Below, one piece after another: positions 1 to 35,857 of a stretch of 35,857 bases of DNA. The stretch comes from a virus, in the IMG/VR virus record IMGVR_UViG_3300048833_000084, positions 1-35,857 of that record; one strand, written 5' to 3'. The notes below the pieces were generated by a model. That model was not told where the DNA came from. It did no database searches and saw only the letters and a program-made list of their open reading frames with translations. Position numbers and translations under genes: made by a program. Position 1 is the stretch's first letter; the number at the start of each line of letters is the position of its first letter.

Positions 1-153
1 GACGACTTTGATAATTTTGTGGCTGAACTAAAAGTAGAGGGTAGCAGCCAAGCACAAACCGTGTCTTTGCATGATATAGAACGTCTATACAATTTATTCT
101 GTTTTAAGATTATTAGCGAACAGACAGTATGGAATACGCCATACAACAGGTAG
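1..153 (+). CDS. C-terminal end of an unknown protein (partial)
   Basis: An open frame runs from base 1 to a TAG at 151-153, giving the last 50 residues of a gene that begins before the window. The fragment is mildly acidic at first (DDFDNFVAELKVEG) and ends VWNTPYNR. I recognise no domain. It overlaps the next gene, whose ATG at 129 lies in another frame; such overlap is typical of co-translated phage genes. The frame could be chance, but it is open through the whole fragment and joins tightly to its neighbour. Confidence 0.5.
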   Translation, partial: DDFDNFVAELKVEGSSQAQTVSLHDIERLYNLFCFKIISEQTVWNTPYNR

Positions 154-317
154 ACAACCAGTTAGCTGACCTTATGCCAGCACTCGGTAGACGAGCTTGT
201 ACTCCTAGAGTTATGGAGGAAGCTGATAGATTACTAGATACCCGTAACTACTTAATGGATATAATGAGAGAGATAGCTTACGATGACCTTGAAAGGATGA
301 TGACTAATGGAGATTAA
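129..317 (+). CDS. Small helical protein of unknown function
   Basis: This 62-residue protein is predicted from composition to be almost all alpha helix (QQVDNQLADLMPALGRR, then VMEEADRLLDTRNYLMDIMREIAYDDLERMM). No motif is recognised. It overlaps the previous frame by 25 nt and the next gene by 11 nt, so the three look like one translationally coupled rightward string running toward the convergent junction near 600. No membrane segment or signal peptide is seen. Confidence 0.55.
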   Translation: MEYAIQQVDNQLADLMPALGRRACTPRVMEEADRLLDTRNYLMDIMREIAYDDLERMMTNGD

Positions 318-594
318 GCCAGACTACAGTATAGGACTAGACTTTGGCGAGCAACACTTCTCCATAGATGCCGTCTATGACAATGTGCATCTATTTAGAC
401 CATTAGGCTTCTCGATTATGAAGATAGTAACCAATGAGGGCTTCTTGCAAATGGGTACTGATATAGAAGATGCGGAAAAGGTAGCTGAAGCAGCGGGAAT
501 AATACCCATAGAGCGTACCGATATAAGACAGAGTGAATATCAGTTCTATCTTAACTATCAAGAGATGACTCTAGACGATGACTGGCTAGAGTAA
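307..594 (+). CDS. Unknown 95-residue acidic protein
   Basis: A 95-residue acidic protein that begins inside the end of the previous gene, so it is probably translationally coupled. The N terminus (YSIGLDFGEQHFSIDAVYDNV) could form beta strands; the C terminus (EMTLDDDWLE) is very acidic. No family is recognised. It is the last rightward gene before a convergent junction with the leftward CHAP lysin gene, whose stop is only 25 nt away. Confidence 0.6.
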   Translation: MEIKPDYSIGLDFGEQHFSIDAVYDNVHLFRPLGFSIMKIVTNEGFLQMGTDIEDAEKVAEAAGIIPIERTDIRQSEYQFYLNYQEMTLDDDWLE

Positions 595-596
595 TT

Positions 597-615
597 ACAA
601 TGTACATACAATGTA
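597..615. repeat. Tandem ACAATGTA repeat in the convergent gap
   Basis: ACAATGTA occurs at 597-604 and again at 608-615 in the 24-nt gap between two convergent genes. The second copy can also form a small hairpin (CATAC/GTATG). There is no T-run, so this is not a clear terminator. It may be chance in AT-rich DNA. Confidence 0.3.
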
Positions 616-618
616 TGC

Positions 619-1158
619 TTAGTATATATACTGAAAGTTAGAGGCAGGTTCAGTTCTTGTAGAAACCACGCCCCAACCCACATAGTTCATTTCACTAACT
701 GTTACCTGATTACCATTAACGGCTGTGACATAGCTCACATGACCAGACTCCCATGCTATAGCTCCTACTCTTGGAGTTGAGCCAGTAGCCCATCCATCTC
801 TACGAGCTTGCCATAGCCATTCACTAGCATTGTTCCATTGTCCTACAGACCTTTGAGTAGATACCCAATAGGTACACCAACCATACGGATACCATCCTGA
901 TGGTGCTTTAGACGCATTTACAGCCGTTCTAACTGGTCTTTGGGTGCTAGGTGGCGTATATACTGGTTTATCTAAACATTCTGCATTGTCGGCTCTTATA
1001 TACTGAATGTCCGTATTACAGTTGTTTACGTTAAGTTTAACTTTTTCTTCTATTGTGTATTCTTTTGGTTTTTCGACAGGTTCTTCGACCTTCAGTTCTA
1101 TTACAGTTTGTATTAAAGGGCTTGTTATTGGGGGCGTTTCCGCTGAAAATAAAAGCAT
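619..1158 (-). CDS. CHAP-domain endolysin / cell-wall hydrolase
   Basis: The C-terminal half, about residues 85-179, is a CHAP amidase/endopeptidase domain: Cys95 in YGWCTYWV is the catalytic cysteine, His140 in ESGHVSYV the catalytic histidine, and EMNYVGWGVVSTR the third conserved block. This family cleaves peptidoglycan. The N-terminal 85 residues are low-complexity (Glu/Lys, then Pro/Thr) and probably a spacer. The gene follows a two-helix membrane protein (candidate holin) under a shared promoter, so it is probably the lysis enzyme; a virion-associated hydrolase is the alternative. The ATG at 1158 has no ribosome site. The frame stays open upstream to a TAA near 1207, and AAGGAGT sits at 1201-1195, so the true start may be a rare codon such as ATA at 1191, which would add 11 residues. 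Confidence 0.85.
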   Translation of the reverse strand: MLLFSAETPPITSPLIQTVIELKVEEPVEKPKEYTIEEKVKLNVNNCNTDIQYIRADNAECLDKPVYTPPSTQRPVRTAVNASKAPSGWYPYGWCTYWVSTQRSVGQWNNASEWLWQARRDGWATGSTPRVGAIAWESGHVSYVTAVNGNQVTVSEMNYVGWGVVSTRTEPASNFQYIY

Positions 1159-1245
1159 AACAGTGGCATCAGATTCGGACAGTTTGCCTATTGTACTCCT
1201 TGTTTAGTTGTTAAAAGCTTGAAAGCTAGTACATATTATAATGGA

Positions 1246-1521
1246 CTAAAGCAGATAATCCCCAGCTTTTTCGGTTTTCTTGTGCTTTAACTTCTTTAGT
1301 TTGGCTGTTTGTTTTTTACTACGGCCATCCCAATATAGTATTCCAGCAACCGCCAACAGAGTGACACCTATTACTACTGTGTAGTTAGATATGTTTACTA
1401 GTTGTTTGGCGATTAAGTTAATAAGTTCTACTAACCCATCACTCCATATTGCTACTGCTAGAGGATTGAACACTACTACTAGTACTCCACCTGCTATTGC
1501 TAATTTATTATATAGTTTCAT
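1246..1521 (-). CDS. Two-helix membrane protein, candidate holin
   Basis: This 91-residue protein has two strongly hydrophobic segments, about residues 7-26 and 48-65, and a highly basic tail (RSKKQTAKLKKLKHKK). Two membrane helices with a charged C terminus fit a class II holin topology. It lies just before the CHAP lysin gene, behind a good promoter and an AAAGG ribosome site. Holin function is inferred from topology and position; holins have little sequence conservation. The protein could instead anchor another lysis function. Confidence 0.6.
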   Translation of the reverse strand: MKLYNKLAIAGGVLVVVFNPLAVAIWSDGLVELINLIAKQLVNISNYTVVIGVTLLAVAGILYWDGRSKKQTAKLKKLKHKKTEKAGDYLL

Positions 1522-1548
1522 GTTTACCTTTCATTAGTTAACTTTACC

Positions 1549-1577
1549 AGTATATCAAAGTCTGTAGTTATTGTCAA
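1549..1577 (-). promoter_or_regulatory. Sigma70-type promoter of the lysis cassette
   Basis: Read leftward, TTGACA (1577-1572), a 17-nt spacer and TATACT (1554-1549) form a near-consensus promoter about 30 nt before the holin-candidate start. It lies just after the terminator of the early operon, so the lysis pair has its own transcription start. Confidence 0.85.
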
Positions 1578-1582
1578 TAGGT

Positions 1583-1619
1583 AAAAGAAAAGCCGACTCC
1601 AGGTGGGATAGAATCGGCT
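1583..1619 (-). terminator. Rho-independent terminator of the early operon
   Basis: Leftward reading gives AGCCGATTC (1619-1611), an 11-nt loop and GAGTCGGCT (1599-1591): a nine-pair stem with one mismatch, followed by TTTCTTTT at 1590-1583. It ends the operon just past the glutaredoxin gene and insulates the lysis promoter. Confidence 0.85.
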
Positions 1620-1647
1620 ATAGGGTTAAATGAAAGGTTAACCTTTA

Positions 1648-1878
1648 TTATTTTATCATAGCGAAGAACTTTGGCATATTCAAACCTACCATATATTCTC
1701 CATCTTCTCTTACTAGTATTGGGACTGTGGTGGCGTTATATTTCTGTTGTAGTTCTAGGCGTTTCTCTAAGTTATCGGTTACATCTATGGTTTCGTAGTC
1801 AATAGATTTGGCGCCTAATAACTTCTTTAATTGATGACAAAATGCACAGGTCTGAGTAGTAAACAGAGTAAACCCCAT
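1648..1878 (-). CDS. Glutaredoxin / NrdH-like thiol-disulfide oxidoreductase
   Basis: A 76-residue single-domain glutaredoxin. The dithiol active site CAFC is at residues 11-14 near the end of the first strand, and the cis-proline motif TVP is at 51-53. Members reduce disulfides, typically of ribonucleotide reductase, in the cytoplasm. No ribonucleotide reductase is seen in the window, so it may serve the host enzyme or another target. It is the last gene of the leftward operon; a ribosome site AAAAGGA precedes the ATG. Assignment to the thioredoxin fold is firm; glutaredoxin versus NrdH is not decided. Confidence 0.9.
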   Translation of the reverse strand: MGFTLFTTQTCAFCHQLKKLLGAKSIDYETIDVTDNLEKRLELQQKYNATTVPILVREDGEYMVGLNMPKFFAMIK

Positions 1879-1921
1879 AGTAGTTCCTTTTTTTAGTTAG
1901 TATTCTAATGATATCACTGGA

Positions 1922-2185
1922 TTAGTTAGACGTGTCAAAATATTCTTTTAGCTTTAGACGGAGTTCAGACTTGAGTTTATTGCGAGTGGCATAGAAGTCC
2001 TCTGTTTCTAAGGGTTCTAAGCCTGTTATTTTGTGGTCGTCACCTATCAATTCTAATATATCTTTTTCTATGGCTTGAGTGGCTTGATTAACTCGTTCTT
2101 TGTTTTCTTTACTATAACCACTCCCATATTCGTGAAATGGGTAATAATCCTCGCCTAAATCTTCTAGTCTTTCTTGTAATGTCAT
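1922..2185 (-). CDS. Unknown charged helical protein
   Basis: An 87-residue charged protein with no recognised motif. The middle is helical (ENKERVNQATQAIEKDILELI) and the C terminus is rich in Lys/Leu/Glu (RNKLKSELRLKLKEYF). Its ATG overlaps the stop of the preceding gene (ATGA), showing translational coupling inside the early operon. No membrane segment. Confidence 0.65.
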   Translation of the reverse strand: MTLQERLEDLGEDYYPFHEYGSGYSKENKERVNQATQAIEKDILELIGDDHKITGLEPLETEDFYATRNKLKSELRLKLKEYFDTSN

Positions 2186-2451
2186 TCTATTTCCCTTAGT
2201 TCATTAAGTGCTTGGCGTAAAGCTTTTCTGGTCTTATACTTGAACGCTTTTTCTTTCGCTATCACAGGATTACCTAATTCTACATCATCTATGGCTTTTA
2301 TTGCCTTACTCTCAAGCAGTTGTAGGAGTTGGGCTTCGGCTCTATCCATAGCTTTTGGGTCGGGTTCGCCACTTACAGTTTCTTTGGCTGTTATTAAGAA
2401 GTGTTCTAATATACTTCTAATTGATATGCTGTCTGTATTTGGCAAGCTCAT
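2182..2451 (-). CDS. Unknown helical protein
   Basis: This 89-residue helical protein joins its neighbours by four-base ATGA overlaps at both ends. It is rich in Ala, Glu and Leu (AMDRAEAQLLQLLESKAIKAID) and its tail (TRKALRQALNELREIE) resembles the tail of the next gene in composition. No domain is recognised. The two adjacent genes might form a small complex, but this rests only on order. Confidence 0.65.
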   Translation of the reverse strand: MSLPNTDSISIRSILEHFLITAKETVSGEPDPKAMDRAEAQLLQLLESKAIKAIDDVELGNPVIAKEKAFKYKTRKALRQALNELREIE

Positions 2452-2633
2452 AATTTGTCACTTAACTTTCCGCACCTACAAACAGAACCGATGTGTCCTG
2501 ATTTTTTACCTGTAAAGAACCACTCCCTTGTTTCATCTGTCCAGCTATATTTATGAACGTGTAGAACTTGTTTAAGTTTTTGTACTAATTTACTCATAGT
2601 CCCTCTTCCTTTAATTGATATGCTCTCTTTCAT
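2448..2633 (-). CDS. Small protein with a His/Cys metal-site pattern
   Basis: This 61-residue basic protein contains HVHKYSWTD followed by VCRCGKLSDKL, a layout seen in small zinc-ribbon-like phage proteins. The two Cys and nearby His could bind one zinc ion; this is inference. The first ATG (2633) has a strong AGGAGA site. A second in-frame ATG at 2597 with a GAGGG site would give 49 residues. It overlaps both neighbours by four bases. Confidence 0.55.
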   Translation of the reverse strand: MKESISIKGRGTMSKLVQKLKQVLHVHKYSWTDETREWFFTGKKSGHIGSVCRCGKLSDKL

Positions 2634-2941
2634 AGGTTCTCCTCTTGGTGTTTTTTTATTCTAGCTGCCATATCCCATTGTCCTTGATGGTAGGCATGAC
2701 GTTCTGGTGAGCAGTCAGGCTCACAAGGTTCTACAAAGTCAAATGGGTCTATCCTTGCTTTACTAATTAGGGCGTTAATTTGGCGTTCTAGTTTTTCAGT
2801 TAATGGTATTAGGCAACCGTTTTTTACTTTGTGGTATCCAAGGTTATATGCTTCTTCTAATAATAGTGCTTGTTCGCTTTCCATGTCTATTTCCCCTAAC
2901 TCTGTATTGTCTGGATTGGGTGGGTTCTTAGATTTACTCAT
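2630..2941 (-). CDS. Unknown protein with CxxxC-H motif near the C terminus
   Basis: A 103-residue acidic protein. Near the C terminus it carries FVEPCEPDCSPERHAYHQG, a Cys/His cluster. A similar layout (LPCDCDLDCHPNTDN) closes the gene at 7706-7957, so the two may be distant relatives or share a metal site. The C-terminal helix is QWDMAARIKKHQEE. It starts inside the end of the preceding gene. No known family recognised. Confidence 0.6.
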   Translation of the reverse strand: MSKSKNPPNPDNTELGEIDMESEQALLLEEAYNLGYHKVKNGCLIPLTEKLERQINALISKARIDPFDFVEPCEPDCSPERHAYHQGQWDMAARIKKHQEENL

Positions 2942-3185
2942 TACTTAACATCCTTTCTAGTCTGTCCATTTGTTCTTCATTGACCCCCTTGTTTTCACTA
3001 GCCAGTCCATAATCTTCAAGTACTTCTATTGCCATTTCACCAGCACCCATAAAGTCGTGACCGTAGGGTTTGTTGCAATACTGAAAATACATAGAGGTTA
3101 GGGCGGATAGGATTCTTTGTGTTTCTTTATCTAGCTTTGCAAAGTCGTATCCATCGTCATCTGGTAGTTTATCCGCTGTTACCAT
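2934..3185 (-). CDS. Unknown acidic protein
   Basis: I start this at the ATG at 3185 (MVTADKLPDDDG, 83 residues) because GAGAGG lies six bases upstream. A longer frame from 3233 would cross a strong hairpin at 3209-3248. Composition suggests helices (LDKETQRILSALTSMYFQY and NEEQMDRLERML). No motif recognised. It is the first gene after a 313-nt non-coding gap inside the operon, so its expression may depend on that RNA. Confidence 0.6.
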   Translation of the reverse strand: MVTADKLPDDDGYDFAKLDKETQRILSALTSMYFQYCNKPYGHDFMGAGEMAIEVLEDYGLASENKGVNEEQMDRLERMLSNE

Positions 3186-3498
3186 AATTGTCCTCTCTTT
3201 AATTTGGTGGGGGTCTAGCGAGGATATACCCAAGCTAGACGAAACCCCTATTGGTCTTACATAGCACCCGAATCCTCAGTTGCTAATGCCAAGTCTTGGC
3301 TGTTACTCTAATCAGGCATCAATACAGTTCCGTCAAGAGTCATTTAACTTATTTAAGAGACTTACTCCACATAGCTCTAGAAGCATCGGGGTTGCCCAGC
3401 ACCAAGTATCTAATTTGTTAATAGTTCTAACTCTGCTACAGTGTGAAAACTCATTATCCTACACTTCTTATGCTCAAGCTCACAATCACATTGGCAGT
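3186..3498 (-). ncRNA. Structured non-coding stretch inside the early operon
   Basis: A 313-nt gap in an operon whose other genes mostly overlap. No convincing protein is seen on either strand; the only long rightward frame looks like a shadow. The leftward RNA can form several stems. The strongest is at 3209-3248: GTCTAGC/GCTAGAC closed further by GGGG/CCCC with a GAAA bulge, 11 pairs. Others are GCCAA/TTGGC (3288-3300), AATGCC/GGCATC (3284-3320, one wobble) and AGTGT/ACACT near the 5' end. It could be a free-standing RNA, a cis-acting leader of the 2934-3185 gene, or a decayed gene. No tRNA or known riboswitch signature is recognised. Confidence 0.4.
3209..3248 (-). promoter_or_regulatory. 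Strong hairpin before a gene start
   Basis: An eleven-pair stem (GGGG plus GTCTAGC with GCTAGAC plus CCCC, bulge GAAA, 14-nt loop) ends 24 nt before the 3185 start codon. There is no T-run on either side, so it is not a simple terminator. It could control translation or processing of the downstream message. Confidence 0.55.
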
Positions 3499-3720
3499 CT
3501 AGTTTGTAGCACGACTCTGTTTGTAAAGTCTCATCTTTGGTTTGTTGTATTGTTCGCTGAACCATGTCTCAACCCTTTCACCTTTCTTGAACTCCTGTAG
3601 GGAGTCTATTACTTCTTTGTTGCCTAATTCATCAATGATTTCATAGCTATATAGTTTGTATTCGGTGCCGTCTGCTTTCATTCTGGTTTGGTAGAATGTT
3701 CGGCGGTTAATTTGCTTCAT
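3499..3720 (-). CDS. Unknown small basic protein
   Basis: A 73-residue basic protein (MKQINRRTFYQTRMKADG, ending PKMRLYKQSRATN). Alternating aromatic and charged residues (YKLYSYEIIDELGN) suggest a small beta structure. It overlaps the methylase gene end by 14 nt. No family recognised. A nucleic-acid-binding role would fit the charge but is only a guess. Confidence 0.55.
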   Translation of the reverse strand: MKQINRRTFYQTRMKADGTEYKLYSYEIIDELGNKEVIDSLQEFKKGERVETWFSEQYNKPKMRLYKQSRATN

Positions 3721-4357
3721 GGGCCGACTCCATTATGTGCAGACCTATTTCGGGCAACACATAATTCCTTAATACCTGACGCTTATTCCTTAATTTAATT
3801 CCCGTTAAATCCAGCCCGTGTAAATCGGTAAGTTCTGGTATTTGGGCTTCTCTGATTATCGCTTTACGTTGTGCGTCTTTACTTGCACTTCTATTCATCG
3901 TGCCTATCTGCGTATAGTTAATGTCTTTTGGCGGTATATCAAAGTTCGCCCAATAGTAATGCCTACCAACTACCTGAGGCTTGTATATCGGCTCATAGTA
4001 GCTCTTTACGTTCTCTACGACATACTTTCCCTTAAAGAAGTGTTTTAGGAATATAATTTCTTGCCACAGCCTATAGTCTGGGTATCTGAATATTCCTTGC
4101 CCTTTTAGGAAGTGGTTAGTAACTGAGTGTGTTGGGCAGGGTGGGCTTGACCAAATAAAGTCAAACTCCATATGGTGCTTCAACAAATATTCGTGTGCGT
4201 CAGCTACAATTACCGTGTCTTGGGGGAAGAAGTACTTGTATACATCTGCTATATCTTGTACGTTTTCTACTGCTGTTACCTCATATCTGTCGTCCCAAAG
4301 TTTACGGTTTCCGCCGATACCAGCGTATAGATTTAATACTTTAATCTTCTTCATCAT
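3707..4357 (-). CDS. DNA (cytosine-5) methyltransferase, compact phage type
   Basis: A 216-residue C5-cytosine methyltransferase. Motif I is LNLYAGIGG at residues 8-16 (SAM binding), motif IV SPPCPTHS has the catalytic Cys74, and motif VI is VVENVKSYYEP (ENV at 115-117). At 216 residues it is far shorter than most bacterial enzymes (about 330-420), so the target-recognition domain is small or absent; such compact forms are common in phages. It methylates cytosines in DNA, probably to evade host restriction or alter expression. No cognate endonuclease is visible. Its start overlaps the preceding HNH gene by 17 nt. Confidence 0.88.
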   Translation of the reverse strand: MMKKIKVLNLYAGIGGNRKLWDDRYEVTAVENVQDIADVYKYFFPQDTVIVADAHEYLLKHHMEFDFIWSSPPCPTHSVTNHFLKGQGIFRYPDYRLWQEIIFLKHFFKGKYVVENVKSYYEPIYKPQVVGRHYYWANFDIPPKDINYTQIGTMNRSASKDAQRKAIIREAQIPELTDLHGLDLTGIKLRNKRQVLRNYVLPEIGLHIMESAHEAN

Positions 4358-4781
4358 ATGCCCTTGCTTCGTCTAGTGTCATCTCGCCATCTCTTACCTG
4401 CTTAAATACATCTTTTAAGAAAGCGAGTCTGTCATCCCAGTCCATCTTTATCTTTGGACCGTTGTTTACATCTCTTAGTGGTTGTAAGTATTTCTTGTAT
4501 TTGGTGCGCCTAACAAAGTCAGTAAACTCCAGGGGGCTAGAAGTAAAGTGTCTATGACAATTACTGCATAAGCTCATTCCGTTGCGTAAATCTGTCTTTA
4601 GTCTTGGGTAAGCCCCAACACCATAAATATGCGCTCCCTGTAACTGTGGCGAAGTGTTACCAACCCTAACGCTGATACACTCCCACACACTATCTGGTAC
4701 ATCGTTTCCCTCACAGTGTCCCTCTAGTCGCCAAATCTTCCTTGCTAAATCAGTGGCTACCTTATCTATCCTTTTCCCCAT
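4341..4781 (-). CDS. HNH / NinG-like recombination nuclease
   Basis: This 146-residue protein has an HNH-type core: GAHIYGVGAYPRLKTDL then RNGMSLCSNCHRHFTSSP, with a conserved His before the loop and a CSNCHRHF block. This resembles the NinG/Rap family of phage recombination proteins, which act on branched DNA, and generic phage HNH proteins. The usual first CxxC pair is not clear; Cys residues occur instead in HCEGNDVPDSVWEC. The C-terminal 40 residues are helical and acidic. It sits between a KGG-like small protein and the C5 methylase. NinG-like versus simple HNH endonuclease is not resolved. Confidence 0.7.
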   Translation of the reverse strand: MGKRIDKVATDLARKIWRLEGHCEGNDVPDSVWECISVRVGNTSPQLQGAHIYGVGAYPRLKTDLRNGMSLCSNCHRHFTSSPLEFTDFVRRTKYKKYLQPLRDVNNGPKIKMDWDDRLAFLKDVFKQVRDGEMTLDEARAYDEED

Positions 4782-4787
4782 AGTAAC

Positions 4788-4982
4788 TTAACCCTCTTTC
4801 TTATATGTACCGTTTCTTATTGCTTTGGCGGCTTCTGGATTACCCTTTAACCAAGGATTTGTATTTCCTTTATTGCCTTTAGAGCGGTTAGCCATTTCCT
4901 CTTTGCCTTTTTTAATTGCTTCTTCGGGAGCTAGGTCTGCATACTTTTCAATCTGCATTTGCTCCCACCACGTATATTTCAT
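4788..4982 (-). CDS. Small Lys/Gly/Asn-rich protein (KGG-like)
   Basis: A 64-residue basic protein whose second half (NRSKGNKGNTNPWLKGNPEAA) resembles the gene at 7375-7557 (FYNNPEAARKAGAKGGK). Such Gly/Lys repeats recall the KGG stress-protein motif and are frequent in phage small proteins of unknown role. The N terminus is helical (WWEQMQIEKYADLAPEEAIKK). GAGAGAC precedes the ATG. Confidence 0.6.
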   Translation of the reverse strand: MKYTWWEQMQIEKYADLAPEEAIKKGKEEMANRSKGNKGNTNPWLKGNPEAAKAIRNGTYKKEG

Positions 4983-5012
4983 ATATCAGTCTCTCTTTCT
5001 TTAATTATTATA

Positions 5013-5441
5013 TCATACTCGGAAGGGTATGTCATTTAAATCTATACCGTCACTGTAATCGGTAGTGTCTGCGTTATCTGCAACTGGTTTGTTTACCCAT
5101 TCTTTAGGTTGGGCGTCTCTTACTACATTAAAGAAGTATCTAATATCCATACCAGTCTTGCCGTTAGATTTCACGTGAAAAGTAACACCGTTTATATCTG
5201 CTACTCCAGCTTTGTAAACTCCCTCTAGTAAGTTACCTAGTTGGCCAGCGCCTAAATCCATTCTACCCTTATCGGTGTCTATGGTATACATCTTCCTGTA
5301 ACCCTCTGTCCACTTTTCTTCTGTTAGCATTCGGCGAGCTTCGTTATCCCATTTCTTGAATTGATAACCACCAGCCTTAGTAATAGTGAAGTCTTTATCT
5401 ACTAGTGCGCTTAATTTTGTATATTCTATCTTGTTGTCCAT
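5013..5441 (-). CDS. SSB-like single-stranded-DNA-binding protein
   Basis: A 142-residue protein that ends in an acidic tail with GIDLNDIPFRV. The DIPF tip copies the C-terminal peptide of bacterial SSB (consensus DDDIPF) that recruits replication and repair proteins. The first 110 residues (KDFTITKAGGYQFKKWD, MYTIDTDKGRMDLG, GVTFHVKSN) fit a beta-rich OB-fold, though not a close match to host SSB. Here the tip is followed by two extra residues. AAGGAG precedes the ATG. The exonuclease and HNH genes nearby suggest a replication/recombination role. Confidence is moderate because the fold is inferred. Confidence 0.7.
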   Translation of the reverse strand: MDNKIEYTKLSALVDKDFTITKAGGYQFKKWDNEARRMLTEEKWTEGYRKMYTIDTDKGRMDLGAGQLGNLLEGVYKAGVADINGVTFHVKSNGKTGMDIRYFFNVVRDAQPKEWVNKPVADNADTTDYSDGIDLNDIPFRV

Positions 5442-5454
5442 TGTTGTCTCCTTA

Positions 5455-5829
5455 TTATTTATCGTAACACTCTAGTACTGCGGCACTAGCTATTGGGTCG
5501 TTATTTATGTCTAGGTTCTCAAACTGGTCATTAGTTAGGTGGCTGTCTAGGTAATCGTACATACACTGGCAAGCACTTCTGTTTGCTTCCGTAGAACAAC
5601 TATCTACAAACACCCTCTCCCAATTTGATGCCATACTGTCTGATATTGATGGTGCTAACTTTACTTGGGTGTCGTCTTTAATTGGTGCTGAATAGGTTGG
5701 TGCCGTTTGGTTGGGCGTATAACCAGTATCTTGACTGTCTGTTATTGCTACAACTACTACTAATAGTATGAATATCCCACCAAATATAGCTAGTGCTAGT
5801 ACTACTGCGTTTGTTAATTTACTTTTCAT
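5455..5829 (-). CDS. Membrane-anchored protein with a four-Cys outer domain
   Basis: A 124-residue protein. Residues about 8-30 form one hydrophobic helix (VVLALAIFGGIFILLVVVVA) after a short basic N terminus, a signal anchor that places the rest outside the cytoplasm. A Pro/Thr linker follows. The C-terminal domain has four Cys (DSCSTEANRSACQCMYDYL and LECYDK), which suggests disulfides. Similar Cys-patterned domains occur in small secreted bacterial proteins of unknown role. In a phage early operon, surface roles such as superinfection exclusion are possible but unproven. GAGAGGAG precedes the start. Confidence 0.7.
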   Translation of the reverse strand: MKSKLTNAVVLALAIFGGIFILLVVVVAITDSQDTGYTPNQTAPTYSAPIKDDTQVKLAPSISDSMASNWERVFVDSCSTEANRSACQCMYDYLDSHLTNDQFENLDINNDPIASAAVLECYDK

Positions 5830-5841
5830 ATTATTCTCCTC

Positions 5842-6306
5842 TCATTTAATTTCGTTTAGTAAAGCAAAGTCCCCATGGTGAAGTCTTGCTAATTTATTGT
5901 ATGCTTTGGCGGCTTCAACCTCAGTTTTATGCCGACTGCTATGGTATGTTGTACCGTGACTACTTACAGAAGCCCTCCATGAGTTTTCGCTTCTCTGTGT
6001 AACGCCACGATATTTGCCACTCCTTTCCGTATCTTTATTAATTACATTCTGCCTCCTAGTTGCTAGCCTTAAATTAGTTCTCCTATTATCGAGTTTGTCT
6101 CTGTTAATATGGTCTACTTCTTTGCCTTCAGGAAAACCCATAATAAACCTAGCCAGAGAATATGTTGAGCCTTTGTTTGTAAATAGGGCGTAACCGTACT
6201 TATTAATGGTTAGCCTGTGCTTCGATACAGCAGGGAAATCATCCTCATCTACTAGAACAAATATTATGCGTCCTTTACTCATAAGTGGTATTTTTATAGT
6301 ACTCAT
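5842..6306 (-). CDS. HNH homing endonuclease with AP2 DNA-binding domain
   Basis: A 154-residue protein. The HNH part is EGKEVDHINRDKLDNRRTNLR with VDH supplying the first His and NLRLATRRQN the rest. The C-terminal part (KYRGVTQRSENSWRA, EAAKAYNKLARLHHG, FALLNEIK) is an AP2-type DNA-binding domain. This combination is typical of free-standing phage homing endonucleases that cut intronless or unoccupied alleles and spread. Its ATG overlaps the upstream stop (ATGA), so it is now translated as part of the early operon. A relative is at 18515-19006. Confidence 0.9.
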   Translation of the reverse strand: MSTIKIPLMSKGRIIFVLVDEDDFPAVSKHRLTINKYGYALFTNKGSTYSLARFIMGFPEGKEVDHINRDKLDNRRTNLRLATRRQNVINKDTERSGKYRGVTQRSENSWRASVSSHGTTYHSSRHKTEVEAAKAYNKLARLHHGDFALLNEIK

Positions 6307-6605
6307 AGTAGGGCCGCCTGATTATGAATACAGTTTTTTACACCTATAAATGGCTCTCGCTTACTAAGGCTAATTACATAAACCAGTATGCGTCCATTCT
6401 TTTGCAACTTCTGTCTTTGGGCGACTTTCTTCTCTATTACGAACCAGCCATATTCCTCAAATGGTTTCTGGTTAGCGAACCTAATCAACAAATACTCCTG
6501 TGCGTTATCTACTGTTTCCTGACTAATCAATATAGACTTGTCGTGATAACGTGGTTCTTTGACCTTAGTTATCGTGGTGTATGGGTCGTGTTCACAGAGT
6601 TTCAT
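6303..6605 (-). CDS. Unknown 100-residue protein
   Basis: I choose the ATG at 6605 (MKLCEHDPYTTI) because it overlaps the upstream TGA as ATGA and leaves an upstream GGAAG; a longer frame from 6641 would overlap the exonuclease by 40 nt. The protein has many charged and aromatic residues (YGWFVIEKKVAQRQ, RILVYVISLSKREP). No family recognised. It lies directly after the exonuclease gene, so it might act with it. Confidence 0.6.
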   Translation of the reverse strand: MKLCEHDPYTTITKVKEPRYHDKSILISQETVDNAQEYLLIRFANQKPFEEYGWFVIEKKVAQRQKLQKNGRILVYVISLSKREPFIGVKNCIHNQAALL

Positions 6606-7378
6606 TTCACTTCCAATACTTCGTGTTCGTAAGTTTTCCACTCGCCACCATTCCAGTGATGGATGCGTAAACCTTTTACTTTGTTACCGGCTGCCTCAAC
6701 TATAGATGCGTAGAATGATAACTGTTTCCAGTAAGTGTCTAGCTTTTCTTTCTTTAGTTCGCCGTTAGTTTTGAAGTCCTCTATATAGTAGACGTCTTTT
6801 TCTTTAACTACTCTATCTATTTGGCCGGCGTATTTACGGGCATGGTCTACTACTAGGGCTTCGTATAGAGCATCTTCTTTTCTGCCTTTATAGAAACTCA
6901 GTACGGCCTGTTTAATTACTGGGTGGTCATGTAGATGGTATTCTTTATCAAATACATCTGCATACTTCTCAAACTTTCCGTATAGTTCTAGTGCTGCGTG
7001 AATTGCAGTACCTAGTCCGTTAGATATATCTCTTTTCATATTCCACATCTTTACTATATCTTCGGCGGGGACTTTAAACTTCTTGGCCATCTTCTCGGTG
7101 ATACCAGTCATGTCAAACTCTGGTTCTCCTAATTGGGCGTAAACACTACCAGATAAATACTTGTCGCCTTGTTCGTTAGTGTACATATGTGCGACATCAT
7201 CATAGTAAACCTCGCCACCTACCCAAGCTTTTAATAGTTTCCTGTTGCCGTTCTTGAAGTTAATGGGCGTTTCGGCGTATTGATTATAGAGAAGTTCTAT
7301 CTGCTCTCTATCCTCTGGCTCGCCCGTAATCTCTATGAAGCCATATTGCTGTGTTGGTACGTGTGCTTTAATCTTCAT
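6602..7378 (-). CDS. PD-(D/E)XK superfamily exonuclease (RecB/Cas4-like)
   Basis: A 258-residue nuclease. The conserved blocks are NGLGTAIHAALELYG (GxxxH), EALVVDHARKYAGQIDRVV (acidic metal ligand in GQIDRV), YYIEDFKTNG (the D-x-K catalytic pair) and KLDTYWKQLSFYAS (QxxxY). This order matches RecB-like and phage recombination exonucleases that resect DNA ends. The first 100 residues are a separate N-terminal region with VYYDDVAHMYTNEQG. With the SSB-like gene it forms a probable DNA repair/recombination set. No single-strand annealing protein is recognised beside it. Confidence 0.85.
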   Translation of the reverse strand: MKIKAHVPTQQYGFIEITGEPEDREQIELLYNQYAETPINFKNGNRKLLKAWVGGEVYYDDVAHMYTNEQGDKYLSGSVYAQLGEPEFDMTGITEKMAKKFKVPAEDIVKMWNMKRDISNGLGTAIHAALELYGKFEKYADVFDKEYHLHDHPVIKQAVLSFYKGRKEDALYEALVVDHARKYAGQIDRVVKEKDVYYIEDFKTNGELKKEKLDTYWKQLSFYASIVEAAGNKVKGLRIHHWNGGEWKTYEHEVLEVK

Positions 7379-7557
7379 TTTCGCTTACTAATCTTTCCAC
7401 CTTTGGCGCCAGCTTTTCTAGCTGCTTCTGGGTTGTTATAGAATCCACCAGTTCTGCCGTTCTTTCCACCAACAGAACCTATCTTTGCATAAAAATCAGT
7501 TCCATACTTCTTTATCATTGTTTGTTTGGCCTTTAAAGCACCTTCTGGTGTTTGCAT
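7375..7557 (-). CDS. Small KGG-like basic protein
   Basis: A 60-residue very basic, glycine-rich protein with GSVGGKNGRTGGFYNNPE followed by AARKAGAKGGKISKRK. The Gly-Gly-Lys repeats resemble the KGG motif of stress-induced bacterial proteins. The NPEAA segment recurs in the gene at 4788-4982. The start overlaps the TAA of the upstream gene (TAATG). It may bind DNA or RNA through its charge; no function is known. Confidence 0.6.
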   Translation of the reverse strand: MQTPEGALKAKQTMIKKYGTDFYAKIGSVGGKNGRTGGFYNNPEAARKAGAKGGKISKRK

Positions 7558-7709
7558 TATCTATTCTCCTTAACTATGGTAGTCATTATTTGTTCTAGTT
7601 CTTTACGCTGTATCTTTAGCTGTTCCAGGCTATCTAGTAGTCTGTCTTCTAATATATCCATGTGGCGTTGCTGACTAGCTAGCGCCCGCATAGTATCAAT
7701 GGTTATCAT
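7557..7709 (-). CDS. 50-residue coiled-coil protein
   Basis: A small gene not seen by length-limited gene finding. ATG at 7709 overlaps the upstream TGA as ATGA, and TAA at 7559-7557 overlaps the next ATG as TAATG. The protein is one long helix with heptad spacing (MDILEDRLLDSLEQLKIQR, then KELEQIMTTIVKENR), probably an oligomerising coiled coil. The perfect fit between neighbours is the main support. Function unknown. Confidence 0.7.
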   Translation of the reverse strand: MITIDTMRALASQQRHMDILEDRLLDSLEQLKIQRKELEQIMTTIVKENR

Positions 7710-7957
7710 TTATGCCTCAATTCGTAGTACAAAGACAACCACTCTCTAAGATTGTCTGTATTTGGGTGGCAGTCTAGGTCGCAGTCACAAGGTAATAGAT
7801 TTACTGTGTCTATTTCTTCCATTAACTTGTCTATTATAGAATCGTTAATATCTTCTTGTGCTTGGGCGTAATTATCTGAAGCTTCTTGTATTGGGTCGGT
7901 GTAGTTATTCATAAAGTCCATAAAGTCACCCATAGCTTGATTTAGTGTTTTACTCAT
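7706..7957 (-). CDS. Acidic protein with Cys-rich tail
   Basis: An 83-residue strongly acidic protein. The N-terminal two thirds is helical (MGDFMDFMNNYTDPIQEAS), and the tail carries LLPCDCDLDCHPNTDNL, four potential metal ligands. A comparable Cys/His tail is in 2630-2941. ATGA overlap with the next gene and a four-base overlap with the previous one show coupling. No family recognised. Confidence 0.6.
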   Translation of the reverse strand: MSKTLNQAMGDFMDFMNNYTDPIQEASDNYAQAQEDINDSIIDKLMEEIDTVNLLPCDCDLDCHPNTDNLREWLSLYYELRHK

Positions 7958-8214
7958 AGTGATTCCCCATCCTCTCTCATAGCATCTCTGATTGCTTCGG
8001 CTTTTTCATATTGTTCTTCGGTGCCAAATACATCATCATTTACTTGTTCTTGATATCTCAACCAGTTCTCTATCTCAGTAGAAAACATCTGTATATCATC
8101 TAGGTTCTCTCTAGCTATTGCGTCTAGTAAAGCATCCCCATAAGGTGTAGAAGTAGCTTCCTCGGCTAATTCCCTTGCTCTATCATAGATTAAGTCATTA
8201 CTATTATTACTCAT
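7954..8214 (-). CDS. First gene of the early operon, acidic helical protein
   Basis: About 86 residues, acidic and helical (YDRARELAEEATSTPYGDAL, EEQYEKAEAIRDAMRED). ATG at 8214 or GTG at 8220 could start it: AAAGGATAA lies 4 nt before the GTG and 10 nt before the ATG. It is the first gene after the promoter and terminator-like leader at 8305-8393, the position where phages often place anti-host or regulatory proteins. No motif recognised. Confidence 0.6.
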   Translation of the reverse strand: MSNNSNDLIYDRARELAEEATSTPYGDALLDAIARENLDDIQMFSTEIENWLRYQEQVNDDVFGTEEQYEKAEAIRDAMREDGESL

Positions 8215-8287
8215 TGTCACTTATCCTTTCATTTATTTAACTACTCTAATACTACAGTGTTTGTTAGAGATTGTCAATAAGAATAAG

Positions 8288-8303
8288 TGTGATATATGTC
8301 ACA
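8288..8303. promoter_or_regulatory. Palindromic operator, TGTGA-N6-TCACA (copy 1)
   Basis: TGTGATATATGTCACA has perfect TGTGA/TCACA arms, the layout bound by CRP/FNR-family dimers. It lies just after the leader terminator and about 75 nt before the first early gene. Three more copies or near copies are at 9197, 9220 and 10603. Confidence 0.5.
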
Positions 8304-8304
8304 T

Positions 8305-8332
8305 AAAAGAAAAACCTCCTTGTTACAGGAGG
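8305..8332 (-). terminator. Leader terminator / attenuator before the early operon
   Basis: Leftward: CCTCCT (8332-8327), loop GTAACA, AGGAGG (8320-8315), then TTTTTCTTTT (8314-8305). This is a textbook intrinsic terminator. It sits only about 30-55 nt after the predicted start of transcription and before all early genes, so it would block the operon unless read through or antiterminated. It also ends any RNA coming from 8330-8760. Confidence 0.85.
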
Positions 8333-8338
8333 TCCATC

Positions 8339-8360
8339 TTAACTCGTCTTGGTAATTACT
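8339..8360. repeat. Direct repeat R1 (TTAACTCGTC...GGTAAT)
   Basis: R1 reads TTAACTCGTCTTGGTAATTA (first 20 of 22 bases). R2 at 8402-8422 differs by two substitutions and one base less. R1 lies in the transcribed leader and R2 upstream of the -35 box, so the pair brackets the early promoter. Candidate operator or antitermination sites. Confidence 0.55.
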
Positions 8361-8366
8361 AGATTT

Positions 8367-8393
8367 ATTATAGCACATCGTGTATAGTGTCAA
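8367..8393 (-). promoter_or_regulatory. Early leftward promoter
   Basis: TTGACA (8393-8388) and TATAAT (8372-8367), both perfect consensus boxes, with a short 15-nt spacer. Transcription would start near 8360 and meet the terminator hairpin at 8332. Short spacing often lowers activity or makes a promoter dependent on an activator. Confidence 0.75.
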
Positions 8394-8401
8394 GTAATGA
8401 C

Positions 8402-8422
8402 TTAACTCGTCAGGGTAATACT
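8402..8422. repeat. Direct repeat R2 (TTAACTCGTC...GGTAAT)
   Basis: TTAACTCGTCAGGGTAATAC plus T, the partner of R1 at 8339-8360, separated by 41 nt. It lies 9 nt upstream of the early -35 box. The end of R2 overlaps an ACTGGG that resembles the late leaders, but no -10 box precedes it, so I do not call a rightward promoter here. Confidence 0.55.
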
Positions 8423-8757
8423 GGGTAAAGGTATTGCAAAAGCACCTTATAGTCACATCAACCAGCATTTACAGGATTGGTTATCCTGCCTAAACGGATA
8501 GCTATCGTAGCAGTACGATTTCTAGGTAGAGTAGGTTCACAGATTGGTTCGCAGCCCAACACTAAACAAAACTGCTTACAAGTGAACACTAGCCCATATC
8601 TCGGTAACATAACCCTACTTACTAAGTGCTGAACTTATAAAGAATCCGATTAGGGTAGCAGAAACCAACTGCGAGGATTACTTGGTAAGGACTATACCGT
8701 TATACAACATACGCCCCAACCGCAAGTAGTAGGGTAGAGAGGGATTATGCCAAAATA
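8423..8757 (-). ncRNA. Possible structured leftward RNA upstream of the early promoter
   Basis: This 335-nt part of the 8221-8774 gap has no credible coding frame. It holds two adjacent perfect hairpins: CAGGAT/ATCCTG at 8472-8488 (5-nt loop) and ATCGTA/TACGAT at 8504-8519 (4-nt loop). A long-range stem pairs GTTCAC (8535-8540) with GTGAAC (8582-8587). A TATAAT box at 8771-8766 (weak TTGGAG -35 at 8793-8788, 16-nt spacer) could start it, and the terminator at 8332-8305 would end it, giving about 450 nt. It does not fold as a tRNA that I can find. An RNA gene is plausible, not shown. Confidence 0.4.
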
Positions 8758-8759
8758 TA

Positions 8760-8768
8760 TGCTACATT
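8760..8768 (+). promoter_or_regulatory. Extended -10 box before the 47-aa gene
   Basis: TGCTACATT (TG-n-TACATT) ends seven bases before the ATG at 8775, so transcription would start at or next to the AUG. It overlaps the TATAAT proposed for the leftward RNA. The DNA is AT-rich, so confidence is low. Confidence 0.35.
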
Positions 8769-8774
8769 ATAAGC

Positions 8775-8918
8775 ATGAACACCATACCTCCAAATACAGA
8801 CCTCACCAAACTATTCAATAAAGTAATAAAAGTACCAGTAATACCCGAACATATTAAATGGAACGAATATAAAGACGATAAAGAAATTAAAAAGTATATG
8901 CTAAAATCTAAATATTAG
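8775..8918 (+). CDS. 47-residue basic protein, possible leaderless gene
   Basis: A short rightward frame (MNTIPPNTDLTKLFNKVIK, ending DDKEIKKYMLKSKY) between a promoter-like extended -10 box and a terminator-like hairpin at 9009-9040. There is no ribosome site; if transcription starts seven bases after the -10 box the message is leaderless. Composition is protein-like, rich in Lys, Ile, Asn and Pro. It sits in the control region between two leftward operons, a usual place for a regulator or anti-host peptide. Function unknown. Confidence 0.4.
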   Translation: MNTIPPNTDLTKLFNKVIKVPVIPEHIKWNEYKDDKEIKKYMLKSKY

Positions 8919-9008
8919 GACACCACCGACCTACGCACCTCCTACATTAGATACAACACTCAAATACCTTCCTAGACGAATATATTTAATCTATAAAACA
9001 CAAACGAG

Positions 9009-9040
9009 GAACCCTTTGGTGGAGGGGTTCTATTCATTTT
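9009..9040 (+). terminator. Terminator-like hairpin after the 47-aa gene
   Basis: GAACCC (9009-9014) and GGGTTC (9025-9030) form a six-pair stem with a 10-nt loop, followed by TATTCATTTT. The tail is weaker than a pure T-run, so this is a moderate call. It lies about 90 nt past the 47-aa frame. Confidence 0.5.
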
Positions 9041-9141
9041 AAGGGTAGCCCCCCACTTTGACCTTTAAAAAAGTTGTCGTGGTCCTTTTTCTTCCTCCGC
9101 CCACTGAACCAACTCTCGCTCAAGCTCTCAGGCGACTCAGG

Positions 9142-9159
9142 CGTATGTGCGCGCGCGTG
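9142..9159. other. Alternating CG/TG tract (possible Z-DNA)
   Basis: Eighteen bases of unbroken pyrimidine-purine alternation centred on GCGCGCGCG, in otherwise AT-rich DNA. Such tracts can flip to Z-DNA under negative supercoiling. A role is unproven. Confidence 0.4.
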
Positions 9160-9196
9160 ATTGATTTGGAGCGAATATTTCAAGGGAGTGCTAAAA

Positions 9197-9212
9197 TGTG
9201 ACCAAAATCACA
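9197..9212. promoter_or_regulatory. Palindromic operator, TGTGA-N6-TCACA (copy 2)
   Basis: TGTGACCAAAATCACA with perfect arms. Its centre is 23 bp from copy 3, close to two helical turns, so two dimers could bind on one face of the DNA. Located downstream of the leftward operon ending at 9263. Confidence 0.5.
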
Positions 9213-9219
9213 CCAAAAT

Positions 9220-9235
9220 AGTGATATTCATCACA
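9220..9235. promoter_or_regulatory. Palindromic operator, AGTGA-N6-TCACA (copy 3)
   Basis: AGTGATATTCATCACA; the inner palindrome GTGAT/ATCAC is perfect. Second of a closely spaced pair. Confidence 0.5.
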
Positions 9236-9262
9236 ATTCCTTATAACTAACATAGAGCCTAT

Positions 9263-9547
9263 CTAACGGCTTTTATATATAGAACGATTTAACATACTAC
9301 TATTATATAAAACACCGCCAAATAAGCTTAAAATGGCTATAAATAACATAATTAATGCTGTACTAAAGCTTATACCGCTAGTTATGGCAATAGTAAACAG
9401 TATATTAAATATAAACATCATTATAAGTAGATACACCACTAGAGCAGCAATTAACGCCGCCAAATACCCTATTATCTTAATGACTGGATATATAAATAGA
9501 TAACAGAGTATACCTAAGCTAATCAGATATACTCTATATTTATTCAT
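9263..9547 (-). CDS. Three-helix integral membrane protein
   Basis: A 94-residue, very hydrophobic protein with about three membrane helices (residues 7-28, 30-55 and 60-82: YLISLGILCYLFIYPV, LAALIAALVVYLLIMMFIF, ALIMLFIAILSLFGG) and a basic tail. It overlaps the upstream small membrane gene by ATGA. Two of the CCGCCAAATA words fall inside it. It could be an immunity, exclusion or holin-like protein; nothing decides this. Confidence 0.7.
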   Translation of the reverse strand: MNKYRVYLISLGILCYLFIYPVIKIIGYLAALIAALVVYLLIMMFIFNILFTIAITSGISFSTALIMLFIAILSLFGGVLYNSSMLNRSIYKSR

Positions 9548-9714
9548 TTCAAGCTCTGTACTAGTGTTTTAAACTCTGAACAGTTATAGACACACTCCAG
9601 ACCATTAACGCTGTTAGAATAGCTGTAATTGCTACCATTGTTTATTACTAGCCATGTTACAAGTACTATAATAACGCTTAATAGTACAATGCTAGCTATA
9701 TCGTATTTATTCAC
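9544..9714 (-). CDS. 56-residue single-pass membrane protein (GTG start)
   Basis: A short gene with a GTG start at 9714, GGAG eight bases upstream, and a TGA overlapping the next ATG. Residues about 7-25 (ASIVLLSVIIVLVTWLVI) form one membrane helix; the rest (GLECVYNCSEFKTLVQ) carries two Cys and would lie outside the membrane. Coupled to both neighbours, which is strong support for translation. Function unknown. Confidence 0.7.
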   Translation of the reverse strand: MNKYDIASIVLLSVIIVLVTWLVINNGSNYSYSNSVNGLECVYNCSEFKTLVQSLK

Positions 9715-9716
9715 AA

Positions 9717-9905
9717 TTAAAACTCCTTTAATTCTAGTGCATTATCTGGTGTTAAGTGTACATTATACACGCTCACTAAATCCTCAATAGCGTGTTTTAA
9801 AGCGTTCATATCTCCGTCTGATACATGATGGCCATGAGCTATTTGCTCACAAGCTACTGTTACACTTTTAACTGTTGAATTGTATTGTTTATAGTCCTTG
9901 CTCAT
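9717..9905 (-). CDS. Small unknown protein with His-rich centre
   Basis: A 62-residue soluble protein (ACEQIAHGHHVSDGDMNALK). AGGAG precedes the ATG. It is the second gene of a leftward four-gene operon. The HGHH cluster could bind a metal, but no family is recognised. Confidence 0.6.
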   Translation of the reverse strand: MSKDYKQYNSTVKSVTVACEQIAHGHHVSDGDMNALKHAIEDLVSVYNVHLTPDNALELKEF

Positions 9906-9944
9906 CTTATTTACTCCTATTGTTATTTAATTATTTGGGCGAAT

Positions 9945-10208
9945 TTAAAGTGCTCTTATACTCTTAATTCTGCCTGCTTTAGTTAGTTCATGCTCTACTT
10001 CTACCACTTCAGGCATTTTTGAATATATCTTGTTTGGTATCTCGCCATAACTGTCACTCAAGTCATTAGATGTTTTTCTAGCCTCTAGCGTCCAGTCACC
10101 ATTACTGTCAAATTCTCTAACAGTCAATAGCCAGTTTGGATTACCATTTACACTGCCATTTGCTCGCTCACACTTTTGTACTTGTGCATATATTTTATTA
10201 TTGCTCAT
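9945..10208 (-). CDS. Unknown beta-rich small protein
   Basis: An 87-residue protein with alternating strands (IYAQVQKCERANG, NWLLTVREFDSNGDWTLEA). First gene of the leftward operon that ends with two membrane proteins. Its likely promoter lies 317 nt upstream, leaving a long leader. No domain recognised. Confidence 0.6.
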   Translation of the reverse strand: MSNNKIYAQVQKCERANGSVNGNPNWLLTVREFDSNGDWTLEARKTSNDLSDSYGEIPNKIYSKMPEVVEVEHELTKAGRIKSIRAL

Positions 10209-10524
10209 AATTTCCCGCCTATCTTATTAATTTATTATTATAATGATTGACTAACGCTAACACGGTACGTTATATAGCTATTTTTACTTTTAACCCACAG
10301 TTTACACAGTTGCCTAATAAATAGGTCTTATAGTGTCGATTGTCGTTATATATGCTTTACGCTCTCGTGCTAGGGATAGCCAACCATTTAATCCCACCAG
10401 TCAATCAAGCTAATTATAGCGGTTATATCTACCTTGTAATGTAGCTGCTATGTTCACTTAATTGATTAGTAAGTATCTCAATTTGTTTATGTTCTGTAAG
10501 TTATATTGCTAACTTACTAACTAC
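10209..10524 (-). other. Long untranslated leader of the 9263-10208 operon
   Basis: Between the promoter at 10525-10553 and the first gene start there are about 310 transcribed bases without a credible frame. I see AT-rich sequence with some GC-richer patches (around 10350-10400) but no clear terminator or known riboswitch. It may be regulatory; no specific structure is claimed. Confidence 0.4.
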
Positions 10525-10553
10525 AGTATAGCAAACTCTACAGACTATGTCAA
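10525..10553 (-). promoter_or_regulatory. Leftward sigma70-type promoter
   Basis: TTGACA (10553-10548), 17-nt spacer, TATACT (10530-10525): the same boxes and spacing as the lysis promoter at 1549-1577. Drives the operon that ends with small membrane proteins. Confidence 0.85.
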
Positions 10554-10602
10554 TACACAACATAGTACTATTATAGTGTCTAAAGTGTTAATTCCGCCAA
10601 AT

Positions 10603-10618
10603 AGTGACAAATATCACA
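10603..10618. promoter_or_regulatory. Palindromic operator, AGTGA-N6-TCACA (copy 4)
   Basis: AGTGACAAATATCACA, sharing its first base with a CCGCCAAATA word and lying 50 bp upstream of the leftward promoter's -35 box. Confidence 0.45.
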
Positions 10619-11037
10619 CTAAATAGTAATATAACCGCCAAATACTACTCATTAAGCAGAAACAACCCGCCTAATTCATACTATTATTGTAATATCCAGT
10701 AATATCACTATATATAGAACAAATACCCAGCTAATAGCTCACCAATACTGTAAATCCCGCCAAATAACACCTATAAGCATATATATAGCATATACAGGAC
10801 TGTAGCTTGTTATACATACATTTAATATATCTATACGCCAAACACACCACCACACACAATCAAATAGCGCCTATATACATAGCATACCTATATATACCCA
10901 GAACTCAGATTTAACAGAGGTCATTTTATAAATATATATACACTCAGAGGAGCATGGGGAACCCTAAAATCGCACTAGGGTACAGCTTTGTCGGGAGGGT
11001 TTAAGTTGCCATTCAGCGTGAGACAATTAGTGACTAT

Positions 11038-11043
11038 TATAAT
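11038..11043 (+). promoter_or_regulatory. -10 box of the rightward RHH/terminase operon
   Basis: TATAAT placed so that transcription would start within the AGTGTGTATA repeats. No good -35 box is seen at 16-18 nt, so an activator may be needed. Confidence 0.45.
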
Positions 11044-11047
11044 AAAG

Positions 11048-11102
11048 AGTGTGTATAAGTGTGTATACAAGTGTGTATATAGTGTGTATAGTAGTATGTA
11101 TG
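11048..11102. repeat. Phased AGTGTGTATA repeats, probable RHH operator
   Basis: Four exact AGTGTGTATA copies at 11048-57, 11058-67, 11070-79 and 11081-90, with start-to-start steps of 10, 12 and 11 bp, about one helical turn each. A fifth, degenerate copy (AGTATGTATG, 11093-11102) includes the start codon of the RHH gene. Ribbon-helix-helix repressors such as omega, CopG and ParG bind arrays of short repeats; autoregulation is inferred. Confidence 0.75.
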
Positions 11103-11501
11103 AAGAAAAGAATAAACATTATGCTCTCAGAAGAAGCCCTAGCTACGGCGGACGAATCGGGGAACAGAAGCGAATATATTGAAAACCTAATATTGGAGAC
11201 GTCCCAGGGTACGGCTCGCTCATTAGAGGTGGTACCCCTTCATCAATTAACAGAAGTGCTTGGGACCCTACTGGAGGAAATTAAGAATAACCAAATAAGC
11301 GGCGCCCCACTAGAAAATAAAAACCCAAAAAATACAATCGGTTCGGCTACGCCGAATAGTGATACGTTTGTTCCCAAACCGCCAGACCCAACTACTGGAT
11401 ATCCTTGTTGCTTAGGTAGGAGTCCTTGCAAGCATTGGGTGTGGGACGATATGGATACTCAGTGGAAGAATACTATTACAGGAGCAACCAGAGATGAATA
11501 A
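11100..11501 (+). CDS. Ribbon-helix-helix DNA-binding regulator
   Basis: I start at the ATG at 11100, giving 133 residues. Residues 1-32 match the RHH fold: strand KKRINIML, helix A SEEALATADES, and helix B NRSEYIENLI, where the NRSE turn is typical. The middle (HQLTEVLGTLLEEIKNN) is helical and the C-terminal half is a Pro-rich linker ending in CCLGRSPCKHWVWDD, a Cys/His cluster that may bind zinc. No ribosome site is seen because the repeat array occupies that region. It opens the rightward operon before TerS, so it may repress or time packaging and late genes through the upstream repeats. Confidence 0.75.
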   Translation: MKKRINIMLSEEALATADESGNRSEYIENLILETSQGTARSLEVVPLHQLTEVLGTLLEEIKNNQISGAPLENKNPKNTIGSATPNSDTFVPKPPDPTTGYPCCLGRSPCKHWVWDDMDTQWKNTITGATRDE

Positions 11502-11934
11502 GAAGAAAGACGTTAAAAAGAAAGAACCTTTAGCTAAAGTTAAATATACCCTCAAACAACGTAATACTGTGGCGAATTACTTTAATGCTCGTAATAAAGA
11601 GACTTATGGTAACTTGGCGGAATCTGCTGTACAGGCTGGCTATTCAAGAAGCTACGCTAACAGTATAGTCCGTAACACCCCCTGGATACTTGAATTAAAG
11701 GAACAGCTCCAGAACTACACACCCGACCATATATATAGAGGATTTCAGGATGTGGCGATAAATGGAGAATATGACCGAGATAAACTAAAAGCATTAGAAC
11801 TAATGGGTAAGGCACAAGGAATGTTCGTAGATAGAGTACAATCAGATGTACACGTTACTTTCGTTAATGAAGTACCAAGACCAGCAAGTGAATCAATAAT
11901 AGAAGCCGAGAGATTAGATGCACAAGATAATTAA
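11494..11934 (+). CDS. terS: Terminase small subunit
   Basis: A 146-residue protein. Residues about 20-70 (LKQRNTVANYFNARNKETYG, AESAVQAGYSRSYANSIVRN) form the helix-turn-helix of the small terminase family, which binds the packaging site on phage DNA. A basic N-terminal tail (MNKKKDVKKKEPLAKVK) precedes it. The C-terminal half (KLKALELMGKAQGMFVDR) fits the oligomerisation region. It overlaps the RHH gene by 8 nt and the methylase by 17 nt. TerL follows one gene later. Length is typical. Confidence 0.85.
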   Translation: MNKKKDVKKKEPLAKVKYTLKQRNTVANYFNARNKETYGNLAESAVQAGYSRSYANSIVRNTPWILELKEQLQNYTPDHIYRGFQDVAINGEYDRDKLKALELMGKAQGMFVDRVQSDVHVTFVNEVPRPASESIIEAERLDAQDN

Positions 11935-12499
11935 CGCCAACATAAAAGAGTGGGCTAAGAACTATGACGGTGAACCGTTTGACGGCATACTCTGTGACCC
12001 ACCATATGAACTAGGATTTATGGGCAAATCACCGTTTAGTGGTATTGACGGTTCAGGTAGAGATGATAGCAACGAAGTACGAGGTCACAACGATAATGGT
12101 GGCTCTGCCAGTCGTTATTTTTACACAGCCAAAGCAAGTAAACGAGAACGTAATGCAGGGCTAGAGGGGTTTGAGGAGAAAGAAGTATCAACACTACAAC
12201 AAAGAGCGTCATCATTTAAGGGCAAGAAGTTTGGCGGTATAAGACAGAACCACCACCCCACAGTCAAACCCCTATCCCTCACTAAATACCTAGCAACCCT
12301 AATCAAACCACCTTCAGGCGGTAGGCTACTTGTACCATTTTCAGGTTCAGGCTCAGAAATGATAGGTGCACTCCAAGCTGGTTGGGAATACGTTGAGGGC
12401 GTAGAACTTACTGAGGAGTACATACCTATTGCAGAGGCTAGGATTAAGTATTGGTTAGGTAAAGAAGAAAATAAACAGATAGGATTATTAGATGCCTAA
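11918..12499 (+). CDS. DPPY-type DNA methyltransferase (N6-adenine/N4-cytosine)
   Basis: A 193-residue amino-methyltransferase. The catalytic motif DPPY is at residues 27-30, before the SAM-binding motif (VPFSGSGSEMIGAL, 139-152), the permuted order typical of the beta class. HHPTVKPLSLTKYLATLI is a third conserved block. The region between (about 40-110) is the probable target-recognition part and is short. It adds methyl groups to bases in phage DNA, likely to resist restriction. It is placed between the two terminase genes and overlaps both, so its expression is tied to packaging. Confidence 0.85.
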   Translation: MHKIINANIKEWAKNYDGEPFDGILCDPPYELGFMGKSPFSGIDGSGRDDSNEVRGHNDNGGSASRYFYTAKASKRERNAGLEGFEEKEVSTLQQRASSFKGKKFGGIRQNHHPTVKPLSLTKYLATLIKPPSGGRLLVPFSGSGSEMIGALQAGWEYVEGVELTEEYIPIAEARIKYWLGKEENKQIGLLDA

Positions 12500-13853
12500 A
12501 ACTATAAAAGTCCCGGACTATGTCGCCTCAGAACGTCAGACTAAGTTTCACCAATCAGAAGCATTTGAAACAATGTATGGTGGTGCGGCGGGTGGAGGAA
12601 AGACTGCTGCTATTGTTGCCGAAGCTGTTACCTATTGTATGAAGTGGCCAAGAGCTAGAGTCTATATCTTTCGTAAAACCATACCCGAACTTAAACAGTC
12701 TGTAATACCAGAGATTTATAAACAATGCGCCGACTATATAAATATCGCCAAAGGAATGAAGTATAACTCACAGGACAGAACCTTTGTATTCTCTAACGGT
12801 TCTATTATCCAGCTCGCCTACCTAGAGAACCCTGCCGATATGTATAAGTACCAGTCTGCTGAAATGCACTTACTTATAGTAGATGAGCTTACTCACTTTA
12901 CTGAAGATGAATACCAATACCTGAAAACTCGTGTACGTTCTACTGGAGAACACCCATTAAAGGTCATGTCCGCCACTAACCCTGGAAACGTAGGGCACGC
13001 CTGGGTAAAACGCTACTTTATAGATATTGCCCCACCAGAGGAGATTTATACCGACAAGAACGGAAACACTCGTATATTTATACCAGCTAAGGTATCCGAC
13101 CACCCATCTCCAGAGTTCGTTAAAACCTATACTAAAGTACTAGAAGCTAATAACGACCCAATACTTAGACGGGCTTTACTTGAGGGTGACTGGGACGTAT
13201 TTGCTGGACAGGCCTTTGAGGAGTGGCGCAGGGAAGATGAGGACGGTAAACCGTATCACGTTGTTAAACCTTTCCAAATACCAGTTCATTGGACTAAATG
13301 GTTCGCTTATGACTGGGGATATAACTCTTATGCCGCTGGAGTGTGGCTCGCCAAAGACCCATCTAGTGAGAGAACCTATCTTTACAGGGAGTTCTATGAA
13401 CACGCTATGGCCGCCTCAGCACAAGCTGAATCTATTATGATGTCCGAATCAGAAGAAAAGATAATAATGAGATTAGCCGACCCTTCTTTATGGAAACAGA
13501 CTGGTTCTGCCGAAACAGGTGAAACTATCGCTGCAATATTTGAGAAAAGCAATCTATTCTTCCAACCCGCCAATAATGATAGAAAAGCTGGAAAGAACGC
13601 AGTCCACGAGAAACTAGCACCTATGCCAGACGGATTACCAGGATTACAGGTATTCTCTAGTTGTGTGAACTTTATCCGCACTTTCCCCAACCTACCTGTG
13701 GATATTAACAATGTAGAAGATGTCCAAACTAAGAACGTGGAGGACCACCTTTACGATGCAGTTCGCTACGGATTGATGAACGCCCGCCCAGGAACTATGC
13801 CAGAAGCTAAAATAAATACTGATTTAGTACAGCGCCGTAACAAGTACAGATAA
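12492..13853 (+). CDS. terL: Terminase large subunit (packaging ATPase-nuclease)
   Basis: A 453-residue motor protein. Walker A is GGAAGGGKT (residues 30-38), Walker B LLIVDE (127-132), and a coupling motif SATNPGN follows at 160-166. The C-terminal nuclease has an RNase H-like fold, with acidic residues Asp274 (YDWGYNSYAAG), Asp330 (LADPSLW) and Asp422 (HLYDAVRYG) as probable metal ligands. It drives DNA into the procapsid through the portal and cuts concatemers. Length is normal. It overlaps the methylase by 8 nt and is followed by the portal gene after a 57-nt gap with a promoter. Confidence 0.95.
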   Translation: MPKTIKVPDYVASERQTKFHQSEAFETMYGGAAGGGKTAAIVAEAVTYCMKWPRARVYIFRKTIPELKQSVIPEIYKQCADYINIAKGMKYNSQDRTFVFSNGSIIQLAYLENPADMYKYQSAEMHLLIVDELTHFTEDEYQYLKTRVRSTGEHPLKVMSATNPGNVGHAWVKRYFIDIAPPEEIYTDKNGNTRIFIPAKVSDHPSPEFVKTYTKVLEANNDPILRRALLEGDWDVFAGQAFEEWRREDEDGKPYHVVKPFQIPVHWTKWFAYDWGYNSYAAGVWLAKDPSSERTYLYREFYEHAMAASAQAESIMMSESEEKIIMRLADPSLWKQTGSAETGETIAAIFEKSNLFFQPANNDRKAGKNAVHEKLAPMPDGLPGLQVFSSCVNFIRTFPNLPVDINNVEDVQTKNVEDHLYDAVRYGLMNARPGTMPEAKINTDLVQRRNKYR

Positions 13854-13867
13854 TTTACATAAGTATT

Positions 13868-13896
13868 TTTCTAGTATATACTTACAATATACTGGG
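13868..13896 (+). promoter_or_regulatory. Late promoter A with ACTGGG leader
   Basis: TTTACA, 17-nt spacer and TATACT lie before ACTGGG at 13891-13896, which is 20 nt before the portal start. The -10 box ends eight bases before the A of ACTGGG, so transcription probably begins there. The element recurs at 24252, 27350 and 31150. Confidence 0.6.
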
Positions 13897-13910
13897 CTTG
13901 ACGGATTAAC

Positions 13911-15758
13911 GTGGCTAATAAGAAACAGCAAACAATGGTAGAAATGGTGGTAAAGGACTTCGAGAGTTCTTGGAACTACCGTGACTCCTCTTATCACAAA
14001 GACTGGGAAAACTGGTACAAACTTTATAACTCTGAACGCATATATGTTGGATATAACGGAATATCTGACACATTTGTACCAATGGCTTTCTCGACTATTG
14101 AAACCAAAGTATCTGCTACTAGTGGTGAAAAACCCCTAATAGAGTATTTCCCTACAAAACCAAGCCAAACTACTAATACTAAGGTGTTGAATAGTCTGAT
14201 GTCCTATTACTGGGATATGGATGCTTGGACTAACAAGTTCGTTCAACATACAAGAAACCTATTCCTCTACGGAACTGGTGTCATGTACGTTTACTGGAAC
14301 ATTGACCACCCAGAACTAAGAAACATTCCACTAAGAGACTTTTATATTGACCCATCAGCTACCGTACTAAACTACCAAGACGCCTCATTTATGGGCTACC
14401 GCTTCTTTGCTTCTAAGAAACTACTAGAAGAAGAACAGGTAGTAGACCCTGAAACTGGCGAACTAGTACCCAAGTACAAGAACCTAGACAAACTAGACGA
14501 AAACTACGAAACTGGCGAAGAATCTGCTAAACAAGAGCGAGATACTCACATGGGTTCAACTGTTGATGAAAACGCCCAAAAAGACCAAATAGAAATATTC
14601 TGCCACTGGACTAAAGATAAAGTAACTTATATTGGAAACAAGAAAGAAGTTATCTACGAAGCCGACAACTACTACAAAGAACGCCAACAGTTCTTAGGTT
14701 ACGATAACCCTACTGGAATGTACCCATTCATCGTAGACTCTAACTACCCAGACGAAACTCAGCTATACGGACGAAGCGAACTACAACCAGTCGCCAAAGC
14801 ACAAGAACTTCTAAACGACATGACCAACCAGAACATAGACGCTGTATCTTGGGCATTAGACCCTGTTATGGAGCTAGACCCACAATACGCTTCATATATT
14901 GATAAGATTCAGAACGTAACTGGTGCTGTTTATCCTTTCCGACCTGGTAGTTACCAAGCTGTACAGAAACAACCTATTCCATCTAGCGCATTTAACGAAC
15001 GTGTAAACATCAAGAACGAAATCAGAGAAACTACTGCTGTAGACCAAGTTATCAAGGGTGCTTCTGTATCTGGAGATACTACCGCTACCGAGATTCAAGC
15101 TCAGGTTGCATCAGCAGGACGCCGATTCGATATGCTACTATCTAGCCTAGAAAACGGTGGTTACTACCAATTCGCCAAACTCGTTTACCAAATGATACAG
15201 ATGTACGTTACTCAACCTACTTATATGAGAGTGGTTGGAGAAAAGGGCGTAAACTGGGAACTATTTGACCCAGAGATGTTTAAGGGCGACTACGAACCAC
15301 GAATCAAACTACAGGCTACATTAGAAAACGACAAGAAGAAGAAAATGCGCGACTTAAAAGAAATGTACGGCGCTATGTTAGGTTCTCCTTTCGTAGACCA
15401 ATCTGCATTAACTCGCCTAATACTTAAAGAAGCATTTAGCCTAGAGATGGACGAAGTAGATACTCTAATAGTACCTGATGAGAAATTAGCTGAAATGGGT
15501 AAAGACACGAAAGACGATACCGACCCTAAAGAACTAATCAACTATAAAGATGTACCTGCTGACGTTAAGATGCAGATGGAAGAAGCCGCTGGCTACCAAC
15601 CATCAACAATGCACGTGGATGACCTTGAAACCCAACAAATGAAGATGGCCGCAGAACAAGCTACCGCCTTGGGAACAGTAGACCCAAGTGGAACACCAAT
15701 GGGTGTAGCACCACAGATGCCACCAATGCCACCACAGCAAGGACCAATGAATGGATAA
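13911..15758 (+). CDS. Portal protein
   Basis: A 615-residue protein with a GTG start, placed after TerL and before scaffold and coat. The conserved N-terminal half (YNGISDTFVPMAFSTIETKV, LFLYGTGVMYVYWNI, LRDFYIDPSATVLNYQDA) and the central block (LQPVAKAQELLNDMTNQNID) match podovirus/P22-style portals, which form the dodecameric DNA entry ring and bind TerL. The C-terminal tail is rich in Met, Pro and Gln (APQMPPMPPQQGPM). Size fits the family. The gene lacks a strong ribosome site and uses the ACTGGG-type leader. Confidence 0.9.
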   Translation: MANKKQQTMVEMVVKDFESSWNYRDSSYHKDWENWYKLYNSERIYVGYNGISDTFVPMAFSTIETKVSATSGEKPLIEYFPTKPSQTTNTKVLNSLMSYYWDMDAWTNKFVQHTRNLFLYGTGVMYVYWNIDHPELRNIPLRDFYIDPSATVLNYQDASFMGYRFFASKKLLEEEQVVDPETGELVPKYKNLDKLDENYETGEESAKQERDTHMGSTVDENAQKDQIEIFCHWTKDKVTYIGNKKEVIYEADNYYKERQQFLGYDNPTGMYPFIVDSNYPDETQLYGRSELQPVAKAQELLNDMTNQNIDAVSWALDPVMELDPQYASYIDKIQNVTGAVYPFRPGSYQAVQKQPIPSSAFNERVNIKNEIRETTAVDQVIKGASVSGDTTATEIQAQVASAGRRFDMLLSSLENGGYYQFAKLVYQMIQMYVTQPTYMRVVGEKGVNWELFDPEMFKGDYEPRIKLQATLENDKKKKMRDLKEMYGAMLGSPFVDQSALTRLILKEAFSLEMDEVDTLIVPDEKLAEMGKDTKDDTDPKELINYKDVPADVKMQMEEAAGYQPSTMHVDDLETQQMKMAAEQATALGTVDPSGTPMGVAPQMPPMPPQQGPMNG

Positions 15759-15981
15759 CAACTGGGCAGAACAACTTACTAGCTTTTTAAAAACGCCACT
15801 CGGTAAAGAGTTGGTGCGTTCATTAAAAGAGGACCTTCACGATAATTTAATCAAACAAGCAGAGACGGCAAATAGCCAAGAACTTGCTTATGGCTTGATT
15901 AAAGAAGCTGGGGGTGTTATAAAGAGTATAGACCACATGACAATGTTAGCTGTGGTCGCTAGAGACAAGGGTGCTAAGTAA
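15751..15981 (+). CDS. Small unknown protein after the portal
   Basis: A 76-residue helical protein (WAEQLTSFLKTPLGKELVR, ELAYGLIKEAGGVIKSI). It overlaps the portal end by 8 nt, so it is co-translated. Its position between portal and scaffold suggests a head-assembly accessory. No family recognised. Confidence 0.65.
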   Translation: MDNNWAEQLTSFLKTPLGKELVRSLKEDLHDNLIKQAETANSQELAYGLIKEAGGVIKSIDHMTMLAVVARDKGAK

Positions 15982-15989
15982 AAAATTAA

Positions 15990-16029
15990 CTGCCCAGTTA
16001 TCATACTTAGTCCCCTTATCTCTGGGCAG
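15990..16029 (+). promoter_or_regulatory. Eight-pair inverted repeat before the scaffold gene
   Basis: CTGCCCAG (15990-15997) and CTGGGCAG (16022-16029) are perfect complements with a 24-nt loop. On the rightward strand no T-run follows; leftward, TTAATTTTTT follows, but leftward transcription is not expected here. It may stabilise or process the scaffold message, or bind a protein. Confidence 0.5.
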
Positions 16030-16052
16030 ACATTAACAATTAAGGAGAAAAG

Positions 16053-16799
16053 ATGGATACCACAACTTTAGATGATGGCGCCACGGCACAACCTATCACA
16101 TCAGAAGCGGAACCAGCAGAAGTCGTAACAGACGAAAGCGCATCTAATACTAACGACCAGCTAAATGAATCAACAGCCGATTCTACTGAGGAGCCGCAAG
16201 AGGAATCTCAGGAGACAGAATCACAAGCTGACGACGATGACGTACAGAGTTGGGCAGAGAAAAAAGGACTTCCTTTGGATGACCCTATAAAACTTGCCAA
16301 AATGTACAGAGACGCCGAAAAGAAGATGCATGAAGCAACAACTCAGGTACCTAGAACACCTGTTAATCCTCCAGAGTTACTGGAGCCAACTGGGGATATA
16401 AATTATGACCAGATTGTGGACAGACAGAATGTCCAAGAACAAAGGATTTATGTACGGGATTGGTTTGACGCTAATCCAGATATGAAAGAGCATAGAGAAG
16501 AATTGTCAAGAATCGCCGCAGAACGTCCATGGCTAACTAATTTAGATGACGTCCGAGCGCATTATCTAGCAAGTCCAGACAAGCTCAAGAGTATGGAAAC
16601 TGAGGGAGGTCGAAAGGCACTCACTAATTTAGCTCAGAAACAACAACAAACCCCACCGTCATCAGGAGCTACGAACGCAAACTCGTATGCAACAAACAGA
16701 CTCACAGCAGCAAATGTAGATGATATGGTCGCCAAGATGTCCCCAGAGGAATATCAGAAGCGCCTACCAGAAATAAACGCAGCTATGGGAGCAAGTTAA
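16053..16799 (+). CDS. Scaffolding protein (acidic, head assembly)
   Basis: A 248-residue protein placed directly before the coat gene, the usual scaffold position. The first 70 residues are highly acidic and disordered (SEAEPAEVVTDESASN, TEEPQEESQETESQADDDD). Then follow a short conserved stretch (SWAEKKGLPLDDPIKLAKMY), a helical middle and a Q-rich linker, and a C-terminal helix-rich end (NVDDMVAKMSPEEYQKRLPE) like that of scaffolds that contact the coat. AAGGAG precedes the ATG. Function is inferred from order and composition. Confidence 0.75.
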   Translation: MDTTTLDDGATAQPITSEAEPAEVVTDESASNTNDQLNESTADSTEEPQEESQETESQADDDDVQSWAEKKGLPLDDPIKLAKMYRDAEKKMHEATTQVPRTPVNPPELLEPTGDINYDQIVDRQNVQEQRIYVRDWFDANPDMKEHREELSRIAAERPWLTNLDDVRAHYLASPDKLKSMETEGGRKALTNLAQKQQQTPPSSGATNANSYATNRLTAANVDDMVAKMSPEEYQKRLPEINAAMGAS

Positions 16800-16811
16800 G
16801 ACGCAAGTCTT
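16798..16811 (+). promoter_or_regulatory. GCAA-tetraloop hairpin in the coat gene leader
   Basis: AAGAC/GTCTT closed by GCAA, a stable GNRA tetraloop hairpin, 31 nt before the coat start codon and overlapping the scaffold stop. It may protect or pace the abundant coat message. Confidence 0.4.
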
Positions 16812-16842
16812 GCAGACGGCTTAACAAGAAAGATTTAATCCA

Positions 16843-16914
16843 ATGGCAACTACAGGAGCTTTTGGTTCTGGTAACGTAAACGAAGGTGTAACAGCTGGAA
16901 ACGTATTCAGACCT
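16843..16914 (+). CDS. Major capsid protein, exon 1
   Basis: Twenty-four codons (MATTGAFGSGNVNEG, ending GNVFRP), then an in-frame TAA at 16915. The sequence matches the start of phage coat proteins, and the expected continuation (IWSKETLMFVKSN) appears in the second exon at 17625. Joining the exons gives FRP-NIWSKETL and a protein of about 291 residues. The 5' exon ends GACCT, which pairs with GGGTC in the intron, so splicing after base 16914 is well supported. Without splicing the product would be a 24-residue stub. Confidence 0.85.
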
Positions 16915-17042
16915 TAATAATATAGGGTCAAAATGTATGGAGTTTACCACTCCAATTTGTACATTGACAATTTACTCTAATCAACGGGGAAAGTCTGGAA
17001 GCAGATAACCCCCAAGAAGGTTTCGTCTTACAGCCTACACTA

Positions 17043-17051
17043 TGGTATAAT
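17043..17051 (+). promoter_or_regulatory. Extended -10 promoter inside the intron
   Basis: TGGTATAAT, a perfect TG-n-TATAAT, ends seven bases before the ATG at 17058. Transcription would start at or beside the AUG, giving a leaderless message. Its first base overlaps the proposed P7 strand. Confidence 0.6.
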
Positions 17052-17057
17052 GATAGT

Positions 17058-17510
17058 ATGATAACTAAAGAATACATAGCAGGGTTGATAGACGGCGAAG
17101 GATACATTGGTATTCTGCCAGTTAGAAGCAAAGAGGTAAAAACCCCAAGTTTTGAGCCAGTCATTAAAATAGGTATGGCTGGGGCTAATTCACTCATGGC
17201 GCTAGAGATGATTCGTGAAGTTTACGGAGGCATCATAGAAAACAGAGGGAATAAAACCATTAAAAACAGACAGGTTTTCACCTACGTTCTAAAGGGAAAG
17301 AAGAATATACTGAAGTTAATTAACGACATAAACCCACACCTAATCGTTAAAAGACCACAGGGCGCAATAATGAAAATGTTTTGCGAATTACCGATGACAC
17401 ATACGAGGCATAAGAACTTTAGCCAAGAAGTAGTATCTAAAAAGATATGGTGCTACAAATCACTAAAGGAACTTAAAAAGCCTGACCACTTGCAACGACT
17501 AAGTGAGTAA
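17058..17510 (+). CDS. LAGLIDADG homing endonuclease, intron-encoded
   Basis: A 150-residue protein with one LAGLIDADG motif at the N terminus (YIAGLIDGEGYIGI, residues 6-19), where the Asp and Glu act in metal binding. Single-motif members work as homodimers and cut a long, mostly unmatched site, here probably the intronless coat gene. The rest (MIREVYGGIIENRGNKTIKN, LINDINPHLIVKRPQGAIM) follows the usual family pattern. The gene lies in the loop between the 5' and 3' halves of the intron core, so it does not disturb folding. It has its own promoter and no ribosome site. Confidence 0.92.
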   Translation: MITKEYIAGLIDGEGYIGILPVRSKEVKTPSFEPVIKIGMAGANSLMALEMIREVYGGIIENRGNKTIKNRQVFTYVLKGKKNILKLINDINPHLIVKRPQGAIMKMFCELPMTHTRHKNFSQEVVSKKIWCYKSLKELKKPDHLQRLSE

Positions 17511-17624
17511 ACGGGAGAAATCCCGAAGCGATAGTCTGCTCTGCATATATAACAAAAGAAAATGCAGAGGGAGTGCCGAAGCGCCTCCCCGCCTACATAA
17601 GTAGGTCACAAAAGTAACAGAAGG

Positions 17625-18428
17625 AACATTTGGTCAAAAGAAACTTTGATGTTCGTAAAGAGCAACTTGGTTCTTTTGCCACTATTCAAGCACTATGACC
17701 GTGATGTTAAAAGTTCAGGACAGACTGTTGAAATACCTAACGTATCAGCAATCTCAGCGAACCTAAAAGCAGAAAACACAGTTGTAACGCTTAACTACAA
17801 CACCGAAACTAAAACAACAATAACAATTAACCGTCACTACGAAAGTTCATTCTTAGTAGAGGACATCCTTGCAACTCAATCAGCTTACGACGTACGTTCT
17901 GATTACACAAAAGCTGCTGGTTACGCAATCGCTGAAAAAGTAGATGCTGACATCGCTGCTGTTGTTACAACTGCATGGAAAACCGCTAGCAAAACTATCG
18001 GTACTTACGGTACAGCAATCACAGACGACCTAGTTCTATCTGTAAACCGCTACCTAAGTGAAAACAAAGCACCACGAACTGGCCGTAAAATGGTTGTTCA
18101 CCCTAAAGGCGAAAAAGAATTACTTGCAATTGACAAGTTCGTTCGTTACGACGCATTAGGAACAGGCGACGCTATCAAAAATGGTAAGCTTGGAACTATC
18201 TACGGCGCAGAAGTATTTATGTCACAAAACCTTGTGTACCTAGATACAGCTACTGATGAGTACAACTCTCTATTCTTCCACGAAGAAGCAGCAGCTATCG
18301 CTATGCAGAGTTCTCCACGAACTCAGACACAATACAAGCAAGAGTATCTCGGGTGGTTAGTGACTGTCGATGTCCTTTATGGCGTCACAACACTACGCTC
18401 AGGCTTTGGTTACGTGATAAAACACTAG
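17625..18428 (+). CDS. Major capsid protein, exon 2
   Basis: About 267 codons that continue exon 1. Conserved blocks include GQTVEIPNVSAISANLKAE, TTITINRHYESSFLVEDILA, RSDYTKAAGYAIAEKVDADI and RKMVVHPKGEKELL, as in P22-type/HK97-fold coat proteins. The mature shell would be about 291 residues, with no obvious separate protease gene in the window. Regular, unbiased codon use and a strong terminator after the stop fit a highly expressed structural gene. An internal TTG/ATG at 17646 and 17649 could be mistaken for the start, but upstream codons AAC ATT TGG extend the family match. Confidence 0.9.
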   Translation, partial: NIWSKETLMFVKSNLVLLPLFKHYDRDVKSSGQTVEIPNVSAISANLKAENTVVTLNYNTETKTTITINRHYESSFLVEDILATQSAYDVRSDYTKAAGYAIAEKVDADIAAVVTTAWKTASKTIGTYGTAITDDLVLSVNRYLSENKAPRTGRKMVVHPKGEKELLAIDKFVRYDALGTGDAIKNGKLGTIYGAEVFMSQNLVYLDTATDEYNSLFFHEEAAAIAMQSSPRTQTQYKQEYLGWLVTVDVLYGVTTLRSGFGYVIKH

Positions 18429-18449
18429 TAACTAATAGTACTCAAATTA

Positions 18450-18477
18450 AGAGGGTTAACGTGACCCTCTTTTTTTA
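18450..18477 (+). terminator. Rho-independent terminator after the coat gene
   Basis: AGAGGGT (18450-18456), seven-base loop, ACCCTCT (18464-18470), then a run of seven T. A strong intrinsic terminator that closes the head module. Confidence 0.92.
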
Positions 18478-18479
18478 TT

Positions 18480-18488
18480 TGTTATAAT
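18480..18488 (+). promoter_or_regulatory. Extended -10 promoter of the HNH gene
   Basis: TGTTATAAT lies directly behind the coat terminator and 27 nt before the ATG at 18515. With the terminator it makes the endonuclease an independent unit. Confidence 0.55.
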
Positions 18489-18514
18489 ACAGTACAACGT
18501 GTTATCATGTGTGT

Positions 18515-19006
18515 ATGAAACGAATATACCCCACTAATATAAAGATGCCGATACTAGTAGATGACGATAACTATGAAGACCTAATGCAGTATAACTGGAA
18601 TCTTAGCCCTATAGGGTATGCGAGAAGAAGTGTTTGGGCGGACGGCAAGAATAGTGTTGAATATATGCACAGACGTATTATGGATGCTCCTAGGGGTTCT
18701 GATGTAGACCACAAAGACCTAAATCGTATCAACAATCAAAAGTCCAACCTGAGGCTTGCTACTAGGTCAGAGAATATGGCGAATATGAGAAAGATTAAGA
18801 ACCCTACGGCTCGCTCTAAATATAAGGGCGTTAGTTATCTTGACCGCCCAAAACTAAAGAAGAAGTGGATGGCTTACATTAAACTAGATTACAAGACCTA
18901 TTACCTGGGGTATTCTGAGACCGAGAATGAGGCGGCACACCTATACAACCAATTCGCCGAACAGATATATGGAACTTATGCACAGCTTAACGATATCAAA
19001 TCTTGA
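18515..19006 (+). CDS. HNH homing endonuclease with AP2 domain (free-standing)
   Basis: A protein of about 163 residues. HNH core: RGSDVDHKDLNRINNQKSN followed by LRLATRSENMAN. AP2-like C terminus: SKYKGVSYLDRPKLKKKW, YYLGYSETENEAAHLYN and the ending YAQLNDI. It shares the family and layout of the gene at 5842-6306. It sits between the coat terminator and the glycan cassette, a typical landing place for a mobile endonuclease. A GTG at 18509 is an alternative start. No ribosome site is seen. Confidence 0.88.
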   Translation: MKRIYPTNIKMPILVDDDNYEDLMQYNWNLSPIGYARRSVWADGKNSVEYMHRRIMDAPRGSDVDHKDLNRINNQKSNLRLATRSENMANMRKIKNPTARSKYKGVSYLDRPKLKKKWMAYIKLDYKTYYLGYSETENEAAHLYNQFAEQIYGTYAQLNDIKS

Positions 19007-19030
19007 CACTGTACTAATACTGGCTACAAT
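19003..19030 (+). promoter_or_regulatory. Sigma70-type promoter of the glycan cassette
   Basis: TTGACA (19003-19008), 16-nt spacer, TACAAT (19025-19030), overlapping the stop codon of the endonuclease gene. A good AAGGAG site and the ATG at 19056 follow. Confidence 0.75.
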
Positions 19031-19055
19031 ATAAGCTATAAACATAAGGAGCAAC

Positions 19056-19367
19056 ATGACAACACTAGATAGATACAATAAATTAGCAGATGAACTCGGT
19101 ATAACAGAAGAAATGAACGTACCGCCAGTAGCAAGACTTGGATTTGCCAGAGAACAGGCTACCCAAATGAAATCTATTGTTAATCGCCTATTATTTGACC
19201 TAACTATGGCTTATGCAGCTATGGAAAAGGCTAAAGACGAGAATACAGTTGCAGCTTATAAAGATAATATCTCAAAGCACGAAAGAGAACTCCGCCAAAC
19301 TAGAGACGGTCTTGTATTGACTAACGAACTAGTAACACTACTAGAAGAAATAGTAGCAGAGGACTAA
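19056..19367 (+). CDS. Unknown coiled-coil protein opening the glycan cassette
   Basis: A 103-residue helical protein. Residues 60-100 have coiled-coil spacing (AYAAMEKAKDENTVAAYKDN, KHERELRQTRDGLVLTNE). AAGGAG precedes the ATG, and the next gene starts right after its stop. It is the first gene after a strong promoter, so it is expressed with the glycosyltransferases. It may be a virion protein or a glycosylation partner; no evidence chooses. Confidence 0.65.
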   Translation: MTTLDRYNKLADELGITEEMNVPPVARLGFAREQATQMKSIVNRLLFDLTMAYAAMEKAKDENTVAAYKDNISKHERELRQTRDGLVLTNELVTLLEEIVAED

Positions 19368-20174
19368 ATGGACAAGCTCGCAGTTATTCTGCCGAGCAGA
19401 GGGTTAATGTTCAGTGAGACATTACAAGAATTGCTCAGAGAACTAAAGACCCTACCGTTTGAGTGGGAAATATATTGGGCGCACGAAGAATCGCTACCAG
19501 ACTGCTTTAATAAGCCAACTAATAGAGCATTAAAAGACCAGAACAACTTTGCATTTCTATTCGTGGAAGATGACATGATTATTCCTAAAGGGATACTTAT
19601 GGAGATGTTTGAAGAACGCTACCCAGTAGTAGCACTAGATTATCCGTTTAGGCAGAACGGCGACTCTACCTGTTTACATGACCCAGACGGTATGGCTTTC
19701 TGGACTGGTACTGGATTCCTGTTGGTAGCTCGCCAAGTATTAGAAAACTTCCAGAAACCTATCTGGCGCACCGATACTACTTATGAACAGTTTATAGATA
19801 CGGATACGCTACACTGGTGGCCACGAAAACTTACTAGAGTATTCTACGGATTACACGACCTGAGGTTCGGCCTAATATTACACTCACAAGAAATGCCAGT
19901 AAAACCAATGAATAGAACAGCTGGACAGAGGAAGTTGGTCAAGCTTGGTCAAACTGGCGTGAATGACGGCAAGCACGAAATAGAACTACTAACAGTAGTA
20001 GGTAGAGATGCTGTATCGGGAAAGGTAGATATGGAAAACATTGACTTGTTAAGAGGTGCATTAAATAGAGTTAAGTACGTCAAGTATTGGGAAGATATAC
20101 CGCCGTTTATCAGCTATGACGAGAACGAACAGCCATATCTCAATGATGGGCGAGATTTCAAGAGGGTAAGATGA
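19368..20174 (+). CDS. Glycosyltransferase-like protein (GT-A type)
   Basis: A 268-residue protein beginning LAVILPSRGLMFSETLQELL, a nucleotide-sugar-binding first strand. FLFVEDDMIIPKGILMEMF gives the DxD-like EDD motif that binds metal and sugar nucleotide. GMAFWTGTGFLLVARQVLE is the acceptor-side loop typical of phage glycosyltransferases. It is closely related in layout to the next gene (VEDDM, GTG.LL, GQRKLV.LG), so the pair arose by duplication. The likely role is adding sugar to a virion protein, cell-surface polymer or DNA base. Confidence 0.8.
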   Translation: MDKLAVILPSRGLMFSETLQELLRELKTLPFEWEIYWAHEESLPDCFNKPTNRALKDQNNFAFLFVEDDMIIPKGILMEMFEERYPVVALDYPFRQNGDSTCLHDPDGMAFWTGTGFLLVARQVLENFQKPIWRTDTTYEQFIDTDTLHWWPRKLTRVFYGLHDLRFGLILHSQEMPVKPMNRTAGQRKLVKLGQTGVNDGKHEIELLTVVGRDAVSGKVDMENIDLLRGALNRVKYVKYWEDIPPFISYDENEQPYLNDGRDFKRVR

Positions 20175-20983
20175 AAATTGGAGTTATATTCCCAAGTAGG
20201 GGACTAGTGTTCAGTAGAACCGCCCAAGAACTACTAGACAACTTAAAAGATTATGATTATGAGATATTCTTTGCACACGGCAAGCCAATACCAGAGTGCT
20301 TTGAATCACCACTACAAATAGCATTATTTGACGCCAACATCACCCACATCTGGATAGTAGAAGATGACATGGTGCTACCTAAAGACATACTCAAACAACT
20401 ACTAGCTGTGGATAAGGCTGTGGTTACTGCTGATTATCCAATAACTAAAGAGGGCAGAGGTTCTGTGTTCCGAGATGCAGATAAAAGAGTAATGTTCTGC
20501 GGAACTGGCTGTCTACTAATCAAGAGAGAGGTATTCAATGAACTCAAATCCCCCTACTTCAGAACCGACACCAAATGGAACGTCAAAAACTACGGTAAAT
20601 ACATCAAATTCACAGCCGTACATAACGAATCAGGTGATGGTTACGGCCTACACGATATTACCTTCTGTTTTGAACTATTAGGATTAAATATACCGATACA
20701 CGTTATCCCGACTAAGCTAGGACAACGCAAGCTAATAGCACTAGGTAAATCTGGCACTAACAATGGCGCCCACCAAATAGAGAAGTGGACAGATATAATC
20801 AAGGACAAGAGATTAAAAGAGATACAATCCTACCCAGTAGAAAAGTCTGGCGATTTAGTAGAAGTCAGGTCTGGTACTGAGATATTGAACGTATCTAAGG
20901 CTCACGCTGAAAAACTAATTAAGGCTGGCAAGGCTGAAGCTGTGCCTAAAAGAAAGTCCTATATAGACTGGGGCAAGAAATGA
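20171..20983 (+). CDS. Glycosyltransferase-like protein with C-terminal add-on
   Basis: A 270-residue paralog of the previous gene: IGVIFPSRGLVFSRTAQELL, IWIVEDDMVLPKDILKQLL, FCGTGCLLIKREVF, GQRKLIALGKSGTNNGAHQI. The EDD motif is kept. The last 55 residues (VEVRSGTEILNVSKAHAEKL, IKAGKAEAVPKRKSYI) form a small extra domain of the kind found in short phage structural and accessory proteins, absent from the neighbour. The gene overlaps the previous one by 4 nt. Separate substrate or acceptor specificity from the first copy is plausible. Confidence 0.78.
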   Translation: MKIGVIFPSRGLVFSRTAQELLDNLKDYDYEIFFAHGKPIPECFESPLQIALFDANITHIWIVEDDMVLPKDILKQLLAVDKAVVTADYPITKEGRGSVFRDADKRVMFCGTGCLLIKREVFNELKSPYFRTDTKWNVKNYGKYIKFTAVHNESGDGYGLHDITFCFELLGLNIPIHVIPTKLGQRKLIALGKSGTNNGAHQIEKWTDIIKDKRLKEIQSYPVEKSGDLVEVRSGTEILNVSKAHAEKLIKAGKAEAVPKRKSYIDWGKK

Positions 20984-21699
20984 AACTACTGATTTGTCTC
21001 ATCACTTTTAACAGGCTGAACTACACCAAGAAAACACTAGGGTACTTATGGGCTACTATGACCGAGCCTTACTTCATTATTGTAGTAGACAACAACTCTA
21101 CTGATGGCACCAAAGAATACTTACAGAACATATTAAACAGAGGCAAGATAGATGAAGTTATATTTAATGACGAAAACTACTATCCTGGCAAAGCCACTAA
21201 TATAGGTTGGACTGAGGGGCTTAAAAACTATGACGCCACACACCTAATGCGACTAGACAACGATATGGAACTAAGAGAGGGTTGGTATGATTCCGCTATA
21301 GGCTATTTTAAGGCTATTCCTGAGCTTGGACAGCTTGGACTGGACAATGAGGCCATTGAGGACCCTAGGGCCGCTCTAAGAGCCTTAGAAGTCAATGGGA
21401 AGACAGTCAACCCTTGGCCTGGTTGTGTTGGTGGTCCCTGTATAGTTAAGCGTAAGATTTGGGATGAGGGAGTTCGCTGGCCTGAGAGTAGATGGGATGA
21501 CGGTGAGAAATCTAAATTACAAGAGGACTCAAGATTCAGTCGCCTAATAATGGACAGAGGATACTACGTTGGACACATGACAGATAACCTAGCAAGAACC
21601 TTTGCTAATGAGAGTAATTGGTCCGATTACCCTAGTTACTACAAGAAAACTATGAGCGAGCGTGGTTACGACGACAGACTAGAAAAGGCAGGATTATGA
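20980..21699 (+). CDS. Family 2 glycosyltransferase
   Basis: A 239-residue GT2-type enzyme. CLITFNRLNYTKKTLGYL and FIIVVDNNSTDGTKEYL form the nucleotide-binding half, and THLMRLDNDMELREGWYDSA carries the DND metal motif. A Trp-rich loop (WPGCVGGPCIVKRKIW) follows, and QEDSRFSRLIMDRGYYV may hold the catalytic base. It overlaps its neighbours by 4 nt each side. It transfers sugar from a nucleotide donor; acceptor unknown. Confidence 0.88.
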   Translation: MKLLICLITFNRLNYTKKTLGYLWATMTEPYFIIVVDNNSTDGTKEYLQNILNRGKIDEVIFNDENYYPGKATNIGWTEGLKNYDATHLMRLDNDMELREGWYDSAIGYFKAIPELGQLGLDNEAIEDPRAALRALEVNGKTVNPWPGCVGGPCIVKRKIWDEGVRWPESRWDDGEKSKLQEDSRFSRLIMDRGYYVGHMTDNLARTFANESNWSDYPSYYKKTMSERGYDDRLEKAGL

Positions 21700-22352
21700 C
21701 AGGAGTAATACTAGCAGGGGGGAATGGAACCAGACTTCGCCCATTGACTAACGTGGCCAATAAACACCTATTGCCAGTATATGATAAGCCAATGATTTAC
21801 TACCCAATACAGACCTTAATAGACTATGGCTGTGATGAGATAGTAATAGTCTCTGGTGGTGAGAACATAGGTGGATTTGCTGAACTCTTAAAGGACGGCT
21901 CTGAGTGGGGCGTGAGATTTACATATAGAGTGCAGAACGGTGCTGATGGGGTAGCTGGTGCATTATTGTGCGCTGAAGGGCTAGTAGACGGCTCATTCCC
22001 AGTAATACTTGGGGATAACTACTTATCAGAGAGTCCAAAGAAATCATTTCAGCCCATGGTGTTCCTCAAGGAAGTAGAGGACCCAGAAAGATTCGGTGTC
22101 TACCAAGAAGGCCAAATAGTAGAGAAGCCCGCCAACCCAACCTCTAATAAAGCTGTTATAGGTTTCTATATATATGATGATGATGTATTCAATTATATAA
22201 GAACATTAAATCCATCAGATAGAGGGGAGCTAGAGATAACAGACGTTAATAACTGGTACTTGAAACAGGGGTGCAGAGCAGTAACTTATGATGGCTACTG
22301 GTCAGACATGGGGACATTTAATTCGTTAAGAGAGGTAGCTGCAAGACAATGA
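21696..22352 (+). CDS. Sugar-1-phosphate nucleotidyltransferase (RmlA-like)
   Basis: A 218-residue enzyme. The signature GGNGTRLRPLTNVANKHLLP (residues 8-27) binds the nucleotide; KPMIYYPIQTLIDYG, PVILGDNYLSES, GQIVEKPANPTSN and YDGYWSDMGT match glucose-1-phosphate thymidylyltransferase. It lacks about 70 residues of the usual 290, mainly the C-terminal helical part used for tetramer and allosteric control. It makes an activated NDP-sugar, supplying donors for the adjacent glycosyltransferases and dehydrogenase. The exact nucleotide and sugar are not decided. Confidence 0.9.
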   Translation: MTGVILAGGNGTRLRPLTNVANKHLLPVYDKPMIYYPIQTLIDYGCDEIVIVSGGENIGGFAELLKDGSEWGVRFTYRVQNGADGVAGALLCAEGLVDGSFPVILGDNYLSESPKKSFQPMVFLKEVEDPERFGVYQEGQIVEKPANPTSNKAVIGFYIYDDDVFNYIRTLNPSDRGELEITDVNNWYLKQGCRAVTYDGYWSDMGTFNSLREVAARQ

Positions 22353-23026
22353 TAAGTATTTTATTACCCAGCAGGGGCAGACCCGACAACATTGTGCGAC
22401 TCACTAATTCTATCTTTGAGACGGCTTCATACCCATCCGAAATAGAAATCATAATACGCCTAGATGAAGATGACCCAAAGCTAAACGAGTATATGGACAG
22501 CCCGCCCAAACAGACTACTTACTTTACAGGACCCAGAGTGGTGCTTAGTGAGTTATGGAACGAGTGCTACAAGAGGGCTAAAGGGGATATACTGATGCAC
22601 GCTGGAGATGATATAGTTTTCCGCACTAAAGAATGGGATAGAATACTTCAAGAAAAGTTTGATGAGTTTGAAGATAACATAGTATTTGTGTTTGGAGATG
22701 ACGGCTCACCCCATAATGGGACTTTTGGTACTCATGGTTTTATCCACAGGAAGTGGGCAGAGACAGTAGGATATTTCGTGCCACCTTATTTTAGCTCTGA
22801 TTATAACGACACTTGGTTAAATGAAGTAGCGCAGAAAATTAACCGCCATGTTCACATACCTATCCTAACCGAACATATGCACCCAGATTTTGGCAAGGGA
22901 CCACTAGACCAGACACACAAAGACAGAATAGTCCGCCATAAAAGAGATAATGTTGCGGAAATGTATAATAGCTTTCAATTAGAGAGAGCCGATAACGCAT
23001 CAAAACTAAGAAAGGAAATGAAATGA
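22349..23026 (+). CDS. Glycosyltransferase-like protein
   Basis: A 225-residue GT-A-like protein: ISILLPSRGRPDNIVRLTNS, IIIRLDEDDPKLNEYM, GDILMHAGDDIVFRTKEWD. GDD is the probable metal motif. The tail has several His (RHVHIPILTEHMHPDFGKG), reminiscent of phage glycosyltransferases that end HxHP. It overlaps the RmlA-like gene by ATGA. It shares the ILPSRG start with the two tandem enzymes but is more distant. Confidence 0.8.
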   Translation: MISILLPSRGRPDNIVRLTNSIFETASYPSEIEIIIRLDEDDPKLNEYMDSPPKQTTYFTGPRVVLSELWNECYKRAKGDILMHAGDDIVFRTKEWDRILQEKFDEFEDNIVFVFGDDGSPHNGTFGTHGFIHRKWAETVGYFVPPYFSSDYNDTWLNEVAQKINRHVHIPILTEHMHPDFGKGPLDQTHKDRIVRHKRDNVAEMYNSFQLERADNASKLRKEMK

Positions 23027-24237
23027 ACGTAGGTGTAGTTGGAATGGGAAAACTGGGTCTACCAGTGGCTTTAGCAATAGAGTCTAAGGGGCATGAGGTT
23101 ATGGGTTATGATATTAGCGACGCCCCATACGGATATATTGAGAGAGGAAGAATACCCTACCAAGAGGAGGGCTTACAGCCACTACTAGATAGCAACAACA
23201 TAGAGATGACTAAGGACTTGGGAAAGCTAGTTGCAGAGAACGATATTATATTTGTACCAGTCCAGACGCCACATCAACCAGAATACGAGGGAGTTACACC
23301 ACTACCAGAGACTAGAGATGATTTTGACTATGCCTTTATTGGGGCGGCGTTAGGAGCATTAGCTGGAGAGTGCGCCAAACTAGATGAGAAACGAACCATA
23401 GCAGTTATAAGCACTTGTCTGCCTGGAACTTATGAAAGACGCCTAAAAGAAATACTTAATGATAATATGGACTATGTTTATACTCCTCAGTTCATAGCTA
23501 TGGGAACTGTATTACAAGACTACTTGCATCCAGAGTTCAACCTAATTGGGGTTGAGAGTGAAACTGCCGCCGACCAACTAGAGGAGTTCTATAAAACAAT
23601 AAATGATGCGCCTGTTATACGAACCGACATAACTACTGCTGAAGGTATTAAGGTTTCTTATAATACATGGATAACCGCCAAAACAGTTATAGCTAATTTA
23701 TGGGGCGAGATAGCAGAAAAGACGGGTATGAACTTTGATGACATAAAAAGAGCTTGGGACGTATCTGATAGAAGGTTGTGGAGTCCTAGATATACTGATG
23801 CTGGTATGAGTGACGGAGGTGGATGCCACCCAAGAGACAATATCGCTATGAGCTGGCTGGCTGATGAGGTTGGATTATCTCACAACTTCTTTGAGGACTT
23901 AATGTACGCTAGAGAAGATTATGAGATGTGGCATGGTAATGTTGCTGCTGAATACGCTCAAATGAACGAACTACCCCTTGTAATACTGGGTAGAGCATTT
24001 AAGCCTGAGACAAATATAGAAACGGGTAGCCCATCTCGCCTAATGAGTTCGCTAACGCCAATAGAACACCTACACGTTGAGGATGTAGAAGAACTAGTCC
24101 CGGCCACCTATTTCATAGGAACTAGACACGACAGGTACAAGGACTATAAGTTTCCTGCTGGCTCAATCGTAATAGACCCCTTTGGAATAATCCCTGAACA
24201 AGAGGGTGTCGAGTTAGTAAAACTAGGTAGAAGATAG
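23023..24237 (+). CDS. UDP-glucose/GDP-mannose-type 6-dehydrogenase
   Basis: A 404-residue NAD-dependent nucleotide-sugar dehydrogenase. GVVGMGKLGLPVALAIESKG is the NAD-binding Rossmann motif; STCLPGTYERRL matches the STVxPGT block; EGIKVSYNTWITAKTV carries Lys210 and Asn214; GGGCHPRDN carries the catalytic Cys268. These enzymes oxidise C6 of an NDP-hexose to a uronic acid. A C-terminal NAD-binding region ends the protein. Paired with the RmlA-like enzyme, it suggests a modified, perhaps acidic, sugar. It overlaps the previous gene by 4 nt and ends the cassette. Confidence 0.9.
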   Translation: MNVGVVGMGKLGLPVALAIESKGHEVMGYDISDAPYGYIERGRIPYQEEGLQPLLDSNNIEMTKDLGKLVAENDIIFVPVQTPHQPEYEGVTPLPETRDDFDYAFIGAALGALAGECAKLDEKRTIAVISTCLPGTYERRLKEILNDNMDYVYTPQFIAMGTVLQDYLHPEFNLIGVESETAADQLEEFYKTINDAPVIRTDITTAEGIKVSYNTWITAKTVIANLWGEIAEKTGMNFDDIKRAWDVSDRRLWSPRYTDAGMSDGGGCHPRDNIAMSWLADEVGLSHNFFEDLMYAREDYEMWHGNVAAEYAQMNELPLVILGRAFKPETNIETGSPSRLMSSLTPIEHLHVEDVEELVPATYFIGTRHDRYKDYKFPAGSIVIDPFGIIPEQEGVELVKLGRR

Positions 24238-24238
24238 T

Positions 24239-24257
24239 ACAATAATAATAGACTGGG
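24239..24257 (+). promoter_or_regulatory. Late promoter B with ACTGGG leader
   Basis: TACAAT lies 8 nt before ACTGGG (24252-24257), which is 18 nt before the ATG at 24270. No clear -35 box. The leader reads ACTGGGTAATAGG, nearly the same as leader D. Confidence 0.55.
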
Positions 24258-24269
24258 TAATAGGCTAAT

Positions 24270-25181
24270 ATGGATAACGACAAGATACAAGCGTATAAAG
24301 ATAAGCAAAAAGCCGATTCCGAGAAACTTGAACACAAGCAAGAACTAGAACAGACCATTAACGCTACCAAAGATAGTGCTAATGCGATTATTAAAAGTAT
24401 TGCTGGAGAAGCACAGAGAACACGCCAACACACCCAGAATGTTAAGGTGGCGAATCCGAGCAAAGACTATACCAGTGATATAGCTGATGCAGTTAAGGCG
24501 ATTAAATCTGTTAAGCTAGAAAACAACATTGATTTCCAGCCTTTGATTATAGCCTTGAACGATGTCAAGAAGGAAGTATCTAAAGTTGCCAAAGACATCA
24601 AGATACCAGAGAACGAAAAAGTAGAAGAAGTATCTGTTAATAACCTAAAAGACTACACTTCTAAGATAGACGCCGTTATCAAGGCGGTACAGAGCATAGA
24701 GCTTTCACCACAGATTAACGTACAGTCACCGGAAGTAAATGTAAGCACCCCAGACATATCTAAAGAAATCGCCAAAATTACTAAAGCTATTAAAGATATA
24801 AAACTACCAGAACTACCAGAACAAGATGACACCGAACTACAAAATGCAGTCAAGGATGTAACTAACGCTATTAACGGTTTAGAGTTCCCGGTACCAAACT
24901 ATGTATTGCCGTTCAAAGATGAGAACGATGCGGCAGTACAGGTAAGGCTAACGAGTGGCGGTGCTGTACCCGTAGAAGCGACCCTAACCCCTACACCTAT
25001 CTTCGACATCAGAAACACAGAAGAAGATGCAACGTATAAATATTTTGGCTTTGAAGAACGTGGTGGCACTAACTGGCGTATTATGCGTAAGACTTTGGCA
25101 ACAAGTGCCTATCTATACGCTACTGGTACGTCAGACTATGCAACTAACTGGACTGGCAAGGCAGGTTTAACCTATGCGTAA
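24270..25181 (+). CDS. Virion protein with long coiled coil
   Basis: A 303-residue protein. Residues 1-200 are helical, with repeated VxxAIKxIxL units (SDIADAVKAIKSVKLEN, SKIDAVIKAVQSIELSP, SKEIAKITKAIKDIKLPE) about 45-60 residues apart, as in trimeric fibre or head-decoration stalks. The C-terminal 100 residues are beta-rich (AAVQVRLTSGGAVPVEATLT) and resemble the end of phage tail or neck proteins. It opens the tail module under promoter B. Role inferred from layout. Confidence 0.65.
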   Translation: MDNDKIQAYKDKQKADSEKLEHKQELEQTINATKDSANAIIKSIAGEAQRTRQHTQNVKVANPSKDYTSDIADAVKAIKSVKLENNIDFQPLIIALNDVKKEVSKVAKDIKIPENEKVEEVSVNNLKDYTSKIDAVIKAVQSIELSPQINVQSPEVNVSTPDISKEIAKITKAIKDIKLPELPEQDDTELQNAVKDVTNAINGLEFPVPNYVLPFKDENDAAVQVRLTSGGAVPVEATLTPTPIFDIRNTEEDATYKYFGFEERGGTNWRIMRKTLATSAYLYATGTSDYATNWTGKAGLTYA

Positions 25182-25202
25182 AATAATAATTAAGGAGAAA
25201 TA

Positions 25203-25610
25203 ATGTCAAAAGGAAATACAACAGAGAACGATTTTGTAGCATTCGTTTTCAACGCAACAGCTATGCCTTCATACGGCTCTAACCTATATGTATCACTACA
25301 TACAGCAGACCCAGGTGAAGCGGGCGACCAAACTACATCAGAAGCAACCTACACAGGCTATGCAAGAGTACTCGTATCAAGAGATGGTGCTGGCTGGACT
25401 GTATCAGGAAACGAAGCAGAAAACACAGCAGAGATAACCTTCCCGGAATGTACTGGTGGAACAAACACCATTACACACGTAGCAGTAGGCACAGCAGCTT
25501 CAGGTGCAGGTCAAATACTATACTCAGGAGCATTAACAGCTTCTATAGCAGTATCTAACCTCATAACACCTAGATTCCCTGCTGGCACACTAATAATGCA
25601 GGAGGACTAA
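25203..25610 (+). CDS. Phage virion structural protein
   Basis: A 135-residue beta-rich protein of a type common in phage structural modules: YGSNLYVSLHTADPGEAGD, ATYTGYARVLVSRDGAGWTV, NTITHVAVGTAASGAGQIL, GALTASIAVSN. These proteins are often annotated as tail-fibre or head-associated components, with no fixed role. AAGGAG precedes the ATG. It lies between a coiled-coil stalk and a tandem pair, all in one direction. Confidence 0.7.
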   Translation: MSKGNTTENDFVAFVFNATAMPSYGSNLYVSLHTADPGEAGDQTTSEATYTGYARVLVSRDGAGWTVSGNEAENTAEITFPECTGGTNTITHVAVGTAASGAGQILYSGALTASIAVSNLITPRFPAGTLIMQED

Positions 25611-25611
25611 C

Positions 25612-26232
25612 ATGGCTGAATCATATACCCAACTACCACCAAACTCTACAGGTAACAAAATTAGAACCAGAACTAAAGTTATTGGTGCAAACACCGTACA
25701 CGAACAAGCTGTATACCAAGCTGCACTTCCTACCTATTACGCTTTAGCAGATGCAACAGCTTTCGCAGCTAACAAACATCTTATTTCAATTCTAAACGCT
25801 ACTGGTTCAGGTAAAGTAGTATCTATTAAAAAGATGTTTATGATAAACACTCAACTTTCTTCCGTGACTGGTGTTGCAGTCCGAGCTGATGTTAAGCGTA
25901 TGACTGCTCACTCTGCTGGTACAGCAATAACTCCACAGTCTTGTGACAGCTTAAACGCTGCTTTACCTGCTGAAATTACCGTTAGAACAGGTGCAACCGT
26001 AACAGAAGGTGCATTACTCTTTCCATTGACTTTCACAAACGATGAAGCTGGTGCAACTCAGGCTTTTCCAAGTACTCAGTTAATGGCTGGATTAAACTGG
26101 ATGCCAGAAGGTGTTGAAACTCAAGAAACAAGATTACGACCTGGCGAAGGGCTAACGGTTAAGCAGATTACTTCTTCAACTGTCGGTCAATTTGCGTGGC
26201 TAATTGTCTTTACGGTAGATGACGAGGTATAG
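25612..26232 (+). CDS. Structural protein, tandem copy 1
   Basis: A 206-residue protein similar to its neighbour along its full length: shared MAESYTQL, PNSTGNKIR, TEGALLFPL, LNWMPEG and VKQIT blocks. It has a beta-sandwich-like pattern (ISILNATGSGKVVSIKKMF). Starts right after the previous stop with a GGAGG site. Tandem duplication of surface proteins is common in phages. Likely a head-fibre or tail-decoration protein. Confidence 0.7.
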   Translation: MAESYTQLPPNSTGNKIRTRTKVIGANTVHEQAVYQAALPTYYALADATAFAANKHLISILNATGSGKVVSIKKMFMINTQLSSVTGVAVRADVKRMTAHSAGTAITPQSCDSLNAALPAEITVRTGATVTEGALLFPLTFTNDEAGATQAFPSTQLMAGLNWMPEGVETQETRLRPGEGLTVKQITSSTVGQFAWLIVFTVDDEV

Positions 26233-26235
26233 ACT

Positions 26236-26853
26236 ATGGCTGAAAGCTATACTCAACTAAGTCCAAACTCAACAGGCAACAAGATACGAGAACGAGAACG
26301 TACTATTGGTGCTGATGATGTGAGAGAACAGGCAGTCTTTCAAAGTGCTAGACAATCTTATGTTGCTCTTGTAGCAGATAGTGTATTCGCTAACTCCAAA
26401 CAGCACTTCTCTATATTCAACGGCAGTGGTAGTGGTGTAATCGTTAGAGTGCAAAAACTCTACATTACTAATATGGTAGAAACTGCTGTCGCTGGTGGTA
26501 TAAGACGACTTGATGTGAAGAAGATAAGTGCTTGCTCATCTGGTACAGATATAACTCCCCTTAAACAAGACAGTACAAACGATGATTTGCCAGCTCAAGT
26601 GTTAGTCAAAACTACTGCAACTGTGACTGAGGGTGCAATATTGTTTCCGTTAGTATTCCCTGATGATGAAATGCTACTCACTCAGAACTCAATGTCACAA
26701 CAGCTATATTCAGGTATTAACTGGATACCAGAAGGCTTTGAACTACAAGAGTACACACTTAACGAAGACGAAGGAATTACTATTAAACAGATAACAAACT
26801 CAACTGCTGGTACAGTTAGTTGGATTGTAGTCTTTAGCGTGGAGGAAGCGTAA
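26236..26853 (+). CDS. Structural protein, tandem copy 2
   Basis: A 205-residue paralog of the previous gene (same order of motifs: MAESYTQLSPNSTGNKIR, FSIFNGSGSGVIVRVQKLY, TEGAILFPLVF, INWIPEGFELQE, IKQITNSTAG). By eye many positions are identical, but the outer loops differ, as expected after duplication and divergence. Four bases separate the two genes. It may be alternative or complementary to copy 1 in the virion. Confidence 0.7.
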   Translation: MAESYTQLSPNSTGNKIRERERTIGADDVREQAVFQSARQSYVALVADSVFANSKQHFSIFNGSGSGVIVRVQKLYITNMVETAVAGGIRRLDVKKISACSSGTDITPLKQDSTNDDLPAQVLVKTTATVTEGAILFPLVFPDDEMLLTQNSMSQQLYSGINWIPEGFELQEYTLNEDEGITIKQITNSTAGTVSWIVVFSVEEA

Positions 26854-27326
26854 TGCCACTTGCAACCTATTTCAATAATATGTGGTATGGCTCTGCTTCT
26901 GGTGCTACCTTTGGAGACGATAACGCTACGACTGTAGTTGCAGATATTCAGGGCTATGCTCAACCAGATAGTACAATTACTTCTACAGGAATTGTATTTG
27001 ACGCAGATGCTACAAGACTAGTAAACAGTCCTGCAACTATTGAATCAATAGGAATAATAGCAACAGCTTCACCAAAGATGAGAGCTAGACCTACTGCAAC
27101 CATATCTATAGGTTCACGACCAACAGCAGAAGATATTGCACAGGCTGTATGGGGTTCTGTCGCTGCTTCACTCAATACATCAGGCACAATGGGTGAGAAA
27201 CTTAACGGTGCTGGTAGTGCAGGTAATCCGTGGACTACTGATTTATCTAGCTACAACACAGCAAACACAGCAGGCAAGATACTACGAGACGCAGCAGATA
27301 GTGCTGAACTTGCGAGCATAAGATGA
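26853..27326 (+). CDS. Structural protein with VWG/GTMG C-terminal motif
   Basis: A 157-residue protein. The N-terminal half is beta-rich (ATTVVADIQGYAQPDSTI). The C-terminal part, AEDIAQAVWGSVAASLNTSG then TMGEKLNGAGSAGNPW, is a recurring tail motif of phage structural proteins. It shares one base with the previous stop. Position suggests a fibre or connector accessory. Confidence 0.65.
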   Translation: MPLATYFNNMWYGSASGATFGDDNATTVVADIQGYAQPDSTITSTGIVFDADATRLVNSPATIESIGIIATASPKMRARPTATISIGSRPTAEDIAQAVWGSVAASLNTSGTMGEKLNGAGSAGNPWTTDLSSYNTANTAGKILRDAADSAELASIR

Positions 27327-27336
27327 TATTTATGAT

Positions 27337-27355
27337 ATTATATAGACATACTGGG
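27337..27355 (+). promoter_or_regulatory. Late promoter C with ACTGGG leader
   Basis: TATTAT lies 8 nt before ACTGGG (27350-27355), which is 19 nt before the ATG at 27369. No convincing -35 box at 16-18 nt. The leader continues CGACAGGAACAAT. Confidence 0.55.
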
Positions 27356-27368
27356 CGACAGGAACAAT

Positions 27369-28025
27369 ATGGCTTACAACTTCGCCGACCTAAAGACAAA
27401 ACTCAAAAGCCAAGTAGGTGACGCAAACCTAGACGACACTCAGGCTGGTGATGCAATCAATGATGCTCAACAGGGTATCTTTAATATGTTTGACCTCACA
27501 CTTAACTCAGACACCCAAACCAATGCAGTAGCTACTGGTGCTAATACCCTTACGACAGCAGAACCATCAGACCTACAACGTATCTATGGCTTATATATAA
27601 CTTCACCACTAGGATACGCAAAAGACCTAACTGATTATTATATGTCACCTAAAGACTTTAGAACAATGCACCCTGATGCGGGTACTTACTCTGGTACATT
27701 GGGCGACTGGACTTACTTTACTAGCGTAGAGTTTGCTTACAACTCACCAGATGACCTAGTAGTTAAAATGGACTATATTAAATCAGTACCACTATTATCA
27801 GCAACTACAGACGTACCTACAATCCCAGAGGCATTTGGCGAACTACTAATGGTAGGCGCAAAGATTCGTATATTTGAGAACAAAGAGGACTTTGACTACG
27901 CCGGCCAATTCACTAACCGTTACGCTGACCTATTAGAGGCATTTATTACTAGATACGGTATGAGGCGAGTAGATAATCAGGTAGTAGTCTCTGGCTCAAT
28001 GGGTCGTACTCATAGGGGAAGATAA
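27369..28025 (+). CDS. Head-tail adaptor / tail tube A-like protein
   Basis: A 218-residue protein with a helical start (NFADLKTKLKSQVGDANLDD, AINDAQQGIFNMFDL) and a beta-rich middle. The layout and position, directly before the gp10-like protein, match P22 gp4/T7 gp11-type adaptors, which plug the portal and carry the tail. The C-terminal helix (EAFGELLMVGAKIRIFENKE) then a long helix (AGQFTNRYADLLEAFITRYG) fit the family. Similarity is at the level of pattern, so the call is moderate. Confidence 0.7.
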   Translation: MAYNFADLKTKLKSQVGDANLDDTQAGDAINDAQQGIFNMFDLTLNSDTQTNAVATGANTLTTAEPSDLQRIYGLYITSPLGYAKDLTDYYMSPKDFRTMHPDAGTYSGTLGDWTYFTSVEFAYNSPDDLVVKMDYIKSVPLLSATTDVPTIPEAFGELLMVGAKIRIFENKEDFDYAGQFTNRYADLLEAFITRYGMRRVDNQVVVSGSMGRTHRGR

Positions 28026-29992
28026 TGTCAAGAATCCGTCGTGGACCTCAACTATTCACTGGCCGAAAGGTTAAAGAGATACCTGTTGGTGGTACTGGCT
28101 CACCGTTCGTAGGATTAAACACCGCCTATCCACACACTCAATTAAGAGATGGCGAATCGCCAAATTATTATAATGTAAGATTATATGCTCGTAAGGCTAG
28201 TGACCGCCGTGTAGCCGTAGGAACTCGCAAAGGTCCTGGATTCTATTCTGTACCGTTGGGCGAAACAGCAGACGTATCAGCTACTTCTGTTACTGGAGCT
28301 TCTGACGCCTCACTAACACCTACTACTTGGAAAGCTGAGAAGTTCACAGCTGGAGCAACTGGAAGATTAACTAAAATTGAACTTAATGTTAAAGAGGGTA
28401 CTAGCCCTACTCAGCACATGATAGTAGAGATTTATTCAGATTCTAGTGGCGCACCAGGTACTCTACTCGCCACCTCATCTATCCTGTCTAGTGATATTAC
28501 TAGCTCCTATGCCTATGCCGTAGCTAGATTCATAGAAGCACCACAAGTAACATCAGCCAGTGTTTACTGGGTAGTAGCTTATATGCAAATGGGCGGTTCT
28601 GGAAACTGGAACTGGTCATCTACCACAGCCACAAGCACAGCATTAACTTCTGCCGATAGTGGTGGTAGCTGGTCTGCTACTAGTTATTCATTAAATCTAA
28701 AGACCTATGTATCTACTGATTCTCCGTTCTTGGGTGGATTTAAGTTCAACCCATCAACCGCCACATCAAAGACAATAATAGCCCACGGCACTAACGTATA
28801 CAGCGTCTCTGAAGTAGACGGCAGTACTACATCTATTAAGTCTGGGTTAAATGCTTCTGCCACCGAATACAACTACGCACAGGCAGACGACAAAGTATTC
28901 TGGGTTAATGGTTACGATACACCGTTTTATTACGACAACTCCACAACTACAGCCATTACCGATACTGAAGCGCCAGCTGGTAAGTTCTGCGCTTTTCATA
29001 AGGGTAGATTATTTATAGCGGGACAAGCCGCCGACCCAACAAGATTAGCCTGGAGCGAGTTCGCCGATTACACTAACTGGGTGTCTACTGGATTTACTTA
29101 TGTGCCACAGTCTAAGACCGGTGATGAGATTACTGGTATGACAGTATTCCAAGACAACCTGATTATCTTTACTCGTAAAACTAAATACATACTATTTGGC
29201 GATGACCCAGGCAACTTTGTACTACGACAGTCATCTGGTAAAAAGGGTGCGGTTAATCAGGCTTGCATAGCCTCTGACCCTAACTATGTTTACTTCCTTT
29301 CTGATGACGGTGTCTACCGATATAACGGTTCACAAGACGAACTAATGTCCGACCCAATACAAACTGAGATAGATAATATAGCAGACAAAGAAAAGACCGC
29401 TGGTGTTTACGAGGGAAACTACTACAGACTATACTACCCACAGACAGGCTCAACAGTAAACGATTCTTGTATTCTCTGGGACACACTTAATAAGTTCTGG
29501 CTAAGAGATTCTAACACCTATGTCGATAAACCGTTCACTGATGCAAACGACACCTTAATAGAGGGAAGTTCACTAATAGGTGCTGTATATTATGCCGAAC
29601 AAGCCTACTCAGATTTGGGTAAACCAATAGAGTTCGTTTACTGGAGTAAGATATTTGGTGATGGGTTAAGAAAACTATTCCTTAGAAGATTCACCCCATC
29701 TATAAGATTACAGACTCAGCCATATTCACTTAATATATATATTGATGTAGACCAGCGTAATGCTAATGTTCTACAATACACACTAGACGCTCTCGCTACG
29801 GGTTCTACTTATGGAAGTGGAATCACATTCGGAAGCGGAGAAACTTATGGTAGTCGTACTGTAGGTGTCCCAGAAACATTCGCTGGCACAGAAGCCTTTT
29901 GGCACCAAATAAGATACGAGCAAACAGGAGTAGATACGCCAGTTGAAATCCTGAGTTACGTTTTACAAATAAGAGTAAGGAGAACAGAATAA
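28025..29992 (+). CDS. P22 gp10-like tail stabilisation / nozzle protein
   Basis: A 655-residue tail protein. The opening (VGGTGSPFVGLNTAYPHTQL, GESPNYYNVRL) and the repeated blades (FCAFHKGRLFIAGQAADPTR, GMTVFQDNLIIFTRKTKYIL, YFLSDDGVYRYNGSQ) match beta-propeller proteins of the P22 gp10 type. Between the first and later blades, about residues 85-215, is an inserted beta-sandwich (TAGATGRLTKIELNVKEG, HMIVEIYSDSSGAPGTLLA, SASVYWVVAYMQMGGSGNW) like small surface-anchoring domains. The insert may bind glycan on the host. Ends with a beta-rich tail. The start codon touches the previous stop. Confidence 0.8.
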   Translation: MSRIRRGPQLFTGRKVKEIPVGGTGSPFVGLNTAYPHTQLRDGESPNYYNVRLYARKASDRRVAVGTRKGPGFYSVPLGETADVSATSVTGASDASLTPTTWKAEKFTAGATGRLTKIELNVKEGTSPTQHMIVEIYSDSSGAPGTLLATSSILSSDITSSYAYAVARFIEAPQVTSASVYWVVAYMQMGGSGNWNWSSTTATSTALTSADSGGSWSATSYSLNLKTYVSTDSPFLGGFKFNPSTATSKTIIAHGTNVYSVSEVDGSTTSIKSGLNASATEYNYAQADDKVFWVNGYDTPFYYDNSTTTAITDTEAPAGKFCAFHKGRLFIAGQAADPTRLAWSEFADYTNWVSTGFTYVPQSKTGDEITGMTVFQDNLIIFTRKTKYILFGDDPGNFVLRQSSGKKGAVNQACIASDPNYVYFLSDDGVYRYNGSQDELMSDPIQTEIDNIADKEKTAGVYEGNYYRLYYPQTGSTVNDSCILWDTLNKFWLRDSNTYVDKPFTDANDTLIEGSSLIGAVYYAEQAYSDLGKPIEFVYWSKIFGDGLRKLFLRRFTPSIRLQTQPYSLNIYIDVDQRNANVLQYTLDALATGSTYGSGITFGSGETYGSRTVGVPETFAGTEAFWHQIRYEQTGVDTPVEILSYVLQIRVRRTE

Positions 29993-30558
29993 TGGCGACA
30001 ATTTCAGTAAGTTTACCATCAGACGGTCAAACCATAGATGCAGCAGACTACAACACACCAATTAGCACAATAGTAACGGAGATTAACGGCTCGCTAGATA
30101 GTGATAACATCGCAGCTAGTGGAGTTGTACCAAATAACATACTTACTGGTACGGGGACTTCTTGGGTGTGGCAGGACTGGACACCTAGTTACTCTAATAT
30201 AATCGAAGGAAACGGTACTGTGGTTGCCAAATATATACAGATAGGGAAAACGGTGCACTACAGGTATAGACTTACTCTTGGCTCTACTAGTGGCGTCGGT
30301 ACTACGGCTACAATATCTCTACCCGTTACGTCTGTAGACTATGCGGTAAACACGCCGATAGGGGAGTGTATTTATACGGATGCTAACGGTTCCGTATATA
30401 ATGGCGCAGCTATGCTTGTCACAACTACCACGCTTGTACTTAGGGTGAATACCGCCTCAACAACGTTTACGACCGTTACGGGCACTAGTAGTACTATACC
30501 GTTCACATGGACTACGAGCGATGTAGTTTCAATAACTGGTACTTACGAAGCCGCATAA
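29992..30558 (+). CDS. Tail fibre / receptor-binding candidate
   Basis: A 188-residue protein. The N-terminal part (SVSLPSDGQTIDAADYNTPI, STIVTEINGSLDSDNIA) is the helix-plus-turn often used to attach short fibres. Then a beta-rich C-terminal domain (WQDWTPSYSNIIEGNGTVVA, GKTVHYRYRLTLGSTSG) as in phage receptor-binding tips. It overlaps the previous stop by one base. Function by position and pattern. Confidence 0.65.
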   Translation: MATISVSLPSDGQTIDAADYNTPISTIVTEINGSLDSDNIAASGVVPNNILTGTGTSWVWQDWTPSYSNIIEGNGTVVAKYIQIGKTVHYRYRLTLGSTSGVGTTATISLPVTSVDYAVNTPIGECIYTDANGSVYNGAAMLVTTTTLVLRVNTASTTFTTVTGTSSTIPFTWTTSDVVSITGTYEAA

Positions 30559-30561
30559 ACG

Positions 30562-31110
30562 ATGGCTGGCTTTACCGCAATAACACCATCTATAAATGTT
30601 AATACTCAGTCTGGGCAACTAAGGACTGAGCTATTAAACACGTTTCTTAGATTAGATGGGCAACTTCAAGCCGCCCCATACAGACTATCTACACAGAACG
30701 GTCCTACTGGTAATACTGATGCCGCCGAAACTACAATGCAAAGTTTCCAATTAAACTACAATACCCTATCTAAATTGGGCGCATCTATACAAATCTTTGC
30801 TTGTGGGAAAACAGCGGCTAATGCAAACACCAAAACATTTAAGTTCAAACTAGGAAGCACCACACTATTTACTAGTGGAGCTATAGCGCTCAATAACAAG
30901 GACTGGACATTTAGAGGAGAGATAGTAGCTAATGGTTCTACCTCTCAGATATTCTATGGAGAGTTTACAAGTAATGGGGCAGCGCCAATAGTCACTACAA
31001 CTACAGCATCAGAAGATTTAGGCACAAACCTAACCATAGCATTTGCTGGACAGGGCACAACCACAGGAGACATACAGCAGTACTTTTACAAAGCCGTCCT
31101 TATAGGGTAA
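30562..31110 (+). CDS. Tail fibre / spike-like protein
   Basis: A 182-residue protein (LRTELLNTFLRLDGQLQA, then TFKFKLGSTTLFTSGAIALN, TFRGEIVANGSTSQIFYGEF). A short helix followed by a beta-sandwich suggests another trimeric fibre tip. Begins four bases after the previous stop. No enzymatic motif is seen. The two adjacent fibre-like genes could be alternative host-recognition units. Confidence 0.6.
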   Translation: MAGFTAITPSINVNTQSGQLRTELLNTFLRLDGQLQAAPYRLSTQNGPTGNTDAAETTMQSFQLNYNTLSKLGASIQIFACGKTAANANTKTFKFKLGSTTLFTSGAIALNNKDWTFRGEIVANGSTSQIFYGEFTSNGAAPIVTTTTASEDLGTNLTIAFAGQGTTTGDIQQYFYKAVLIG

Positions 31111-31136
31111 TACTTGTGTATATATTGACATTAAGA

Positions 31137-31155
31137 TAATATAAGAGTAACTGGG
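31137..31155 (+). promoter_or_regulatory. Late promoter D with ACTGGG leader
   Basis: TAATAT ends seven nt before ACTGGG (31150-31155), which is 24 nt before the GTG at 31174. TTGTGT lies 17 nt upstream; a TTGACA also lies nearby, but its 17-nt partner would be TAACTG. Leader ACTGGGTAATAGGATTAA. Confidence 0.55.
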
Positions 31156-31173
31156 TAATAGGATTAAAATACC

Positions 31174-31953
31174 GTGGCAAGAGCATTAGACCAAATCATG
31201 GCGGAACTAGACTCCGTATATAACCCCCAAAGAGACGTATATAGTAAACAAATCAACGCACTACCAGGTCAGCAATCAGCTGAATTAGGTGGATTAGAAG
31301 CAGCTAAGACAGATTCATTCAACCAAATCACACAAGGAGCCAACCGTAGAGGTGTGGCTTTTGGTGGTATTCCACTAGCCGAACAAGCTAGTTATCTCGG
31401 CCAATCCTATTTACCTGCCGTAGCTAACCTAAAAGGTAAGTTCCAAGGACAGAAATCGGACCTACAATTAAGGCTAGCTGAACTAGCCGCCAAACAACGT
31501 GGTGATGCACAAGGTATTTATCAATGGGAAATGGAACAAGACCGAGCAGCACAAGCAGCCGCAGCCGCAAGAGCTGGAAGTGGTGGTTCTGGTGGTGGTG
31601 GCTTTACTTTCGGCGGCGGAGGATTTACTGGTGGTGGTGGAACTGGCGAAACGCAACCACAAATTACACTTAGGCAACAATGGCAACAAGAGGCTAATGC
31701 AGGAGACTGGAATGCTCAAGTAGCGCTTAACTATGCTGGAGATGATGGACGATATGACGGTGCGGTAAACAGCCAAAGAGAATACCAAGCATTGAAAAAC
31801 CTTGGCATACAAGGAAACTACTATGTCCCTTCTAATTATGGTGGCTCAGGCTTATCTATACAGTCTACTGGGGGTAACGGCGGTTTGAGTGTACAGGGTG
31901 GTGGCTCTATACCCAAGCCAGTAAGCACTAATGGCCTTAGTTTGAGGTTGTAG
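31174..31953 (+). CDS. Virion protein with Gly-rich linker (ejection-module partner)
   Basis: A 259-residue protein with a GTG start. Residues 1-120 are helical (MAELDSVYNPQRDVYSKQIN, LQLRLAELAAKQRGDAQGIY), followed by an Ala-rich stretch and a Gly-rich linker (GSGGSGGGGFTFGGGGFTGG), then a short helical part and a Gly/Ser tail. This layout resembles podovirus internal virion proteins ahead of the large ejection protein. AGGATT lies ten bases before the GTG. Function is inferred from position. Confidence 0.6.
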   Translation: MARALDQIMAELDSVYNPQRDVYSKQINALPGQQSAELGGLEAAKTDSFNQITQGANRRGVAFGGIPLAEQASYLGQSYLPAVANLKGKFQGQKSDLQLRLAELAAKQRGDAQGIYQWEMEQDRAAQAAAAARAGSGGSGGGGFTFGGGGFTGGGGTGETQPQITLRQQWQQEANAGDWNAQVALNYAGDDGRYDGAVNSQREYQALKNLGIQGNYYVPSNYGGSGLSIQSTGGNGGLSVQGGGSIPKPVSTNGLSLRL

Positions 31954-31955
31954 TC

Positions 31956-34124
31956 ATGGCTACTAACGTACAAGACTTCCTAAAGAAAAACCCTAATTAC
32001 ATTGGCTATGCAAATACAGGCAATCGCTCACAGCCTAAAAAAGAAGATAATAAGCCTAAATCTAAAAAAGGTTCTGGTAATCAATCTTGGTTATCTTCAA
32101 TTATAAGTGAATTAGGTGGCGCTGGTGGTGCCGTGGGTGGAGCAGCGGCTGGAGCAGCGCTAGGTTCAGTCGTACCAGTTTTAGGTACTGCAATAGGTGG
32201 TATAGCTGGTGGTGTGCTTGGTGGCTTTGCTGGTGGTACTGGTGGACGCCTAGTAGAGAATCAAGTAAGAGACAATGAGATGAGACTAGGTGATGCACTT
32301 AAAGAAGGTGCTGTATCTGGTGCATTTGGTGGAATTGGTCCAGCATGGCAAGCTGGTCGTGGTGCTTATGCCGCTGGTAAAGCAGCTGGATATGGTGGCA
32401 AGGGACTACTAAGTACAATGAAGGCTGGAAGCACAGTATTGGACGATGCAGTATTAATGGCAGGAAAAGCTGGTGGTAAAACTGGTGCAGCTAAAGCTGG
32501 TATGCAAATTATGAAAAGCGGTGGCAAGACTGGAAAAGTTATTGGTAATGCGTCTAAGAACGTAGACGAGCTGGCTAGACTAATGGGTTCTGTTGATGAT
32601 TTGGCTTATGCTGGTAGAAAAGGCGCTCAAGCAGCTGGCGGAAAACTAAGAGCCGTAAACAGGGGTATAGTATCTGGAAACTCAGGACTAAGCCCAGATG
32701 ACGTTGCTAGACAAAACAGAGCATTAGACGGAGTTAATAAGTGGTTTAGTGGAGTTGGTAAATCTAGCCAATACAATAATGCTGATGACGCTATGAAAGC
32801 TTTGTCTAACACCTATAAGGCTTCTGGCGAAGGAGCTAAGAAGTTTGGGGCTAATGCTGATGATGTAGCTTCTAAGTTCCTACAAAACCTAGATGACAAC
32901 CCACTACTCAGAAACAACTTGACGCCTAAATACCAAAAGGTAGTAACGAGTCTTGGTGATGACCTATCAAAGATTAAAACTAACGGTGACTTTGTAGAGT
33001 ACATGTCTACTAAGGTAAACCCATTATTTAGAGAACTTAAAAACGGCAACCCTGGCTCAGTACAGACCCAAATTTATGAAGCCTTCAGACAGGCTGGTAA
33101 ATCAGTTATTGACGAAAAGATGGCTACTAGAAGTGGTATCAATAAACAATTCGCAAATCTACTAGGGGCAACAGACAGCCTAGGTAAAACAATTACTAGA
33201 GATGTTGGTGCTGGCGCTGGTCAAGGACTAACTCTTGGACGAATATTAGGAAACGTGGCTGGTGGTGCTATGGATATTGGTGGACGAACTGCACAACAAG
33301 TAGGAAAAGTCACCCAGTACACAACACCTGTTATCGGTGGGGCTATTGCTAGGGGTGCTGTAAATGGTGGCGAACAACCAGACATGAATATGGAACAGGG
33401 TATGGAACAAATGCCACAGGACTTCCAACAACTAGACGGCGGAATACTTGGTCCAGATGCACTATATGGCTCTCAAGCTGCTATGGGTGGACAACAAGGA
33501 TTAGGTGGAGCTATACAAGGATTTGACCAACCTCAAGCGCCAGAACAATACAACCCATACGCACCACAAAACCTACAATCATCTATTGCCCAAATTATGC
33601 AACAGGGTGGAGATATGGGTGATGTAAAAGACTTCCTTTCTATCGCAACAGCGCTAGATAAATTAGGCGGAACTGACGAACAAGAACTAACCGCCATACA
33701 AAGAAACAAGATAGCTGGATATAACACGGCCAATACAGTAGTAGATTCACTAGAACAACTATGGCAAGGTGTTAGCCAGCCAGGAAGCCAACTAGCAGCA
33801 GGACTGTCTGGAATACCAGGAGTTAAACAAGCTCGCTCAACCTTTGACCCTAATGTAAGACAATACACTCAGTTTGCAGAAGGTACACTTGCGCCTATTA
33901 TTAAATCATTAGGTGAAACTGGTGTGCTTACTGACAGGGACATTATTAGGGCTTACGGACTTGTGCCTAACTTACAAGACTCACCAGACGTAGCTTCTAA
34001 TAAGATACAACAATTAAGAGCGCTACTAACTAACGCTGAAATGGCTACAGCAGAGACTGGCGGTGGAAGTCAAGATTCATTAGCTGATTTGCTCGCCTCA
34101 CAGCAACAGTACGCACCCCATTAA
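31956..34124 (+). CDS. Large Gly/Ala-rich internal virion (ejection-type) protein
   Basis: A 722-residue protein. Residues about 45-95 hold long Gly/Ala hydrophobic stretches (GAGGAVGGAAAGAALGSVVP, VLGTAIGGIAGGVLGGFAGG) like membrane-penetrating segments. More helices follow to about residue 460 (AVLMAGKAGGKTGAAKAGMQ), then a Met/Gln-rich low-complexity region (QPDMNMEQGMEQMPQDF) and a helical C-terminal end (LGETGVLTDRDIIRAYGLVP). Such proteins are packed in the head and ejected to form a channel for DNA. The context (after tail genes, before the peptidase) fits. No lysozyme motif is seen inside it. Confidence 0.65.
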   Translation: MATNVQDFLKKNPNYIGYANTGNRSQPKKEDNKPKSKKGSGNQSWLSSIISELGGAGGAVGGAAAGAALGSVVPVLGTAIGGIAGGVLGGFAGGTGGRLVENQVRDNEMRLGDALKEGAVSGAFGGIGPAWQAGRGAYAAGKAAGYGGKGLLSTMKAGSTVLDDAVLMAGKAGGKTGAAKAGMQIMKSGGKTGKVIGNASKNVDELARLMGSVDDLAYAGRKGAQAAGGKLRAVNRGIVSGNSGLSPDDVARQNRALDGVNKWFSGVGKSSQYNNADDAMKALSNTYKASGEGAKKFGANADDVASKFLQNLDDNPLLRNNLTPKYQKVVTSLGDDLSKIKTNGDFVEYMSTKVNPLFRELKNGNPGSVQTQIYEAFRQAGKSVIDEKMATRSGINKQFANLLGATDSLGKTITRDVGAGAGQGLTLGRILGNVAGGAMDIGGRTAQQVGKVTQYTTPVIGGAIARGAVNGGEQPDMNMEQGMEQMPQDFQQLDGGILGPDALYGSQAAMGGQQGLGGAIQGFDQPQAPEQYNPYAPQNLQSSIAQIMQQGGDMGDVKDFLSIATALDKLGGTDEQELTAIQRNKIAGYNTANTVVDSLEQLWQGVSQPGSQLAAGLSGIPGVKQARSTFDPNVRQYTQFAEGTLAPIIKSLGETGVLTDRDIIRAYGLVPNLQDSPDVASNKIQQLRALLTNAEMATAETGGGSQDSLADLLASQQQYAPH

Positions 34125-34134
34125 GGATTAACCA

Positions 34135-34443
34135 ATGACACCAGACGAACTCGTAAAACTAGTAGAAGGACTAATCGTGATAAGCGGTATAGCTGCTATT
34201 GTCTACGCTGTGTTTAAGAACTCTACTGTCAAACAAACTATTCAATCACAAAAAGAACTAATCGAAACTCTAACAGGTCAAGTAGCAGAACTACGCCAGT
34301 TGCATATAGACAACGAAAAAGCTATCGCACGACTAACTGGTGAGGTATCTGTGTACAAAACACTTCCTTTGTCCGAACTCGCTAAATCTATGCAAACAAT
34401 CGTAGACACTCAACAGAAGATATTAAAGGAACTAAAGAAATAA
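34135..34443 (+). CDS. Membrane-anchored coiled-coil protein (holin/spanin-like)
   Basis: A 102-residue protein. Residues about 10-28 (VEGLIVISGIAAIVYAVFK) form one membrane helix and the rest is a long coiled coil (KQTIQSQKELIETLTGQVAE, LRQLHIDNEKAIARLTGEV). This single-pass plus coiled-coil layout is used by some holins and i-spanin-like proteins. It overlaps the next gene by one base. The paired M23 peptidase and small membrane gene suggest a second envelope-targeting unit. Confidence 0.6.
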   Translation: MTPDELVKLVEGLIVISGIAAIVYAVFKNSTVKQTIQSQKELIETLTGQVAELRQLHIDNEKAIARLTGEVSVYKTLPLSELAKSMQTIVDTQQKILKELKK

Positions 34444-35345
34444 TGACCGCCTCCGACTACCCCGTTACATTTGGCTACCTAGCGACTACGACTATAAACG
34501 GTAAACCCTATACCCATCGGGGCGAAGATAGAAGATGTCCTTCAGGAACTCCGATAGTTATCTCTGGTCAAACGATAGGCTATACAGGCAACACAGGCAT
34601 GTCTACAGGCAGTCACCTACACCTACAAGCAGGAACAGACCCTGCAACTCAGAACACAGTCAAACCCACTCAATACTGGTTTCAGACTGGAGTAGTTACC
34701 GCACTCCGAACTACCGACACAGCTTCATGGGGTAAATACATCACTATCAAAACTAACTCAGGTGTATATACAACGTATGCACATTTATCGAAAGTAAACG
34801 TCCAAGTAGGACAGAAAATAGGAGGCAATCAGCTCATGGATACAGACGCAAAAGTAGCTAATCAATATTACACATTAAGAGGAAACACAGGCACAAGTGC
34901 TGAAAGAAAGGCGTGGATAGGCAAGTCTTATGAGGAGTTTAACAGTGTCGCAAAAGCTGAAGTCAATAGCCGAACGCAGAATATTACAAATCTTACTAAT
35001 GCTGTGGCTAGTCTTACTAAAGAGAGAGATGTGGCGAGAACGCAGGTTGCAACGCTTACAAAAGAAGTATTGGCAGAACGTGACAAAGTGCAAGTATTGT
35101 CAGCCGACAAAGCAACACTACAAGCAGAATTAGATGGTGCTAAAGAAGCCTATGAAAAACTAAAGGCAGGACACGATGCACAAATAGCCGAACTAAATAA
35201 CGTCATTAAAATCAAAGATGGTGAGATAGCTAGACTTTCAAAAGAATTAAATGTATGTCAAAATAATAATGGCGATTGTGCCGACAAGTCAGGCTGGGAG
35301 CTTATAGCTCTAGGCTTCAAGAAACTCTTTGAAAGGAGTAAATAA
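34443..35345 (+). CDS. M23-type peptidase with circularly permuted motifs
   Basis: A 300-residue protein. The M23 zinc motif HRGED has His25 and Asp29, and GSHLHLQ has His58 and His60; the block YAHLSKVNVQVGQKI with His114 follows. In ordinary M23 enzymes YAHLSK lies between HxxxD and HLH; here it follows HLH, so the domain looks circularly permuted. All ligands and the catalytic His are kept, so a metal endopeptidase cutting peptidoglycan cross-links is plausible. Residues about 130-165 form a small linker (RGNTGTSAERKAWIGKSYEE), then a coiled coil to the C terminus (LTKEVLAERDKVQVLSADKA). No signal peptide is seen. It may be carried in the virion tail or used for lysis. Confidence 0.8.
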   Translation: MTASDYPVTFGYLATTTINGKPYTHRGEDRRCPSGTPIVISGQTIGYTGNTGMSTGSHLHLQAGTDPATQNTVKPTQYWFQTGVVTALRTTDTASWGKYITIKTNSGVYTTYAHLSKVNVQVGQKIGGNQLMDTDAKVANQYYTLRGNTGTSAERKAWIGKSYEEFNSVAKAEVNSRTQNITNLTNAVASLTKERDVARTQVATLTKEVLAERDKVQVLSADKATLQAELDGAKEAYEKLKAGHDAQIAELNNVIKIKDGEIARLSKELNVCQNNNGDCADKSGWELIALGFKKLFERSK

Positions 35346-35494
35346 TGCAAAAGTATAACAAATTCATAGTTGCAGGTATAGCTGGAGTAGTAGCAGTACT
35401 AAACAGCCTATACGGAAGCGGTAGTGAAGTAGTAACAATAGTAATAGCAATAGCTACAGCCTTAGGGGTGTACGCAGTACCTAACAAAGGATAG
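35345..35494 (+). CDS. 49-residue two-helix membrane protein
   Basis: A short gene whose ATG shares one base with the previous TAA. Two hydrophobic helices (KFIVAGIAGVVAVLNSLYG, VVTIVIAIATALGVYAVP) are joined by GSGSE and end in NKG. Very similar small proteins (ending GVYAVPNK) occur widely in actinobacterial and related phages, often called holin-like. It follows the peptidase, so a lysis or tail-membrane role is possible. Confidence 0.75.
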   Translation: MQKYNKFIVAGIAGVVAVLNSLYGSGSEVVTIVIAIATALGVYAVPNKG

Positions 35495-35498
35495 AAAA

Positions 35499-35744
35499 TT
35501 GCAACGCTATCCGACAGAAAACGGATTAGCGATACCGATAACTGAACTCGGTTTTGAGATGATGCCTGAGAGTGCAAGACGCACCCAAGGGCATCATTTG
35601 TATTTTGAGAGAGAATGGTATGCGCAGAACAGAATAAGAAGCGTATTTAGAAACTTAGTGGGTCACGTTGTTAGGATGCGACCTGTAGACCACCAAGAAC
35701 TTCATAACAGGTTCGGTCCACCAGCCATGCTAAGATATTGGTAG
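35499..35744 (+). CDS. Unknown basic protein (TTG start)
   Basis: An 81-residue basic protein with a TTG start; AAAGGA lies seven bases upstream. It is rich in Arg, His and aromatics (RRTQGHHLYFEREWYAQNRI, RSVFRNLVGHVVRMRP). The repeated His with Asn-Arg (PVDHQELHNRFGPP) resembles an HNH fragment, but no full motif can be made. It touches the next start. Function unknown. Confidence 0.6.
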   Translation: MQRYPTENGLAIPITELGFEMMPESARRTQGHHLYFEREWYAQNRIRSVFRNLVGHVVRMRPVDHQELHNRFGPPAMLRYW

Positions 35745-35857
35745 ATGATAAAGAAGAACGACCTGCCTGAGTATTTGACGTTGAAGGAACTTTCAGAATT
35801 ACTAAAGGTTCACGAGAACACGCTTCGCAACTGGGATAGAAACGGAACACTCAAGGC
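35745..35857 (+). CDS. MerR/excisionase-type helix-turn-helix protein, N-terminal part
   Basis: The window ends 37 codons into this gene. The visible part (YLTLKELSELLKVHENTLRN, WDRNGTLKA) is a winged helix-turn-helix of the MerR/excisionase type, where a short helix reads DNA and NGTLK starts the wing. Such domains also head serine recombinases. The remaining sequence is needed to tell a regulator from a recombinase. The gene begins right after the previous TAG. Confidence 0.75.
   Translation, partial: MIKKNDLPEYLTLKELSELLKVHENTLRNWDRNGTLK

Follow-up and report, generated by a model that had tools for sequence, protein, structure and literature searches.

Reports of virion glycosylation in phages are few. 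Freeman et al. reportedly described it in 2023 in mycobacteriophages, namely Che8 and its relatives. In these mycobacteriophages, the capsid is the presumed target of the phage-encoded glycosyltransferases (PMC11256854, PMC12619734); in the Che8 relative Maravista, these genes are located close to the genome's 3' end (PMC11256854). PBCV-1, for its capsid protein Vp54, and mimivirus, for its fibres, rely on virus-encoded nucleotide-sugar enzymes and glycosyltransferases (PMC4691112). In groundwater Patescibacteriota phages, 46 nucleotide-sugar AMGs have been read as modifying host LPS (PMC12911398). The locus analysed here belongs to an uncultured virus of bacteria; positions 1 to 35,857 of its IMG/VR record (IMGVR_UViG_3300048833_000084) are referred to as the window.

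Organization of the cassette and its surroundings

The cassette consists of six + strand genes (19368-24237), in the order GT1, GT2, GT3, RmlA-like NT, GT4 and UGD-like, flanked by the coat gene on one side and by gene 24270 on the other (Table 1). Start and stop checks revealed that the ORF at 19056-19367 abuts GT1, and that five successive 4-nt overlaps, at 20171, 20980, 21696, 22349 and 23023, join the cassette genes; a 32-nt gap separates the end of the UGD-like gene from gene 24270. The original prediction of a sugar cassette at 19056-24237, between capsid and tail genes, was confirmed as to ORF coordinates, strand and the arrangement of genes overlapping by 4 nt or abutting. Its content of four glycosyltransferases, a RmlA-like nucleotidyltransferase and a dehydrogenase was also recovered, by Pfam for GT3, GT4, NT and UGD and by fold for GT1 and GT2. 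Calling the cassette complete was an overstatement, since neither a sugar phosphomutase nor a kinase is seen within it. Nor is the ORF at 19056-19367, taken as its beginning, an evident sugar gene: its product is probably structural rather than glycan-related, because similar short genes exist in relatives without GT1-GT3 (L075, L079, L099), and its candidacy as part of the glycan system was rejected.

The cassette had also been assigned its own TTGACA promoter. A TTGACA-N16-TACAAT site is indeed present upstream, is the top-scoring one in the 10 kb scanned and recurs in the relative L002, but over the same 10 kb sites of this kind are no more frequent than expected (15 observed vs 21 expected). 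Of 70 loci, some of them near-duplicates, 13 have a looser form ahead of GT1, against 3.3 expected; conservation among relatives is only partial.

Exons 1 and 2 of the capsid gene, joined in frame, encode a protein of 291 aa that is collinear with the coat proteins which L002 and L003 encode without interruption; exon 2 is 95% identical to L002. A similar insertion is found at the same codon of the L042 capsid gene. The intervening sequence, which had no match in Rfam, also at E values up to 1, is likely a self-splicing intron. L002 has no HNH-AP2 gene, and its terminator directly neighbors its promoter; in the window, this gene is probably an insertion between the two signals.

Table 1. Features of the region from the capsid gene to gene 24270, in window coordinates.
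Feature	Position	Strand	Evidence and remarks
Major capsid protein exon 1 (MATTGAFGSGNVNEGVTAGNVFRP)	16843..16914	+	joins exon 2 in frame
710-nt intervening sequence in capsid gene	16915..17624	+	LAGLIDADG-type ORF at 17058-17510
Major capsid protein exon 2	17625..18428	+	PF19821 2.5e-10, phrog_267 1.5e-41
Intrinsic-terminator-like hairpin	18449..18471	+	3' of capsid gene; similar hairpin there in L002
HNH-AP2 homing-type endonuclease gene	18509..19006	+	PF13392 4e-8, phrog_99 1e-30
Promoter-like site TTGACA-N16-TACAAT	19003..19030	+	upstream of cassette; 11/12 consensus bases
Small helical protein, 103 aa	19056..19367	+	no family match
GT1, GT-A-fold glycosyltransferase, cassette core	19368..20174	+	AlphaFold2 mean pLDDT 90; top PDB fold 2c0n (STIV A197), E 3e-7
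GT2, GT-A-fold, paralogous to GT1, cassette core	20171..20983	+	AlphaFold2 mean pLDDT 92; top PDB fold 2c0n, E 8.5e-8
GT3, family-2-type glycosyltransferase, cassette core	20980..21699	+	PF00535 9e-12
NT, RmlA-like sugar-1-phosphate nucleotidyltransferase	21696..22352	+	PF00483 6e-48
GT4, accessory glycosyltransferase	22349..23026	+	PF00535 1e-6, phrog_14945 4e-40
UGD-like nucleotide-sugar dehydrogenase	23023..24237	+	PF03721 1e-23, PF00984 1e-11, phrog_9148 2e-65
Structural-type protein 24270	24270..25181	+	N-terminal ~230 aa vary with head/glycan module; C-terminus follows tail module

Predicted enzymes

GT1 and GT2 gave no convincing match in Pfam, PHROG and NCBIfam, a search of PDB chains with the GT1 profile returned no sequence match, and no characterised member of their family was found. 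Their models match GT-A folds in the PDB, with moderate TM-scores (0.47-0.65): the nearest are STIV A197 (2c0n) and collagen-glycosylating enzymes, and mimivirus R699 is also matched. Residues E67-D68-D69 of GT1 are invariant in 51 relatives, as is the D-N-D triplet (93-95) of GT3 in 35. No match to GT1-GT3 was found in 50,697 phage records. Of the closest isolate relatives of GT4, that of Streptomyces phage Gilson is part of a DNA-metabolism cluster, and that of Pelagibacter phage HTVC008M belongs to a cluster free of capsid genes.

Aligned to 3hl3, NT keeps the active-site motifs GGxGTRL, LGDN, EKP, ELEITD and W-D-GT. It scores 199.7 bits against TIGR01207 (rmlA), below the NCBIfam cut-off of 360.65, and covers positions 2-233 of the 286 of the profile, the RmlA C-terminal part being missing; it is therefore named RmlA-like only. 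The UGD-like protein contains the NAD-binding and central domains and falls below the NCBIfam cut-off for NDP-sugar dehydrogenase. Its motifs are GGGCHPRDN and TPQFIAMG; in the latter, both active-site glutamates of the cellular PEFLRE motif are replaced. Five other phage dehydrogenases likewise show xPxxIAMG, and alignment places the enzyme in a phage subfamily with an altered active site, of which no characterised member was found; scanning IMG/VR with this protein alone yielded no relatives. The product had been predicted to be probably an oxidised sugar: the catalytic Cys, Lys, Asn and Asp (C268, K210, N214, D272) are invariant, but this assignment is not secure because both glutamates are replaced in the subfamily.

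Conservation and exchange among related phages

Relatives were gathered by using the coat protein as query, so that the linkage of GT1 and GT2 to the capsid gene was not selected for; counts refer to the 54 relatives having at least 3 kb downstream. GT1 and GT2 are found in 51 of them, 297-1760 nt downstream of the capsid gene, and this linkage to virion genes supports virion glycosylation, without defining it. GT3 is present in 46 and GT4 in 16. As judged from gene content, GT1-GT3 are a fixed core, and the sugar genes behind GT3 vary between phages: the conserved part is the glycosyltransferase half, the variable part the nucleotide-sugar half. L084, near-identical to L057, carries there a UDP-L-FucNAc-type set, made up of FnlA-like (1.5e-104), WecB (over cut-off) and RmlD-like genes; a 4,6-dehydratase-like gene and a UDP-galactopyranose mutase are found in L074, a dehydratase-like gene and a C-methyltransferase in L083, L051 and L005, an aminotransferase and a UGD in L055. 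L099 lacks GT1-GT3 and has other glycosyltransferase-like ORFs in that position. L079 has the capsid gene and a 24270 homolog, with no glycosyltransferase there, and the cassette is absent from L075, L077 and L087; because these four do without it, it is dispensable.

Two pairs of phages, the window and L005, and L083 and L084, share DNA from inside gene 24270 onward (98.5% and 93.7% identical, respectively), and differ in diverged head and cassette blocks. The break is located at ~24967 in the former pair and at the same place in the latter. GT1-GT3 of the window and L005 are 60-68% identical in protein. These comparisons indicate that the cassette is co-exchanged with the head module, not with the tail, although adjacency alone may account for this. 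The homologs of 24270 that were matched are 283 to 869 aa long, some of them cut by contig ends. Co-occurrence of cassette and 24270 was tried as a pointer to the acceptor: both are missing in L075, L077 and L087, which is suggestive, but L079 breaks the pattern.

No near DNA relatives were found among isolated phages. The host is possibly one of the ultra-small Saccharibacteria. The many short spacer-like matches in Saccharimonadia genomes, most of which fall at the start of the NT gene, where the conserved nucleotide-binding motif is encoded, were discarded as host evidence, and so was the ancestry of NT, whose best match in Saccharimonadia (51%) is too close to those in plasmids and phages (47-48%).

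Candidate targets and comparison with known systems

Glycosylation by the cassette is probably directed at the phage particle itself, and there most likely at the head or head-fibre, with the major capsid protein and/or the head-proximal product of gene 24270 as candidate substrates. The original prediction of virion glycosylation is favored by the fixed glycosyltransferase core next to the coat gene, by exchange with the head module, by the lack of export machinery and by GT1 and GT2 folds nearest to protein-glycosylating enzymes; the acceptor is putative. Speaking against it are the moderate TM-scores, the altered active site of the dehydrogenase, the clusters in which the isolate relatives of GT4 are found, and the four relatives that do without the cassette. 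The gene content, the GT1 and GT2 folds, the conserved position, the variation of the sugar genes and their exchange together with the head module are observed; the activity, acceptor, timing and benefit which we infer are as follows. NT would activate a host-derived sugar-1-phosphate and the UGD-like enzyme would convert the nucleotide sugar; late in infection, in the cytoplasm, GT1-GT3 would start and extend a glycan on a virion protein, to which GT4 would add a variable unit. Keeping GT1-GT3 beside the capsid gene while nucleotide-sugar genes are swapped would provide related phages with different coats; fixed attaching enzymes and swapped sugar-making genes suggest that the sugars with which the relatives cover their particles vary.

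Alternatively, the envelope glycans of the infected cell could be altered, either for superinfection exclusion or for changed host surface adhesion. Such nucleotide-sugar enzymes do take part in the synthesis of O-antigen, capsule and teichuronic acid, and changed adhesion has been proposed for groundwater Patescibacteriota phages. This is nevertheless rather unlikely: by hydropathy, neither the cassette proteins nor any of the 445 ORFs located between the capsid gene and the tail module look polytopic, and no flippase or polymerase is among them, as would export and polymerise in a flippase/polymerase-dependent surface polysaccharide locus. In addition, 51/54 relatives have the cassette next to the capsid gene, within the structural module, and it is exchanged with head rather than tail genes. 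This same position argues against DNA modification, which we regard as quite improbable, whether by glycosylation of hydroxylated bases, as in T4, or by a base modification of the glucuronate type, like that of SP-15. The SP-15 hypermodification cluster contains a UDP-glucose dehydrogenase and a UTP-glucose-1-phosphate uridylyltransferase, GT4-related genes of Streptomyces phages are close to a dNMP kinase, and the window contains a partial C5-cytosine methylase-like ORF (3707-4357). However, in the window and 20 relatives a C5 methylase is found in only 3 of 21 genomes, and the thymidylate-synthase-type hydroxymethylase (PF00303) in none, its control being matched in 9 of 14 genomes; Tet_JBP (PF12851) also gave 0/21, but its control matched nowhere.

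A glycan on tail or receptor-binding proteins, rather than on the head, would fit a cassette directly preceding 24270 and the tail module, and the long variable C-termini of 24270 homologs; a 1139-aa ORF in the same position of L040 carries a 15-unit Gly-X-Y run. Such a target is also quite improbable, as the tail-side DNA of the window and L005 is near-identical, whereas GT1-GT3 have diverged, and the cassette therefore does not travel with the tail.

If the particle is the target, the nucleotide-sugar AMGs of Patescibacteriota phages, interpreted as host-surface modifying (PMC12911398), acquire another reading. A clade in which nearly all members have capsid-linked glycosyltransferases, with changing donor-sugar genes, would allow tests of what a phage sugar coat is for; the two pairs described above, near-identical past the break and different in their head-plus-cassette blocks, are natural material. 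That a clade of podovirus-like Saccharibacteria phages combines three capsid-locked glycosyltransferases with an exchangeable nucleotide-sugar module, swapped as one block with head genes, is a tentative generalization, possible rather than probable.

Mycobacteriophages share with the window phage-encoded glycosyltransferases, and the capsid is the target thought of there. They differ in gene location, near the 3' end in Maravista; here a fixed core stays with the capsid gene, accompanied by nucleotide-sugar genes that are exchangeable, and the clade, uncultured and podovirus-like, has GT1-GT3 unmatched in the 50,697 phage records. The large DNA viruses similarly encode both kinds of enzymes, and R699 of mimivirus is matched by the GT1 and GT2 models; however, their hosts are eukaryotic, their genomes span hundreds of kb, and the GT1 profile has no sequence match in the PDB. 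STIV A197, a viral GT-A-fold enzyme, is the top structural match for both GT1 and GT2, but is an archaeal virus protein, 14-19% identical over the aligned part. The cluster of Bacillus phage SP-15 (PMC5977210) resembles the cassette in its UDP-glucose dehydrogenase, sugar-1-phosphate uridylyltransferase and glycosyltransferases; its dehydrogenase is canonical (NPEFLAEG, GGSCFPKD, vs TPQFIAMG here), and the cluster, with a proposed hydroxymethyl-dUMP synthase, adjoins DNA-metabolism genes. HTVC008M and Synechococcus phage Bellamy combine a related UGD (35% and 33%) with glycosyltransferases and a 2OG oxygenase or methyltransferase, but within clusters of the carbamoyltransferase/NadE type, where the stretch covered contains no capsid gene. 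If the proposal is true, capsid-locked glycosyltransferases with an exchangeable sugar module would be the phage counterpart of bacterial O-antigen and capsule loci, and glycan coats would differ between related phages.

Genes and enzymes of the sugar cassette

The window record (35,857 bases, classed as linear in IMG/VR) carries six sugar genes, joined by five consecutive 4-nt ATGA overlaps and ending 32 bases before gene 24270, which encodes a structural-type protein. An ORF check confirmed the coordinates originally predicted for these genes; the description of the cassette as complete was overstated, since no sugar phosphomutase or kinase is found in it, which would leave the phage reliant on sugar phosphates from the host. 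The preceding 103-aa ORF, also counted as a sugar gene, is probably not one, as similar short genes, judged by eye, follow the capsid gene in relatives lacking GT1-GT3. The capsid gene itself turned out to be interrupted: its two exons are separated by a 710-nt insertion, which carries a LAGLIDADG-type ORF and has no match to Rfam intron families. A similar insertion occupies the same codon in the related locus L042, and the capsid genes of L043, L058 and L060 also seem interrupted nearby.

Features of the capsid-cassette region in the window
Feature	Position	Remark
Capsid exon 1	16843-16914	in-frame join with exon 2
Capsid exon 2	17625-18428	exons joined, 291 aa
Terminator-like hairpin	18449-18471	behind capsid gene
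HNH-AP2 gene	18509-19006	between hairpin and promoter-like site; HNH-type insertion at cassette region edge
Promoter-like site	19003-19030	ahead of 103-aa ORF
103-aa ORF		between promoter-like site and GT1
GT1 (glycosyltransferase)	19368-20174
GT2 (glycosyltransferase)	20171-20983
GT3 (glycosyltransferase)	20980-21699
NT (nucleotidyltransferase)	21696-22352
GT4 (glycosyltransferase)	22349-23026
UGD (UGD-like nucleotide-sugar dehydrogenase)	23023-24237

HNH-type genes are also inserted inside the cassette region: in L002 one (8207-8866) lies within the 3' end of GT3, and it is this end that is duplicated. In L083 the terminase large subunit gene (3109-5382, 757 aa) is seemingly split by an in-frame intein-like insertion, where another ORF, HNH-like by eye, overlaps it.

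GT3, GT4, NT and UGD were identified by Pfam (E 1e-6 to 6e-48), while GT1 and GT2 gave no convincing family match. AlphaFold2, fed with 51 and 42 aligned sequences, returned confident models (pLDDT 90.1 and 92.3), in which both are GT-A folds. For both, STIV A197 is the closest PDB neighbour, followed by mimivirus R699, human LH3, COLGALT1 and, further down, SpsA; protein glycosyltransferases are prominent in the list, which also includes same-fold nucleotidyltransferases, and the moderate TM-scores indicate fold, not substrate. The RmlA-like assignment of NT holds for the active-site motifs, kept relative to 3hl3, but the C-terminal part is missing and the score is below the rmlA cut-off. UGD retains four catalytic residues (cysteine, lysine, asparagine, aspartate), but has PQFIAMG in place of the cellular PEFLRE motif. 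It belongs to a phage subfamily, with members in L021, L055, L145, L149 and Bellamy, in which GGGCHPRDN or GGACHPRDN replaces GGSCFPKD and the PEFLRE glutamates are gone; xPxxIAMG occurs in 6/6 aligned subfamily sequences, the canonical form being kept in SP-15. In the streptococcal enzyme these glutamates act in oxidation and thioester hydrolysis; a uronate is only a possible product of the phage subfamily.

Conservation and exchange among relatives

Scanning IMG/VR with a capsid-protein alignment yielded 80 loci; as the query contains no glycosyltransferase, the neighbours of its matches were not selected for. GT1/GT2 are present in 51 of the 54 loci, near-duplicates included, with at least 3 kb downstream of the capsid gene, starting 297-1760 nt past it; GT3 accompanies them in 46, GT4 is found in 16, UGD in 2 and NT in none. 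A second scan, based on divergent capsid proteins, added L087, without cassette, and L099, where different ORFs fill the same interval: two resemble glycosyltransferases other than GT1-GT3 and one a nitroreductase, as judged by eye rather than by profile.

Downstream of GT3 gene content is strongly variable. Profiles detected in L084 a UDP-GlcNAc 4,6-dehydratase/5-epimerase (FnlA-like, 1.5e-104) and WecB, over cut-off, adjoining a reductase whose near-identical L057 copy is RmlD-like, together a UDP-L-FucNAc-type set; a methyltransferase and a 2OG-Fe(II) oxygenase in the same locus; a dTDP-glucose-4,6-dehydratase-like enzyme and UDP-galactopyranose mutase in L074; a C-methyltransferase adjoining a dehydratase-like enzyme in L051 (L083 and L005 have comparable genes); and UGD with a DegT aminotransferase in L055. 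Most of these sugar-gene scores are below equivalog cut-offs, and exact substrates are not claimed. The cassettes of L057/L084 and of L069/L071 are almost identical except for one block of 1-2 genes gained or lost. The oxygenase gene (L084:15384-16124), within the cassette, is missing in L057.

At the DNA level, the window and L005 are 97-100% identical over 6748-10578 and 98.5% identical from 24967 to the L005 contig end. Between these parts identity drops to about 70-80% wherever the two can be aligned; this stretch holds the genes for terminase, portal and capsid, the GT genes and roughly the first 230 codons (~230) of gene 24270. The left break recurs in L004, from a different sample record; the right one is drawn from one contig. 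Likewise, L083 and L084 are 93.7% identical from within gene 24270 (about codon 235-248) onward, whereas their capsid proteins share only 64% identity. Both right-hand breaks fall in the same part of this gene. In these two cases head genes and cassette thus travel together, apart from the tail side, although adjacency alone could explain it.

Acceptor and host

Placement, co-exchange and fold make glycosylation of a head protein the best-supported, though inferred, reading. With regard to the tail, the window and L005 have different cassettes in front of almost identical tail-side DNA. As for DNA, among the window and 20 relatives, several of them fragments, no thymidylate-synthase-type hydroxymethylase was detected (the control rang), TET/JBP gave 0 matches in a search whose control was silent, and a C5 methylase occurs in 3/21. 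Isolate relatives of GT4 are located in DNA-metabolism or other sugar clusters, which counts mildly against head glycosylation. Bearing on surface export, ORFs of polytopic appearance between capsid gene and tail module number 0/445, by hydropathy only. In the window, the C5-cytosine methylase-like ORF (3707-4357) covers no more than the initial third of its family profile; the L005 record has an intact one (350 aa). In the place of gene 24270, L040 carries a 1139-aa ORF (7435-10851) with a collagen-like run of 15 Gly-X-Y units.

Comparison of the GT1 alignment with 84,980 species genomes matched only 3 contigs in 2 MAGs. Two of the contigs belong to a Candidatus Saccharibacteria MAG, the third to a MAG placed in the same class. 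This hints at a Saccharibacteria host; the contigs resemble free phage contigs, so that binning error is possible.

Relation to known systems

None of 50,697 phage records matches GT1, GT2 or GT3, and a narrow search of open-access literature yielded no account of a GT core locked to the capsid gene and combined with exchangeable sugar modules. Mycobacteriophages are known to have glycosylated virions (Freeman et al. 2023, as cited in PMC11256854 and PMC12619734). Autonomous glycosylation is also known from giant viruses; mimivirus, for instance, combines a hydroxylase and a glycosyltransferase that act on collagen-like proteins (PMC4691112).
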